DNA of 64,000 nucleotides. It comes from Aurantiochytrium sp. KH105. Its lineage: Eukaryota; Sar; Bigyra; Thraustochytrida; Thraustochytriidae. How positions within the stretch are numbered: position 1 is the stretch's first letter; each line of letters begins with the position of its first letter. A program made the position numbers and the translations under genes. The notes beneath the pieces are model-generated. The model did no database searches and was not told the DNA's origin. It was given only the letters and a program-made list of their open reading frames with translations. The stretch lies in contig BGKB01000027.1 of the NCBI GenBank assembly GCA_003116975.1, forward strand, positions 428,880 through 492,879, written 5' to 3'. This document shows positions 1-64,000 of this stretch, in pieces.

Positions 1-2507
1 GGACGCGCCGAGAGCGGCTCCGCGCAAGTCTGCGATGGGTCATGACCACACTTGACACACGGTCCTGACCTTGCCGATGCCCCTGCAACTACTGCTCCTC
101 CTCCTCCCCCAATACTGGAACCACGTGATCCGCTTCCAGCAGTCGGCGAGGACGGCGCTGCGCCTGGATTGCTAGAAGATGATGGCGACGAGGGTCCGCC
201 CGCACTCAGCATTTTGGACTTCTCGCCCGCTCGTCGAGCCACCGCACCAACGCCGCAGGCCTCGTCTTCCTTGGTCCGCATCTGCAAGAGACGTTTCGCC
301 GTGCCAGGGTGAATCAAGCTCATGGCATCGAAAAGGGCTTGAACACGAACGACTTCCTCCTCAAGCTGCTGCTGCGCGAACTTGCTTCGAATAAGTTCTT
401 CCTTACGGTCGGCAATGTTTAATTGAAGGTTCTCAGCACGGTCCTTTTCATTTTGCAAGGCGGTCTCAAGTTCCGCAATGGCTTCCTTTTGCTGATCACT
501 GTTCACCTCCATGGCAAGAAGCATTTTTTTTTGCGTGTCAAGAGCTTTGAAGAGGTCTCCGCGCGTGTGCAGACCGCCAATTTTGCCAAAGATCGCTTTG
601 TGTTTCCACACACGAAAGAATTGCGACTGCAAAAGACGCTTCTTGCGTCGCTTGAAAGCTGAGAGCAAGACAGCTTGGGCCTCGCGCACCTTGCGCGCTC
701 GCTTCGTGTAAACGTACCAAGCGCGAAAGGGAAGTTGGCGCCTTCGGTAACTAAGGTCGCGCCATTCGTCCACACAGATACGCTTGACTTGCAACTGGAA
801 GCGCGCACGTGTTCGCCAGGCCGCAAAGACCGCCGCTACTTCACGAGTGAGCACGGCGCGCTGCCGATCTCGGATTTGTCGATTCTGCCGCGTAACGAAG
901 TGCCATGCCTGCGTGTACTTTCGAAGAATGAGACGACGGGCAAAGTTCTCGATGACGCGCTCATTATGCTCCACGTCAAAGCGAACGGGGTCCCACACGT
1001 AAGCGACCTTGGCTTCGCTCTGACGAATATGCACGTATTCCTGCCATGCCCGAAAAAATCCCGGAAATCGTCTGACCAAAAAGAAGCGATCGGCGCGCTT
1101 CTTGAGTTGGTTTAGGTCAAAGCAAAGCTCTTCCGACCACGTCTTGAAACAAATACGCTTTGTGTGAAACGCACGTCGCTTGATAATGTAATCACTGGCC
1201 TCGTCACTCAGAAACTTGAGCACATCGGCGCGGCGGATGGCACGTTTGGCATCAGACGCCTCCATGTGGGCAACGGCTTTGGCGTAGCGTTCCTTGTATG
1301 CAGCTTCTACGGCTTTGCGAGAGCGAGTTCCCACGGCTAGACTGAGCCAAGCCTCCATACAGACACGCAGCAAGTTGAGCTCGATTGATTGTTGCAGATC
1401 CTCGGCAGCTTGCAAAACGCGAGACCTCTCGACCCGCGTCGAAATAATGTAAGCGTGCCAGGCGACAAGCGTGCTTTCCTTGGTTTGTTCCTGGCGTCGA
1501 ACATCGAGCTCGCGCATGCGTGCAACAATCTTTCGCCTGCGCCGCATGTACTCGTTGACCTTGTCGCGTACGATCGAGGAACCCTGTCGACCGCGCCATC
1601 GCCGAAGTGCTTGAATCGCACGTGCATAGCGTATTCGCTGCAGGTAGCCTCGCGCTGCAGCTGCAAGTCGAGTGGCCGCAGCCTGAATTTGTTCTTGACG
1701 CAAAATGGCCTCGTGCTCGGTCGTGCTGAGTGCCCGTTCGAGCCGATGAATGGTATCCTGGATGCCGTCCATAACCATGATCATTTCCTCCTTTTCTTCA
1801 CTTCCTTCCTCGGCGGTGACGGGAAATTCTGGTTCTGCGCGCCCGGCTGTCGAGCCGTGAACAGCAGACGCGCATCGTTCGCTCTCAGGAGTCTGGTTGC
1901 AAAGAAGCGCGTTTCCTTGAGCATTCCGTGTTCGCGCTCGTGCTTGGGACATTTGCTGCAATTCGAGGTGATCGAGTCTCGAGAGTACTCCGAGAAGCTG
2001 AGATCTGAGGTCTTCGACAGAGGTCTCTGGCGAAGAGGTCGCGATACTTCCCGTTGAGCCCCTGTCTCGCAAGGAAGTGGATCGGACGAGACGGTTGTTG
2101 GTCGAAAAGTCGGCAAGCTTGCCACCATGTTTGCTTCGAAGGCGATCCTCGCCATCGTCCAAGGCGCCAGCAACAGGGACGCTTCGTGGAAGCTCTCGTC
2201 TGCCTCTGAGCGCCTTCTGAGAGGTGGCGTCCCATTTTGGTCGATCGGCGAGCCGCTCCGCGTACTCGAGCTCCATGGGTGGCAGGAGATGGAGTTGACG
2301 TGGAGACTCTTTGTTGTTTTTGCATTTGCGCATGAGCACTACCTCTTCAAGGGTCTTGCAACTTGGATGGATAGTCGCTCCAGCGGCCGTGACAACTTGG
2401 TGCAGGTGCGTTGGTAGATGCAGATTCTTACGATGCGTTTGTCCACGCCAGCGAGCCGAAGCGCGCTCGTGGCTTCGTCGCCGTCCACCGAGTGGCGTTG
2501 TCTCCAT
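1..2507 (-). CDS. SFI1/IQ-like Trp-repeat coiled-coil protein, 3' part cut by window edge
   Basis: On the minus strand one frame is open without a stop from an in-frame TAA at 2556-2558 to the left edge. The first ATG is at 2507, giving 835 codons with the C-terminus missing. The first ~250 residues are low-complexity. An IQ-like stretch with an A-R-G-Y-L-Q-R core lies near 1625-1680. About ten helical units centred on a tryptophan follow, spaced roughly 25-40 residues (for example A-W-H near 1450 and 915, R-A-W-Q near 1050, A-W-Y near 715, V-W-K near 600). This pattern is typical of SFI1-like centrin-binding repeats, although other IQ/Trp-repeat proteins are possible. Then come a coiled coil (about 280-500), a Ser/Gly-rich segment, and a C-V-K-C-G-H cluster at the edge. 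A role at centrioles or basal bodies is inferred, not shown. Confidence 0.72.
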   Translation of the reverse strand, partial: METTPLGGRRRSHERASARWRGQTHRKNLHLPTHLHQVVTAAGATIHPSCKTLEEVVLMRKCKNNKESPRQLHLLPPMELEYAERLADRPKWDATSQKALRGRRELPRSVPVAGALDDGEDRLRSKHGGKLADFSTNNRLVRSTSLRDRGSTGSIATSSPETSVEDLRSQLLGVLSRLDHLELQQMSQARARTRNAQGNALLCNQTPESERCASAVHGSTAGRAEPEFPVTAEEGSEEKEEMIMVMDGIQDTIHRLERALSTTEHEAILRQEQIQAAATRLAAAARGYLQRIRYARAIQALRRWRGRQGSSIVRDKVNEYMRRRRKIVARMRELDVRRQEQTKESTLVAWHAYIISTRVERSRVLQAAEDLQQSIELNLLRVCMEAWLSLAVGTRSRKAVEAAYKERYAKAVAHMEASDAKRAIRRADVLKFLSDEASDYIIKRRAFHTKRICFKTWSEELCFDLNQLKKRADRFFLVRRFPGFFRAWQEYVHIRQSEAKVAYVWDPVRFDVEHNERVIENFARRLILRKYTQAWHFVTRQNRQIRDRQRAVLTREVAAVFAAWRTRARFQLQVKRICVDEWRDLSYRRRQLPFRAWYVYTKRARKVREAQAVLLSAFKRRKKRLLQSQFFRVWKHKAIFGKIGGLHTRGDLFKALDTQKKMLLAMEVNSDQQKEAIAELETALQNEKDRAENLQLNIADRKEELIRSKFAQQQLEEEVVRVQALFDAMSLIHPGTAKRLLQMRTKEDEACGVGAVARRAGEKSKMLSAGGPSSPSSSSNPGAAPSSPTAGSGSRGSSIGGGGGAVVAGASARSGPCVKCGHDPSQTCAEPLSAR

Positions 2508-2572
2508 CTTTGCCGTCTCCCTTTTCGATGACAATGCGCGTGCGGGTAGATTAGATTATGTCTCAGTGAGCG

Positions 2573-2700
<128 letters not shown>

Positions 2701-2804
2701 CGCAAGCACGCAAGCACGCAAGCACGCAAGCACGCAAGCACGCAAGCACGCAAGCACGCAAGCACGCAAGCACGCAAGCACGCAAGCACGCAAGCACGCA
2801 AGCA
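2701..2804. repeat. (CAAGCACG)n octamer array
   Basis: About 13 copies of an eight-base unit that is two CAAG units with one A-to-C change. The array is continuous with the CAAG array on its left. This suggests a higher-order unit that arose by mutation and was then amplified. Confidence 0.95.
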
Positions 2805-3043
2805 AACGAGCGAGTTGATGAGAGACTGCCCTAAATGGAGAGTACGCACGCCGTGCACACGAGTGCGTGCTGGCTACGCGCTGGCTCCGCACGTACGAAA
2901 GCAAGCGCAGCTCTCGCTTGTCCACGCCAAATCGCGCCAGCAGCCAAGCCAGGCGGCCAGACAAAAAGAGCAATGCAAACCGAGCCACCGCCACTTCTGC
3001 CACTTCTGGCAGTTCGGCGGGCAGACAGGCACAGGCAGACAGG

Positions 3044-3044
3044 C

Positions 3045-3103
<59 letters not shown>
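3044..3103. repeat. (ACAG)n tetranucleotide array
   Basis: About 15 uninterrupted copies of ACAG, preceded by degenerate copies from about 3021. Confidence 0.96.
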
Positions 3104-3272
3104 AGAATCTGGCAGGCTCCTTTGCACCTTTCGTTTGACACCTGCACCTGCCACCCACGGCTCAATGTGAGAGAGCAATCGATCTTGCAGCGCGTGCACA
3201 ATGAGCGCAACGCATTTTTGCGTAACGGATCATTGTAGAATTTTTCTTCTTTGTGGTGATTTTTTTTATTTG

Positions 3273-4107
3273 ATAACCCTGGCTAGCCACATAAAACGGG
3301 ACGAAATTGGGACGAAATCTCTGCTCACGTTATCCGTCTGGGCATGATCAGATCTACACCGCGTGTTATGAAATTGAGCGCAAAGCTAGGTTTCCATGTC
3401 TAGATTACTATACTAAAGTTTGAGATTCTGAAAAGTGTTTTTGATTGAGATTTAGATGAAAGACTGACTTGGCGGCTGCGAGTATAAAGTGGTCTATTTG
3501 GTCAGAATAGGTCTCGTCCCGAAAAACGGGACGAAATTAATTAAGGCTAATATGACTAAGACCCTCTTACTGGAGTTTCGTGTAGTAAATTTAAGAATTG
3601 CGTTGCGCTCGGAGAATTTATTGCTGCGGCGCTCGCACGTCACCATCCTCAAAGGCGTGCGTCATGGCGTGGACGAACTTGCGCTGCCGACCACAGCGCG
3701 AAGAAGGATGATGCGAGAACAGCTGCGGCACGTCTGCTGGGTGATCTCGTCGTTGCGCGTCGCAACGCGACGCCAAGGTAAGGCTATGCAGCCGTCGCAG
3801 CTATCAACGAAGAGCGGTGGTTAGGCTCCCGCTACAATGCCAACAAGTACCCACTTTGCAGATCATGCTTGATCATGTCTACCGGATGAATCTCCCCGAA
3901 AACTTGCATGGCGACGGAGGGGTATCGTGGGAATAAGCATGCCAACGCGCGAGATTTAAATTTGATCTGGGGTATTTCTTTCAATGACTTTTCTGATTTT
4001 TAGATATTTCGTCCCGTTTTTCGGGCCGAGACTACACCCCGTTTCGGCAAAACTATTTCGCCGATGATTTCGTCCCGAAAAACGGGACGAAATTTAGCCA
4101 GGGATAA
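3273..4107. mobile_element. Candidate non-autonomous element with terminal inverted repeats
   Basis: The two ends carry an imperfect 13-base inverted repeat: ATAACCCTGGCTA at 3273-3285 and its inverse at 4095-4107, with 11 of 13 bases matching and a perfect CCCTGGCTA core. Just inside both ends, and within the segment, lies the motif CGGGACGAAAT. It occurs as direct copies at 3297-3318. It also forms 19-base hairpins (CGTCCCG, five A or T, CGGGACG) at 3515-3533, 4010-4028 (one mismatch) and 4071-4089. The block is visibly more AT-rich than its flanks and has no credible transposase, so it would be a MITE-like element. A target-site duplication is not clear. Confidence 0.5.
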
Positions 4108-4193
4108 TGTTTGTCTTTTGGTGCATTGACGTATACGCGAGAGTGAGATGGATCAAAGCGAAAGAGAAAAGAAGTGGAGTAAAGGATTGTAAA

Positions 4194-7100
4194 TCAGGCA
4201 ATATCAAAGACCTTCTTGAGCTTGATGACAAGCTCCCAGTCAGGACGCTGAAGGTCGTTCTTGAAGTTCTCCTTGAGCAAGTCGATCGATTTACGCGTGA
4301 GCTTGGAGACGAGCGCGTTGGTGTGATCAAAGTGACGACCAAAGGTGACGTATGACTGTGCGCTAGTACCCTGGATCTTGACTGCAACCTTGGTGCCGCG
4401 ACCCGAGGTCTGCACGGGGGCGCCATCCTTCTCGATGGAGACAATCTTACCAAGCGAAAGCATCTTGGTCTGGCCCGGGTTGGCGTCGTCCGGAATGAGC
4501 TTGTCCGGGACCACAAGCGGGGTGCCAACCTTAACAATGCCACTCTCGACTTCGACACCAAAGACGAGCGGGTTGCGCTTCATAAAGACATGTTCGGGGA
4601 TGATCTTGAGCACGCACGGGAAGACAGCGTCGGCCTCGATCTCGGTCTTGCGCTCGTTCTTGCACTCCTCAAGATACTTGGTGAAGTGATCAAAGAGATG
4701 GTAGATGATATCGGCCGTGAAGATGCGCACGCCAAGATCTTCTGCCATTTCCTGAGCCTCGCGCGTCACCTTGACGTCGAAAGCGAGAATGCAAGCGTAC
4801 TCCTTTTCGTGCTCGAGCATGATGGACGCGCGGCTGACATCCTTTTTGTGCACGGGGCCAATTTGCACCGAGGCGACCGGAATGTCGCTGGTACGCAGAA
4901 ACTCCATGAGAGCCTCGAGCGAACCGAGCGTGGACGCCTGGACGGAAACGCCGCGGCCCGTCACGGAGACGTTGCCCATGATGTCGGCAACGTCAGCCAT
5001 GACGGCGTCCTTGAGCTCGTCCTCGTCGTCATCATCCGTGAGAAGGAACATGCTGGTGCCGGCGATTGCGTCCTCGAGGTTCTGAGCGGCAATCTTGACA
5101 CCCATGGCCGCACGAAGCTCCTCGTGGTGCACGAATTCGCCCTTGACGCGCATCTCCTTGGCAGGCTGCGGCGTGAGTAATGCTCGAATCTGTGTGACAA
5201 TGGGGCCGTTCATGCCTGCCACAACGATGGTATCGCCACGGCGCAGCTTGCCGTTCATGAGCAAGACATCGACCGTGGTGCCTACACCCTCAATCTTCTT
5301 CACATCGAGGACAGTGGCCTCCATGATGGGCGAGAACATGAGCTGCTCGACCATGAGACGCTGCGTGAGAGTCAAGAGCACCATGAGAAGATCCGGGATA
5401 CCCTCACCTGTGTGAGCCGAGGTGGGAACAAGCGAGACGACTTGCTTGAAGCGCTTGTTCTCGTAGTACAGCTTGGCGTTAAGTCCCTGCTCCATGAGCT
5501 GGGTGATGACCTGCTGCGTGCGAGTCTCAAACTCCGAAAAGACATTCTCGGGCTGCTGCGCGAGAGATTCACGGATGGGTGCGCCGGGCAGCGGCTGCCA
5601 GCCGTAACACCTGTCCACCTTGTTAATGGCACAGACAAAGGGAACGCGCTTGGCGCGGAGCATCTTGATGGACTCGATCGTCTGCTGCTCGAGGCCGTGC
5701 ATAATGTCGACAACAAGTACAGCAACGTTGGCGCTTGAACTGCCGCGGTGGCGAAGGTTGGCAAAGGACTCGTGGCCAGGTGTGTCAATCACGAGCAGAC
5801 CGGGCAGTTTGACATCAATGGACAGATCCTTGTTGAGGCGCTCCGTGATGTTACGCAGGTTGTCCATGGGAAAGTAGGTGGCACCAATCTGCTGCGTGAT
5901 ACCTCCGGCCTCGCCCTCTTGCACGTTGGTACGGCGAATCTTATCGAGCAGCTTGGTTTTACCGGTATCGACATGGCCCATGACAACGCACACAGGCGAG
6001 CGCAGATCGTCGGGGCTTCGGTTCTTGAGGGCCTCACGCATGCGCTCCTCGCGACGTTCGCGGGCGGCCTCGATTTCGCGCTCCTTTTCCATTTCCTTGA
6101 GACGTACGCGTTCTGCACCGGTAAGTTTTGAGTTGTCGTCGTCATCGCTGCTGTAGTCGTCATCATCGTCATCGTCGCTGTCGTCGCTGTCGTACGCCTT
6201 GGAGGTCGTCTTGGTGGCGCCACCCTTCTTGCCCTTCTTCTTTTTCTTCTTGTTGTTCTTCTTTTTGCCTTCGACACGGGTCGGGGCAGAAGGTGCGGCC
6301 GCAGCGGCCTTGCGAATTTCCTCGGCCTCATCCTCGACAACTTCGTCGTCATCGCCCTGAAGTTTGTTGTCCAGCTGCTCATCCAGAGCGTTCTCCCAGT
6401 CGTCGTCGCTGGCATCCCAGTTGTCGAGCAGAGCGTCCTCTTCTGCCTCCTCCTCTTCTTCCTTTTCATCCTCCTTGGTGGCCTTGTCGTCATCGGCGGC
6501 GTCGGCAGTGTCTTCTTTTGCGTCAGCGTCTACTGCTTCTGCTGCTTCTGCTTCGACCTCGGCCTCGGCGGCAGGAGAAGGGGCGGCCTCCTTGGGGGCC
6601 TCGGCGGCGGCTGTCACGGCCTCGGCCTCGTCGTCCTCTGCATCCTCCTCTTGCTGCTCCTCTTGCTGCTCCTTTTGCTGCTGCTGCTGCTGCTGCTGCT
6701 GCTTCTTGTTGTTCTTGCGCTTGCCGTAGACGGGCTTCTGCTTGGCGGGCTCAATGACATTGCCGTCCTCGTCGATCTTGAGGATGCCGGAGTCGATGAG
6801 GCGCTGGCGTGCTGCTGCGGCCTTGGCCTCGCGGGCCTTCTCGGCCTTGGTGACGGCCTTGCCCTCCGCGCGGAGACGCTCCTTGCGCTCCTTGTCCTTT
6901 TGCTTCTTCTTGTCCTTGCGCTCCTGCTCGAGGCGCTCCTCCTCGACGCGCTTGCGCTCGGCCTCCTCCTCGAGGCGCTTGCGCTCGGCCTCCTCCTCGG
7001 CGGCCTTTTCGCGCGCGAGCCGCTCCTGCTCGAGCCTCTCCCGCGCGAGCTTGGCCGCGGCCGAGAGCGGCGCGCCGTCCTTGGCGCCGGCCTGCTGCTG

Positions 7101-7235
7101 CTCGCCGCCGCCGCCGCCCTTCTTCTTCTTCTTCTTGTTGGCCTTCTTCTTGGCGCCGCCGCCGCCCTCGCCGCCGCCGCCCAGCCCCAGCGCCGCCAGG
7201 ATCTTGGCCTGCTCCTCGTCCACGGCGTCGCCCAT
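4194..7235 (-). CDS. EIF5B: Eukaryotic translation initiation factor 5B (eIF5B)
   Basis: This 1,013-residue protein is the IF2-type GTPase that joins the 60S subunit to the 48S complex. The N-terminal ~400 residues are highly charged (Lys-rich, Glu/Ala-rich, a poly-Gln near 177-186, Asp/Ser runs), as in other eIF5B proteins. The G domain follows: G1 G-H-V-D-T-G-K-T near 419, G3 D-T-P-G-H-E near 483 and G4 N-K-V-D near 538. Domains II to IV reach the C-terminus with the usual spacing. The frame continues 60 codons upstream, but the ATG at 7235 (Met-Gly-Asp-Ala-Val-Asp) is the likely start because the upstream residues look like translated untranslated region. No intron is needed. Confidence 0.96.
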   Translation of the reverse strand: MGDAVDEEQAKILAALGLGGGGEGGGGAKKKANKKKKKKGGGGGEQQQAGAKDGAPLSAAAKLARERLEQERLAREKAAEEEAERKRLEEEAERKRVEEERLEQERKDKKKQKDKERKERLRAEGKAVTKAEKAREAKAAAARQRLIDSGILKIDEDGNVIEPAKQKPVYGKRKNNKKQQQQQQQQQKEQQEEQQEEDAEDDEAEAVTAAAEAPKEAAPSPAAEAEVEAEAAEAVDADAKEDTADAADDDKATKEDEKEEEEEAEEDALLDNWDASDDDWENALDEQLDNKLQGDDDEVVEDEAEEIRKAAAAAPSAPTRVEGKKKNNKKKKKKGKKGGATKTTSKAYDSDDSDDDDDDDYSSDDDDNSKLTGAERVRLKEMEKEREIEAARERREERMREALKNRSPDDLRSPVCVVMGHVDTGKTKLLDKIRRTNVQEGEAGGITQQIGATYFPMDNLRNITERLNKDLSIDVKLPGLLVIDTPGHESFANLRHRGSSSANVAVLVVDIMHGLEQQTIESIKMLRAKRVPFVCAINKVDRCYGWQPLPGAPIRESLAQQPENVFSEFETRTQQVITQLMEQGLNAKLYYENKRFKQVVSLVPTSAHTGEGIPDLLMVLLTLTQRLMVEQLMFSPIMEATVLDVKKIEGVGTTVDVLLMNGKLRRGDTIVVAGMNGPIVTQIRALLTPQPAKEMRVKGEFVHHEELRAAMGVKIAAQNLEDAIAGTSMFLLTDDDDEDELKDAVMADVADIMGNVSVTGRGVSVQASTLGSLEALMEFLRTSDIPVASVQIGPVHKKDVSRASIMLEHEKEYACILAFDVKVTREAQEMAEDLGVRIFTADIIYHLFDHFTKYLEECKNERKTEIEADAVFPCVLKIIPEHVFMKRNPLVFGVEVESGIVKVGTPLVVPDKLIPDDANPGQTKMLSLGKIVSIEKDGAPVQTSGRGTKVAVKIQGTSAQSYVTFGRHFDHTNALVSKLTRKSIDLLKENFKNDLQRPDWELVIKLKKVFDIA

Positions 7236-7465
7236 CGTGCGTGCCGCTCGCCCGCTCGCCCTCGCGCCGCCTGCTCGCCGCGCGGATGGATCTGCCGCCG
7301 CCCGCGCAGCCCGGCCAGGAGTGGAGCGCAGAGGAAGCACGCGTGGAGATAGATAGTGGAGTGGCAGACCCGATGAATGGAATGTGTGGAATGGAATGGA
7401 GGAGGCGCACGGCACGATGGACAGACAGCCAGCCAGGGCTAGCTAGTATTCGCAGACAGACAGCC

Positions 7466-7502
7466 TGACTGACAGACAGACTGACTGACTGACTGACTGA
7501 CA
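7466..7502. repeat. (GACT)n array upstream of eIF5B
   Basis: Mixed GACA and GACT units about 230 bases upstream of the eIF5B ATG, probably in its promoter or 5' untranslated region. Confidence 0.85.
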
Positions 7503-7937
7503 GCGGAGAGTGGCCGGGCGAGACGGCTAACTGGCTAGGCACCAGCGGCGGCGAGAGGGGACTTTTATCGCAGTGTGCGGCCGGATAGCCCACTTGCCCG
7601 CGGCGAATGGTTGGCTGCTGGCTGCCTGGCTGGCTGCCTGGCTGGTGCTTGCGGGGGCGGGCGGATACTACAGCGGCAGCAGCGGCGAGGGCGCCCTGCT
7701 GGCCGAGGATCAGATCACGCGGGAGGGGAGGATCGAGAGGAGGGAAAGAGGAACAAGTCGAGCATCAAGGCAAGGGAGAATAGGGGGAGGGATATAGAGC
7801 CTGACGGAAAATGTGCTTGTACAAGCTGCAGGAGCGACAGCCGCTGCAGCAAGTGGAACTCGCTGCCTAGCCTGGTAGGGATGTACGTGTGAAAAGGGCG
7901 GCAGAAAGCCCGACCCGCCCGCATCCCCGCGCAAAAA

Positions 7938-7988
7938 CGCACGCACGCACGCACGCACGCACGCACGAACGAACGAACGAACGAACGC
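7938..7988. repeat. (CGCA)n to (CGAA)n compound array
   Basis: About seven CGCA units are followed directly by about five CGAA units, a compound microsatellite. Confidence 0.92.
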
Positions 7989-8295
7989 CTTGCGAAGGGA
8001 AAGAGAGTCTTGGCACAGCCTGATGTGGGTTGGGGATGGATGTGTCGCATGAGGTCGATGATCATGGACAGGGAAAGGTGCTCTGGCCCCCAATCCCGTC
8101 CGAGGAAAGAGAAAGGAAAAATGGTCGATACAACCAGAGGCACGGCGGGCAGTCCGCGCGCGAGGAGCGAATTTCATCGTCCTCCACGCGCAAAATGCTA
8201 CAGCTACTGCTCCTGCTGCTGCGCTGAGGCGTGCGAGCAGCGAGCTCGCCGTGCCCACAGTCAAATCGACCGCATGAGGGAGTGAGGGGGAATAC

Positions 8296-9263
8296 TTAGC
8301 GGTACGGGGCCTCGGCCTCGAGGTTCTGCGCAATGGCAGGCTCCCAGCGATCACCGTTAGCGAGGAGCTTCTCCTTGTCGTAGATGAGCTCCTCGTGCGT
8401 CTCCGTGGCGAACTCGAAGTTCGGGCCCTCCACAATGGCATCCACGGGGCAGGCCTCCTGGCAGAAGCCACAGTAGATGCACTTGGTCATGTCAATGTCG
8501 TAACGCGTCGTACGGCGCGAGCCATCCTCGCGCATCTCAGCATCAATGGTGATGGCCTGGGCAGGGCAGATGGCCTCGCAAAGCTTGCACGCGATGCATC
8601 GCTCCTCACCCGACGGATAGCGGCGGAGAGCATGCCTGTTTTTAAGAATAAATTGGAAGAGCGAAGAAGAACCGCCAAGGCGCGTCAGGTTAGTCATAAA
8701 AATTCCAGTGAATCGATGTGAGGCCAAAGAGATGCCGAGAATGACCTCGTTGATTTGCTTTGTATATTTGGGACACGTACTCGCCACGGAAACGCGAGGA
8801 AATCGCGCCCTTCTCGAACGGGTAGTTAATGGTGACCTTGGGCTTGAAGTAGTTCTCAGTGCCTGTGCGCGCGCAACAATGCGAGTTTTCAAACGTAAAG
8901 AGATAATGGCGAAAAAAAAAACACGATTGTACAAGGTATTCGGTTCGTCCGTCAGTCAAAATGGTCTGCTCTAGCGCTCTGGCATCGATGGATTCCGCAT
9001 GAAGCAGAGCTATGGCGAGTCGGCGACTTACAAATGATAAGACCGCGGTAGAGCTCGGTCATGAAGAGCGTGCTGCCGGCGCGGTCGATCGCCGTCCAGA
9101 CGGACGTGTTCTCGTCCGCCTCGGCGTGCTCCTTGACGCTCTTCTCCGTGGCAAAGCCGCGCACGGAGCCAGCCGTAGCGGCGGCCCCGCGCAGGCCGGC
9201 GCCCGCCACGGCTGCCCGCACGCCTCCGCGCGCGGCCAGGGTGCGTGCCTGTGCCATCATCAT
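8296..9263 (-). CDS. NDUFS8: NADH dehydrogenase (ubiquinone) iron-sulfur protein 8 (TYKY), three exons
   Basis: This is the complex I subunit of the mitochondrial inner membrane that carries two [4Fe-4S] clusters (N6a and N6b). The exons are complement(9032..9263, 8781..8862, 8296..8635), giving 217 residues, close to the usual ~210. Intron 1 (8863-9031) has a GTAAGT donor and an ACAG acceptor. Intron 2 (8636-8780) has a GTACGT donor, CTAAC/CTGAC branch-like sites and an ACAG acceptor. Splicing restores the conserved N-Y-P-F-E-K ... F-R-G-E-H-A-L-R-R-Y-P block across intron 2. The two cluster motifs [12 protein letters not shown] and [12 protein letters not shown] are intact. The N-terminus is Ala/Arg-rich and fits a mitochondrial presequence. 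Three ATGs stand in a row at the start. Confidence 0.96.
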
Positions 9264-10125
9264 CTTGCTGTGCTGCGCGGCGTCCGCGTTTCCTCTTCCG
9301 CGCGCGCTAAGTGGAGAGCGAGAGTGAGAGCGTCTCCGGCTCGCACAGCCGCGTCCTCGGCCAGCCGTCCACGCACGAAGCCCGCGCGCAAGCCTCTCCT
9401 GCTGCTGCTCCTCGCCGATCTGGCGCCGGCGCCGCGCAGCGCCGCGGGCCTCGCGCCCGCCTTAAGCGGCGCCCCGTTTGCCCGGGTCTGCCGGGTCCGC
9501 GTCTGCTGGAAATCGACTAGGAGTCCCTACCCTGAGCAGAGGCAGACCTCCTTAATGCGGTACCGCGGAGTCGCGGCGGCCGGAATGTGGGACCCAGAGA
9601 CCGTCTCTGTCGCAAGGCGTTGCGGAACCTGAGCAAACTGCTGCTGCTGCTGCTGATCTCCAGCTTTCTGCCCAGACCGCTGCCGCTGCCGAGTTCCGTT
9701 CGTCTGCACGCCGCGGCCTACGCCCGGCAGCCTGCACTTCGAGGCGGACGTCGGCTCTGAAGACCTGCGCGCCGGCGCGTGCAGAAACTGCGCTTGGAGG
9801 GCGTCTTCGTCGGTGACCGACAGGGAGGTCAGCCCAGCCCGCAGCGCCCCGCAGCGCCGCGGTGGGCGGGTCGCCCTCGTGCTCCTCACGTCAAAACATG
9901 TTCCCGGCCGCGTCATCGGCACCGACTCGGCAGGCAGACCTAGCAGCGGTGGCGCGGGGCGCGGCGGCGCAGAGCGGAGTCGCCTCGGACGAGCGGGTCG
10001 AGCGCAGCCGCGGCGGGCCGGCGAGCGAGCAGGGGCGGCGCTGGAGGCGCGGCGAGACTCGGCTGGCTCGCGCGGAGAGCGTGGCGTCGTGGCCTGCACG
10101 CCTTCGGGGGCGGAGGTGAACCAGG
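9264..10125. other. Divergent intergenic region between NDUFS8 and the RCC1-repeat gene
   Basis: GC-rich sequence between two head-to-head genes. Open frames on both strands are Arg/Pro/Ala-rich and match no family I recognise. An upstream exon for the RCC1-repeat gene cannot be excluded. A shared promoter is likely. Confidence 0.5.
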
Positions 10126-11955
10126 ATGACGGCGAGAGGGACGAAGACAAGGAGGACCAGGACCAGGCCCAGGACCAGGTCCAGGACACAAACACAAACG
10201 ACGAAAGCAATCGGCGCGTTGGAGAAGGACGAAGTGCTCGCGTTTGTAGACGCCAAAGACCTCGCGCGCTTGGCTGCTACATGTCGAGCGCTGTGCAAAG
10301 TCGTGGACGCCGCGGTCACTCGCAGACTCGCAAGCGGACAACTTCAAAGTACGCCGCGCAAAGGGTGTCGGGCGTCGACGAGGCTACTTGCGCAGCGAGA
10401 AGCCATAGAGGAATCGCGACGTCCCGCAGGCGCGCGGAACCTCGCGGCAGGCGTGCACCATGCCGTCTTCGTTTCACAGAATCTCGCGCCCAATACACCA
10501 GACTATCTCCGCGGCATGGGTGACGGGGTAGGCGGCCGTCTCGGCGAAGACAACGCCGAGGATAGCTCGTGGGTGCCATTGTGGCATCCAACGCCAATTC
10601 TCCCCAGTATTCGCCCATCGCAAGTGCGCCAAATTTCGTGTGGAGCCTATCATACAGCGATTCTGGAATGGGATGGATCGATTCACATTTTTGGCGTCAT
10701 CGGAGCGGAAGCACTTGCGGCGCAACGAGCGTCAGTACTCATTTCATCGTCGATCTGGGGAACACCTTCGCGCCCTCGGGTCGAGTACATACCCACGCAT
10801 CTTGGACACGAGCCGGTGCAAATTAGTTCTGGAACGAACACTCTGGCCTGGACTGATGTGCGTGGAAGGGTTTTTGTGCAAGATTCGCGCGGTCTTCTTC
10901 GCGTAAATGGCTTTGGCGAAGATGCCGACCTCGGCCATGCTATTCAAGTGTCCTGCGGAGACTGCCACTTTGCCGTGGTCACCGCGTCGGGTGAACTTTA
11001 CACCTGGGGCGGTGGCGGGCACGGACGTTTAGGTCATGGTGACACACTGGATCGCCACGTCCCTACCCAGGTCAGGGTTCCAGGTGTTCTCGAAAACGAG
11101 TATGAGCGCGTCCGTGTTGTGGCATGCGAGGCGAGCTATCGACACACGGCGGTCGTCACCTCGGACGGCGACCTCTTGCTTTTCGGGGACGGCAACCATG
11201 GACAGCTGGGCCAAACGACGCTTTCTGAACATTTGCGACCTGTGCGGTGCACCGTGGGGGTGTTGGCGTCAACACGTGTGGTGCAAGTTGCTTGTGGAGA
11301 GACATTCACTGCGGCACTTACCGAAATTGGCCAAGTCATTGTGCTAGGCTCCTTGGCAACACAAAACGCCGTGGCTCGCGCACAACATGCCGCCTATCGC
11401 CTCACTGCGGGGCCGCGCGATTGCGCAGCTGTGCAAATCGCGGCGGGCAAGACAAGTCTTCTCATGCGTCTTGATAATGGTGTCGTCGAAACATGTGGAC
11501 GTGGTCGTTGCGGCCAGCTTGGCCAGGGATCAAGTGTGACATTGGCGATGCATGCTGGCGCCCCACATGTGCGGCCATTCTCCTCGTTCTGGTACCAGCT
11601 TGCCACCGGCAAAGAAATCAGATTCGCTGCGAATCTCGGCCATGTGTTTGCCCGTGGCATCATTCTCGTTCTCAATGCGTTGGGTGGTCACACCCTAGCT
11701 GCCGTTCTTTCCACGGCGGTAAAGGTGAATGAATTCTCTTCAAGCGTCCACGGTCCCCATCACGTGCCCAAGGGTGAGACTCGATCGTCTATTTTGCCTG
11801 CGCGTTTTATATCTGCTACTTGGCTCGTGGCGCTCTTCGTGTTGCGTGTCGTGAGGGTCGTTCTTGCACAACTTGCCCCGAAGTTCGAGCTTGCAAGCCG
11901 AGCGTCGCAAAGCGCTCTGTTTTTCAAGAAGCTACTTTCACCTGCTCTGTGGTAA
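10126..11955 (+). CDS. F-box-like, RCC1-repeat (beta-propeller) protein
   Basis: The ORF encodes 609 residues. A short F-box-like helix pair lies near residues 35-60 (D-E-V-L-A-F-V-D-A-K-D-L-A-R-L-A). It is followed by at least five RCC1-type blades, with signatures such as V-R-Q-I-S-C-G-A-Y-H-T-A, Y-T-W-G-G-G-G-H-G-R-L-G-H-G, L-L-F-G-D-G-N-H-G-Q-L-G-Q and C-G-R-G-R-C-G-Q-L-G-Q. Such proteins act as substrate adaptors of SCF ubiquitin ligases or as scaffolds; the substrate here is unknown. The last ~75 residues after G-G-H-T-L-A-A-V (about 11690 onward) are hydrophobic and Arg-rich and do not look like propeller. An unrecognised intron or a lineage-specific tail could explain this. The first 30 residues are a Thr/Arg repeat, so the start is uncertain. 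Confidence 0.8.
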   Translation: MTARGTKTRRTRTRPRTRSRTQTQTTKAIGALEKDEVLAFVDAKDLARLAATCRALCKVVDAAVTRRLASGQLQSTPRKGCRASTRLLAQREAIEESRRPAGARNLAAGVHHAVFVSQNLAPNTPDYLRGMGDGVGGRLGEDNAEDSSWVPLWHPTPILPSIRPSQVRQISCGAYHTAILEWDGSIHIFGVIGAEALAAQRASVLISSSIWGTPSRPRVEYIPTHLGHEPVQISSGTNTLAWTDVRGRVFVQDSRGLLRVNGFGEDADLGHAIQVSCGDCHFAVVTASGELYTWGGGGHGRLGHGDTLDRHVPTQVRVPGVLENEYERVRVVACEASYRHTAVVTSDGDLLLFGDGNHGQLGQTTLSEHLRPVRCTVGVLASTRVVQVACGETFTAALTEIGQVIVLGSLATQNAVARAQHAAYRLTAGPRDCAAVQIAAGKTSLLMRLDNGVVETCGRGRCGQLGQGSSVTLAMHAGAPHVRPFSSFWYQLATGKEIRFAANLGHVFARGIILVLNALGGHTLAAVLSTAVKVNEFSSSVHGPHHVPKGETRSSILPARFISATWLVALFVLRVVRVVLAQLAPKFELASRASQSALFFKKLLSPALW

Positions 11956-12310
11956 TCTTTGACGTCAAGCGAATACATTTCTGCCTTGCTTTGAGGTGTG
12001 CAGCGAGAAGAGCAAGTCATTCTTTCTCGAGTGAAGAAAGCGTGACGAGACTCCGTGCTTGCGATCTTCTGCATCGGGGGAAATAGTCATAACGCACTGA
12101 TCGCTGTTCCGACCGTGATGCTAATCAGTCACGATCGCATCCGAGCGACAAGCTCTTAAAATATCTGAGTATCATATCACATGTTTCTGAGTTTTATCGT
12201 TTGCAAACAAATGTTCTTCTTCTATCTCGTCTTTCTCTTCTTTTCCACTGAATCTTGTTTTTATGTCGTTTCCTTGCAAACTCCATCTTCGACGACGCGC
12301 AAAGAGACCG
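11956..12310. other. Convergent 3' intergenic region
   Basis: AT-richer spacer between the 3' ends of the RCC1-repeat gene and the NuSAP-like gene. I see no gene, and it probably holds both 3' untranslated regions. Confidence 0.6.
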
Positions 12311-13537
12311 TCACCGGAGGGGGCCCGTCTTCATTTTCCATGTGATAGGCCTCTTGAGGCTTTCCTGCAGATCGAACTTGGGTCTCTTTTTGGCGGCCGC
12401 AGAAGACGCGCTTGTGGTCGACGAAACCTTGGGATCCGCAATGGAAGGCGTGGTGGAGGTCGTGTCCACGCGGAACATTGGTTTGCGTGCGGTCTTTGGC
12501 TTGGTTCCAGAAACCAGCGAGCGATCCTTGCGGGTCGGCGTGTTTGTCGCTCCGACTCCCGCTGAGGATGCTGCAAGAGGAGCGCGTCCTGGCTTGACCG
12601 CAGACTTCGGGAATCGCGATGATTCCGCGGTCGGAGCACGCTTCGCCTTGACGACCGTCTTGCTTCCGCGGGCGCCTTGTGTGTCGACAATCGACTTTTG
12701 TGTGCTGAAGAGCTTGGCGTGCGCGCGGTCAAAGCGCCCAGGGGTCTTTGCGGATTGCTTCGCTTGCGACAAGGGCGCTGCTGCCCGGGGAGCATTCTCC
12801 TTTTCCTTGCCAATGCGTCGGCGCTTGGGCGGAGATTCTACCGCGCTCGTGGAATCTGCCTTGCTTGGCTTACCAGTCATGGATACGTTGGCCGTTCGCT
12901 TCTTTTGCGCGGCGCCAGAAACCTTGGATTCCTCGGTAGCGTTTTTCCGCTGGACCCGTTTCGTCTTTGCCGTCTCCGTAGTCTTTGTGCGCTCAATCTT
13001 CTTTTTTGACGCGGACTTCTTCGCGACGGGAGCCCCAGAGGACGAGGAAGAGGAGGATGATGAGACCTTTGTCGTAGGTTCTTTCTTTTCCTCGAGCGTA
13101 GTCGCCGCATCAGCAGTGCTCGTTGTATGCGCTCGCGAAGGGATGCGACGCGTCTTGGATGGGATCTTGGCGCGTTCCAAGGTTGGATGCACAAGACTTG
13201 CGGCGACTTCGACCGTTTCTTCTTTTTCTTCCGTCGCATTCTTGGGCTCAGACTGCTTTTTCTCCTCCTCTTTCACCTCTTCCATTTCTTCATTATCATC
13301 ATTGTCTTCTTCTTCCTCTTCTTTCGCGCTACCATCATCACGGGCAAGAGTGTCTTCGGCGCGAGTCTCGGAAATGGATTCCTTGGACTCAGCTTCGGGG
13401 GCTACTGCTTCTGCTGTGAAAATCTCAAGCAGCTCATCTACAATGAGAGCGCTTTTGGCATTTGCTTTGACGCCATGCTTCTTCGCGAGCGCCTGGAGAT
13501 CCCTGCGCCCGAGCGCTTCGAGCTCTTGACGATCCAT
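12311..13537 (-). CDS. NuSAP-like SAP-domain, microtubule/chromatin-associated protein
   Basis: 408 residues. Residues 1-40 form a SAP-type helix-extended-helix (L-G-R-R-D-L-Q-A-L-A-K-K-H-G-V-K-A-N), usually DNA-binding. An acidic stretch and a long Lys/Ser/Thr-rich basic region follow. Near residue 265 the sequence T-P-G-R-F-D-R-A-H-A-K-L-F resembles the F-x-x-x-H-x-x-x-F segment of NuSAP. The C-terminus F-D-L-Q-E-S-L-K-R-P-I-T-W-K resembles the F-D-L-x-x-S-L-x-R-P-L motif of nucleolar and spindle-associated protein 1. Head, order of parts and tail therefore match NUSAP1, which bundles spindle microtubules near chromatin. The disordered middle cannot be aligned by eye, so orthology is probable rather than certain. 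Confidence 0.7.
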   Translation of the reverse strand: MDRQELEALGRRDLQALAKKHGVKANAKSALIVDELLEIFTAEAVAPEAESKESISETRAEDTLARDDGSAKEEEEEDNDDNEEMEEVKEEEKKQSEPKNATEEKEETVEVAASLVHPTLERAKIPSKTRRIPSRAHTTSTADAATTLEEKKEPTTKVSSSSSSSSSGAPVAKKSASKKKIERTKTTETAKTKRVQRKNATEESKVSGAAQKKRTANVSMTGKPSKADSTSAVESPPKRRRIGKEKENAPRAAAPLSQAKQSAKTPGRFDRAHAKLFSTQKSIVDTQGARGSKTVVKAKRAPTAESSRFPKSAVKPGRAPLAASSAGVGATNTPTRKDRSLVSGTKPKTARKPMFRVDTTSTTPSIADPKVSSTTSASSAAAKKRPKFDLQESLKRPITWKMKTGPLR

Positions 13538-14144
13538 GCTGGCTGTGCTCGGCGTACAAACCAGACTTCACGACAGCTCGTGCTCGAGTCCAACTTGCTT
13601 GCCCTTGGCGTCGTTGCGCCTTGCGAGTTGCAGTCGCAAGTTGCCTTGCGAGCCGCAGGGCTTCGTTGTCGCGCAAGGGTTTGCTGCCGTCCGGGCCGCG
13701 GCCAATGTCTCGAGCTCTGTTCGCTCGCGATTGCCCGGTCTGCAAAGGCTTCTCCTCCTCGTCCCTCCTCACGTCCGAGCGACCTCCCAGTGGGCTTGCC
13801 CAGCTGCGTTTCTGTTGCAACCCGGCGGCCAAGGCGCTTTTGACGCGGCACAGCATTTGCTGCTGCCCATAACCGTTACACGCGCGTCTCGTCCCTCGCC
13901 TCTTCTACTATTGGTATACTAGGCCTCGTAGTATACAGTAGTATACGAGGCCGATCTCGGAGAAACTAGCGCTCGCCGAGGCGTATAGTCGGGGTATCTT
14001 CTTTTCCCGGTCGACCTCGAAGTTCAAGCAAGTTCATTCCATTCCATCACTCACTTCGGGCGGGCGGCGCGCGGCGCAGGGGACCGAGCGAGCGGGCCTG
14101 CGAGCGCGCGCCCGCGCTGCTGGCGGAGACGGGAGTGGGGAGCC
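13538..14144. promoter_or_regulatory. Divergent promoter region with nested GTATAC palindromes
   Basis: Spacer between two head-to-head genes (NuSAP-like and a membrane protein). At 13914-13952 it holds nested inverted repeats: GTATACT/AGTATAC (13914-13936) and GGCCTCGTA/TACGAGGCC (13922-13952), including three GTATAC sites. A small (GGGC)-rich stretch precedes the plus-strand ATG. Regulatory function is inferred from position only. Confidence 0.4.
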
Positions 14145-14642
14145 ATGAGGTGCTGTGGAGGAGGGCCCGAGGGCGTGGTGCAACTATGTGCGGCGATACA
14201 CTTGACGATCTCGAGCTCGATCATCATCTTTGGTATTGGCGTGCCCCCGATCTGGCAGGGCCTCTTGGGCGTGGTGATGGCGTTGGAAGGCCACTTTGGC
14301 ATTGTCCAGGCTCAGCCAATGCGAGTGCTTTTCTTCATCGTTGCCTTGCTGCTCAACGTTGCAATGGGCTTTCTTTTGGGCATGCTGGCACTCAAAAAAC
14401 AGACCTACTCGGAGTGCACCATCGAGGGCCAAGCCGTCCGAAAGGAGCAGAATTTTACGTTTGTCTTTGAAGGCAACGTGCAAAACTGCGCTTTCTCCTA
14501 CCAAATGTACGCCTACGTGCAGTTCGGCACAGGGATCATTAGTTTTGTTTGCCTGTTGCTCACGAGTCTCGCGTATCTCTCCATCCGGAAGCGAATCTCG
14601 CGCTCGAGAAGCGCCGAAGCCTTTCTTTTCTCTCCCGAGTGA
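14145..14642 (+). CDS. Small four-helix membrane protein, family not recognised
   Basis: 165 residues. Hydrophobic segments lie near residues 12-33, 36-52 (weaker), 58-83 and 122-147. A loop at about 86-120 holds two cysteines and an N-F-T glycosylation sequon. A basic cytosolic tail (R-K-R-I-S-R-S-R-S) follows the last helix. The layout resembles tetraspan families such as MARVEL or claudin-like proteins, but I see no diagnostic motif and make no functional claim. The ATG at 14145 opens a compact, well-composed frame with the neighbouring gene divergent. It is a real gene by composition, with function unknown. Confidence 0.7.
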   Translation: MRCCGGGPEGVVQLCAAIHLTISSSIIIFGIGVPPIWQGLLGVVMALEGHFGIVQAQPMRVLFFIVALLLNVAMGFLLGMLALKKQTYSECTIEGQAVRKEQNFTFVFEGNVQNCAFSYQMYAYVQFGTGIISFVCLLLTSLAYLSIRKRISRSRSAEAFLFSPE

Positions 14643-14743
14643 GCCGTCTGACTTTTCGGACATCGATCGGATAGGAGAGGCGCTACAAACCAAGGTGTAC
14701 TATCTGACTTTTCGACTTTCGTTCTCTATACTTGTGGACGACG

Positions 14744-14772
14744 AAGGCCCTAGCTAGGGCATGGGCCTTCCA
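14744..14772. terminator. Palindrome between two convergent genes
   Basis: GAAGGCCC and GGGCCTTC form an eight-base inverted repeat around a perfect CCCTAGCTAGGG palindrome. It lies in the ~210-base gap between the stops of the membrane protein and the rhomboid-like gene. It could aid 3' end formation or be a binding site. Neither is shown. Confidence 0.35.
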
Positions 14773-14855
14773 TGCCTGTTTGTAAACGTAGGGCGACGAC
14801 ACGTGCCGTTCGCTCAAATCCATGGGCCATCTTCACTACGAGGCTCTCTATCGTC

Positions 14856-15865
14856 TCATCGTCTGTACGACCGCGCCGATCGAGATTTGGGCTCAAGGAT
14901 TCGCATAACCACATATGCGCAAATCCCAAATCCAAATCCGAGAAGGTGCCCAGCGTGGTCCAGTCCGTCTCCGGGCCCGCCTTCTGTCAGCAGATGCACC
15001 TCTTCTGCCAGCATATTGAGCGTGAAGTAGCCTGTCACTATATGCGAGGAGACCTGAAGAATGGCGTCATCGCTTGGGCGCTTCGGGCCGCCCGTGAGAA
15101 GGTCATGCACGGCTTCCGCAGAGAGGCAGAGGTCGACGCCCATGAGAGCGCAGCACCCCGTGCTGCAGCCAATGTAATTTGTGAGGTAAGAAACAACGGG
15201 CGAGAGAAGATCGACGCCAGCCTCGACGCCTCGCTTTACTGCAGATGAAAGGATGTTATCGTCGCCTTGACGAGCGGCCCAGGACTGAAGACCAGGGAAA
15301 AATGACGAGGTCAGCGCGTTGCGTTGTTGTGTCGTTTTTGCTGTGTTTGTATACATGTTTCTTGCGGTGAGCCATCTTTGATTTTCTCTCCTTCTTCCTT
15401 CTTTCTTTTCCCTTCTTCCCTTCTATCTCTACTTCTTTTCGTTCCCTTGCAAGAGTACATTGATCCACTGCTCAGGCTAGCTACGTAACAGTGAAGCTAG
15501 CCAGTCAGCAAGCTAGGCACGAAAAAGGAAAACCTACCGTGACCAAGATCGAAGGATCCTATTACACAGCCTCCAGCAAAAGCAAACCAAAGGCCAAGAT
15601 TCCCAAATGCACGCTGGACCGAAATACTACTAGGAATCAGCATGCGGAGATTGTTCATGAGGTGCTGTTCATTGAGATGAACAAAGGCATAGGTGAAGCG
15701 CGTCCACCAGCGCCCTGCTCTGAGATTTCGCGGCGAATAAACCATGTTTTCTTGCATCCATCCTGCGTCGAGCGCAAACGTCCAAGGTCTGCGCGGGTCG
15801 ATGCCTTGCAGCTCTGCCAGCGTTGGAGTCGTCAGCAGCGGCACAATGATGGGCGCGAGGCCCAT
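14856..15865 (-). CDS. Rhomboid-like intramembrane serine protease, at least two exons
   Basis: Model: complement(15538..15865, 14856..15238), 236 residues. Exon 1 holds the rhomboid entry motif R-W-W-T-R-F-T-Y-A-F-V-H-L and H-L-M-N-N, then V-Q-R-A-F-G-N-L-G. Exon 2 holds the catalytic serine block G-C-S-T-G (family G-x-S-x-G) and the histidine block L-D-H-A-G-H-L-L-G-F-G-F-G, close to the mitochondrial PARL pattern. Donor GTAGGT at 15537 is clear. The acceptor is either 15239 (TCTGCAG, used here) or 15341 (AACACAG), and both keep frame. An in-frame stop lies two codons before the ATG at 15865, next to an AG, so a further 5' exon is possible. Catalytic Ser and His are present, so the enzyme is probably active. 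The membrane it sits in is unknown. Confidence 0.72.
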
Positions 15866-16319
15866 AATCTAAACGTTTGGTCCCGTCGCGTAGCACCCCA
15901 TTTCCAACAGAGTCATTGCCAACGTGTTGTTATTGTCGTCGTCGTCGTCGTCGTCGACGTCGCCGTCGCCACCGCCGACCAACCGTGCGTACATCGATTG
16001 CGCATCTCTTGCGCGTCAGTATCGCGTCGGCGTTCGCCTCGCCGGTCCTCGCGGCGCTCGCAACTCACCAGCGACGACATCTCGCGCGCGCGGCGCTGCG
16101 CCCGGGTCTTGTTCTCAGGCTCGCCTGTGGCTCCTCCCTTTGGGGCTCTGCTGGGCTGGGCGCAGCACAACGCAAGTTGTGTTGCGACGTGTGCGAGACA
16201 GAAGAGAGAGAGAGAGAGGGGACGATGAGGGAAGGAAAGGGAGAGGCCGCGCGAAGTTCGCAAAGCAGTTCTTGAAGCAGCTGCAGAACTTCAGGCAAGG
16301 CTTTCTCGCGATAAGCGCC
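15866..16319. other. Divergent region with (GTC)n and (AG)n microsatellites
   Basis: Between the rhomboid-like and 2H-phosphoesterase genes. It has a GTC triplet array at about 15935-15957 and an AG run near 16204-16219. It may contain a 5' exon of the rhomboid-like gene. I see nothing else supportable. Confidence 0.5.
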
Positions 16320-17216
16320 ATGCCCGCGGCACCCGCGGCGGCGAGGTGGACGCACTTCGTCGCGGTGCGGCTGGCGCACTGCAGCGAGGCGCTGGAAGCC
16401 GCTCGCAGTCTGCAGCGCAGCATCAGCGGCACGTGCGCAGCGACGAGGCTCGCGGCGACGGCTGCGGAGAAGCTGCACGTGACGCTGGCCGTTGTGCGTC
16501 CCAATGACGAGGAGCAGACGCGTAGGGTGGCGCGGATTCTACAAGACCTTGACGCTGCGTGGAGACCCGAGGTCTCGCGAACCTTGTGGGTCCGCGACCT
16601 GGGCTTCTTCCCGGGGGGGCGCGTCTGCTTCCTTCGACCGGACGACGAGGGGCAATGGCTTCACGCGTTGGCCGCAGACGTGCGAGCTGCACTCCTTCAC
16701 GAGGGCATCGCCTTCGACCCCCGCCCCTTTGCGCCCCATGCAACCATTTTCAAAATGAGCAAGGTGCCTCGACGACGTCGTGGTTACAAAGAGGCCGCCA
16801 GATTTTTTAGAATAATGGCTGGCCAGGATCCCGATGAAGCCAGTAAATCCGGAAGCGCCGAAGACGACAGCGGAGCAGAGCTCGACTCTGCCGCTGTCTC
16901 TCTACGAGAGCGTCTATTGCACCCTGAGGCTTCGTGGCGCCCCAAACAGAAGACGACTGCTACCTCGCTCGAGCTCTGTTCAATGTTGGATCGCCCTGCG
17001 CCAGATGGGTTTTACGTTGTTTGCGTCCCTGGAGATGAAAACGCCGTATCCCATTCTTTAGATTGTCAACGTGCGCAGACTCACGTTCACAATTCATCCA
17101 GTGACGTGGAAAAAACTGCAAATGATGCGTCGTCGTTGGGTGCTCCCACTAAAAAGCCCGCTCCTGCGGAGAACATTGTACAAAGCCCCAAAGAACGTGA
17201 AGAAGAAGATCGGTAG
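16320..17216 (+). CDS. AKAP7-type 2H phosphoesterase
   Basis: 298 residues from the ATG at 16320. The open frame extends upstream through repeat-rich sequence, but homology begins only at this Met. The two catalytic H-x-[TS] motifs of the 2H superfamily are present: L-H-V-T-L near residue 52 and P-H-A-T-I-F-K near 138. Around them are T-H-F-V-A-V-R-L and F-P-G-G-R-V-C-F, matching the AKAP7/LENG9 branch. Family members hydrolyse cyclic or 2'-5' phosphodiester bonds in RNA or oligonucleotides. In mammals AKAP7 also anchors protein kinase A, but I see no anchoring helix here. Residues after ~165 are low-complexity and charged, probably disordered. Confidence 0.85.
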   Translation: MPAAPAAARWTHFVAVRLAHCSEALEAARSLQRSISGTCAATRLAATAAEKLHVTLAVVRPNDEEQTRRVARILQDLDAAWRPEVSRTLWVRDLGFFPGGRVCFLRPDDEGQWLHALAADVRAALLHEGIAFDPRPFAPHATIFKMSKVPRRRRGYKEAARFFRIMAGQDPDEASKSGSAEDDSGAELDSAAVSLRERLLHPEASWRPKQKTTATSLELCSMLDRPAPDGFYVVCVPGDENAVSHSLDCQRAQTHVHNSSSDVEKTANDASSLGAPTKKPAPAENIVQSPKEREEEDR

Positions 17217-17639
17217 ACCTGCCTCTGGCGCATACATAAAGAGGGCGGGCGAACGTGACGCGGTGCGGCGCAATGCACCTTTTAATTATTAATCCCAGAA
17301 CTGAGACTCTGACTTTTTTCCTACCTCCTTTCTTTGACCACATTAACTGGGCTCGTCCACTATCTTTTTCAACATTGAGAGCAGTGCATCTCTGCGTACG
17401 TCCGTTTTTGCATGACGAACAGACAATATCTTCCCACGTCGATTGCCTGAACGAAATCGCTTGGTTCAAGGACCACTTTGAAAATCGTTTCCGAGCGTTC
17501 ATTTGTTCAAAAGAGCTCTGCAAGAGAGTTCGATTTTTTGTTGGCCCGCGAGACGCAGAGTCTTTGCCCTTCGAGCCCCTATCGTTCTGCGTGTCGAAGC
17601 CTGCGATCTTGCAGCCTGTTTCTCAGCGCGACAAAAACG
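17217..17639. other. Intergenic region upstream of the ZRANB3-like gene
   Basis: The helicase frame stays open back to 17478 but has no ATG there, so this is probably promoter and 5' untranslated region. I see no other gene. Confidence 0.55.
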
Positions 17640-20600
17640 ATGACGGCTCGAGCGAGGCCTGCTTCTCAAGTAAGTGCCAGACGTAGAACCCTGTCACTCG
17701 ACGAAATGACGCAGATATCCCCTGCGTCCGCGGCGCCGCCGGCGCGCGGGCAGGGGGAGCAGACGCAAGCGCAGGCGCAGGCGCAGACGCAGGCACAGGC
17801 ACGGGCACAGGTGACCCCGTCGTGGTTCGAGGAGGTGGACTGGGCAGAGCTGGAGCGCAAGGCACTGCAGGATCGAGGAGCGCGGCCTAACCGTGAAGAC
17901 CGCGACGAAGAGCAGCAGCGCGCTGCGATCACTGGTCGGGAGAACGACGCAGACGAAGAAGAGGCTGGCGAGGCTCGGACCGCGCTAGACTCTCCCAAGA
18001 CGTCGATCGAGTCCCCGCTTATCAAGGAAGATTCGTCGCAAACGCCCGAGAAGAAGCCCGTGTGGTGGGCCGAGGGTCCTCCTGCCTCCAAACATGGCCC
18101 GGATTTCTTCAAGGCCTCCTCGATTCGATCCGTCGTGAGTGCCGTCCAAGACAGCCAGGAAAAGAGGTTGGCTCGCGCGACATCCACCGAGGTCGCACCA
18201 AAGCCATCAGGCGACTTGGAATCACACACGAGCCAAGATGAAAGACATCCGCTGTCTCCCATTCCATTCTCTTTCGATGTTCTGACACAGAGCTCTGCAG
18301 GCTCGAGTCAGCGACAGGGTGCACTCGGCTCGCAAGAAGATGAACGCACCAAAGTCAGAGAAAATGTCGGCTCGGACAAGCTGCAGAAATCGAGCTTGAG
18401 CAATGATAACGAGCGCACTTATAAGGACCAAATTCATGCCTCGGACCAACCTCACGCACCTCAAAACCAAGACAGCCGACCATCTTCGTCAAAACATGAA
18501 TTTATCCCACAACAGCAGCCCTCTTCGGGCCGTGAGCAGCCTCTGCATCGGCGGCAGCCGCAACAACAACAACAAAAACCACAACAAAAACCACAACAAA
18601 AACCACCACCACCACCACCACAACAACAACAACAACAACAACAAAAACAACAACAACAACAACAGCTTCAAAGTACCAAGCAAGAGAAAACCGAAGTCGT
18701 CCCACGACGCCTCAAGAGGCCTCGTGCGAGAAGTACTGAGTTTCGTATCGAGACGAAAGACCTACCCGCAACCGCGTGCTATCCACTCCGAGATTCGCCC
18801 ACAAAAGCGCGTCTTGAACGTGCGCGATCAGCGCTCTCACGATGGGTTGCGGTACAGCGACGCCGCGAAAGAGAAAGTCTTTCCCGGGTCCGAGTGGACG
18901 CGAAACGACATGTGAATGCAACAAGCGAAAGTGGTGTGGTCGCTCCTCAAGCAATTTCAAGAGTGTGCAATGTCCAGCCGCCTCAACGCACGAACCAACA
19001 AAGCGTCGATGAAGTGAGACCATCAAACACTAACGATAAAAGGACTACCAACGATGAGGTCAATTGCAGCGGCGCAAGGGAGCAACACAGCTCCCAGGAT
19101 TCAAGCAAGTCAAAGCAAGTAGCAACCGGGTCAGCCCAACCCCTCCCCAGAATGAACGCGCCAGATGCAGGTGCAGCAGGGTCGGGCAAATTGCTGCAAC
19201 TTCCGTCTCGCGCACCGCCCTGGGGATACACACTTGCCAACGCGCCGCGCACTCATCTCGAAAAGAAAAGAAGCGATCTCTCTCGCACAAGAAGCGAGCA
19301 ACGTGATTCCGCGAATCTCCGCACCTTGGCATCGAGCGCGGAGGTCGAGGGCGACGAATTCGAACGCTTCTGTCAGGACGGTCTGCGCATCACCGCCGCC
19401 GAAGGTCCTGAGGACAACCACCGATGCCTCAAGCGGCTCGTGAGCACCGGGACGAGGTTTCTCAAGACGTATCAACGAGCAGGAGTGCTACGTATGCTAA
19501 GTGGGCCTTCGCGCTGTCTGCTTTACGATGAGATGGGTCTCGGCAAGACCTTGCAGTCGCTCTTTTGCATGGCCTTCAGTTGCCTGCGCGACAGACGCTG
19601 GCCCGCACTCATTGTGTGTCCAGCTTCATTGCGCTCATCTTGGACTGAAGAGATCGAGCGCTGGATGCCTTTCTTGAGCATTGACGATGTTTCCGTGGTC
19701 ACAAACTGCCGCTCGGCCATCTCTGAAAATGCAAAAGTCATCATCATAAGTTATCGCATGCTCGAGGACCTAAGCAAAGAGGTCCTCGAGCGAGGCGTTC
19801 ACTTTCTGATTGCTGATGAAGTACACAAGACTCGCTCGTATGATTCTCTGCAAACCCGATCTCTAGCCCGAGTTGCCCAGAACGTAAGCCGTGCAATTCT
19901 TGCCACAGGAACGCCGATGCTGATTCGTCCCTTTGAACTCTACACACAGCTGAGCATCGTCTTGTCTGAAGAAGACAAGAATCGGGTCATGGCGCGATGG
20001 GGATGGCGCGCACAGACACGAAGCTCCGAACAAGCCTTTCTGCATGAGTCTCATCTCGCTCAAATTTTTGCACATCCGATGCGCCACCTGCGGGATATGT
20101 CATTTTTTGTGCAATTTGCAGAAGCAGCGTGGATGCAGCCGTGCTCTGTGGCATTCATGCACTCTCCTTCGGCAAGTGGAGCACGCTCATTTTGGGCAAA
20201 CATGGAGAGCACAGGTCGAAGTGATTTGTTGCGGCTGATGCAAACCTTCCTTGCCGATCTCGTGGCGATGGTGCGAGCCACCTTTCTAGGATCAAGCACC
20301 GCGTCAAAAACTACGTTTGGTCCCATTGTGCGCAAGCTTGAAAACATTGCAAGCGATCGACGTGCGAACGCTTCGCTTGAATCCATTCAACATCAGGACA
20401 CACGAGATCCGCAGAACCCTCCCAGCGCTGTTATTGCCCAGCTCAATCTCATGACCTCCTTTTGGCGTGTTTTGCGCTCCGCTTTCCCCACGAGCACCGA
20501 TTTTCTCGTTGCGCTAGTACACATGTGGGATGCGCATTGCTTTGGGATCATGTATTGCTCGGGCCGTAGACCCCCACATACAAAGCAAAGGTGGTCGAAA

Positions 20601-23540
20601 CGGCTGTGGCTATACGACGGCAGCAACAAGACGACACTGGCACAAATGCGGAACATCATGGAGCCTTACGTGACGCGTCGCCGCAAAGGGGACGTCTTGA
20701 AGGACCTTCCTGCGAAGCGTCGGCAAATCGTCTACGTTAACTCAAAATCTTCCTTGCACCACGCTGGGTCTGTGACACGTGGGGTCGAGACGACCCGCAC
20801 CACGGTCGCACCAAGCACGTCCGATTCCAAGTCGGCACCCGCGTCAAAATCTGCAACGTATGACGTTGCGCGTTTCAGCCAGGAACTCATGCGCGAGACA
20901 AGGGGCCAGGAAAGTCGAAGCCATGCAGGAGACCATCCCGCGACTGAAAGCGGGCCTGCAACTCTGCTGCCTAGCAGCACAATGATAGTGCCCGCATCCG
21001 TCGCAACCGGCTCACCGGTGCCTGATTCGCCGCGAGCAAAGCAACAGCGCAGCGAGCTGGCGGCTTGTGCTCTTTCTCAAGGCGTTGGGCAAGAGCAACT
21101 CGCTTGGGGCCTTCAATGTTTAGGTTCGGCTAAGGCGCCCTTCGTTGCAGATTACGCCATAGACCTCCTTCAGACTCTCGACAAGGAAGAACGAATCCTC
21201 ATTTTTGCGCGTCACCTCAAGGTGATTGATTGCATCCAATCCCGTCTTGTAGCAGCGCGTGGAAATGATCCTGGGCACCCTCGCTTCCAGCGCTTTCACA
21301 GCGAAACTCTCAGTGGCATAATCCCGGTGCCAGATCGAGACCGAATTATTCGAAGCTTCCAAACCGACGAGCAGCACGGGCCGCGTGCGCTCGTTCTTTC
21401 CATCGAGGCCATGGGCGTCGGTGTCACGTTGACACGTGCTTCGGTCGTGGTCATTGCGGAGTTGCACTGGTCTCCCCAGGTCCTCTTGCAGGCCGAAGAC
21501 AGGGCCCACCGCATTGGGCTCAAAGACTCGGTCTCTATCCAGTACGTTCTCGCAGAAGGAACGCTGGACGCCAAGCTCTGGGCCATGTTATCCACGCGTC
21601 TTAACATTATGGAGCACACTCTTCGCGATAAAGCTGGCAAGAAAAGTTCGTCGGTGAAACGTCGACGTCCTGCGAAGGACAAAAGCAAGCGAGGCCAGCA
21701 AGTGCGGGCACCTTTCGTGGTCGATAGCGAGTTTGGTCAAAGTGTTGCCGCCAAGGGCTTTATTCAACAACGGGAGAGACAGTCGCGCGAAGACGGCCTT
21801 TCTAAATGGCTCCAGGGCGGCGCCGCTGCCACGAGTCAAGCCCAAGATTTCAAGCAGCAATCAAGTAGCGCCATCCTCCCCCCAGCGACGAATATGCAAC
21901 AGCAGGTGCTCGGGCTCGCGTCGCAGGAAAGCAGCCGCACAAGCTACCCTGATGACCTTTCGCTTGGATTTCGCGTGTCTTCGACGGGTCGAGTCCATCT
22001 TTATTGGCTGTCCCAGCAACAAGAGGATCCTGGGGGAGCGTGTGAGGATTCGGCTCTCAAAGCGCCCACTCATTTCGAAGCTGCTGGATATAATTTTTCC
22101 ATTCCCGACTTGCGCGCGATGGCAGCTGCGTTTCTTGAGCAGGCAGATGCGCAAGAGGGCGCACAGGAGGGTAAAAGACGAGACGAAGCCAAATTGCTTT
22201 CTCGTCGTTTGCCCCGATTTATGCGAAAGCCGTCGTCACCCGCATTTCTCCAAGCAGAAGCTTTTGTGGAAGAATGGGTCTCCTTAGGCGTTGTCCTTCA
22301 AAACAGCCTCCAAAGTCTCAATCGCCCTTTAATTGTACCATTGGCCGAGGAATTGCGCCATAAGAGCGCTGCTGCGCATCGTGCTGCGGATAACGAAACA
22401 GTCTCGTTCGAGCGAGACTCCACACCTTCATTTCAGCTGCATCGCGCCGCGCTGCGGAGCCTTGGACCGGGCCGTTATGGAGTCGGTCTCGTCACTTTGA
22501 GGCAGAGAAACACGCATGACCGGAGTGGATTTACGAGCATATCGCGCCCCGTTCATCAGGCGTTTGAGGCGCAGAGCGGCAGTCCCCTCTGTCTCTACTG
22601 TGGCTGTACTTATCCGCAAGCAAGGCACCGCTTCGATCCAATCGAACTCGACGCATGTGCGCTTCGGGAAAAGGTCGCGCGCATGGAGGAAGATGGCGTG
22701 GCGAACCATTCCACTAGCGACAGCTCTGATGACGAGGACAATGCGAACGATGATGAAGAAGGAGTGAGCGATTGTGAAGATAATAGCCAGAAGGCCCCGA
22801 GAAGTGTAAAGCGCCCACGGTCGCCACCGTCTCGACCTCATGCTCGCGAGCAGCAGCACCTGACGGTTGAAGGTAATATGCGTAGCCTCTTTTGCGGAGC
22901 AGGCGCCCCGTGCCAGCGTTCGTGGCAAATGAAGTGCTTTCGCGCTGAAGCACGCGTCCGTCTGTCAGAAAGTGAGGCCGGAATCTGCCGCAGATGCAAA
23001 GTCGACACGCGCGCCATGTTTTATCGCGCGCGCGTGCACCCCCCGGGCTCCGAGGAGCGTTGCGACGCAATGTTCTGTGACACCGGCGACCTCTTGTGCA
23101 AGCACGTGTTTGCGCAACACCAGAACGCTAACACGAGGTCGCGCATGCATTGGACCGATCTTCAGCGCAAGGTTCTTGGGCCCACGCTGGAAAATAAGCT
23201 CTTGAATTCTGCGTCTCTTCAGGAGGGCTTCTTCTGGGATGCAGATCATATTCTCGCGGTACGTCTTGGCGGAGGCAGTACCTCGATTTCCAACTTCCAA
23301 ACGCTGTGCAAGCCTTGCCATCTTGCCAAGACACAAATGGACAGGGCTGCGATTAGCAGACTCAAACGAGATCAGGCGAAACATATGCAGCGCGCGACCG
23401 TTGCCATGAAGGAGCGCTTTTCTCGGCCAGGTGTCATCAATGTGGGCATCAAGCTCATCTGTGAGTGGTGTGGCTTTGAGTGTGCTTGCACGGAAGACCG
23501 CGTCATGCACGATATCATCTGTCCTCTCAAGCCTGACTAG
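17640..23540 (+). CDS. ZRANB3-like SNF2-family annealing helicase with HNH nuclease domain
   Basis: 1,966 residues from the first in-frame ATG (17640). The first ~560 residues are disordered, with Gln/Ala repeats and a CAA-coded poly-Gln/Pro tract (about 300-345). The SNF2 core starts near 620: motif I D-E-M-G-L-G-K-T (~630), motif II D-E-V-H (~725), motif III A-T-G-T-P. After a ~400-residue insert comes lobe 2 (E-R-I-L-I-F-A-R-H ~1184; Q-A-E-D-R-A-H-R-I-G ~1290). A C-L-Y-C zinc site lies near 1650. The C-terminal HNH domain has D-A-D-H-I-L-A-V, G-G-G, and L-C-K-P-C-H-L-A-K-T (~1866-1895), then a final C-x-x-C ... H ... C finger. SNF2 plus HNH in this order is the ZRANB3 plan, which remodels stalled replication forks. 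I do not see the NZF ubiquitin-binding finger of the animal protein. Confidence 0.88.
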   Translation: MTARARPASQVSARRRTLSLDEMTQISPASAAPPARGQGEQTQAQAQAQTQAQARAQVTPSWFEEVDWAELERKALQDRGARPNREDRDEEQQRAAITGRENDADEEEAGEARTALDSPKTSIESPLIKEDSSQTPEKKPVWWAEGPPASKHGPDFFKASSIRSVVSAVQDSQEKRLARATSTEVAPKPSGDLESHTSQDERHPLSPIPFSFDVLTQSSAGSSQRQGALGSQEDERTKVRENVGSDKLQKSSLSNDNERTYKDQIHASDQPHAPQNQDSRPSSSKHEFIPQQQPSSGREQPLHRRQPQQQQQKPQQKPQQKPPPPPPQQQQQQQQKQQQQQQLQSTKQEKTEVVPRRLKRPRARSTEFRIETKDLPATACYPLRDSPTKARLERARSALSRWVAVQRRRERESLSRVRVDAKRHVNATSESGVVAPQAISRVCNVQPPQRTNQQSVDEVRPSNTNDKRTTNDEVNCSGAREQHSSQDSSKSKQVATGSAQPLPRMNAPDAGAAGSGKLLQLPSRAPPWGYTLANAPRTHLEKKRSDLSRTRSEQRDSANLRTLASSAEVEGDEFERFCQDGLRITAAEGPEDNHRCLKRLVSTGTRFLKTYQRAGVLRMLSGPSRCLLYDEMGLGKTLQSLFCMAFSCLRDRRWPALIVCPASLRSSWTEEIERWMPFLSIDDVSVVTNCRSAISENAKVIIISYRMLEDLSKEVLERGVHFLIADEVHKTRSYDSLQTRSLARVAQNVSRAILATGTPMLIRPFELYTQLSIVLSEEDKNRVMARWGWRAQTRSSEQAFLHESHLAQIFAHPMRHLRDMSFFVQFAEAAWMQPCSVAFMHSPSASGARSFWANMESTGRSDLLRLMQTFLADLVAMVRATFLGSSTASKTTFGPIVRKLENIASDRRANASLESIQHQDTRDPQNPPSAVIAQLNLMTSFWRVLRSAFPTSTDFLVALVHMWDAHCFGIMYCSGRRPPHTKQRWSKRLWLYDGSNKTTLAQMRNIMEPYVTRRRKGDVLKDLPAKRRQIVYVNSKSSLHHAGSVTRGVETTRTTVAPSTSDSKSAPASKSATYDVARFSQELMRETRGQESRSHAGDHPATESGPATLLPSSTMIVPASVATGSPVPDSPRAKQQRSELAACALSQGVGQEQLAWGLQCLGSAKAPFVADYAIDLLQTLDKEERILIFARHLKVIDCIQSRLVAARGNDPGHPRFQRFHSETLSGIIPVPDRDRIIRSFQTDEQHGPRALVLSIEAMGVGVTLTRASVVVIAELHWSPQVLLQAEDRAHRIGLKDSVSIQYVLAEGTLDAKLWAMLSTRLNIMEHTLRDKAGKKSSSVKRRRPAKDKSKRGQQVRAPFVVDSEFGQSVAAKGFIQQRERQSREDGLSKWLQGGAAATSQAQDFKQQSSSAILPPATNMQQQVLGLASQESSRTSYPDDLSLGFRVSSTGRVHLYWLSQQQEDPGGACEDSALKAPTHFEAAGYNFSIPDLRAMAAAFLEQADAQEGAQEGKRRDEAKLLSRRLPRFMRKPSSPAFLQAEAFVEEWVSLGVVLQNSLQSLNRPLIVPLAEELRHKSAAAHRAADNETVSFERDSTPSFQLHRAALRSLGPGRYGVGLVTLRQRNTHDRSGFTSISRPVHQAFEAQSGSPLCLYCGCTYPQARHRFDPIELDACALREKVARMEEDGVANHSTSDSSDDEDNANDDEEGVSDCEDNSQKAPRSVKRPRSPPSRPHAREQQHLTVEGNMRSLFCGAGAPCQRSWQMKCFRAEARVRLSESEAGICRRCKVDTRAMFYRARVHPPGSEERCDAMFCDTGDLLCKHVFAQHQNANTRSRMHWTDLQRKVLGPTLENKLLNSASLQEGFFWDADHILAVRLGGGSTSISNFQTLCKPCHLAKTQMDRAAISRLKRDQAKHMQRATVAMKERFSRPGVINVGIKLICEWCGFECACTEDRVMHDIICPLKPD

Positions 23541-24539
23541 ATGCGGGAAAATAAATCGTCATGCAAGTTTCCAAGGAATAGCCGGATTCACTCATACTCA
23601 CCAATCGTCGACAGACTTTGCCTGGCCCAGTTTCTCCATTCCATTCCCGAGATTCCTTTGCTGCTTGAGCGTTGCGACTCGCCGCAATACGTTATATTTC
23701 AAGGATTTTTTTACTCTTTGCATGAGGGTGAATCTTAACCATCAATCAATTGTCGCCATCTGTAGCGTCTGTGTTTGTTTCTTTTTCTTTTTTATCGTCG
23801 CTTTCTCTGCTCGCAAAAGGTGCCAGGCCCTAGGCCTATTTCTTACCTGGCTGCACAGATGGGTCCGGGGAATGCCGCAAGCAAAATGGGTTGCGCTCGC
23901 AGCCGTTAGGGCTTTATGCCAAAGTTGCGTTAGACCCGTTGACTCGAAGGCTTGCAAGCAGAGGAAAGATGCGTGAATCGAAGAAGTGATCGAGCAAGGA
24001 CCAAGTCCGTCGGTTCCGTTGTTATATGCAGCCAGCCAGCCAGACAGACAGACAGACAAGCTGGCCAGACAATCAGAGCAGATTTTGAGTTGCGGCGCAG
24101 CGCCTTCCTTCCCGCTTAGAAAAGAGAAGCTGCGTCTCGACCGAGGATGTTACGTTGGCAGCGAATGAAGAAGACCTGTGCCGCATAAATCAGGCGAGGC
24201 TGCGTCGCCAGAGCCAAGGCGGGCGCCGCTGAGACGCTCGAGCGGAGCGCAGCTCAAGCGGAGTGGAGCGGCGAGCGAGACGAAGAGCTTGAGAGAGCCG
24301 AGGCGAGGACCAGGACCAGAACCAGGACAAGGACAACGTCAAGACTGAAAAGACCTGAGAAAGCACAGTGGGTTGGCAGAAGAACTGCTGCCGCAAGACG
24401 CGTGGTAACGCGTTCAACGCGCAGTCTTGCGTGGAAAGGGTAAGAGCATCTCCACGAGCTCGAGCGCGAGTGCGAGCGAAGGCAGTGGAGCGGTAACGAG
24501 ACGAACGGTGCCATTCCAGATTCCAGCCAGCCAAGCAGC
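23541..24539. other. Intergenic region before the MYCBPAP-like gene
   Basis: About 1 kb between two same-strand genes. An AATAAA-like sequence occurs shortly after the helicase stop (about 23549). A (GCCA)/(GACA) repeat lies at about 24031-24060, and a GGACCA-type degenerate repeat near 24305-24335. I see no supported gene. Confidence 0.55.
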
Positions 24540-27500
24540 ATGTCAGAAGCCGAGGTCGTCGGGGTGTCGGCTGACGCGCGCACTGACGAAGTAAAGCACA
24601 ATGACTCCGATGAAACCGAGGCGCGCGGCGAAAATGAGCAAGTTACCTTCCCAATGAGACCAGGGAAGAAGCGCGTTCTTGTTCGTGGAAATAAAGCTGC
24701 TCAGCGAGACAACGATGCTTCTTCTGCTAACATCCGTGGCATGAAGGCGCAGCCGCTTCCATCGGCAAAACAACAGACAGTGACAGTCGAGTCGCCAACA
24801 GCAGGCCGTAAAAAGGTTTACGTGGCGAGATCTGTGGATATGGATGAGGTCGTGGTGAACACAAGTAATCAAACGCTTTCGCCCACCGGCCCCAATGCTG
24901 CATCCAAAAAGGTGTACGAGACGCCATTTGGAACGTGCACGGCGCCGCTGAGCACCTCAACAGCCCAGACTTCAGGTTTTGACCCTGCAGCAGGTCCTGG
25001 CACGGCTGCTGGCGGCCTTTCTTCGCGGACGTCAGGTAATAATTCGTCCTATAATGCCCCTTCAGGAAAAGCAGGCGCAATTCGATATGACGCGCAAGGC
25101 CAAGTGCTAGCATACTCCATTCTGGGTTCCGTGGAAGATTTTGCCCGACTCTCGAGGACATCTACGGCACATTCGTCCGGATCTTTGAGCAGATCCCCCT
25201 CGCGGCTTTCACGGCGCTCCTCCCGGCGCGCCAGCGCCCGATTCGAGCAAATGCGCATGAACAGAAGCCAAAGCATTCTTTCTCCAGGCTCAGCTGGGTT
25301 CGAAAGTCAGCTCAATGTCGACGCAGAGTCCGTTGCTGGCGGCCCATCCGTAGGCGACCCCGCATCATCGCCGCAAATTCCTCCCTCCTCGGTCGATCGC
25401 GAAGCATATCTCGAGCAGGTTCGACGTCTCGCGGCAGAGGAGACGCGTGTGCGCGCAGAGGCGAGCAGAGCTCGCGATGAGGCCCTGCGCAAGCGCAAGG
25501 AGGCCAGCATGCTCACGCATGAGCGACTACTTGCGCGGCGCCAAGAGCGCGCTCTTGCAGCGCACGCCGAGTGGCAGCGTGAATGGGCTCATTTCAAACA
25601 GACTATGTGCGCCCTCTCGGGAAAAGACCTGGATGATCTTGTCATCTCGCGGGCCGACTCATACCGCGAACGCATGGAAGAGTACAACTATATTAGCGCA
25701 GCCATTCCCCACCACGAAAAGCATGGGTCCGAGTACTGGAAAATGAGCCTTCGCGGGCTCGGGACCCGCTATGTCGCGGTGGGAAACATCTTTAGTGGTC
25801 TTTTCTGCCCAGTCAACGAATCCTCCAAGAATGAGATGCAAATGGTACGGATTCCACGATTGCACAAAAACTCTCAGCTTGCACGGCGCGGGATCGATAA
25901 ACCTTCATGGCGCGATTCCCCGATTTTGCAGCGCCGCCAGCGAAACCTCGCCGGAGAATTGCGCAAGTTGCGTCCGCATCTGCTCACTGACGAGGACGCA
26001 GATGCTCTTGTTTTGCGTGGCGAGCCTTTGCTAGAGTGGGCTTATGTCAGCATGGAGGTCGACGCTTTGGACGAAGCCGAGCAGCTTCAGGGTAAAGCGG
26101 CTGCACGTTCGCATGATGAGCTGCTGCAGGACCAAAACGAAGCCGAGGAAGAGGGCCTTATCGAAAAATCCCTTTCTTCTGCGTTAGTATTCTCCTCGCG
26201 GGAGGATACACCTCGGGTTGGGCCTCAGTGCGAGCTGCTTGGCGCTTCCGCTGTTCAGGCTCTAGGTGTTAGTTCGCCCAAGAGCTCGCGGCACGGTCAC
26301 GAGGAAAGTACTCAGGCGAGCTGGGCCATTTCCTTTGCTACCGTCGGAGTCGAGGTCAGCACGCACGTGATCCATTTGCATAACACCGGGTCCACTGCTC
26401 TCTTTTTCCGGTGGACCACACAGGATGTTCAACCTGCGGCGGCAGACAATTCAAGCAACGTTTTCTATTGCTCTGCGCCAGATGGAGTTGTCCTGCCAGA
26501 CTGCAAGCAAGAAATTGTCTTTAGCTTTGCGAGCACCCGGGCTGGTGCTTGGAAACAGGTCTGGACGTTGGATACTACGCCGACTGCCCATGCGAGCACA
26601 GGACTTTCTGTGGAACTACGTGCAGTGTGCGACCTTGTTGACGACACCCGCACGCAGAGGTTCGCAGCGCTCGATCAGCTCGTCTTGCAAGGCGAAAAGC
26701 ATGAATCCTCCGTCTCTGACATGATTGTCCAGAAAGACGCTGCAGAAGCGCAGAGAATTGCTGAAGAGGATCCCGAGTACGGTCTCTCCGCCGAAGCTCT
26801 TCTTGAGCTTCGACGCAAACGTTTTGAGACAGCAAACCGTGCGCTTGGGCTCTACTACCATCCAGCGCTCGAAGGTGAGATTCTCGAGCTTGCCCGCTCC
26901 ATCTTTTCGAAAGTACATGCGTATGACATGGTCTTTGACCCTGCGCATCGTGACGCAGAGATTGATGCCAAAGTTGACGTCGCGCTTCAAGCATGGAAGC
27001 GCACTCCATCTCTTGTCGCGTTGCGGGTCGCAGTGGCGAGCATTGCGCGCGGGGATCCCCTCCGACCCCGCTGCCGAGCTCCAACTATTATCGATGAAAT
27101 TGCTCGCGAGTCTGAACAGAACGAGCTTTCAAGCGTCGTCGATGATGCGGACGAAACTGGCGAGAAAGAGGGTGGCAGCGGCGAAGAGGAAGGGGAAGGG
27201 GAAGTCCCTGAGAATGCGAGCTCGATTTCCATGATCGAAGATAATGAGCGGCTCGTTGACGCGCACAGCGAGATCCCAGACGATGCAAAGCTCGAACACG
27301 ATAGCAAGCAAACTTTCGGCGAAGATACCGTGGACGGGGATGGTGAGGCGCCCAACGAACAAGTTGCGACAGATGGGATCGGCGAGGACCGCGGACTCGC
27401 TCCGACGACTGATGACGTCGCGGACGATGCTGCAAGTGATGCCACGGAAGATGCTGAAGACGTCGAGTATGTAGCTCGAGAGTACGAGCGACTGAACCGC

Positions 27501-29840
27501 GAGGCTGATGCATTCGTGAGTGGCATACAGACTCTTGGAGAACGCATGGTGCGCCCCCCGCTTGTCCAAAATGCATCATGGGCTCGTGGTAGAGAAGCCA
27601 TCTTTCGCATGGCAGATTCTGTGGTGGATCTCGTGGACACCTGGCGGGAAGAGCACCCTGACGAATCGACGGGCGGTGCAGAATCGGCACGAGGCAGCGA
27701 AGGTGAGAATGAAATTGATCCCATGGAGACCTTACATGGTCGCGCTGCGCACGCTGTGGGCGAAACAATTGACGCGTTCATGCAGGGGGTGGACAGCGAT
27801 GCAGCGGCTTCTCGTCTAATTGCGCTTCAAGACATGGTTGCAAGTGTATCGCTCGACAACTTCAAGCTATGCTCTCGGCTCGACCAGGCCGGCGACCTCT
27901 TCGCTGGCGTTCGGGTTCTTCTAACCGCAGACCTGGCGGTGCGGGCAAGCGAGGGTGACACAAACGTCCCAGACGAAATCGATATCGACTGCAAACTCAA
28001 GTCTATTTGCAAAACTGTGGAGTGGCTCGTGCATGCCGGCTGTGCCAGCGTCCTCATCGCAGACGGGTCATCACGCGTGCAAGACACGCAAGCCGTGTAT
28101 AGCAGCGTTGCAGAAGAGCTTGGTACGCGGCTTGGGCGCGAAGTAGTCTTCATATCCGATCTTACTGATGAAGATGCAAAGGATGCACTTGGTCTGATGC
28201 CCCAGAATGATGGCGACGAAGGCGAAGGCGAAGATGCGGACGACGACGACCAAAGTGATGGTAGTGCGACGGACGAAGACGAAGATCAGGACGAAAAGAG
28301 TAGTGAACGAGGATCTTCTCCTCGAGGCTCAGAAAATGGTTCTGAGAAGGTGGGACTGGGCGCGGACTCGGATGGTAATGCGAACGCGAACGCTCCGCCG
28401 CGAGCTCGAGTCGAGCCGGACGACGTCGCTGTTCTATGCCTTGACGCCCGTCCGAGTATTAGTCGCACGGGGGATCTTGCGGCAGTTCTCGCAACATATG
28501 CAGAAGTCGTTGTACATGACTCCCTTTACAGCATGCAGACCTACGTTGCCACCAACACTGATGAGGTTTTGCTCGAGCACTTTGGCGGATTCGGAGTCGA
28601 GTTAGATGCTCAGGAAAGCGCAGGAGCTTTAAAGGCCAAATCAATCCTTGTGATCGGAGGCGAACCGAATATGTACCCGAAGGGGCAGGGTCCTCAAAAG
28701 GAAGCTGAGGTGGACGGTGATAATGACAGGGACAGTGGCAGTGAGGATGAAGATGAGGACGAGGACGAGGATGATGAAAATGAGGACGAGCAAGTGGAAG
28801 AAGAGGGATCGGAGGAAGAAGCCGTCGCTGGCAAAGATTCGCCAAGAGAAGGACAAGAAGCAGATGACGATGATAATGCGAGTGTCGAGTCGGAATCAAG
28901 CGCAGGCTCGAGCTCAGGATCGGAGTCTAGTTCTGATGGAAGTATATCTGAGCCTGAGATCGACCCTTCCCAAGCTGGATTCATGCGGGATCTTGCTGTC
29001 TTGGAAGGCGCGATCCGCAGTGGCAATGCTTCCGCAGTGCTCATTGTGGGTCCACTCGCTAGTCTCTTTGAAAGAGCCGTCGCGGAGCTTGGGGCTGCGG
29101 CGAAAGCACGGCTTCTTTTGATTTCTCAAGGGGATCAGGCTGAGCTCGTCATTCCCGAAGAAAGTCAACTCATTTGCTCGCCGCTGAGCGCAGAAGGGAA
29201 GACGGTTGCTGCTCGAGAGCTGGAATGGGCTCGCACTCTTCTCGAGCAGGCGAGACTGCGTCGAGTCATGATCAAGGTCTTCTCCCGTGCCGATGCGAGA
29301 ACGACTCGCCAAGAGCTGACAACTTTTGTTCAGCGTACAGATGCTGAGAGCCCGGTGCTCTTTTTGAACGCAGTTCCCGAAGAATACGCAACGAGGCTTC
29401 TCTTGCGACAGTTTGGCAAAGCCGGGAACGAAGTCGTTGCGTATGCGCCTCAAGTATGGACTCAACTTGATACTCTCAAGTCAGGAGCGCACGAAGACGA
29501 CAGTCTCGAAGAAGAGATGGATGAAGAAGACCGAGCGATGCTCGAGGATAATGCGGAGGCTGAGGAAGATGAGGATGAGGAAGATGCTGGCAACGAAGAC
29601 AGCGAGACCGCAAACAAGGACACAAGCAAGACGGATGCGCCTCCTGCAGGAGGAGACGGCCAAAGCAACGAGGAGGATGAGGATCCTTATCGTCTTCAAG
29701 ACGTCAAGGTAATGACCTGGGGCTCCACCGTCCGCCAACTTCTCTCGTTGCAGAGTGTTGAGATCCCACAAGGTCTTCGGAACCCGGTCAAGTCCCCGAA
29801 GGAGCTGCGGAGCTTGAAACAGATGGTCTTACTCAGCTAG
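24540..29840 (+). CDS. MYCBPAP-like axonemal protein with a degenerate phosphoglycerate-kinase-like region
   Basis: 1,766 residues. Residues ~1-250 are Ser/Thr-rich. About 285-470 contains a charged helix and the conserved H-A-E-W-Q-R-E-W ... G-L-G-T-R-Y-V-A-V-G-N-I-F-S-G-L-F block, and about 600-700 an ASH/MSP-like beta domain (V-I-H-L-H-N-T-G-S-T-A-L-F-F-R-W). These match MYCBP-associated protein, found in sperm and motile-cilium axonemes. After an acidic linker and a second helical part, residues ~1100-1640 resemble phosphoglycerate kinase: A-G-V-R-V-L-L-T-A-D-L-A, then T-V-E-W-L-V-H-A-G-C-A-S-V-L-I, a D-A-R-P strand, and A-G-F-M-R-D-L-A-V-L-E-G-A-I. Two Asp/Glu-rich inserts interrupt it. 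Several PGK substrate residues look replaced, so a structural role is more likely than catalysis. Confidence 0.82.
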   Translation: MSEAEVVGVSADARTDEVKHNDSDETEARGENEQVTFPMRPGKKRVLVRGNKAAQRDNDASSANIRGMKAQPLPSAKQQTVTVESPTAGRKKVYVARSVDMDEVVVNTSNQTLSPTGPNAASKKVYETPFGTCTAPLSTSTAQTSGFDPAAGPGTAAGGLSSRTSGNNSSYNAPSGKAGAIRYDAQGQVLAYSILGSVEDFARLSRTSTAHSSGSLSRSPSRLSRRSSRRASARFEQMRMNRSQSILSPGSAGFESQLNVDAESVAGGPSVGDPASSPQIPPSSVDREAYLEQVRRLAAEETRVRAEASRARDEALRKRKEASMLTHERLLARRQERALAAHAEWQREWAHFKQTMCALSGKDLDDLVISRADSYRERMEEYNYISAAIPHHEKHGSEYWKMSLRGLGTRYVAVGNIFSGLFCPVNESSKNEMQMVRIPRLHKNSQLARRGIDKPSWRDSPILQRRQRNLAGELRKLRPHLLTDEDADALVLRGEPLLEWAYVSMEVDALDEAEQLQGKAAARSHDELLQDQNEAEEEGLIEKSLSSALVFSSREDTPRVGPQCELLGASAVQALGVSSPKSSRHGHEESTQASWAISFATVGVEVSTHVIHLHNTGSTALFFRWTTQDVQPAAADNSSNVFYCSAPDGVVLPDCKQEIVFSFASTRAGAWKQVWTLDTTPTAHASTGLSVELRAVCDLVDDTRTQRFAALDQLVLQGEKHESSVSDMIVQKDAAEAQRIAEEDPEYGLSAEALLELRRKRFETANRALGLYYHPALEGEILELARSIFSKVHAYDMVFDPAHRDAEIDAKVDVALQAWKRTPSLVALRVAVASIARGDPLRPRCRAPTIIDEIARESEQNELSSVVDDADETGEKEGGSGEEEGEGEVPENASSISMIEDNERLVDAHSEIPDDAKLEHDSKQTFGEDTVDGDGEAPNEQVATDGIGEDRGLAPTTDDVADDAASDATEDAEDVEYVAREYERLNREADAFVSGIQTLGERMVRPPLVQNASWARGREAIFRMADSVVDLVDTWREEHPDESTGGAESARGSEGENEIDPMETLHGRAAHAVGETIDAFMQGVDSDAAASRLIALQDMVASVSLDNFKLCSRLDQAGDLFAGVRVLLTADLAVRASEGDTNVPDEIDIDCKLKSICKTVEWLVHAGCASVLIADGSSRVQDTQAVYSSVAEELGTRLGREVVFISDLTDEDAKDALGLMPQNDGDEGEGEDADDDDQSDGSATDEDEDQDEKSSERGSSPRGSENGSEKVGLGADSDGNANANAPPRARVEPDDVAVLCLDARPSISRTGDLAAVLATYAEVVVHDSLYSMQTYVATNTDEVLLEHFGGFGVELDAQESAGALKAKSILVIGGEPNMYPKGQGPQKEAEVDGDNDRDSGSEDEDEDEDEDDENEDEQVEEEGSEEEAVAGKDSPREGQEADDDDNASVESESSAGSSSGSESSSDGSISEPEIDPSQAGFMRDLAVLEGAIRSGNASAVLIVGPLASLFERAVAELGAAAKARLLLISQGDQAELVIPEESQLICSPLSAEGKTVAARELEWARTLLEQARLRRVMIKVFSRADARTTRQELTTFVQRTDAESPVLFLNAVPEEYATRLLLRQFGKAGNEVVAYAPQVWTQLDTLKSGAHEDDSLEEEMDEEDRAMLEDNAEAEEDEDEEDAGNEDSETANKDTSKTDAPPAGGDGQSNEEDEDPYRLQDVKVMTWGSTVRQLLSLQSVEIPQGLRNPVKSPKELRSLKQMVLLS

Positions 29841-30460
29841 AATAACCTTTGAACATGTTACCTGTTATGAGCCTCCCTCTCATGAGAAAGCAGCGGCGGT
29901 GGCGGCGGTTGATCTAGGAAAATGCGTCTAAAATTCCTACCACTTGCTACCAGTCTGATTTGTGGCACACACTTTTCTATCCGTTGAGCTTGCGGTGGCA
30001 CTGCCTGGCACGGGCTTACTGTTATTGCGCTGGTCTCCAAAGCAACCCATTTTTGCGTTTTGGGAGATTGACCTTGAAACTGTGACTTCAGCACGGAGAC
30101 GGAGCCTGATGAGATTGCCTGCCATTTCTTTGCTTACTTTGCATGGCCGATGCCTGCGTCAAGCCAATGCACGCTTGGAAGAGGGCAGTGTTTGTTAGAG
30201 GGCAGGGGGTGCAACTTGCAGAGGTTGACTCATTCTCGCCATTGGTGCCAACCGGCCCGTCCGCGCTCGATGCGTCATGCACCTTGCGAAAAGCGACCGC
30301 GCCGAAACTGCGCCTGACATGTGAGTCTGTGGTTTTTGGGTGAGCTAGTCCAGGGAAGCTTGGTCGGTACGTTGGGGCACTCGGACGGAGCGCCCCGCAC
30401 ACGGAAGCTGCAGGGCGCTTGGTTCCGTTCGTCGATCGCCCTCGACTTCCAGTGCACTGC

Positions 30461-30495
30461 ACTGCGCTGCTCTGCTCTGCTCTGCTCTGCTCTGC
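30461..30495. repeat. (CTGCT)n pentamer array left of the gap
   Basis: About six TGCTC units, the reverse complement of the pentamer array found right of the gap near 30857-30900. Confidence 0.85.
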
Positions 30496-30545
30496 GGCAG
30501 TGGCAGCCTGCAGCTGCCTGCCTGAATGGGTAGGTGGGTGGGTGG

Positions 30546-30570
30546 NNNNNNNNNNNNNNNNNNNNNNNNN
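30546..30570. other. Assembly gap (25 N)
   Basis: 25 ambiguous bases, a scaffold join or unresolved repeat. The true length is unknown. Confidence 0.99.
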
Positions 30571-30855
30571 CTAAGCAAGTAATTCCTCGTCCGTCAACAC
30601 CCAGCTCTCTCGGCGTCCGAGCCGGCGTACACTCGAACTCGCCCTCGAACTCGACCTCGCACCCGAGCTTGGCAAGAAGGCGAGAAGGAACCTGAAAGCC
30701 TCGCGCGACTCCGCCTCCCCAATAGTCCTCCCGCCTGCTCCTGCCTGCTGCTAACCCCTCGCCTCTTCGGCGCACACCCCCTGCGCACACCCCCTCGCGT
30801 TGCCTGCCTGCCTGCCTTCCGCTCGTTGCCTTGCGTTGGCTCGCCACGACTCCGC

Positions 30856-30900
30856 AGAGCAGAGCAGAGCAGAGCAGAGCAGCGCAGCGCAGCGCAGAGC
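30856..30900. repeat. (AGAGC)n/(AGCGC)n pentamer array right of the gap
   Basis: About nine GCAGA or GCAGC units, inverted relative to the array at 30461-30495. Confidence 0.85.
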
Positions 30901-31454
30901 GGAGCCGCGCAGAGCGGAGCGGAGCGTTGACCCGGTCTGCCGGCGTGCGCGCGGGCTGCCTCGCGCGGGCTGCCTCGCGCCGACGCCGCAGCTGGCAGAT
31001 TGGCTGCCTGGCCGGCCGGACGGAGGCAGAGCTCGACTCGGAGTCGCGGAGGCGAGGCGAGGCGAGGCGAGGCGAGGCGTCCGTGCAGCGGCTCTCTCTC
31101 TGTGCGGAGAGCTGGGTCGACAAATTGAGAGCGCTCGCAGCCGCGGCGCGGCAGACGCGAGCCGGAGGCACGCAAGGCGGCGAGGCTGCGAGCGGAGCGC
31201 AGAAAGGCAACCTGCAAAACGCAGCGGCAGCGACGAGCGCAGAGGCAAGCTTAAGAGGACGAGAGAGCGCAGCGCTTTCGATCGACCTCGACGAGTGCTG
31301 GCGCGGGTGCCGGTGCTGCTTCTTGTAGTTGTGCGTGTGTGTTTGTGTTGGTGCTCAGGAATCGCGATTGTAGCATCGCCATCAGCAGCACCAAGAGCAA
31401 CGACAGCCAACGAGCAAGCTAGCTAGCTGTCGCCGCCTGGTGAGCGTGTGAAAA

Positions 31455-34400
31455 ATGTCCACAGACTTGCCAGACGGAAGCGAGCCGCAATTGCCGTCGC
31501 TCGAAGAGCCAACCAAAATCGCCATTGCACTCGAGGCGTCCGAAGAATCGAAGGTAGATGCTGCTCGCATAGAGAGAAATGGTGATTCTGAAGCCACAGA
31601 CATTGCTGTCGCGGAAGAAGGCAAAGCGGACGACACAGAGCTGGCTGCAGAGACTGCCGCGAACAAAGGAGTTCAAGAAGAGCACACATCAGAGGAAAAA
31701 CCAGACACTAATCCGCAAGTGCCCGAGGAGACAATTTCTTCTGGCGAAACAACAAATGATCTAAGCCCCCAGGCAACGTCCGCACTACCGCTGCCAGGCG
31801 AGAATGCAGCCAGTGCCGCGGAACAATCCACAATCTCCAAACAATCCTCGAAGGGAGGTTCGTTTGCGATCAGTGCCCAAACTTCCTTTGAAAACCTCAA
31901 GCTGATCGCGAGCCTCGTCCCGGCTCGAGTGATCCGATATCATCTGGAGCACAAGGATGTATCTACGCTGCAAGCCTTTTCAGAGGAGTTTGAGGGCGCT
32001 GTTCTCTTTGCGGATATTTCCGGATTCTCGAGCTTGGCAGAAAAGCTTGCGAAAGATTTGAACTGCGCGGCAAACGCAGCAGAGAACCTCTCGTCTTACA
32101 TTGGTAAATCTCTTGAGAAAATGGTACACGAAGTGTGCTCCAAAGGTGGAGACGTAATCAAGTTCGCGGGTGATGCCATCTTGACTGTCTTTCCCGCAAG
32201 CAAATTTCGCGACCTAAACGATGCCACATTGTGCTGCATTCAGGTCGCCATGAATCTCCTCCAGCTCGATCTCAAGGCAGGTGGAGTGCAGCTTTCCATA
32301 CACTGCGGCGTGGGTGCAGGCAGCGTCGTGAGCTATCACGTTGGTGGACGGTTCAATCGCTGGGAATATGTAATTACAGGAGATCCGATCGAACAAATTG
32401 GTTCTGCGGAACCGGAGGCGTCTGCAGGTGAAGTCGTTATCGCCAAGTCGGCGTACGAGCGCATCGCCTCGGAACTGATTGGCAAGGCCCTTCCGAGTGG
32501 AAATTTTCGCATTGACAAACTCAGAAATCCTCTCGAGCCCGTTTCGCACCCGTTTGTGACATCAGAGCTGGAATGTCTACTTCAAGAGCCGACGCAGTTG
32601 CTTCGCATGGACGAGTGTTTGCGAAGCTACGTTCCGCGTCCTGTTCTGCAGGCTATCGATGCGGGACAGAGCTTGTGGTTCTCTGAGTTGCGGCTTTGTT
32701 CGACTTTATTTTGTCGCCTCAAGGGACTCAAGTTCAACAGTCGAGAGAACCTGGATCTTATTCATCGGGCGGTTCGCCTCGTCCAAAAGAACGTTTACGC
32801 CTACGAAGGAACTTTGTGCAGATTTATCGTCGACGACAAGGGTGCAGGGCTACTCCTTGCATTCGGTCTCCCTCCATTCATGCACGAGAACGACCCGGTG
32901 CGCGCAACGAGGTCAGCACTCGATATATGCGCAGCTCTTTCAGATCTTGTCAATAATGATGAAGAAGCGTTGAGCGCGTCTATCGGCGTCACGAGTGGGC
33001 GCGTCTTTTGTGGGACAACGGGCGGGGGAGTTCGATGCGAATACACCCTGCACGGAACGCTCGTGAATCTCGCGGCGCGGTACATGGTTGCCGCCAAGAC
33101 CGGCGTGCTCTGTGGGCAAACCACATACCGTGAAGCGTGCGAAGCGATCGAATTTGGCGAGCCGGAGAAGCTCAAAGTCAAAGGTAAGGAAGAGGAAGTA
33201 CTCGTGTACCGACCTATTGGTCCGAAGGCACAGCAAGGATTCGAAAATGCCAAGTCGCCTCTTTTGGGCAGGACTGCGGAGATGGAAATCGTCTCTGAAG
33301 CCCTGCAGCGCATCTCGCAGCACAGCCTTCTCTCAGAGGTCGTCCTCTTCACGGGCGAGGCCGGTATCGGCAAGTCGAGACTCATGCAGGAAACGTATGC
33401 GGAGGCATTGAAGTTTGATTGCGGCGTGATCGTGGGAAAAGGACAGGACACCGAGAGTGCTACCGCCTTTTATGTGTTTCGCAGTATTTTATCGCAACTG
33501 GTGAATCATTACTTCACCAAAGTTGTCTGGTATCGGTTCGAAGTTTGGCAGGAAATTGTACGCCAGAGTCAAGTGCAAGGTGTTGCATCCGCATTCTCAG
33601 AGAACTTTGCACAGTCACTGTATACCAAGTACCTGTCCAAGTCGTTTTTCGAGCGCCTCGAGGAAGCGTGCCGGCCGCAGGTCGACTCTTCCACGGACGC
33701 AGTTGGTGGCCAGGCCTCCTCGCCCTCATACAGTGCGGCAGGGGCCGGAAACACCAACATACAGTCTGGGCACATGGGTGGGCCTCAGGCCCAGCGACAC
33801 CGGGGCGTGAGCAGCAGCGTTGGAGACGATCTTGGAGGCGATCATTCCACAGACTTTCTCAAGTATATGGGACTGATGGAAAACCCGATATCGAGCGATT
33901 TTGGCGCGTCTCCAGAGCCTTCAAAGCGAACTATCCCGCCTTTGGAGTCTCTGCCTGACCATCTTCGACTCCACGTGGTTCGCGATATGATCCCGGTGGG
34001 CAAGGATAACCTCGAAGAAATGTATCCGCTTCTGAGCATCCTGATTCCCAAGGTGGTTCAGGGTTCTGACACGGAGACGACGGCAAAGATGCGAAACGAT
34101 ATTCGAGCGGAGAACCGTATGCGGCTCATCAAAGAGATCTTTACTAAGTGCGCCGCCGAGCTCGAGTCTCTTCATGAGCTGCAGCGCATCGTGGAGGCGC
34201 AGGCGGAGCGGCGGCTAAAGGCTCTGAGCCGCTTGGGTGTGAATATCGATCCTGCTCCTCGGCAAGACCACGTACATGGGTCTTCTCAGAACATGAGTTT
34301 TCGTGGAGCATCAACGAGCGGAAGCGAGGAAACAGGGTTGAGAGCCAAGCGTCGAGGTAAAAGCAAGGAATCCTCGAGCGGGGCGGAGGACGAACACTCG

Positions 34401-37139
34401 ACAGCCTCGCTGGCCATGGTCGACGAGCACCAAGCGAGCCCTCTTCCAGAGGCCACATCCCCGGGATCAGCGGGCTCACGTCAGCAATCTTCGATCGTCG
34501 CGCATCGAAGCAGCTACCGGATGCGCATGGGAAGTGGCCGAGAATCCAGGCAGTCGCATCGCATTGTTCTCATGGTGGAAGACCTTCAGTTCGTTGACCC
34601 ATTGTCGCTGCAGTTATTACAAGAAATCGCGATGGAAACCAGGCCTTTGCTTGTCTTCTTTTCCCTCCGCTTTCTCGCGCAAATTGAAGATAGCTTGCTC
34701 CTTGACGCCTATACACACATCGAAGTAGGCAGCCTATCACGCGAAGAGGTCAGAGAGGGCATGTGCAAGTGGCTCGAGGTCAAAGATGTTCCAGACAAGG
34801 CGCTGAGCGCGGTGATGGTCAAATCTTTGGGACACCCGCTCTTCTCCGAGGAGCTCACCAAGCTTATGGTCGCAGAAGGCATGATTCTCATCGACGGAGA
34901 TACGGCGCGTCTGTCCAAAAAGGCGCAGGAAGGAACAATTGGGCTTCCAGACACGGTTTCGGCGCTCATGACAAGCAAATTAGACCGGCTCAAGCCTTCC
35001 CAGCAGCTCGTTCTCAAGGTGGCTGCAGTGATTGGTACCGAATTTCAAAGGAACGAACTCGCAGCACTCATGCCAAAGACAGGAAACGAGGTCGTGGAGG
35101 GCTCGCAAAAGCGCCGCAACGAAGATCACGACTCATTGTCCGATGATGTCTCTGCGCTCGTCGCTCAGAATTTGTTGATCCGCAATCCACACATGATGTA
35201 CCATTATCGATTCACAAGCGCAATGTTGCGGGAGAGTGCGTACAACCTTTTGCTGTACCAGAACCGAAAAGACCTGCACAAAAAACTCGCCGAGTATCAG
35301 GAAGCGCGCAACAAGGACTACCTGGAGCCAGTTTACTTCCTGCTAGCGACCAACTACTTTCTTGCAGAGGAATACGAAAAGGCGCTCCACTACTCGGAGC
35401 TAGCAGGGAAGAATGCCCTAGAAGCCCATGCCCTGCAGCAAGTCTTTGTCTGTTTCTCGCGACTCATTGAAATGGACCAGCGCGAGCCAACCGTAACAGA
35501 AGGCATTCCCTTGTCTCGCAAGATTGGGTGGAAGCGCAAGGTGGGAGAAGCCCTATTTTTTATGGGCAAACCAGTCGATGCGGAAGAGTATCTCTTGTCA
35601 GCTCTCGAGGATGCTAACTTGCAATCGAGCACACCGACGACGCAAGGTTCCTCGTGCTTTGGCGGCGTAAGTCGAAGTTCGAAGCTTCACCTTGTCAAAT
35701 TCACGCCAGGGTTTGCCGAAATGGAACGAGAAAAGAATGTACAGCTCTTGCTTGAAGCCTCGGCTGCCTACGAGCTTCTGGCCAAGATGAACTTTGATCG
35801 AAGCTTGCCTTCGTCTCTAGAGTATCGTTTGAATGCCATCGACACGGCCAAGACTGCGGAGAGCGCATTGCGAGAGACGCAGGGGAACGAAGATCTGCTC
35901 GAGATTGCAACAGGGCGCATTGCGCGCACCTCGGCATATGTCGCCGTGTTTTACGTATGTATCGGAGCGCCAGGCATGCGTGACATGGCGCGCGAGCACA
36001 TGCACCGAGCGCTGCTTCTCGTCGACACCTCGGACAAGGTAAAGGATCCCGGAACGCAGGCGCTGGTTCGTTTCAAGAGCGCCAAGTTTTCTACCATGAT
36101 GGGCGAGATGAAGCAGGCGGGCGATCGCGTGCGCAAAGCCCTGTGGATGTGCAACTTTTTGAATCTGGAGCGCCTGCTACTCGAAAGCCAGACGCTTTCG
36201 CTCTCGATTCAACTCTTCACGGGCCAAGTTTCCAAGGCCAAGGCAACGCTCAAGGCGTCAGTGGTGAAAATGTCGCAGGCCGGGCCCAATTATGTCGTTC
36301 TTGCGCTCACCGCACGGACAGCGTGTCTGGTTGGCGACTTTGAGCTCGCAGAGAGCTGTCTGGAGCGCATCGGACGTATGCCGCCCGGCAACTTCAACCT
36401 AAATCACCTTGAGGCGACGCGACAACTTATGAAATCTCCTGATCCAGAGGTGCACATTGCACTTGCGCTTCTTCTCGCGCGCAAGTATGGCACCCAGAAC
36501 CTCGCTGTCAGCGCGGCCATGCGAGGCATCGAAGCTTTGCAGAGCGTCAACCTCAGTGACCTCAACATCACCATGTTCCACACCACGGCCTTTCTCATCA
36601 CTGCGCTGGCAGAGGGTCTCGGTGGCACTCCGCTATTGAAGAGTCGAAAGCGAATCTTGCACGGCAAGCATCAAGGTCGGTACAGCCCTCACATGAGCCT
36701 ATCGCAGATTATTCCATTTGAAGATCTCGAGATCACGGTTCCTGTGCGAACCATTCGAAAGCAAGCAGGGAAGCACCTCAAGCATGTACTCGCAATCCTC
36801 AAGAGTTACGCCAAGGTATATTCGATTTGCCGCGCGCATGCGACATACTGCAACGGGGTCTACCAGAAGATATTGCGTGGCAAGTCGCGTTCGACGACGC
36901 TTAAAACCTTTTTACAAGCTGCCAGAGAGGCGCAGGAGACCGAGTCCCACTACGTTCTGGGCCTCGCTCTACTCGAGGCAGGCTTGATTGACAAGCAATA
37001 TCTCGAGGGCGCGCGCGCCGCATTTTTGGTTTGCGCCGGTATAAAAAAAGACAACAAGGCAGGTTTCACACCTGAACAGCTCAAGGAAGCGCCCTATGAG
37101 CTTCGACTGATGAATGAGGATGTTCTGGCCAACGAATGA
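31455..37139 (+). CDS. Soluble-type adenylyl cyclase (ADCY10-like)
   Basis: 1,894 residues in one exon. After a ~130-residue acidic leader comes the first class III cyclase domain. It has the metal-binding Asp in F-A-D-I-S-G-F (~186) and K-F-A-G-D-A (~236), so both metal ligands are kept. The second domain (~440-580) ends with E-Y-T-L-H-G-T-L-V-N-L-A-A-R, retaining the family Thr, Asn and Arg. A P-loop G-E-A-G-I-G-K-S (~633) opens an STAND-like ATPase with a ~300-residue Ser/Gly-rich insert, then a Walker-B-like L-M-V-E-D-L-Q (~1038). TPR-like helices continue to the end. This is the full sAC plan (animal ~1,600 residues), which makes cAMP in response to bicarbonate and often serves flagella. 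Bicarbonate control here is inferred. Confidence 0.93.
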   Translation: MSTDLPDGSEPQLPSLEEPTKIAIALEASEESKVDAARIERNGDSEATDIAVAEEGKADDTELAAETAANKGVQEEHTSEEKPDTNPQVPEETISSGETTNDLSPQATSALPLPGENAASAAEQSTISKQSSKGGSFAISAQTSFENLKLIASLVPARVIRYHLEHKDVSTLQAFSEEFEGAVLFADISGFSSLAEKLAKDLNCAANAAENLSSYIGKSLEKMVHEVCSKGGDVIKFAGDAILTVFPASKFRDLNDATLCCIQVAMNLLQLDLKAGGVQLSIHCGVGAGSVVSYHVGGRFNRWEYVITGDPIEQIGSAEPEASAGEVVIAKSAYERIASELIGKALPSGNFRIDKLRNPLEPVSHPFVTSELECLLQEPTQLLRMDECLRSYVPRPVLQAIDAGQSLWFSELRLCSTLFCRLKGLKFNSRENLDLIHRAVRLVQKNVYAYEGTLCRFIVDDKGAGLLLAFGLPPFMHENDPVRATRSALDICAALSDLVNNDEEALSASIGVTSGRVFCGTTGGGVRCEYTLHGTLVNLAARYMVAAKTGVLCGQTTYREACEAIEFGEPEKLKVKGKEEEVLVYRPIGPKAQQGFENAKSPLLGRTAEMEIVSEALQRISQHSLLSEVVLFTGEAGIGKSRLMQETYAEALKFDCGVIVGKGQDTESATAFYVFRSILSQLVNHYFTKVVWYRFEVWQEIVRQSQVQGVASAFSENFAQSLYTKYLSKSFFERLEEACRPQVDSSTDAVGGQASSPSYSAAGAGNTNIQSGHMGGPQAQRHRGVSSSVGDDLGGDHSTDFLKYMGLMENPISSDFGASPEPSKRTIPPLESLPDHLRLHVVRDMIPVGKDNLEEMYPLLSILIPKVVQGSDTETTAKMRNDIRAENRMRLIKEIFTKCAAELESLHELQRIVEAQAERRLKALSRLGVNIDPAPRQDHVHGSSQNMSFRGASTSGSEETGLRAKRRGKSKESSSGAEDEHSTASLAMVDEHQASPLPEATSPGSAGSRQQSSIVAHRSSYRMRMGSGRESRQSHRIVLMVEDLQFVDPLSLQLLQEIAMETRPLLVFFSLRFLAQIEDSLLLDAYTHIEVGSLSREEVREGMCKWLEVKDVPDKALSAVMVKSLGHPLFSEELTKLMVAEGMILIDGDTARLSKKAQEGTIGLPDTVSALMTSKLDRLKPSQQLVLKVAAVIGTEFQRNELAALMPKTGNEVVEGSQKRRNEDHDSLSDDVSALVAQNLLIRNPHMMYHYRFTSAMLRESAYNLLLYQNRKDLHKKLAEYQEARNKDYLEPVYFLLATNYFLAEEYEKALHYSELAGKNALEAHALQQVFVCFSRLIEMDQREPTVTEGIPLSRKIGWKRKVGEALFFMGKPVDAEEYLLSALEDANLQSSTPTTQGSSCFGGVSRSSKLHLVKFTPGFAEMEREKNVQLLLEASAAYELLAKMNFDRSLPSSLEYRLNAIDTAKTAESALRETQGNEDLLEIATGRIARTSAYVAVFYVCIGAPGMRDMAREHMHRALLLVDTSDKVKDPGTQALVRFKSAKFSTMMGEMKQAGDRVRKALWMCNFLNLERLLLESQTLSLSIQLFTGQVSKAKATLKASVVKMSQAGPNYVVLALTARTACLVGDFELAESCLERIGRMPPGNFNLNHLEATRQLMKSPDPEVHIALALLLARKYGTQNLAVSAAMRGIEALQSVNLSDLNITMFHTTAFLITALAEGLGGTPLLKSRKRILHGKHQGRYSPHMSLSQIIPFEDLEITVPVRTIRKQAGKHLKHVLAILKSYAKVYSICRAHATYCNGVYQKILRGKSRSTTLKTFLQAAREAQETESHYVLGLALLEAGLIDKQYLEGARAAFLVCAGIKKDNKAGFTPEQLKEAPYELRLMNEDVLANE

Positions 37140-37529
37140 TGACCTCCTTTCACAAAGATTAATATCAGAATGAACTCTCTTTCTTTTCTTTCTTTTCTCC
37201 TCCTTTCGATTTTTCTCGTTGGGACTGCATGGATGACTCACATTGGTGATTTTGCCTCTCGTGTATACTCTCTACTCTTGTTTGATTTGGAACACCAGAG
37301 GGTAATGATGCTTCAGATCCGCATCTTACATTGCAAACAAGCCAGGCCCAGTCGAAAAGGTAGGTGTGTCACCTTGCTCCCTTGTATTGTACAGAATAAT
37401 GGGCCAAGTTTTTTTTAAAAGCGATAGGCAGCCCGCATTTGCTTGCCAAAGAGTTTACGGCCTTGTCAATCATTTTTCTCTTTAGAAGAAAGACAATGTC
37501 TGCTTGGCAAAGGTTGGCGAAGGCTTGCC
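37140..37529. other. Convergent 3' intergenic region
   Basis: AT-rich spacer between the 3' ends of the cyclase and the amidase gene. I see nothing else. Confidence 0.6.
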
Positions 37530-38745
37530 TCATGGAGACAAGAGCTTGACCTCAGAGGCCACAATACCTTCCTCAGCGGTGTCAAGCGCGCCGAGAAGCG
37601 CTGGGCGATGGAAGTCGATAATACAGCTTGAGCCGCAAAATGTAACATCTCCCTTGGCATCCTCCCTGAAGAGACTTGCAGGCTCTTTGCCAACGCGATC
37701 AGCTGCAATAAAGACTGTGTCGTGGCCGAGAAGCGGTGAAAGACGCGCAAACCAGTAGTTGATGGTGTCGGGTCCGTTTGGAGCGGGCGCGTCAATGTCG
37801 TCAGGGTGCCGATTGCACCATGCAGAGGCAAAGGCGACGATTCGGCTTGCTTGCGCTTTGTGGAAATGAGCGAATTCATAGGCCTGCCACTTGGACTTAA
37901 ATTCCCAGGGGTTGATGTCCATGCAGATGCCGAGGCCAACCTTTGTGCCGCCAGCAAGCCAATCGCAATCGACACTCTTAAAACCGCTCCCTTCCGTCGC
38001 CCAGGTTTTGTCTGTTATGCTGTCGAGTGAATGAGCAAGCAAGCGTGACAGATGAACGAATGAACGAGCGCACGAATTGTGGATCGGTGAGTCAGTGAGT
38101 CAGTGAGTGAGACAGTGAAAGAACACGACGGTGATGCAGCATTGAAGCGAACTATTCCCCCCTCTGGCAAACGTACTATAAAAAGTGCTTGTCGTATACA
38201 GCGTGAAGAGCGCCAGCTGGACTCACAAGCATGACGGAATTAAATAAATTGCCCGAGACTTCGTCTCGACGTGGGAATCCGACGCAGACCCCGCATCCAT
38301 AGGCGGTGGCCACACGACAACACCAATCAAATGTTGGACCTTGCCCTGCGACTTCAGCCAGAGCAGCAACTTGATCCTTTGCACGGAATTGGTAGCCCGT
38401 GAATGCCATCTCGGGCAAGACGAGGAGGTCCATTTTGGCTTGCTCTGAACCTTGTTGTTGCTGAGCCCATTCAGATAGAATCGCATCGGCTTTGGCCATG
38501 CTTGCCTTGATGTCACCATGGACTGGGCCGAGCTGAAGAGCCGCGAGGATCGCCGTTGCCACTTTCTTCGGGGGGCCCGGTGGTGCCACGATGCCTGCTT
38601 CTGAGGCTACCAGGTTTGCTGCAGTGCTTGCAGTTGCGCTTGCCGCTGCTGCTGGTGCCGCAGCTGCAGCTGCAGCTGCGGCTGCTGTTGCAGCAGCAGG
38701 AGCAGGAGGAGTAGCAGCGGTGTCTCTGGGGTCTGGGTCGCCCAT
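37530..38745 (-). CDS. Nta1-type protein N-terminal Asn/Gln amidase (nitrilase superfamily), two exons
   Basis: Exons complement(38177..38745, 37530..38019), 352 residues. The 157-base intron has donor GTACGT and acceptor GACAG. Splicing yields Y-D-K-H-F-L-Y-I-T-D-K-T-W, a conserved junction block. The nitrilase catalytic triad is visible: Glu in L-P-E-M-A-F-T-G-Y (~107), Lys in Y-D-K-H-F-L (~187) and Cys in G-I-C-M-D-I-N-P (~220). The G-Y-x-F and D-I-N-P-W-E-F context matches fungal Nta1, which converts N-terminal Asn/Gln to Asp/Glu in the Arg/N-degron pathway. Another amidase specificity is possible. The first ~55 residues are an Ala/Pro-rich low-complexity leader with a GCT/GCA repeat. It is probably cytosolic or mitochondrial. 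Confidence 0.86.
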
Positions 38746-39181
38746 GTTTTTTTAGTTTATTGCGCTCGTTTCGCTTCAAGATCTGGTCAATATCGCGCCT
38801 CAGGCCACTGCTGCAGCGCGTGTGCGACGAGTTGCGCGAAGCACTTGTCTCGACTCTCCTCAAGAACGAGACAGGCCTGCCGTCTGACCTCACAATCAGT
38901 CTTTTCGATCCACCTTTGCTCTTTTTTTCTCTCCTTTTTTTCTTGCACTCCTTGTAAGGCTCGTTCGCGCGCGAGTGCGCCGAATGGGAGCCGTTGACGA
39001 GCCCATGATTATCAGAGCCATGGAATGTCTTGCTACTCCATGGGCATTTATGCCAGGAAGGTGGAGCTTCTGGTGGCCGACGTGCGAAGACGACGCGACG
39101 TAGAAACCTACTTTCCGTGGAGTCGAGCCGCAAAGAAAGTCTCAATCAGCTGGTCATAGCTGCAGGGACATCGCGAGCAAG
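38746..39181. other. Divergent region between the amidase and BBIP1 genes
   Basis: Short head-to-head spacer, probably a shared promoter. It has pyrimidine-rich sequence at 38925-38950. I see no gene. Confidence 0.55.
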
Positions 39182-39424
39182 ATGGGACCCGAAACAAACC
39201 AAGAGAATGACACGGAACGCGCAAGGGATGGTGGCGCGCCGGCGGCACTTCAAGAGGTCCTGCCGAAAACAGGTCTCGTGTTTTCTGAGCGCGGAAATCT
39301 AAGCGAGATTCTGTGCAAGCCAAAAATCCTTCCTCTCAAGTCTGCTACTCTGCTGCGCATGGAAGACCTCGACCAAAAGGCCCGGGAATTAGCTCAGATG
39401 CAGGCCAAGGGGGCAATGTCGTGA
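39182..39424 (+). CDS. BBIP1: BBSome-interacting protein 1 (BBIP1/BBS18/BBIP10)
   Basis: 80 residues, easily missed by length filters. The core E-V-L-P-K-T-G-L-V-F, then L-C-K-P-K-I-L-P-L-K-S-A-T-L and a following helix (E-D-L-D-Q-K-A-R-E-L), matches the animal protein almost block for block. Animal BBIP1 has E-V-L-P-K-Q-G and L-C-K-P-K-L-L-P-L-K-S. It has the usual length (about 70-95). BBIP1 is a small subunit of the BBSome, the coat that carries membrane proteins in cilia and flagella. The N-terminal 20 residues are polar and variable. The gene sits head to head with the amidase and tail to tail with the next membrane-protein gene. Confidence 0.93.
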   Translation: MGPETNQENDTERARDGGAPAALQEVLPKTGLVFSERGNLSEILCKPKILPLKSATLLRMEDLDQKARELAQMQAKGAMS

Positions 39425-39851
39425 ATGAAGGAATGAACAGAGGAGTGACTGAATGACTGAATGTAAAAATTGCCCTACCGCCAACGCAGACTTGATCACC
39501 TTTCGGCAATTTTCCGGAAGAAGGAGAAAGAGAAGAGAAAGTAAAAAAGACAGCGTTCAAATTTGCAGAGAGCATGCATGCCGTAAGATCAATTTCGTGA
39601 ACGTTTAGACTATGCACTTATTCATGGTTGCATCTATTGACTGCCGCATTGAGTGTGGTTGCTGTTGAAAAATGAAGTTTGCTTTCTTACTTTTTTTGGC
39701 ATATTGTGTTGCCTGAGATTTTTCATTATATTGTGGTGCCCCTCGGCGTGGGGTCCAGTCCCATGGCAAGATGCTGAGATTATGCTAACAATGCGTGCGG
39801 AGAGGAGACCGAGTACACAAGAAGACAAAGATATTTTTTTTTAAAGCACGT
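39425..39851. other. Convergent 3' intergenic region
   Basis: AT-rich spacer between BBIP1 and the membrane-protein gene. I see no gene. Confidence 0.6.
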
Positions 39852-40892
39852 CTAGATCGACTTGAGAGCGGGATCCTTGGTAAGAAGAACACGTGTGATC
39901 GCCGTGCCATCCTCACGCGCGTAGAGGCGAATAGGAAATGGCTCCGAGGTGGAGGTGACTGAGAATTCACGCGGGAGCATGTTCCAGTGGGGATTGGCGT
40001 CGACCTCGAGATCCAAGATGCACCCAAGATCTTTTCCGAATGGGCCGATTGTGGAGCTACAGCACTCGCAGTAAAAGGCACCCTGGCCCTTCTTTGCATT
40101 AGCCTCGAGGTACTTGGGACAGCAAAGCCATTTCTTCGACTTGATGTGCTTGTGCGGAATGAGTGGCCCGGCCTTGTTTCGTGGGCATTCTGTGAAGCTC
40201 GAAGAGGGTAGCGAGGGCGCGCCCACCCAAAGACTATTGTCATTGATGTTGGGGCCGAGGGTCTCGACGTACAAATAGTAGACCCCTGGCGACGCAATGT
40301 CAAAAAGGTATTCTACATAGGCCATGCTGCAGACTTTATTCGCCTTGCCGCCGCCTTTGTCGGGGCAAATAACAGTTTTGCCCTTGACCTCGAGGGGGCG
40401 CAGCATCACATTATAGTCGGTCGCAGCAGCCGGCTTGTCAAGCGCGAGTTTGCGGGATGTTGCTTTGGCCAAATCTTCCTGAAACTCTTCGGGAGATGGC
40501 CCTGCAGGAGCAGCGCGTTTGCGACGCTTTGGTGGAACAACTTCCTCAGCAGAAGCCGTGCCTTCGGAGTCCAACTCGCCGTAGGCGTCGCCTGCCGCAA
40601 CGGACCCCTGAAGCATGGGGCTTGAGCTCTTGGTTCCGCTGCCGCCGCCGCTACTTGTCAAAAAGGCCAAGACAAAGATGACGAGAACGGCAAGAGCCAC
40701 CTGCGCTCGTCGCTTATCCTCAAGCAGCCAAATGTACCATTTCTGCAATTGCAACTTGAGATTGAACTTTTTCGACGAGGAGGAGGAGGAGGAACCCCCA
40801 CCCTTTGACCTTGATGAGTGCTTGCTCTTCGAGCTCGATCCAGAACTCTTGCCGTCCTTGGACCTCCTGGTCTTTTTCGTGGCGACGCCCAT
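39852..40892 (-). CDS. Type II membrane protein with a carbohydrate-binding-like beta-sandwich
   Basis: 346 residues. A Lys/Ser-rich cytosolic head (1-60, including a poly-Ser run) precedes one hydrophobic helix (~63-81, A-V-L-V-I-F-V-L-A-F-L), then a disordered stalk. From ~165 the sequence looks like a jelly roll: Y-V-E-Y-L-F-D-I, P-G-V-Y-Y-L-Y-V-E-T-L-G-P-N, N-S-L-W-V-G, and a closing L-Y-A-R-E-D-G-T-A-I-T-R-V-L-L-T. The closing R-E-D-G-T-x-x-x-x-x-x-L-T motif is common in carbohydrate-binding-like domains attached to glycosidases. A Cys-rich insert (C-C-P-K, C-E-C-C) sits in the middle, probably disulfide-bonded in the Golgi lumen or outside the cell. No catalytic domain is seen. The ligand is unknown. 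Confidence 0.68.
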   Translation of the reverse strand: MGVATKKTRRSKDGKSSGSSSKSKHSSRSKGGGSSSSSSSKKFNLKLQLQKWYIWLLEDKRRAQVALAVLVIFVLAFLTSSGGGSGTKSSSPMLQGSVAAGDAYGELDSEGTASAEEVVPPKRRKRAAPAGPSPEEFQEDLAKATSRKLALDKPAAATDYNVMLRPLEVKGKTVICPDKGGGKANKVCSMAYVEYLFDIASPGVYYLYVETLGPNINDNSLWVGAPSLPSSSFTECPRNKAGPLIPHKHIKSKKWLCCPKYLEANAKKGQGAFYCECCSSTIGPFGKDLGCILDLEVDANPHWNMLPREFSVTSTSEPFPIRLYAREDGTAITRVLLTKDPALKSI

Positions 40893-41436
40893 CGGCTCCT
40901 CCTCGCTTTATAGCTAGATTAGATTAGCTGTCTGCCTCGTGCTCGAAAAGACGCGCCAAAGCCCGTGTGTTGAGCTGCCCCCGCGCCGAGCGGACGCGCC
41001 TCCGCGTTCGGCCGAGCGGCCCTGGCCCCAGCGTTTTCCAGGAGCGGCGCGCGCGGACGCGGAGCAGGGTTCGTTTGTGACTGCGGCATGTGAAGAAGCA
41101 GCAACAACAAGAACAAGCAACTGCAACACTGGCGGGGAAGGGACAGCAGCGGCAGGCAGACTCGAAAGTGGCGAGGCGAGGAGAGAACGAGGAGAGACGA
41201 GCAGCCCGGAGCAGCCCGGAGCAGCCCCCGAGACGCGCGGCTCCGGACCGCACAGCAGGACACGGCAGGCCGAGCAAGGCAACAGAAGCCAGCGAGCGGA
41301 GTCGGGCGGGTCCGGGTGCGCAGAAAGCAGAAGAGACAAGAGAAGAAGAGTGCGAAGGAAAGGATAGGAAAGGAAGGGCAAGAAAGGATAGACAAAAAGA
41401 GCCCCTCGCCCGCCAGCGAGCGTCCCAAGCGTATAA
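40893..41436. promoter_or_regulatory. Divergent promoter region of the membrane-protein gene and ARV1
   Basis: Head-to-head spacer. A TATAAA-like sequence overlaps the ARV1 start (GTATAAATG at 41431-41439), so it is too close to act as that gene's TATA box. The rest is purine/pyrimidine-skewed sequence. I see no gene. Confidence 0.4.
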
Positions 41437-42159
41437 ATGGCCGCAGAGAAACGGGCGTACAATGCCGTTTGCGTAGAATGCGGCGCACAAGGCCCCGGAG
41501 CAGCTTTTGTGGAGTACAGTCCAGGAAATATCAAGCTGAAGCGGTGCGAGGATTGCGGCCAGGTGGTCGACAAGTATGTCGAGTTCGAAGACCTCCTCGT
41601 GGGCGTGGACGTGCTTCTGCACAAGACATCGGCGCACCGCCACGTGATCTTTAACCGCGCAGCGCCGCCCGTCTCCTCCAAAGCGACGAAAGCACTGTAT
41701 GCCACGACATGGCCAGTCATCTGGGCCTTTTGTTTCAACAGCATGATTGAATTTTACATTCGAATGTACTACATAGGGGATGAGGTCAACCCCGCCGTCC
41801 TGGTCTCGGCCTTGTGCGCGGGAGCCGGCTTCAATTTGCTTGCCATTGCCATTGGCGTGGCTGCAGCGAGACTTTGCCAGCAAAGGCAAAACTTTGATCC
41901 GGGCGCCTTGGCACGCGCGCTTTCGCTCGGAAGCGCACCCAAGGCACTCTTCGTGGTCATGAGCATATGGACGTATCCCCGAGCCTTTGTTTTGGTTTTG
42001 CGCGCTCTCACGGCCTCGTGCACAGCCGTTTCTCTGCACGCAGCCATGCGCACCGTGTCGCGCGCCACTGCTTTGTTCATTGCTCTGGTCGTGTGCGCTG
42101 CACAAAGTGCCGGAGGTGGCATTGCGCTGCTCGACAGCTACGTGGAAGCCGAGGGTTAG
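41437..42159 (+). CDS. ARV1: ARV1 sterol/GPI homeostasis membrane protein
   Basis: 240 residues. The N-terminal ARV1 homology domain is clear: zinc-binding C-V-E-C-G and C-E-D-C-G-Q, then V-D-K-Y-V-E-F-E-D-L-L-V-G-V-D-V-L-L-H-K and Y/H-R-H-V-I-F-N-R. Several transmembrane helices follow (from ~95). ARV1 proteins sit in the endoplasmic reticulum and affect sterol transport and GPI anchor mannosylation. The latter links loosely to PIG-M further right in this window. The stop codon overlaps the stop of the opposing RecQ gene. Confidence 0.94.
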   Translation: MAAEKRAYNAVCVECGAQGPGAAFVEYSPGNIKLKRCEDCGQVVDKYVEFEDLLVGVDVLLHKTSAHRHVIFNRAAPPVSSKATKALYATTWPVIWAFCFNSMIEFYIRMYYIGDEVNPAVLVSALCAGAGFNLLAIAIGVAAARLCQQRQNFDPGALARALSLGSAPKALFVVMSIWTYPRAFVLVLRALTASCTAVSLHAAMRTVSRATALFIALVVCAAQSAGGGIALLDSYVEAEG

Positions 42160-45100
42160 AAGAACGAAGAAGAAACGGCAGGCTCAAATGACGGTAGTCT
42201 GCTCACGTCCAGGCCCTTTTCGGAAATGAAGTGCTGAATGGCCTCGATTAGATGCTTCCCCTTGGTGCTGGCCTTGTTGGGCCCAATTCCTGGCATCTGG
42301 CCAAGCTCGTGAAGATTGAGCGGCAGGGCGCATGCGATGGCTTGTAAATGATCGTCGCTAAAGATGAGCCAGTGTCGCGAGCGCTGCGAGTCAGAAGTGA
42401 GGGAGTCCTCCACGAGCTGGACTGTGGCCTCGTGCAGTCGCTCCAGCAGTTCAGCGCGAAGATGCGATGGGGTCCGACCCGCGCCAGATACAATGTCTGT
42501 CCCGCCGCTATCTGCTGCAACGCGCGAGCCCCGGTTGAGACCGCGACCCGTGACGCCAACAAAATCATCGTCATCATCGTTGTCCTCGACATCTAAAGTG
42601 TCACGAACGAAAGAGAGACTTCGAAAATCAGAACCAGACTTGGAAGCAGATGACCGTGGGCGCTTTGTTGCGAATTCGCGACTTTGCGGTGGCACTCGCG
42701 AAGACATTGCAGACGGAGAATTGCCAAAGTAGGAAGACGAAGACGACGCAGGGGCAGATCGTTTGAGCGGAAGCGCGCGCCCCTTGGACGAGGTGGACGA
42801 CGACGCCCTTCCGCCTTCAATGAGGCGGATTGTGATTGGTTTCGGATTTTGCAAAAACGCAGTTGCTCCGGATCCGGGCCGCAGGTACGAATTCGTGTAC
42901 TGACCCGTAGCCAAGTCGTATTCCTCGAGGACTCCCTGCACAAAAAGTAGCGTGACAACGCGCTCAACATCGCAAATTTTCCATGTTTTGTAGTTTCCGA
43001 ACTGCGGGCACTCGCGCACGCCACCACTTACACCGCGAACCGTTTTCGTGAGTGCTGACATGGTGATCTTGCCCCCATTTCCGCTGTTGACCATCTGAGC
43101 ACATTGCACAAGCGCTTTGGCAAGGTCAGTCGCGTCCGTTTCTACAATTGAGCGCGTACCGCGATCCGCGCAATTATCGCATGTTTTGTTGCACTGCTGT
43201 GCATCAAAGGTTTCGTTGAAGTGCTCGCAGATGAGAGCGCGGCGGCACTCGGCCTTGTTAAGGCAAAAATTTGTCATTTGCGATAACTCCTGAATCTGAC
43301 GATGCACCTTGCGCGGAGCGTTGGCTCCACTTCCGTAGCCGCCGCCGCCGCCGCCGCCGCCGCCATAACTACTGTTTCCGCTTGGCTGGTCCTGGGGCTC
43401 GGCGCGAATGAGCCGTTCAATGCGTGTCTTATCGGAGAGCTGGAACATGACAGCGCACTCTGCGATCTTGCCGTCACGCCCGCCACGCCCGCTCTCTTGG
43501 TAAAAGTTGGTGATCGACTTTGGCATGGTGAAATGCACCACGTACCGCACGTCGGGCTTGTTGATGCCCATGCCAAAAGCGATCGTCGCGACAATGACCC
43601 GAACCTTGTTGTTGCTCCACAGATTTTGCTTGCTCTGTCGCTCCTGTGGGTCTGCGATTCCCGCGTGGTAAAAGGTGACTGCGTGAGCGCCGAGCTTGCG
43701 TTGCAGCCCGAAACAGACGTCCTCGGTCTCTTTCCGCGAAAAGCAATAGATGATGCCGCACTGATTCCGCCGCTGGCCGGAGCTCACGTAGTTTGCAAGC
43801 GTCTCAATGTTTTCCTTCATGCTACGTTTCTTGGGGAGAATCTTGTAGCGAAGATTGACGCGGTTGAAGCTGAGCTTGACAATCTCCGGGTCCCGCAGGC
43901 CGAGCACGTTGATGACATCACTGATGACAATTTTTGTGGCGGTGGCCGTCAATGCCAAGATTGGCACGGAGCGAAAGTTTTCTCGAAGAATGTTGAGTCG
44001 CAGGTAGTCGCTACGAAATGCGTGACCCCACTGACTAACGCAATGCGCCTCGTCAATGACAAATCTGGCCAAAAGTCCTTTAAGTTGAAGGCGCTGCAGC
44101 GTTTGCACAAAGGACGGACTCTGCGCAATCTTTTCGGGTGTGACGTACAAGAGCTTGAGGGCGTCGGCGTGAAGGTCGCGGATAATTTCCAGATATGAGG
44201 GACCGCTGTCGTCCGCGGCAGCTCCCTGGCCCAAAAAGAATGCAGCTTTCACACCACACGCGTTGAGTGCCATGACCTGGTCCTGAATGAGCGAAACGAG
44301 TGGCGAGATGACAATGGTAACACCCTGCGATATGAGCGCTGGAACCTGATAGCACAGTGACTTTCCACCACCCGTGGGCATGAGCACAAAGGCGTCACGG
44401 CCCGTGAGCGAAGCATGAATTGCGGATCGTTGACCAGGTCGAAATTTGTGATACCCGAAATATCTTTGATTCGTCTCGTAGACGGTTGTCCAATCGAATG
44501 ATCCTTGCGATCTAGCCTCCAACGCATCTTCCTGACGCGTCAGCGCAGCGGCAGACATGACGGCCTTGTTCGAACCTTCGTGGTGGACGCCGCTTGCACG
44601 GTGCAGAGGAGGAGTTATGAGCGGTTCGAACTGTGGCGTGGTAGATGATCCAAAGCCGTTGCCACCCATGCTGTAGGTGTTGTTATCGATGGGGTTGTTG
44701 TTGTTGGAGTCGGAGTAGTTGCTGCTAAAGCTGTGATTGGAGTAATTGTTGCTGATGTTGTTGTGATTGCTGCTAAAGCTGTGATTGGAGTAATTGTTGT
44801 TGTAGTTTGAAACACCGTTACTTGCGTTGCTGAAGGTGCTATCGTTACTGCGATTGCCATCCCCATAGACTCCAGTAAGGCTGCGAGATGCGAAACTGTC
44901 ATTGGAGTTATTGCCGTTCGGCTCGTAGGTGCTTGCGCAGGTGCCCAAAGCCGAAGTCGAGCGGCCCACGGGCGATATATAAGGTGAGCCATTCGCTGCG
45001 TTCTCGACAGCGTCAAAGCGAGGCGCGGGCGGGGCTGATCCAGAGTGCCTTCCAGAGCCCCCTCCGGCGCCGGACGAGATGGTGGGCGTTTTGAAAGCCG

Positions 45101-45773
45101 TGGCATCAAATGCACCATGCGGCTCAGACTGACTCCTCGAAAGTGAGTATGTTGGACGTACATGTGACGAGGAAGAAGAAGAAGAAGAAGAAGAGGAGGA
45201 GGAGGAGGACGATGACGACGATCGAAAATTCGATTTTTGCTCGCTGGGCGCCGGCGCGACAAGTTGCACGAGGTCATCCATTGAGTAACCAGCTGCATCC
45301 ATAATCTCTTGCTTGGACATCGTGCGGGAGAGATCGCTGGTGGTTCGAGATGCCTGCTTGCTGATAACGTGAGGTTCTCGTTCAGCGGTAACGTTAGCCG
45401 TTGCAGACGTCGTCGGGGCAGAAGTGGTGATGGATGTCGCTGATGCAGGTTTCGACGGAACAGGCCGCTGTGCTGGCGGAAGGACGGAGGATTTGGGTAG
45501 ACCTGAAAGATCTGGTGCGAGGCCGCGAGCTCCAGGCGCAACTTTGATTGGCGAAAACGTGGTTACCTTGAGCAGACGCACGGCGGCCCGACGATCTGGC
45601 GTTCCCTTTTGCAGGGCAATTTCCGCCCGTGAGCTCTGCACGAAAACGCGCCGCCGAAGATAGGCGGTCGCATCGCGCTGAAGCTCTTTTTCCCGCACAG
45701 CGAGCTGTTCCGCCAGGTTTGTGCGCAGCGCGCGCGGCGCCACCCCACTGCAGCTAGCGACCGGGCTCTCCAT
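42156..45773 (-). CDS. RecQ-family DNA helicase (BLM/Sgs1-like)
   Basis: 1,205 residues from the ATG at 45773. The frame opens farther back only with a GTG. The N-terminal ~430 residues are disordered, with a poly-Ser run and an Asn/Ser/Tyr-rich tract coded by near-repeats (44690-44830). The helicase core follows: F-R-P-G-Q motif 0, P-T-G-G-G-K-S (~465), D-E-A-H-C-V-S-Q-W-G-H (~573), and G-R-G-G-R-D-G (motif VI). The RQC zinc site (C-R-R-A-L-I-C-E-H-F, C-D-N-C) and winged helix come next, then an HRDC domain near 1100-1170 ending in I-G-P-N-K-A. A HRDC after RQC points to the BLM/Sgs1/WRN group, which dissolves recombination intermediates. No exonuclease domain is seen. Confidence 0.95.
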   Translation of the reverse strand: MESPVASCSGVAPRALRTNLAEQLAVREKELQRDATAYLRRRVFVQSSRAEIALQKGTPDRRAAVRLLKVTTFSPIKVAPGARGLAPDLSGLPKSSVLPPAQRPVPSKPASATSITTSAPTTSATANVTAEREPHVISKQASRTTSDLSRTMSKQEIMDAAGYSMDDLVQLVAPAPSEQKSNFRSSSSSSSSSSSSSSSSSSSHVRPTYSLSRSQSEPHGAFDATAFKTPTISSGAGGGSGRHSGSAPPAPRFDAVENAANGSPYISPVGRSTSALGTCASTYEPNGNNSNDSFASRSLTGVYGDGNRSNDSTFSNASNGVSNYNNNYSNHSFSSNHNNISNNYSNHSFSSNYSDSNNNNPIDNNTYSMGGNGFGSSTTPQFEPLITPPLHRASGVHHEGSNKAVMSAAALTRQEDALEARSQGSFDWTTVYETNQRYFGYHKFRPGQRSAIHASLTGRDAFVLMPTGGGKSLCYQVPALISQGVTIVISPLVSLIQDQVMALNACGVKAAFFLGQGAAADDSGPSYLEIIRDLHADALKLLYVTPEKIAQSPSFVQTLQRLQLKGLLARFVIDEAHCVSQWGHAFRSDYLRLNILRENFRSVPILALTATATKIVISDVINVLGLRDPEIVKLSFNRVNLRYKILPKKRSMKENIETLANYVSSGQRRNQCGIIYCFSRKETEDVCFGLQRKLGAHAVTFYHAGIADPQERQSKQNLWSNNKVRVIVATIAFGMGINKPDVRYVVHFTMPKSITNFYQESGRGGRDGKIAECAVMFQLSDKTRIERLIRAEPQDQPSGNSSYGGGGGGGGGYGSGANAPRKVHRQIQELSQMTNFCLNKAECRRALICEHFNETFDAQQCNKTCDNCADRGTRSIVETDATDLAKALVQCAQMVNSGNGGKITMSALTKTVRGVSGGVRECPQFGNYKTWKICDVERVVTLLFVQGVLEEYDLATGQYTNSYLRPGSGATAFLQNPKPITIRLIEGGRASSSTSSKGRALPLKRSAPASSSSSYFGNSPSAMSSRVPPQSREFATKRPRSSASKSGSDFRSLSFVRDTLDVEDNDDDDDFVGVTGRGLNRGSRVAADSGGTDIVSGAGRTPSHLRAELLERLHEATVQLVEDSLTSDSQRSRHWLIFSDDHLQAIACALPLNLHELGQMPGIGPNKASTKGKHLIEAIQHFISEKGLDVSRLPSFEPAVSSSFF

Positions 45774-46448
45774 GCTCTCAAATCCACGACCTGGATCTGG
45801 CAGCCCCAGCAGCACTGCCTAGCTCAACCACCGCGCTCACTCGTCCTCCTGGCCGGAGACCTGCACGCGCAGTCGTGGGGCGGAGCCAGGTAGGCAGGCA
45901 CGCAGGCACGCAGGCACGCAGGCGCCTCTGCGAGCCCCGCTCGCCCTCTCTCTCGCTCGCTCTCTCTCTCGCTCGCTCGTTCGCTTGCGCGGGTATGCTA
46001 CTTGCTGCTTCTTCTCCTCGGCTGCCGTGCTGACCCGTAGACACCGACCGGCAAGGGAAAAACCGGCGGATTGTTCACTGAAGGTGAATGAACAATGCGG
46101 AGCGTGCAAGTCCAACATTTATCCTCCCGCCCTTGCAGACAGAGCTGGCCTGGGTTTGCATTTTGAAAATCGTGGGCGCCGTGCCATTGACCAGTGAGGG
46201 CCGGAGAGAACAGCCGGCAAAGAGGGGAACTTTTGAGGGCCGAGGGGCGGGCGACCCTAACCGGAACGCCAAACCTAACCGACCTGGCCCGAGAGTCCCG
46301 AACGGTCAGCCAGCAGACAGAAGACAGAGCAGACAGACGTTGAGCGAGAGCGAGAGCGAGAGCGAGAGCGAGAGCGAGGCGGCGAGCGCGCGGGCGCAGA
46401 GGCAAGGGCCGGAGCCAGGGGAGAAACGGTAGGCAGGCGCGCGGCGGG
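45774..46448. other. Divergent region between RecQ and RPAP3
   Basis: It contains CGCAGGCA units near 45891-45925, CT-rich runs near 45945-45985, and a (GAGCGA)n array at 46340-46378 just upstream of RPAP3. I see no supported gene. Confidence 0.55.
46340..46378. repeat. (GAGCGA)n hexamer array upstream of RPAP3
   Basis: About six copies of GCGAGA, ~70-110 bases upstream of the RPAP3 ATG, probably in the 5' untranslated region. Confidence 0.9.
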
Positions 46449-48356
46449 ATGGACCCGACCAAAGCGCTGCAGGCGCAGGTGAACATCCGTCGCGAGGCAC
46501 AGCGGCTGCAGGTAAGTGGCGAGGATGGGCCCGGGTCAAGGAAAACTAGCCCACTCGAAAAGGAAAGCGGACACGCGCAGACTCACGCGCTCAAGGGACA
46601 CGATTTTTTCTGGAGAGCACAGGAGTACAGCTCGGACCTCGCTCGTTGGGAAGCTTCAATTAAGAAGAAAGATGCCAGCTTGCGCGGACGCCGGCCTCGA
46701 CCCGAACAAGCAGCCTCGGCCGCCGCCACAACAAACGCAGACAAAGGTGGTGCCGCCGATGCCATTAACGCAAGAACTTCTTCCGTGCCCCCTGTACGCG
46801 GGCAGACGTCGCAGGACGCGCGCAAGAATGCCGCATCACATACGTATGATCAAGGCTACAAGAAGTGGGAATCTTTCGACGTGGATCGCGCGCTGGCCGA
46901 GGTGGACGGCCAAGCCACAACGACCGGGGTGTCTTCGGATCAAGACCCAAAGGCGGCAGACGCACCTATTCAGGCATCTTTTCCCGGTGCAAAATCGAGT
47001 TCTGGCCCTGTGACGCCAGCGTCGATCGTTCCCTCGGACTTGTCGTTCCCTCAAACAACTTCTGCATCCTCCCGTCATGGAGCCTTTCCTGACGCGGATC
47101 CCGTCGAGGCCAAGCCCCGTGACGTGACCGAGCGCGAGCGCGGAAATGATTACTACAAAAAGGGGGACTTTGCGCAGGCGGTCAAGTTTTATACGCGCGC
47201 GATTGGTTTCAATCCACGCAGCGCTGTCGCTTATTCGAACCGGGCCATGGCGCTCCTGAAGCTCAAGGACTTTACGGCTGCCGACGCAGATTGCTGCAGC
47301 GCACTTGAGCTCGATCCGACGCACGTCAAGTCCCTCACGCGTCGCGCCACGGCGCGCAATGCTCTGGGACGCCATCGTGCCGCCTTTGTCGATTTCGCTC
47401 TCGTTCGCGAGCTTGAACCTCAAAATCGTCAGGCCATCGCCGAGCTTGCGCGCACGCGAGAACTTGTCCGAAGCTCGGCGCGACGTGCACCGCGTACGCG
47501 CGTTTCCGTCACGCGCGTCTCCTCGCAAGAGGCGTCCTCGCATCCTCTCGACGAAAACAACCAAAGTGTGGCGAATGAAACACAGCCAGCCACAACGATC
47601 AAGTCGTCGCCGCGCGACATCGTTCCAAAGCCCCAGGAAACACTGCGCCCTACACAGGATAAGGATGATAGCAATACTGGACGCAATGATTGTGACGATG
47701 GCGTTACAGCACGTGCGTCGACAAATATTAGCAGCGTATCAAACGACGAAGCTCTTCCCGTCAAGACGATCGGCACAGTCTCAGCGATGTCCGAGACACT
47801 GAATCCAACGCGGCCCTCGGAAAAGCCAGAAAGCGACTTTGTTACTCAAAATACTCCTGCATCAAGCTCTACAAAACCTCCTCATGCAACAACCGAAACC
47901 GAGACGAACCTCATCGCTGTGGTGGAGGGTGAATTGGAGGCCGAGGCCGAGGCTGGAGTTGCACCCGTGCGTATCTCGCACGTAGTTGCACGACTTCCTT
48001 CACGAGCACCACAGTCCATGTACGAGTTTGAGCGCGTATGGAAGGAGCTTCGAGAGAAACCAAGCTTGCGCGGGGAACTTTTGGTCGACTTGCTCGGTGC
48101 GAGCGGTATGCGGCGGCTCTTTGGGCGCGCGGCTCCAGAGGCCGACACACTTTCTGAGATGGTGCAAGGTCTCTGCGCTTTTGTGAGTGAGACTTCCGAG
48201 GCCGCAGAGCACCTCGCTGTGGCAAACGCGATTGCTGAAATTCCTAGTGTGGACATGTCCATCATGTTCCTGACCAAAAAGGAACGTGCAGCGCTTGCCG
48301 ATGCCCTCTCGCAAGCCGGGCTACAGTCGTCCAAATTAGCGCGCATCATGTCGTAA
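46449..48356 (+). CDS. RPAP3: RPAP3/Tah1-like R2TP co-chaperone subunit, two exons with an in-frame intron
   Basis: Exons 46449..46511 and 46623..48356, 598 residues. The 111-base intron (GTAAGT ... CACAG after a T-rich run) is a multiple of three with no stop, so the unspliced frame stays open. Only splicing restores R-L-Q-E-Y-S-S-D-L-A-R-W-E and the following I-K-K-K-D, matching the conserved RPAP3 N-terminus (L-Q-D-F-M-R-D-L-E-N-W-E). A three-repeat TPR domain spans about 47120-47460 (G-N-D-Y-Y-K-K-G-D-F ... A-Y-S-N-R-A-M-A-L-L-K), the Hsp70/Hsp90 tail clamp. A disordered linker leads to the RPAP3_C helical domain near the end, which contacts RUVBL ATPases. R2TP assembles RNA polymerases, snoRNPs and PIKKs, and also supports dynein arm assembly. 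Confidence 0.92.
   Translation: MDPTKALQAQVNIRREAQRLQVSGEDGPGSRKTSPLEKESGHAQTHALKGHDFFWRAQEYSSDLARWEASIKKKDASLRGRRPRPEQAASAAATTNADKGGAADAINARTSSVPPVRGQTSQDARKNAASHTYDQGYKKWESFDVDRALAEVDGQATTTGVSSDQDPKAADAPIQASFPGAKSSSGPVTPASIVPSDLSFPQTTSASSRHGAFPDADPVEAKPRDVTERERGNDYYKKGDFAQAVKFYTRAIGFNPRSAVAYSNRAMALLKLKDFTAADADCCSALELDPTHVKSLTRRATARNALGRHRAAFVDFALVRELEPQNRQAIAELARTRELVRSSARRAPRTRVSVTRVSSQEASSHPLDENNQSVANETQPATTIKSSPRDIVPKPQETLRPTQDKDDSNTGRNDCDDGVTARASTNISSVSNDEALPVKTIGTVSAMSETLNPTRPSEKPESDFVTQNTPASSSTKPPHATTETETNLIAVVEGELEAEAEAGVAPVRISHVVARLPSRAPQSMYEFERVWKELREKPSLRGELLVDLLGASGMRRLFGRAAPEADTLSEMVQGLCAFVSETSEAAEHLAVANAIAEIPSVDMSIMFLTKKERAALADALSQAGLQSSKLARIMS
46512..46622 (+). other. In-frame spliceosomal intron of RPAP3
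   Basis: Donor CAG|GTAAGT, acceptor TTTTTTCTGGAGAGCACAG|G. Length 111 = 37 x 3, with no in-frame stop. Removing it joins two conserved protein segments. Confidence 0.88.
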
Positions 48357-48688
48357 CAATATACATATATATACAAACACCGACACTCACAATCAGAAAA
48401 TCGACAAGAGTAACATCAAGGAAACGGGATTGCAATTGCAATTGCAATTGCAATTGCAAGCGCTGCGTGCATCGCCAGTTATATAATAGATGGCGAGAAA
48501 GAACCAAAAACAGTAAACAATAAACAATCGATGAGATTAGACTTGTATCATGCCTATCTTGCAATTTGTAAAAGGAAGCTCAGGCAATCAGTCCACTCAC
48601 GAAGCAAAAGCAAAGGTGCCCGAGCAAGCCTCGTGGGCCCCAGAAAGCTAAAGCTTTAAGCCTAGGCCAAGGCAAAGCCAAGGTTTGC
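48357..48688. other. Convergent 3' intergenic region with (CAATTG)n
   Basis: Spacer between RPAP3 and CHMP5 with a hexamer array at 48430-48458, five units of the self-complementary word CAATTG. I see no gene. Confidence 0.65.
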
Positions 48689-49354
48689 TCAGGGCTCGGC
48701 CAAAGGCACAGCAGGAAGCCCTTCGCGCTGATCGCGCCTCTGGCCGCCCTCAAGGGAAGAAGTCGGGGCCGAGGGCAAGCGCGATGGCTTGAGGTAGTCG
48801 GCCTCCTCTTCGTCGGCGTCGAGGTCCTCCAGGTCGAGGTCATCGAGAGCGGCCAGCTCGTCGTCGAGCTCATCCTCGTCAATGTCCTCGTCGAAGCCGA
48901 GACTACGAGACATGACCTCGGCAATTTCTTCGTGATCGTACATGAGGTCCTGAAGGTCGTCCTGTACATCCTCGATCTTGTCGATGTTGATTGCCTTCAT
49001 CTGTTTTTTCATGACCTTTGCAGACTGCTTCATGGTCGCCACGGTGTCAACGGTGTCGCGCATGCTCTCCACCATGAAGGCCTGCTGGTCCATGTTGAAC
49101 TGCTGCGCGCCAAGCTGATCGCGCTGCTTTTCGTACATTTTTTTCCGGCGCAGCACGTCCATGGCACGCTTCTTGAGCTGGGCTGCGCGGGCGCCCTTGG
49201 CTCCCTTGAGCTGTTTCTTGTAGCCGGCCAGCTCGCGGTCCAGGCGCGCGATTTTCTGGTCGAGGGTCTCGGACCTGCCTTCCAAGCGCTGGCTCGTCTC
49301 CTCGAGCGTCGCCGGCGGCGTCTTCTCCTTCTTTTTGCCTACGAACCGGTGCAT
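48689..49354 (-). CDS. CHMP5: ESCRT-III subunit CHMP5/Vps60
   Basis: 221 residues, the usual size (~219). It starts M-H-R-F-V-G-K-K-K-E-K-T-P-P. Diagnostic CHMP5 stretches include L-D-Q-K-I-A-R-L-D-R-E-L, R-R-K-K-M-Y-E-K-Q-R-D-Q-L, F-N-M-D-Q-Q-A-F, and K-I-E-D-V-Q-D-D-L-Q-D-L-M. The N-terminal half is basic and the C-terminal half acidic (D-E-D-I-D-E-D-E-L), as expected of an autoinhibited Snf7-fold protein. CHMP5 binds LIP5/Vta1 and regulates Vps4 in endosomal membrane scission. The frame runs 82 codons farther upstream through a (CTG)n-coded poly-Ser and lacks homology, so the ATG at 49354 is the start. Confidence 0.96.
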   Translation of the reverse strand: MHRFVGKKKEKTPPATLEETSQRLEGRSETLDQKIARLDRELAGYKKQLKGAKGARAAQLKKRAMDVLRRKKMYEKQRDQLGAQQFNMDQQAFMVESMRDTVDTVATMKQSAKVMKKQMKAINIDKIEDVQDDLQDLMYDHEEIAEVMSRSLGFDEDIDEDELDDELAALDDLDLEDLDADEEEADYLKPSRLPSAPTSSLEGGQRRDQREGLPAVPLAEP

Positions 49355-49395
49355 CTTGCCTGTCTGGCGCTCTGTGCTGCTGGCGCTGCTGCTGG

Positions 49396-49441
<46 letters not shown>

Positions 49442-50288
49442 CTCTCTCGGGCCTTCCGCGTCCCGCTCCTGGCCCGTGCGCGCGCGCCTGCCGACCTTGC
49501 TTGTCTGCTTGCAGTGGGTGCCCGGTCTGCTGTCTGTCTGCTCGCTCTCCTTGCTCGGGTCGGGCGGGCTTGCTCCCCTTCTCTCTCCGTCTCTGCGCAC
49601 TCACTCCCCCGCTCGCTCGTGCGCGCTCTCTCTCTCTCCACTCGCCGCCTCGCGCAGCCGGGGCAAGGGAGGGAGGGAGGGAGGCAGGGAGCGAGGACCC
49701 CTGGGCGGGGAGGGGCGCGGGGCTTGCTTCGCGGCGGGCAGCGGCGCGCGAGGCAGAGCCGGCGGCGCAGCAAGGCGGGCGGGCGGGCGGCCAGCCAGGT
49801 GGCTAGCTCGAAGGGCCGCGGGTCCGAGTCCCTGTAGCCTCAGTAAAGGCTTTTTTTCACAGACAGCCACTTCGGCAGACAAGTCCTTGCAACAACCATG
49901 GTTGACTGTGAAGCCTGGCACATGCACGCACACATGCCATGCCGGGATGGCTGACTGTGAGTGAGACCGGATGGCGAAAGTCAGCCTTTTTCCAATGCCA
50001 CAGTGAGAAATGGAGTTGTTTACTTTTTATTACAGTGGCACAGGGCAGGCAGGTCATTCGCACACTTGCACTGGCTTGCTTGCTTGTGTGGATAGATCGT
50101 CGGAGTTGCGCACGGGACTCGGGATCCATGGAACGTGCTGCGACGGACTGGCTAACCGGCTGGGCTAAGCTGGCTGGCTGGCTGACTGGCTGACTGAGTG
50201 GCAGGATGAGCGGCGCTGATGACCCGTGATATTTGCTTCTAGACAACAAGCTGGTCGTAATGCGAATCCATTCACAGTCGAAGTCGGG
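49355..50288. other. Intergenic/5' region of CHMP5 with (CTG)n
   Basis: A GCT triplet array lies directly upstream of the CHMP5 start, and GGGA/GGGC-rich repeats near 49665-49800. A GGCT/GACT degenerate repeat lies at 50157-50200. I see no supported gene. Confidence 0.55.
49385..49441. repeat. (CTG)n triplet array in the CHMP5 leader
   Basis: About 15 uninterrupted CTG units (CAG on the transcribed gene's sense strand) ~30-90 bases upstream of the CHMP5 ATG, probably in the 5' untranslated region. Confidence 0.92.
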
Positions 50289-51178
50289 CTAGTTCTGAGA
50301 ACCCTCGACACTGACAAAATATGCTAGCGCAGTCCGCGTTTTCTTGCGCACGACGAGACCGTGCTTGACGAGAGTTGCGAGATATTCGTTGACTTGCAAA
50401 ACGGAACATCCGCAGCAGCGAACGAGATCGCCAAGAGCACAACCCTGAAAACCTCGGCCCGTGAAGAGATGCGACGAGTTAGTTGCCCAGACAATACGCA
50501 ATGACAACATGAATTCACTTACCGGCTTGGACTCGATCGCGCACCAGATGCGCTCGAGACGTTTCACATGCTCAGGCTGCTGATATTTTCGAGGTAGCCT
50601 CGGAAGCACTTTGCGGCTCGCACGTTGCCAGGAGCTGCTGCAACGGGAAACCTGCTTCTTTGTATGTGTCCGTGTCACTCTTTTGGACCCGAGATTTCCA
50701 GCGTCCCCCTTAACATTCTTCGAAAGTGTCAACGACGAGTTCGCCTTGGTTTGTGTCTGTGCGATGTCACTGCCTTGGGTTGGTTCAACTGTGTTTTGCG
50801 CGTCATGGACCTCCCGATGCACGGGATCGCTTTCCGGTGATGATAGCGCAGGATTCGTTTCATCGTTGCGGACATCGCACTCTGCGCGATGCAGACGTTC
50901 TGCCTTGCCCTCCAGCGTTCTCTGCCGCTGAAGTAAAGCCACAGAGGTAGTCAACCGGCCTGGCATAATGAATTGTTTGTTGGGTCAGTCATGTCGCCTA
51001 TACTATTCTTGCCAGGACAGGAAATTTTTGTTGCCTCTACAAGCGCCTTGACAAACGTACCAAACGATTGATTCCAGTCCTCGAGATGGTCATCCGCCTG
51101 CCTGAGCGCGTCAACGTGAGTTGCGAAGAGCGAGACCTCGTGAGCGAGGTCCATGACCGCAGCCTTGAGCGAGTTCAT
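50289..51178 (-). CDS. Helix-bundle plus winged-helix protein, three exons, family not settled
   Basis: Model: complement(51061..51178, 50523..50959, 50289..50444), 236 residues. Intron 1 (50960-51060) has GTACGT, CTGAC and CCAG. Intron 2 (50445-50522, 78 bases, in frame) has GTAAGT, CTAAC and TTTTCAG. Exon 1 encodes an amphipathic helix pair (M-N-S-L-K-A-A-V-M-D-L-A ... L-E-D-W-N-Q-S-F-G), vaguely like the Dam1 domain of the kinetochore DASH complex. The middle is disordered. The C-terminal ~60 residues (W-C-A-I-E-S-K-P-G-C-A-L-G-D-L-V, then V-N-E-Y-L-A-T-L-V-K-H-G-L-V-V-R-K) look like a winged helix. Exon 1 could instead be a separate small gene, because its frame stays open for 35 more codons and a second ATG opens exon 2. 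No function is assigned. Confidence 0.5.
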
Positions 51179-51478
51179 TGGTGCCTCGAGTACAAGCTTG
51201 TTCTCCGCTTCGCCTAAAGCAACTCTCCTCGAGCAAGAACAGCCAAGAACAAGGCTCACGCGCCGGCGCAGACCCAAACGCAGACGCCAACGTGAACGCT
51301 GACGCAGACGCCGTCTTCCTCGCGCCCGCCAAAGAGGACCAAGACCGGACGGTTATGCCTTTCTGCTGCTGCTGCCAGTGTGAGTCCCCGAAAGCATGGC
51401 GGGGACCCCTGTGTGTGCCTTGAGTTGCAGGCCCCAAACCAGGGCGTGCGTGTCACGGAGGAACCTAAACCAAGCGAG
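51179..51478. other. Divergent promoter region
   Basis: About 300 bases between the winged-helix gene and the mu-crystallin-like gene. The latter's frame stays open upstream but without ATG. A short 5' exon is possible, since an AG at 51432 (GTTGCAG) precedes in-frame sequence. Confidence 0.4.
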
Positions 51479-52564
51479 ATGCTTGTGTTGAGCGACAACG
51501 TTGTACGCGAGCACGCCGTGACATGGCGCATCATTGCCGCGAACGAGAGAGCCTTTGCCGCTTTGCACGCAGGAACGGCCATCGTGCCCCCTCGCATTGT
51601 GCTCGAGTTCGCCAACACGGAGGGCGCCTCGCTCTTCAAGCCTGGTGCCTTTGAAGACGAGGCCGTCTTCGGGCAAAAAGTGATCAATGTGCGACCTGGA
51701 AATGCCGCACGAGGCATGGGTACTACCCCTGCCGTGACGATGCTCTTCGACAAGGCATCTGGGGCGCCCGTCTGTCTTCTGAACGCCACCTACCTGACCG
51801 CTTTGCGGACTGCCGCAGGATCCGCCGTGGCTACAGCCCGCGTCGCGCCCCAAGATGTGCGCTGCCTCGTTATTTTTGGCGCTGGCCTCCAAGCCGAGGC
51901 GCACGCTACGACCATGTGCTGCGTACGAGACTTTGACAAGGTCGTGATCATCAATCGTGACCAAAATCGAGCCGACGCTCTCTCGGCGCAACTTCGGGAG
52001 CGTCTTGCCTCCATGCCCCGCGGCCCAGACGCACAGACCTTGGGCGACAATGTCCCTCAGATTTCGACAATATCTTCAGAGGATACGCTTGCTGTCGAAG
52101 CGGCCTGTCGTCGTGCAAATGTTGTTTGCACCACCACAGGCAGTCCCGTGCCTCTCTTTCGAGGCGAGTGGCTGCAGCCAGGCACTCATGTAAACGCTGT
52201 TGGATCTTATCTTCCTGCTAACGCAGAGCTCGACGTGACCACGATCTCGCGCTGCGAACGGCTCATTGTCGATACGGATGAAGCATGGGACGCCGGGGAC
52301 CTGCTCAACGCTTTGAGCGAGGGGGCTGTGAAAAAAGACCTTGCAGTCAGCCTTGGTGCCCTTATTGCTTCTGGCGTAACTCCACCTGCGACCCATGCCG
52401 CCGACAGCGGCCTCGGCCCGAAAGGTATTTCCGTCTTTAAGTCTGTAGGCTCTGCCATTCAGGATATCGCTTCAGCACTCCAGGTGTATGCGGACATCAA
52501 GGCCATGCAGGCAAGTGCCACGGGTTCCGCCGTCTCGATCGCAATTCAGGAGGTTCAGCTTTAG
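51479..52564 (+). CDS. Ornithine cyclodeaminase/mu-crystallin family NAD(P)-dependent enzyme
   Basis: 361 residues from the ATG at 51479 (M-L-V-L-S-D). This is where family members usually start, although the frame is open a little farther back. The NAD(P)-binding signature I-F-G-A-G-L-Q-A-E-A-H is followed ~20 residues later by I-I-N-R-D. The preceding T-A-L-R-T-A-A-G-S-A-V-A-T helix and the later V-G-S-Y and V-D-T-D-E-A segments are typical. Members act as ornithine cyclodeaminases, ketimine reductases, alanine dehydrogenases or thyroid-hormone-binding mu-crystallins, and sequence alone does not choose among these. It is probably cytosolic, with no targeting peptide seen. Confidence 0.9.
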   Translation: MLVLSDNVVREHAVTWRIIAANERAFAALHAGTAIVPPRIVLEFANTEGASLFKPGAFEDEAVFGQKVINVRPGNAARGMGTTPAVTMLFDKASGAPVCLLNATYLTALRTAAGSAVATARVAPQDVRCLVIFGAGLQAEAHATTMCCVRDFDKVVIINRDQNRADALSAQLRERLASMPRGPDAQTLGDNVPQISTISSEDTLAVEAACRRANVVCTTTGSPVPLFRGEWLQPGTHVNAVGSYLPANAELDVTTISRCERLIVDTDEAWDAGDLLNALSEGAVKKDLAVSLGALIASGVTPPATHAADSGLGPKGISVFKSVGSAIQDIASALQVYADIKAMQASATGSAVSIAIQEVQL

Positions 52565-53003
52565 ATTTCAAGACACATTAGATTTGGGGGAAAGCAAAGA
52601 CAAGGGAGCAAGATGTGAGAGTCATTTCCGGGCGGTGGCTGCATTTAAGGGAGAGATTCTCTGCTCTCGTGTGGACTCAAGCTCTTACAGTCTTGGAAGC
52701 AATTACAAAAGGCTTCTTTTCGATTGCAATTATGGACGTCCAAAGTACCTTGACTGTGAAAAGCGGAAACAAACATGCAAGTTGCTGCAGAGGTCATTTA
52801 CGAGCAATCACTGCATCCATAGGACAATTTTACCACGATCTTGTAGTTCAAACATGCAGTTGTGCAAAGCGTTAGTATCGACGCAATCTTTGAATCCATT
52901 TTTGGAAGAACGCAGAAATCATCATCATCAATGTAAAAATACTTTTTTTGGAAATCCTACTTTGACCATGGATCAAACAAGGCAACAGCAAATCGACAAC
53001 GCA
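52565..53003. other. Convergent 3' intergenic region
   Basis: AT-rich spacer between the mu-crystallin-like and AATF genes. Open frames are short and unlike neighbouring genes. I see no gene. Confidence 0.6.
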
Positions 53004-54539
53004 CTATCTGCGAAAAAGGGATGCAAAGAGCTGAACGGTGTCCACGCTCGGTTCCTCGACAGGGCGAGGGGCAGCAAAGTTGACTAGTTTCTCGTGCACA
53101 GTGTAGCGCAATTTGCGGCCCTTGCTTGCGTTTGTGTCAACTTCACGCTTCTTGGGGTTCTTCTTCTGCTCGCGTTCAAGCTTGCGTCGCAAGCGATCTT
53201 GGACCTCCTCATCGTCCACGTCCGCCACGCGTGTAGCGCTAACAGCATTGCTAGAGCTCACAAAGGCGAGCAAAAGTTGCTGGTAGAACGAGGAATCATT
53301 GTACACTTCCATGTCGGAACCTTCTGTCTCCGCCTCAGTCTCGTCGGCCTTGTCGTCGTCATCACTTTCCGAGCCTTGCGCAGCACCAATCGGTACCACA
53401 CCTGGAGGACGAACTTGGGCGCGCGAAATAAAGGCATTACCCCCCGACATGATCTCGTCGACCTGCTGCGAGATGGTCCGGTTGACGGCCTTGAGGGCCT
53501 TGCGACTACTCCCTTGCGATTGGGTCGTACGCTGGTGCCAAACATCGAAAGTCTTTTCTGCAAACCTCTGCGCCCGGACGTTGCCCGCCTCGATCTCGGA
53601 CCATGATGGGCTCCGCTTACGCTTTCGAGAGGGCGTACCCTGTCCAGCGCTATCCTCTCCTTCATCCTCGGACGCGTCTCCACTCGCTGCGAGAAACCTT
53701 GCCTGTGCAGGGGCAGTAGTCTCACGAATTTGCACGAGCTTTTCGAGGATACCGCCGAGCTTGTCACTGCATGCCGTCATGAGCTCCTGTGCCTCATTGA
53801 CCTTGCTGCGGTTCGTTGTGGTCTCCGATGCGACTTTTTCCAAAGCGGCATCGGGCAAAGGGAAGCGAAAAGATGCTTGCATCAGGCCTTGTAAGCGTAT
53901 CCTCAAACCAACGAGTTCGCACCACAGCGAGTATTGGTTCTTGACATGATCAGGGTCCTGGCGACTCACACGTGGCTTGCGAAGAAGCATACGCTTCGAC
54001 GCCACTTCAACATCATCATCATCATCTTCTTCTTCTTCTTCTTCTTCTTCTTCTTCTTCGTCTTCGTCGTCATCCTCCTCCTCCTCTTCCATGTCTGTTA
54101 CAGCACGAGAGCGTCGAGCCGCGAGAAGCTCTTCAAGTTTGGCATCGAGATCTCCATCGCTTACGTCACTCATTTCATCTTCCTCTTCGTCATTGTCTTC
54201 GTCTTCATCATCATCATCATCTTCTTCTTCTTCTTCTTCTTCTTCTTCTTGACTGGCAGCGGCGAGCAGCGTGGCACGGTCGACCTTTCGTCCACTGTAC
54301 TTGGGGTCCGTGAGCAGGTCGCTGCGCCGAAGTTTGCGTCCCTCGGGTTTCTTCACGGACGGCGGCGCCAGTTCTTCGTGGCCTTCATCGTGGCCATTGG
54401 CGCGCAAAGACGCCGCCTTCTTCTTGGCGGACTTGGGTCGGGCGTGCACGTCGCCAAAGTCGTCGGCTGTCTCCGGGTCGAGGGACTCGGGGGCCGGCCT
54501 GTTGTACTTGGCAAGTGCCTTGGCCAGAGACGAGCTCAT
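53004..54539 (-). CDS. AATF: AATF/Bfr2-like ribosome biogenesis protein
   Basis: 511 residues from the ATG at 54539 (M-S-S-S-L-A-K-A-L). The farther-upstream open frame has no ATG and is repeat-derived. Long Asp/Glu runs (coded by TCT/TCA/TCC repeats on the plus strand) fill ~95-200. The AATF leucine-zipper-like region follows (N-Q-Y-S-L-W-C-E-L-V-G-L-R-I-R-L-Q). Near the end is the TRAUB domain: A-S-K-G-R-K-L-R-Y-T-V-H-E-K-L-V-N-F, then P-R-P. This protein (Bfr2 in yeast, AATF/Che-1 in animals) works with NOL10 and NGDN in early 40S pre-ribosomal RNA processing in the nucleolus. Intact motifs and length support orthology. Confidence 0.94.
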   Translation of the reverse strand: MSSSLAKALAKYNRPAPESLDPETADDFGDVHARPKSAKKKAASLRANGHDEGHEELAPPSVKKPEGRKLRRSDLLTDPKYSGRKVDRATLLAAASQEEEEEEEEEDDDDDEDEDNDEEEDEMSDVSDGDLDAKLEELLAARRSRAVTDMEEEEEDDDEDEEEEEEEEEEEDDDDDVEVASKRMLLRKPRVSRQDPDHVKNQYSLWCELVGLRIRLQGLMQASFRFPLPDAALEKVASETTTNRSKVNEAQELMTACSDKLGGILEKLVQIRETTAPAQARFLAASGDASEDEGEDSAGQGTPSRKRKRSPSWSEIEAGNVRAQRFAEKTFDVWHQRTTQSQGSSRKALKAVNRTISQQVDEIMSGGNAFISRAQVRPPGVVPIGAAQGSESDDDDKADETEAETEGSDMEVYNDSSFYQQLLLAFVSSSNAVSATRVADVDDEEVQDRLRRKLEREQKKNPKKREVDTNASKGRKLRYTVHEKLVNFAAPRPVEEPSVDTVQLFASLFRR

Positions 54540-55152
54540 CTTTTCCCGCGCCCTCGCCCTCGCCCTCGCGTTCTCGGGGTCGCCCCCGCCCTCTGCGAAC
54601 TCTGCTTCGTTCTGCTCTGCTCTGCTCTGCCCCGCTCTGCTCCTCGGCGAGGGCTGCGTTGCGTTATGTGCGTGGGTGGCTGGGTTGGTTGGGTGGGCTC
54701 TCCTCGTCGTGCTCGCCAATGACTGGGCGACGACAGACGTCCCTCACACCCCCCAGGGTCCCCCGACTTCAACAATTTCGCCTCCCTCGAAAGGGGTTAC
54801 TGCAGAAGTATTTTGCGTCGCTCGCGGGCGAGCGACTCCAGATGTCCGCAACGCAATTTGTCCGCAACGGATCAACTGGCATGCAGAGGAGAACAGGGAG
54901 AGAGAAGGAAAGGAGCAAGAAGGAAAGCCTCCGAGCACTCGCACAGCAGGCACGTAGTGAGCAGAGCAGCAGCGACCGCGACGCGCGCAGACCGTTTGGC
55001 CGGGCGCGGCAGGCCGGCCAGCTGCAGCGGCGGCCGGACGCGCGGCGTGCTGCGAGGCCGACGCCGCGCAGCCTGACGGACAGGCGGCAGGCAAGAACGT
55101 TAGCAGCTGGAGCAGCTGCCAGAGGAGAACAAGGAGGACGAGGACGAGAAAG
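54540..55152. other. Divergent region between AATF and the coiled-coil gene
   Basis: It contains CTCGCC and CTCTG degenerate repeats (about 54550-54650) just upstream of the AATF start. I see no supported gene. Confidence 0.55.
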
Positions 55153-58100
55153 ATGCGGAGCGGCGGTTTCTCGGTTGTCGAGAACGACGCCAACGCGCTC
55201 TCAGACTTGGATCGCCGCCGGCAGGGTATGAGGCACGTGGACGCCAGTGGAAAAAGACCTGTTGGCGCAAGAAGAAGTCATCATGACGGAGACGACGATG
55301 AAGAAGAAGCCAAGTCGTCATGCGCAAGCAGCGCGCCCATGGGAACCCACGGCAGGAGAAGAAGAACTTCATCGACGGCCGCAAGTACGACCACGACGAC
55401 CACCACAATGCGTGTAGTACCGAGCGAGAATGTGAACGCAGGAGAGATTGCCTTTCGTGAGCGATACGCCACGCTTAAGCGCATCTACCAGCGCAGACTC
55501 GAAGAACTGACCCGATGCGCTCGAGATGTCCAGGTCCTCGTGCAAACCGACCCTGTTTTGCAAAATATGAAATCAGAAGCTACCACGGCTCCCTTTGCCC
55601 CTGCACGGGCCATGGAAATTGCAAATGAAGCCCTCGAGGCGGAGCGAGAGGCGCATATTGATCAGCTCGCCGAGGATTTGAGCCTGGCCTCGGGCGAAGT
55701 GTCCCGCCTGCGAGCCCAGCTGGCTCAGCGCGAAGCTGCTCTTGTCGACGCGCGGTCAGAATCGGGCCGATCGGAGACGCTTGCTCGTCGGCAGTTTCAC
55801 GAGCTGAGCGAGGCAGAGCGCGCAACCCGACAGCGCATGGGCGCGTTGGAGGCAGATCTTGCAAAGGTTCGCGATGCTCGGAAAAGAGAGCATCGCGCCA
55901 TGCGCCAGGCTTTGCGCCGCTTGCGCCATGCACTCTTTCGCAGCGCTCTTCCTCCAGGGGGCGCTGACTTTTTGAATGCAAGCAACATGGAAAACTTTGC
56001 TCCGAGCGCTGCTGGCTTTGCCAATGGCGCCGATGCCTCCGTACTACTTGAATTTACGAGCGGGGACCCTGACGGCTCGATGGGCGATACGTTGGATATT
56101 CTCGATGAACTCGAGGGCGAGGGCGAAAGCGGAGGCGAAGGGAATGGGGGTGCACGTCTTGTTCAAGCTCTCAATAAGCTCACTCACTTGCATGAACGCA
56201 CCAAGTCAACGACGAGTTCGCGAAGCCGCCAGGAAAGCGAATCCCGAGCTCGAGAAGTGAAAATGCTTCGAGACAAGCTTAGCGAGGCCACGCAAGCGAT
56301 CAAAGGTCTCGAGGCACGTCTCCAAGCCGAGGCAGGTCGGCATGCAGGTTTGCAGGCTGAGACACGAGTGGCTCGCGAGGCTCTCGCAAGAAGCGAGGAA
56401 GAGCGTCTGGAGCTTCGGCAGCAGTACCTGGCTCTCGGGTCGAAACTTCAAGCGGTTGCTGCGTCAACGCGCGCTGAGTCAGCACAGGAAGAGGAGAACC
56501 GTCGCGCTCGTGCGCGCGAGGCTGAAGATGCGCGACAGGCCGTCTGTGCTGCCAACGAAAAGCTTCAGCGCGAGCTTGAGGAGGCTGCTGCACTTGCTGC
56601 GAAGAGGGACCGTCGCATCGAAGAACTCGAGGCCAAACTGGACCAGGCCCAGAGCGCGGCTCGACACGAAGTGGACACCTTGCGTCAAACGTTAGCACAG
56701 CAGGTTGAGAATGAAAGGAGCAAACGCAAGCAAGTCCAGGAACGACTTGAAGAAACGAAGCTTGAGCACGCTGCGCGTCTCCAAGATGCTCGCGAGCAAA
56801 TGGCAGCTGCGATTCAAGGCGCGCAGGCAGAACGTAGCAAGTGGGAAGGCGAGAAGGAGCGCCAAGTCCGTGAGCACCAGCAGCAAGCAGAAGCGCAGTT
56901 TCAGCGGCTTTTGGACGCAAAGCAAAAGGAGCTCGAGCACGTGCTCCAGGCGCAGCGGTCAGAGGTCGAGCGCCAGCATGACGAGGCAGAGCGTGTAGAA
57001 CGCGCAGTGACTGCGCGTCTGCACGCCATTGTCAAGGACCACATTTCTCTCGAGCAACACGAACAGATTTTAGCTTCGCAGGTCGCGAATGCTCGCGCCG
57101 AAGTGGAGCATAGAATGCAGGACGCGCTCTCACGCTCGGAACGCACGCGGGAACGCGCCTTGTCCGAGGTTGAGGATCGTGCCTCTCGCGTTCACGCGGC
57201 CGCCGCTGACGCGATGGATCAGGAAAACAATTTGCTCAAGACGCAGTTGGCCCAGCTCCAACGCGAGCATCAGGATCTAGAGTCCGCTTTTGAAGCAGAC
57301 CGCCGTGCTGCCGTGGCACTTCGCAAGGAAGCAGAGGATGCCAAGAAGGCGCGCCAGACGCACGCCAGTCAGCTGCGTCAGGCCTTGCACAATATTGCCC
57401 GCCTTCGGGAGGTCGCCACGACGGAGCGCGAGCGCCGCGTGGCTGCAGAGCGTGCCTGCGCAGAGGTCCGAAAAGGCGCTCGGGCCGAGGTAACGACGGA
57501 ACTTGATGTCGCGCGCGCCGAAATCGCGAGTCTTCAGATGCGCGCTCTCGAAGCTGAGCGGGCCAGAACTAATTTGGAGTCTTCGCTGCGCGAGGAAAAT
57601 CGTCAACTCGAAGCACGATCCGCAGAAGCAGCGAGCGAAGCGGCGCTTCGCATTGCTGCTCTCGAGGCAGAGCGTGAACGGACCCTCGGCGAAGCGCTAG
57701 CGAGTGCCACTGCAGACAAGGAGAAGCAACTGGTTGCTGCTAAGCACGAGTTCGACCTCTTTCGTCTTCAGGCGGACGCACAGCGAAAACAGCTCGAGTC
57801 CCAGATTGCAAGTCTTGAGACGTCTCGCGCAAGTCTCGAGGCCGCTGCTGCGCAGGTTTCGGGTAATGCGCAGGCTCTGGACGCCCGGGCGGTTGCCGCT
57901 TCGCACGAAATCGAGTCTCTTCGCACCGCGTTACACAGGGCTCAGCAAGAGGCTGAAGAGGCTCGCAGTCGTGCCCAGGCGCTCGAGACGCGTCTTGCGT
58001 CAATTAAACGTCAGCAGCGTACGGAGCGTCTAAAGGTCGGCAAGGCAGTCGACAGCTGCCGTGATTTGCGAGCAGCAATTAAACCTGTGGGGCGTGAGGT

Positions 58101-59256
58101 GCAGCGTGCTCTCGATGAGGGCCATCGGGATCTCGTTCGCCTTGGCGGGGAGTTGGAACGTCATTTGTGCTCGCGTGCGCGCAGATCCGAGGCAAAGGCA
58201 GCCGCCGAGGCCGAGGCCAAGGGGAGTTTGATATCTGCGCAGGCGAACGAGCAAGCCGAGGCCGCGCGTCGTGAGCTGGCCGAGGTCATGGACAGCTCGC
58301 AGCGTGCACTAGCGGATCGGGACGAGATGTTGAGAAAGCAGAATCAGCGTCTCGCTGAGACACAGTCAAAGCTTGACGCCCTCGCTGTGTCCTTGGCAGC
58401 GAAAGAAGCCGCTTTGGATAAAGCAGAGCAAAGCCTTCGGGACGCGCAGGTCCAGATGCAAGCAGAAAGACGGGAGACGCAAAGCGCACAGGGACGCGTC
58501 GAGGCCCGGGATGCGCGTCTGGCCGAGCTGACGCAGCGTCTCGACCGCGCGCAAGGCGGTTTCGCGAGTGTTGTTGCTACGTTGCGCGCAGAAGTCGGTT
58601 TCTCGAACGAGCTTGCCGACGATCTCCTTGACGAAGAACGACGCGTGAAGATCGGGGTGCCGGCACTTGTGTCTGCAATTCGTGATGCACAGACTGCCGC
58701 GTGCATGGGCGCAAGTGCAAATGAGAGTCTTGCCTCGCAGTTGCAGTCTGCCCGTCGCGAAGTCGATTCGCTCCAGCAGGAAGTGCAAAAGGCTCGTAGC
58801 GCGCTCGAGACCGAATCGGAACAGCATCAGGATGCGATATCTCGACTTTCTCGAGCGCATCAGGAAGCTCGCGAGGAGCTTCAGCGGGGGATTGAACGTG
58901 CCAAGAGCGACCAGGTGGAACTCCGTGCTCGTCTGCAGCAAGAGCGGCTGACGAATAAGTCGTTGCGAGAGCAGCTGACGTCTGCTCCGCTTCCCCCGCC
59001 TCGCTTTGCGCCGGCGCCTCCCACGTCTCCAACGCACTCTTTGCGCTCTGGGGTCTCCACCGCAGCTCGATCGTTTGGAGACGTGCAGCGATTGCTGGAG
59101 CGGTCTGCGGTGATTGATCGCAAGGCGCGCTCGCTGATGATGTCGAGGTCCTCCGCCTCGGTCTCCTCCACCATGTTCACGTCTTCTTCCTCATCTAAGA
59201 CAGGTCATGCATCGCCACGGTCCGTGTCTTCGCGGTTCACACACGTCTTGCAATAA
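55153..59256 (+). CDS. Giant coiled-coil protein, family not recognised
   Basis: 1,367 residues. Residues 1-90 are disordered (Arg/Ser/Thr-rich with a poly-Thr). From ~95 a compact helical segment (A-F-R-E-R-Y-A-T-L-K-R-I-Y-Q-R-R-L-E-E-L) opens a long alpha-helix that continues to ~1290 with heptads rich in Ala, Glu, Gln, Arg and Leu. It is interrupted by a Gly/Asp-rich hinge near 270-330. The tail (~1290-1367) is Ser/Pro-rich. No head domain, kinase, ATPase or zinc finger is visible. The composition is like centrosomal, Golgi or flagellar scaffold proteins, but coiled coils give misleading similarity, so I assign no function. Its length and lack of stops over 4.1 kb make it a certain gene. 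Confidence 0.85.
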   Translation: MRSGGFSVVENDANALSDLDRRRQGMRHVDASGKRPVGARRSHHDGDDDEEEAKSSCASSAPMGTHGRRRRTSSTAASTTTTTTTMRVVPSENVNAGEIAFRERYATLKRIYQRRLEELTRCARDVQVLVQTDPVLQNMKSEATTAPFAPARAMEIANEALEAEREAHIDQLAEDLSLASGEVSRLRAQLAQREAALVDARSESGRSETLARRQFHELSEAERATRQRMGALEADLAKVRDARKREHRAMRQALRRLRHALFRSALPPGGADFLNASNMENFAPSAAGFANGADASVLLEFTSGDPDGSMGDTLDILDELEGEGESGGEGNGGARLVQALNKLTHLHERTKSTTSSRSRQESESRAREVKMLRDKLSEATQAIKGLEARLQAEAGRHAGLQAETRVAREALARSEEERLELRQQYLALGSKLQAVAASTRAESAQEEENRRARAREAEDARQAVCAANEKLQRELEEAAALAAKRDRRIEELEAKLDQAQSAARHEVDTLRQTLAQQVENERSKRKQVQERLEETKLEHAARLQDAREQMAAAIQGAQAERSKWEGEKERQVREHQQQAEAQFQRLLDAKQKELEHVLQAQRSEVERQHDEAERVERAVTARLHAIVKDHISLEQHEQILASQVANARAEVEHRMQDALSRSERTRERALSEVEDRASRVHAAAADAMDQENNLLKTQLAQLQREHQDLESAFEADRRAAVALRKEAEDAKKARQTHASQLRQALHNIARLREVATTERERRVAAERACAEVRKGARAEVTTELDVARAEIASLQMRALEAERARTNLESSLREENRQLEARSAEAASEAALRIAALEAERERTLGEALASATADKEKQLVAAKHEFDLFRLQADAQRKQLESQIASLETSRASLEAAAAQVSGNAQALDARAVAASHEIESLRTALHRAQQEAEEARSRAQALETRLASIKRQQRTERLKVGKAVDSCRDLRAAIKPVGREVQRALDEGHRDLVRLGGELERHLCSRARRSEAKAAAEAEAKGSLISAQANEQAEAARRELAEVMDSSQRALADRDEMLRKQNQRLAETQSKLDALAVSLAAKEAALDKAEQSLRDAQVQMQAERRETQSAQGRVEARDARLAELTQRLDRAQGGFASVVATLRAEVGFSNELADDLLDEERRVKIGVPALVSAIRDAQTAACMGASANESLASQLQSARREVDSLQQEVQKARSALETESEQHQDAISRLSRAHQEAREELQRGIERAKSDQVELRARLQQERLTNKSLREQLTSAPLPPPRFAPAPPTSPTHSLRSGVSTAARSFGDVQRLLERSAVIDRKARSLMMSRSSASVSSTMFTSSSSSKTGHASPRSVSSRFTHVLQ

Positions 59257-59607
59257 GCCTGGGTGACTGTTGTGTTGTATTCTTGCATTGCTGTGCTGCG
59301 CCGCCATCTGTGCCCACGATTCTGATGAATTCTATAGTTCGAAAGTAAGATTATCGTAAGGAACTTGCAAAAGTCTCTTTCCTTCTCTTCGCTCGCGAGA
59401 TCGATCTTTTTGTGCCTACAGATCGATGAAGAGAAGCGAAAGAAACCCAAATGAAGTGGGTCGGGCGGGACAATTTATAGATGCAAGGACATGTTGTGAA
59501 GAAGAAGAGTGATGCGGCAAAAGGATTGACAGATGATAATGATGAGATTGATTATGTAAAGTTGTTGTTGTTGTTGTTGTGGCTTGGTGAATTGGAGAGC
59601 TTCCTTG
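59257..59607. other. Convergent 3' intergenic region with (GTT)n
   Basis: Spacer between the coiled-coil gene and the hydratase gene, with a GTT triplet run at 59560-59580. I see no gene. Confidence 0.65.
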
Positions 59608-60387
59608 TTAGAGCTTGCCGGTGAACCGCGGGGCGCGCTTCTCAATAAAGGCGAGCGGACCCTCCTTGAAGTCCGGGGTCTTGGCGAGAAATCGCATTCC
59701 CTCGGACGAAGCCTTCCAGGCATCGGCGTCGGAGCCGTAGACAGTCTGGAGAGCGATCTCACGAGCCTTGCGGACTGCGAGCGGAGCGTTGATCTCGATG
59801 CGCTTGGCAAGCTTGAGAGCGGCTTCAACGACCTGGCCAGGCTCGACGAGCTCGTTAACAAAGCCCAGCGAGTACATGCGCTCCGCGGTGAGCGGGTCTC
59901 CGGTGAGAAGCAGTTCCATGGCGATGGCTTGGGGCAGCTTGCGGGGAAGACGGAACATGCCACCGGCAGCCGGGACGAGGGAGCGCTTGACCTCGGGCAC
60001 GCCGAATTTGGCCTTGGTAGAGGCGACGACGAGATCGCACGTGAGCACGAGCTCGCAGCCTCCGGCAAGCGCGAAGCCATCGACGGCTGCAATCATGGGC
60101 TTCGTGCGAGGAAAGTGGACGAAGCCGCCAAAGCCGCCCTTGGGGGTCTCGATGCTTTGGCCGGCGTTGATGGCCTTGAGGTCTGCGCCTGCGCAAAAGA
60201 CCTTTTCGTGCGATGAGGCGAGGATGCCGATCCAGAGGTCGTTGTCCTTTTCGAAGTCCTCCATAAGGCTCTCCATGCGCTTGGAGAGGTCTCCGGAGAC
60301 CGCGTTCATGGCCTTGGGCCTGTTGAGGGTGAAGATGGCCACATGCCCGCGGCGCTCAAAGCGAACCAGTTCGTCGTCTCCGGCCAT
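59608..60387 (-). CDS. Enoyl-CoA hydratase/isomerase (crotonase family)
   Basis: 259 residues. The crotonase fold is complete: L-N-R-P-K-A-M-N-A-V, the oxyanion-hole strand F-C-A-G-A-D-L-K-A, and D-G-F-A-L-A-G-G-C-E-L-V-L-T-C-D-L. The Glu in G-G-C-E-L and the Glu in V-P-E-V are both kept, which fits hydratase activity (both catalytic glutamates). There is no N-terminal presequence. The C-terminus is G-K-L, close to but not a canonical peroxisomal PTS1 (S-K-L type). Fatty-acid or branched-chain amino-acid beta-oxidation is the likely pathway, and the exact substrate cannot be told. It is flanked upstream by a TTGCTGGG-type repeat. Confidence 0.93.
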   Translation of the reverse strand: MAGDDELVRFERRGHVAIFTLNRPKAMNAVSGDLSKRMESLMEDFEKDNDLWIGILASSHEKVFCAGADLKAINAGQSIETPKGGFGGFVHFPRTKPMIAAVDGFALAGGCELVLTCDLVVASTKAKFGVPEVKRSLVPAAGGMFRLPRKLPQAIAMELLLTGDPLTAERMYSLGFVNELVEPGQVVEAALKLAKRIEINAPLAVRKAREIALQTVYGSDADAWKASSEGMRFLAKTPDFKEGPLAFIEKRAPRFTGKL

Positions 60388-61302
60388 GGTTGCTTGCTGG
60401 GTTGCTTGCTGGGTTGCTTGCTGCTTGCTGGGCTGCTTGCTGGGTTGCTTGCTGGGTTGCTGGATTGCTCGCTGCGCGCGGGTTGCTCTGCTGCGTTGCC
60501 GGACTGGCGGGGCTCTCGCTCTCTGCTTGGTTTCTGCTCGACTCTCTAGGATTGGACTTGCCGCAGTCGGACTTAGACTTCATGAGACACTCACTCACTG
60601 TCAGCAGGAAGCAGACAGAGAGAGAGAGCACAGCAGAGAGAGCACAGCAGCAGAGCAGAGCTTGACGCTGGCCCCGGCATCTGGCAGCCTGTGCGGCACG
60701 ACACAGGATTGACATGTGAGGACCGAGGATCGAGGATCGAGGAGCGAAGAGGTCGATCAAAACGATCCCGGGAGGATCGCTCACACTTGTCAGCAGCAGC
60801 AGCAGCAGCAGCTGCAGCAGCTGCAGCAGGCAGGTGTCACGACGTCGCGCACGAACACAACGAGCAACGCTGCAGTGCAATCGGTGCTCGCCTACCTCCT
60901 ACGCTGCGTCTATCCAGGGCTGGCTGCGGCGGGCAGACTCTTCGCATGCTTGCGCAGACTCGCCAAGACGTTTGCAGCCAGGTGGGACGCTGGGAGCGCT
61001 GGCCTGCCTCGCTGGCCTACTACATACAATCTACCTAATAATAACCTAGCCCGCCGTCCTTGCAGGGCCGACAGCGAGCGCGGGGAGAGCGACGAAGAGC
61101 TCGCAAGCGTCGTTGCAAGCTGACAAGCTACGAGGCTGCCAGCCCCAGGGCGAGAAGGCCGAGCCAGCCAGCCGGCGTAGCTGCCAGGGCGAAGTGGCAG
61201 GGCGGGCGGGCAGGCAGGCGCCTCGCCGACGTGCCGTTCGTGACCTCTGCTCACTCGCTGGCCGGTCAAAGCGAGCTGGAGAGAGCTCGAGCGAACGAGG
61301 GG
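60388..61302. other. Divergent region between the hydratase and PIG-M genes
   Basis: It holds TTGCTGGG repeats (60389-60468), an AGAGAGC run near 60617-60660, CGAGGAT repeats near 60722-60745 and a GCA run near 60793-60830. Open frames are repeat-driven, and I see no supported gene. Confidence 0.55.
60389..60468. repeat. TTGCTGGG-type tandem repeat at the hydratase start
   Basis: About eight to ten degenerate copies of an eight- to eleven-base unit, immediately upstream of the hydratase ATG. Confidence 0.85.
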
Positions 61303-62487
61303 ATGGGCGCGGTCCAAGAACGATGGGCCACCGTGGTCACGACAAGGTGGGCGGCCGTCCTGGGCACGGCGCTCGCTCTGCGGCTGGCACTTATTGCGTA
61401 CGCGGACTGGCATGATGAACACGTCGTCGTCAAATACACTGATGTAGACTACCACGTGTTTACCGATGCTGCCGCAGCCGTTGCCAAGGGCGATTCACCC
61501 TTTGCCAGGCGCACATATAGGTACACGCCGTTGCTTGCATGGGCATTGGTGCCCAATGTCTTGGGCTTCCGTGCATTTGGCAAAGTCCTCTTTGCCTTGT
61601 GCGACCTGGGCGTTGGGCAGACCCTGGTGCAGATCCTTTGCCGGCAAAAGCTGCCCGAGGCGACAGCCAAAGCGTGGGCCTGCTTGTGGCTCTTTCATCC
61701 GTACTCGGTGAACATTTCCACACGCGGCAACGCGGACGCGGTGGTGTGTTTGCTCGTGCTACGTGCAGGTCTCGGCGCCCTGGAGGATCGCTGGGTGCAA
61801 GCCGCACTCTTTTATGGACTGGCAGTGCACGTGCGAATCTTCCCCATCGTTTTCGCGCCTGCATTTCTGCTCTGCATCGGCTGGCAGCAACCTCGAAAGC
61901 TGTTCACGTTTGCTTTTGTCAGTGGAGGCATCTTTCTGGCTCTTGCTGCATTCTTTTATGCTTTGTACGGCTTCACCTTTGCGTATGAGACTTACTTGTA
62001 TCATCTCGTGCGCACCGACAATCGTCACAACTTCTCGGTCTACTTTTATTCGCTGTACCTCCAATATGGAGCTCCGGCAGGATTTGTAATGGGTCTTGCC
62101 GCCTTTTTGCCACAGCTCGTGGCACAGGGCGCGCTTGTCGCAGCCTTGCACCGTCGGGAGGACCTCATCGCCTGCATGTGTCTGCAGACGATGGCATTTG
62201 TGGCATTCAACAAAGTATGCACGGCACAGTACTTTACATGGTATACTGCTCTTATCCCCGTGCCATTGTCGACGCTGCGTGCGCAAGGGCGACTCTCCTT
62301 GTCCGTCGTCGTTGGTGCGGCTCTCGTGTGGCTATTTGCGCAGGGCGCCTGGTTGGCCCAGGCTTACCTTCTCGAGTTCAAGGCGCGCAATACGTTTTTC
62401 CGCATTTGGCTTGCTGGCATCGCTTTCTTCGTCGTCAATATCGGCATCATTGCAGCTTTGGCTCGCGTGCTTGTTCGATCAAAATGA
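61303..62487 (+). CDS. PIGM: GPI mannosyltransferase I (PIG-M)
   Basis: 394 residues from the ATG at 61303 (M-G-A-V-Q-E-R-W). The upstream open frame lacks an ATG and homology. The lumenal signature K-Y-T-D-V-D-Y-H-V-F-T-D-A-A, containing the DxD-type motif, and S-P-F-A-R-R-T-Y-R-Y-T-P-L-L-A near the N-terminus are diagnostic of PIG-M/Gpi14. Eight to ten hydrophobic helices follow, and N-K-V-C-T-A-Q-Y-F-T-W-Y is another family block. The enzyme adds the first alpha-1,4 mannose to GlcN-PI in the endoplasmic reticulum, together with PIG-X. Length is normal (animal ~423). Confidence 0.96.
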   Translation: MGAVQERWATVVTTRWAAVLGTALALRLALIAYADWHDEHVVVKYTDVDYHVFTDAAAAVAKGDSPFARRTYRYTPLLAWALVPNVLGFRAFGKVLFALCDLGVGQTLVQILCRQKLPEATAKAWACLWLFHPYSVNISTRGNADAVVCLLVLRAGLGALEDRWVQAALFYGLAVHVRIFPIVFAPAFLLCIGWQQPRKLFTFAFVSGGIFLALAAFFYALYGFTFAYETYLYHLVRTDNRHNFSVYFYSLYLQYGAPAGFVMGLAAFLPQLVAQGALVAALHRREDLIACMCLQTMAFVAFNKVCTAQYFTWYTALIPVPLSTLRAQGRLSLSVVVGAALVWLFAQGAWLAQAYLLEFKARNTFFRIWLAGIAFFVVNIGIIAALARVLVRSK

Positions 62488-63704
62488 CCATTTTTTCGAA
62501 CTTTCGCAATTCAGCTTTAGAGTGACTTTTATTGTAAAATGTAGCCCCATGACCACACTAACATCCATTCAGTTGCACAGTGTTCTAAGCATTCATGAGT
62601 GAATTTTATGCTTTTCTTGCCATTGGCGTTCTGCATTCCTTCTGCCTGGGCCACTTTTGTGAAGATGCGCAATATCGTGTTCCCCTTCGCTCTTTATTTA
62701 TCTCTCTGAGCAGTGAATTCGGACAAATAGGGGAACAAAGGAGCACGTCGCTCGCTCGCTCACTCACTCGCTCGCTGGCTGGCTGGCTGAAAGCAACACC
62801 TTCATTTGCGGTGCTTTCTTTGCTCGCCAGAAAAAGTGAGGAATGTTGGTGAGATTCTACTTGCTTGCAATGCAACCAATCAACTCTTGTCACGGCCGTT
62901 TTCAAAGAAAGCACTCAGTGAATGCATGCCTCCCTAGATCCAGAACTTCGACAATTGAATCAGTCTTGTCAGTCGCCTACATGGCTTTTTCTCTGCTTTG
63001 ATTCATTTTCTACGTACCACCATTCTGCGATGCCGGCCTGCCTGCCTCTCTCCTCCCGGCAAGACATCGCTTGATCGAGGTTGCAAAAAGATATCTTAGA
63101 TGCGTGTATCAATAGCATCCACACGACACACACAGAGTAGGTAAGTCGATTCTTTCGCAACACTAGCCCCCAGCCCACCCATCAGAAGCGGGGCTGTCGT
63201 TCAATCGACAAAGCAAGGAGGATAGAGACTCTTTACAGCTAGCATAGGCTAGCCCTACACATTGTTTTTGGAAACGTCGATAGCACTTCACTCCCCGAGA
63301 CTTCTAAATTACTTCTTAGCTGAGTACATCGAGCGAAAGAGAACCGGAGATATTTCACTGAAATCGTTCTGGTGCATCCCTGTCGTTAGAGTCGCCTTGG
63401 CGCATATTTCACTCGATTAATCGATGCATAGGTATTCCAGCATTCCATTTGTGCCTAAATCTAAGTCACATGATGTAAATCTACTTATCTCACTCATCAA
63501 TGACTTCGCCAGAATTAAGAATATTCATCAAAGTGTTGGAGTGGTTGTCGGGCAACCAAGCCTTGGGATGAGTACTTGGTGCACACGAATGAGTCAACGA
63601 CTCTTGTACAGTGCTGGTTTGCTAGCCTTGTCTGCAGCCAAGACAGCAATGAGCAATCAATGATCCTATTTGATCGCTTTCCAGCCACCGACGGCAGGCA
63701 GGCG

Positions 63705-63744
63705 CGCGCGTAGGCTCGTGGGCGTCCCCACGGCTCTACGCGCG
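63705..63744. other. Long GC-rich hairpin
   Basis: CGCGCGTAG (63705-63713) pairs with CTACGCGCG (63736-63744). Inside, CGTGGG (63717-63722) pairs with CCCACG (63727-63732) around a CGTC loop. The three-base steps between the stems allow G-U pairs and one mismatch. The whole is a ~18-pair stem. Function unknown. Confidence 0.55.
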
Positions 63745-63891
63745 GCGCTGCCGCCGGTGCTCACGCGCCTTCGCTTAGGCTAGCGAGCACGCAGACGGAC
63801 AATCAGAAGAGAGACGTGAAAGATGTCTTGTATTTTGAGTTAGAGGTAAGGAATCAATCCAGACCAGCCATCTCGCGTGCGAGGCTGCAAA

Positions 63892-63978
63892 ATGGGTTGC
63901 AGCAAGCTGGGTTGCGGCAAGCTGCGTTGCGGCAAGCTGGGTTGCGGCAAACTGCGTTGCGGCAAACTGCGTTGCAGT
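63892..63978. repeat. 15-base tandem repeat (TTGCGGCAAGCTGGG-like)
   Basis: About six copies with small changes. Because the unit is 15 bases, the minus strand reads as a five-residue Ala-Thr-Gln-Leu-Ala repeat. No start or domain supports translation. Confidence 0.85.
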
Positions 63979-64000
63979 GTGGCGCGGCATGACTCTGATA

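Follow-up and report, generated by a model that had tools for sequence, protein, structure and literature searches.

In Tetrahymena thermophila, the protein MYCBPAP-PGK (TTHERM_00856750) carries a MYCBPAP-related sequence and a phosphoglycerate kinase (PGK) domain in one chain; in the sections of a 2020 review drawn on here it counts as a PGK enzyme that may also moonlight in conjugation (PMC7729029). The same sections describe the trypanosomatid PGKL (T. brucei Tb927.11.2380), which is predicted to be inactive and is tightly associated with the axoneme. As for the MYCBPAP family itself, passages of two further articles report Chlamydomonas FAP147 as the rachis protein of C2a, a projection of the central apparatus (PMC9113940), and mouse MYCBPAP as a C2a protein (PMC13345628). 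Literature searches returned no open-licence paper on FAP147 together with phosphoglycerate kinase or on a PGK domain in the axoneme, and the term MYCBP is absent from PMC4427456, which concerns Tetrahymena, the central apparatus and phosphoglycerate kinase.

The window analysed here, a stretch of 64,000 nucleotides, derives from the 76-Mb genome of Aurantiochytrium sp. KH105, assembled in 367 contigs, and contains an open reading frame encoding a MYCBPAP/FAP147 homologue with a PGK-like C-terminus (Table 1). The first-pass annotation had proposed at this locus a degenerate PGK fold fused to a MYCBPAP-like flagellar protein and held that no such fusion had been described, the latter being wrong in view of the Tetrahymena protein in PMC7729029. 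The motifs quoted in that annotation were found in frame within this single ORF, although the interval given for them, 27843..29470, was slightly short, as the ORF extends to 29840. The encoded protein of 1766 residues has a computed mass of 191 kDa and a computed pI of 4.5. A second copy of the ORF, 96% identical and likewise consisting of one open frame, is located on another contig (C32:393662-399120); the two copies are likely to be haplotypes, and two gene pairs for ordinary PGK look alike in this respect. Within 29750-29840 the copies differ by one base, so that their final codons are read in different frames.

Table 1. Features of the MYCBPAP/PGK-like ORF (positions within the window; net charge from counts of D, E, K and R).
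Feature	Position	Strand	Remarks
Whole ORF, MYCBPAP/FAP147 homologue with PGK-like C-terminus	24540..29840	+	1766 codons, ATG to TAG
MYCBPAP domain (PF14646)	25539..26681	+	Pfam E 1.8e-33
Acidic linker between MYCBPAP part and PGK-like part, less constrained	27180..27899	+	net charge -43
PGK N-domain-like segment 1, aligned to about 7-99 of the profile	27900..28205	+	profile, hhalign and PDB matches; dN/dS 0.10
Acidic insert 1, 66 aa	28206..28403	+	net charge -18
PGK-like segment 2, to hinge and G-G-A-K strand (here G-G-E-P)	28404..28697	+	weak, collinear; dN/dS 0.10
Acidic insert 2, 88 aa	28698..28961	+	net charge -36
Segment at the position of the PGK C-domain, probably globular	28962..29489	+	score not significant; dN/dS 0.15
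Acidic insert 3, 64 aa	29490..29681	+	net charge -28
Short C-terminal segment	29682..29840	+	last codons out of frame relative to second copy

The surrounding DNA holds several other ORFs on the same strand. Upstream, the ORF at 17451-23540 encodes an SNF2-type helicase that ends in an HNH endonuclease domain and resembles ZRANB3. The next large ORF downstream (31455-37139) combines an AAA domain with two stretches of adenylate/guanylate cyclase and weak matches to TPR; it resembles soluble adenylyl cyclase of the ADCY10 type, a type frequent in flagella. Further along, a TPR protein with an RPAP3_C domain (46449-48356) has an architecture known among dynein preassembly factors, while a 1367-aa ORF (55153-59256) gave zero Pfam matches at 1e-4. 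A short stretch at about 30540-30570 appears as X in translations, which points to undetermined or masked bases.

The relationship of the N-terminal part to the axonemal scaffold proteins, as first annotated, was confirmed by profile and structure-chain searches. The PF14646 score of 116.6 bits lies above the curated cut-off of 24.5, and the solved chains nearest to the query 25542-26700 were Chlamydomonas FAP147 (7n61_0I, 1.7e-12) and mouse MYCBPAP (9ijj_v, 7.4e-9); two longer queries, run with E up to 1 and up to 10, returned the mouse MYCBPAP chain and lacked FAP147. When the whole genome was searched with PF14646, the best matches were the two copies of this ORF (121.5 and 120.8 bits), followed by six others scoring 14.5-24.1 bits each alone, four of which passed the cut-off when in-frame neighbours were added (24.5-40.5 bits); one of the six, L103, was scanned and showed Ig/ASH domains of the CFAP65/DLEC1 type. 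By analogy with FAP147, the protein would be placed on C2a.

The C-terminal 665 residues alone gave PGK (PF00162) as their top Pfam match, with an E-value of 2.8e-4 and 20.4 bits, below the cut-off of 27; the profile hit whose absence would have spoken against the annotated PGK likeness is present. With the whole ORF as query, PGK ranked second behind MYCBPAP (E 0.0013). In NCBIfam the best match of the same 665 residues was a PGK/TIM model (E 5.9e-4) at 18.1 bits, far below a cut-off of 883 bits that belongs to the full-length model. A PDB search with 27843-28697 placed PGKs as the top four of six sequences (E 0.009-0.031), while a longer query was headed by a TFIIA acidic tract (0.026), with PGKs next (0.03-0.34). 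The N-domain profile of PGK scored 19.7 bits, a value that neither the 1000 shuffles (860 of which were scored, highest 7.2 bits) nor the 125 decoy pieces (highest 3.4) attained, and hhalign, in a one-template comparison, gave a probability of 92.7 and an E-value of 4.4e-7. Judged by these alignments, PGK homology is significant for the N-domain segment (27900-28205).

The order of PGK elements that had been proposed along the whole C-terminal third stood for the N-domain, was weak at the hinge and was not confirmed as PGK homology from A-G-F-M-R-D onward. The hinge part scored 4.6 bits; 3 of 1000 shuffles did as well, as did 86 of 300 block shuffles, and no decoy among the 125 got that far. 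The C-domain profile gave -1.4 bits, a score that 144 of 1000 shuffles, most block shuffles (237 of 300) and 28 of 125 decoys reached as well; profile, hhalign, a custom aligner and sliding blocks gave nothing significant for the PGK C-domain, and the alignment from hhalign in global mode was of no use. These scores would suit a protein that captured or kept only the N-domain of PGK, its C-terminal segment being something else with no two-domain PGK present, and the best Pfam match of 28962-29489 is an unrelated family (E 0.022). Against this stand the available length and the remaining collinearity: once the inserts are removed, the G-G-A-K-like strand and everything after it make up 250 aa, compared with 210 positions in the C-domain profile, and the best-scoring offset of the hinge block falls on the N-domain diagonal. 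In addition, the top match of the block at core 305-328 is a PGK C-domain helix (E 0.31), although its register is ambiguous, since the blocks at core 249-257 list the same region too. We regard an N-domain-only origin as somewhat unlikely, and a two-domain fold may be intact.

For the analysis of active-site residues, the N-domain and hinge were aligned with 84 PGKs, columns conserved at 97% or more being taken as near-invariant. The protein retains 10 of 41 such columns and is 19 to 26% identical to the 84 PGKs. Section 3.1 of PMC7729029 names Asp23, Asn25, His62, Arg65, Arg122 and Arg170 as residues for the triose substrate (3-phosphoglycerate), and we assigned these to alignment columns by motif, a mapping of our own. 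Asn25 is replaced by Ala, His62 by Asp and Arg170 by Thr, the H-R-A-H motif being lost with the last, whereas Asp23 is kept, as is Arg122 in the 84-PGK alignment. The first annotation had judged H-L-G-R and H-R-A-H apparently lost and the Asn of D-F-N replaced, which holds for Asn25, His62 and H-R-A-H; the Arg of H-L-G-R (Arg65) is Ser in the 84-PGK alignment and Arg in the profile alignment. The PGK-like module is probably a pseudoenzyme, because Asn25, His62 and H-R-A-H are lost and only 10 of 41 columns survive, and an active PGK was rejected on account of the lost substrate residues. Catalysis can be supplied by two ordinary PGK genes located elsewhere in the genome, with two copies each.

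A module of this kind might still bind a ligand, such as 3-phosphoglycerate, inorganic anions or an adenine nucleotide, and sense metabolites at the central apparatus. The retained Asp23, together with Arg122 in one alignment and the Arg at the H-L-G-R site in the other, would agree with such a role, and anion binding by a basic patch is mentioned for one PGK in section 3.1 of PMC7729029. However, the loss of His62, Asn25 and H-R-A-H argues against it, the two N-domain pieces are themselves acidic (net -9 and -8), and the Lys of G-G-A-K, the sole nucleotide-site position that could be aligned, is Pro, which leaves the adenine-nucleotide sensor originally suggested unsupported. We consider ligand sensing improbable.

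Chance likeness, or a generic Rossmann-like alpha/beta fold without PGK ancestry, could account for a Pfam score under the curated cut-off and for PDB E-values no better than 0.009-0.03, but PGK heads the list in three libraries when either the C-terminal part or the first half of it is the query, the N-domain score was reached by no shuffle and no decoy, PF00162 searched over the whole genome with E up to 10 hit nothing beyond this ORF in its two copies and the ordinary PGKs in their four, and a fusion of MYCBPAP and PGK is described in Tetrahymena (PMC7729029), so that we find such an origin very hard to credit. Five weak genome matches elsewhere (L016-L020) had E-values of 0.04-1.4; in four of them the matched query range overlaps acidic insert 2, and L020, which falls in the PGK N-domain query range, contains two internal stops. 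When viral contigs were scanned for the PGK-like part, 600 pattern matches and no relative came out, a weak test in which four of the six patterns came from acidic stretches.

The acidic inserts reported to interrupt the PGK-like part were recovered as three separate stretches. They account for -82 of the module net charge of -96, compared with -10 for an ordinary PGK from the same genome. The two copies of the ORF were also used to estimate constraint. The MYCBPAP part gave a dN/dS of 0.092 and the PGK-like core 0.124 (bootstrap 0.058-0.222), with 12 nonsynonymous and 30 synonymous changes over 376 codons and values of 0.104, 0.104 and 0.149 for its three pieces, whereas the two halves of the linker gave 0.39 and 0.60. 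Core and linker differed with a Fisher p of 0.005, for which the linker counts were rounded down to 20 and 12; for acidic inserts 1-3, with few changes, the values were 0.54, 0.18 and 0, and no difference was seen between core and inserts (p 0.25 on insert counts of 8 and 10). The PGK-like core is under purifying selection and, since the ORF is kept in a second copy and the core dN/dS is 0.12, it is not junk. These values also indicate that what lies between the inserts is maintained as protein, and this holds for the unrecognised C-terminal piece too. The less constrained linker might be taken to mean two genes, with the MYCBPAP and PGK-like parts on separate transcripts or the latter removed by an in-frame intron, but the single frame of 1766 codons runs without a stop and is preserved in the second copy, which makes this most improbable and, as far as the reading frame tells, argues for one continuous protein.

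Our preferred reading is a MYCBPAP/FAP147 homologue carrying a non-catalytic, acidic, PGK-derived module on C2a, which we hold to be probable, if well short of certain. Compared with PGK, the C-terminus lacks most of the residues for substrate binding and bears three additional acidic stretches, which probably sit in surface loops. On the C2a arm the module would be exposed and strongly negative and would most likely serve a structural purpose, without catalysis. It could offer a binding site to partners or adjust how the central apparatus and the radial spoke heads meet electrostatically. According to the portion of PMC12297659 considered here, C1b and C2a are mainly negative in charge, in support of electrostatic repulsion against negatively charged radial spoke heads, and a C2a rachis made still more negative would be in line with that repulsion model. 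More tentatively, the fusion may be ancient and go back at least to the divergence of ciliates from this lineage, in which case an ATP-making PGK could once have resided on C2a, comparable to the enolase on C1b in Chlamydomonas, and would here have become a dead, highly charged module for radial-spoke contact.

Comparison with the described systems separates what is known from what is new. On the basis of the cited sections of PMC7729029, the fusion of MYCBPAP and PGK and the existence of an inactive axonemal PGK are already known; the link to FAP147 and the C2a rachis, the decay and the acidic inserts are new here. The Tetrahymena protein, compared by its description only, resembles ours in joining a MYCBPAP-related sequence and PGK in one protein while its organism has a canonical PGK besides, but differs in being described as an enzyme, with no link to FAP147 or the central apparatus stated in those sections, which are also silent on the order of its domains, its catalytic residues and any inserts. 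PGKL is similarly PGK-derived, predicted inactive and associated with the axoneme, but its PGK domain is N-terminal and followed by cyclic-nucleotide-binding and HTH-like domains, and no MYCBPAP part is mentioned in the same sections. Chlamydomonas FAP147 (976 aa) and mouse MYCBPAP (932 aa) align over the MYCBPAP region, while PDB searches with E up to 1 and up to 10 returned zero matches between their chains and the PGK-like part; about 420 aa in FAP147 and 410 aa in mouse MYCBPAP follow the aligned part, compared with about 1050 here, and by their length both would lack a PGK part. Metabolic enzymes or folds in central apparatus projections are also represented by the adenylate kinase domain of CPC1/SPEF2, the adenylate-kinase-like domain of HYDIN and the C1b enolase of Chlamydomonas, which are different enzymes on different projections and, in the sources as cited, are not described as decayed. 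If our reading is right, the Tetrahymena "glycolytic enzyme" and the algal and mammalian rachis protein may represent one and the same molecule in different versions, what glycolytic enzymes do in the central apparatus becomes testable, and the module would be, after trypanosomatid PGKL, a second probably dead PGK kept in the axoneme.
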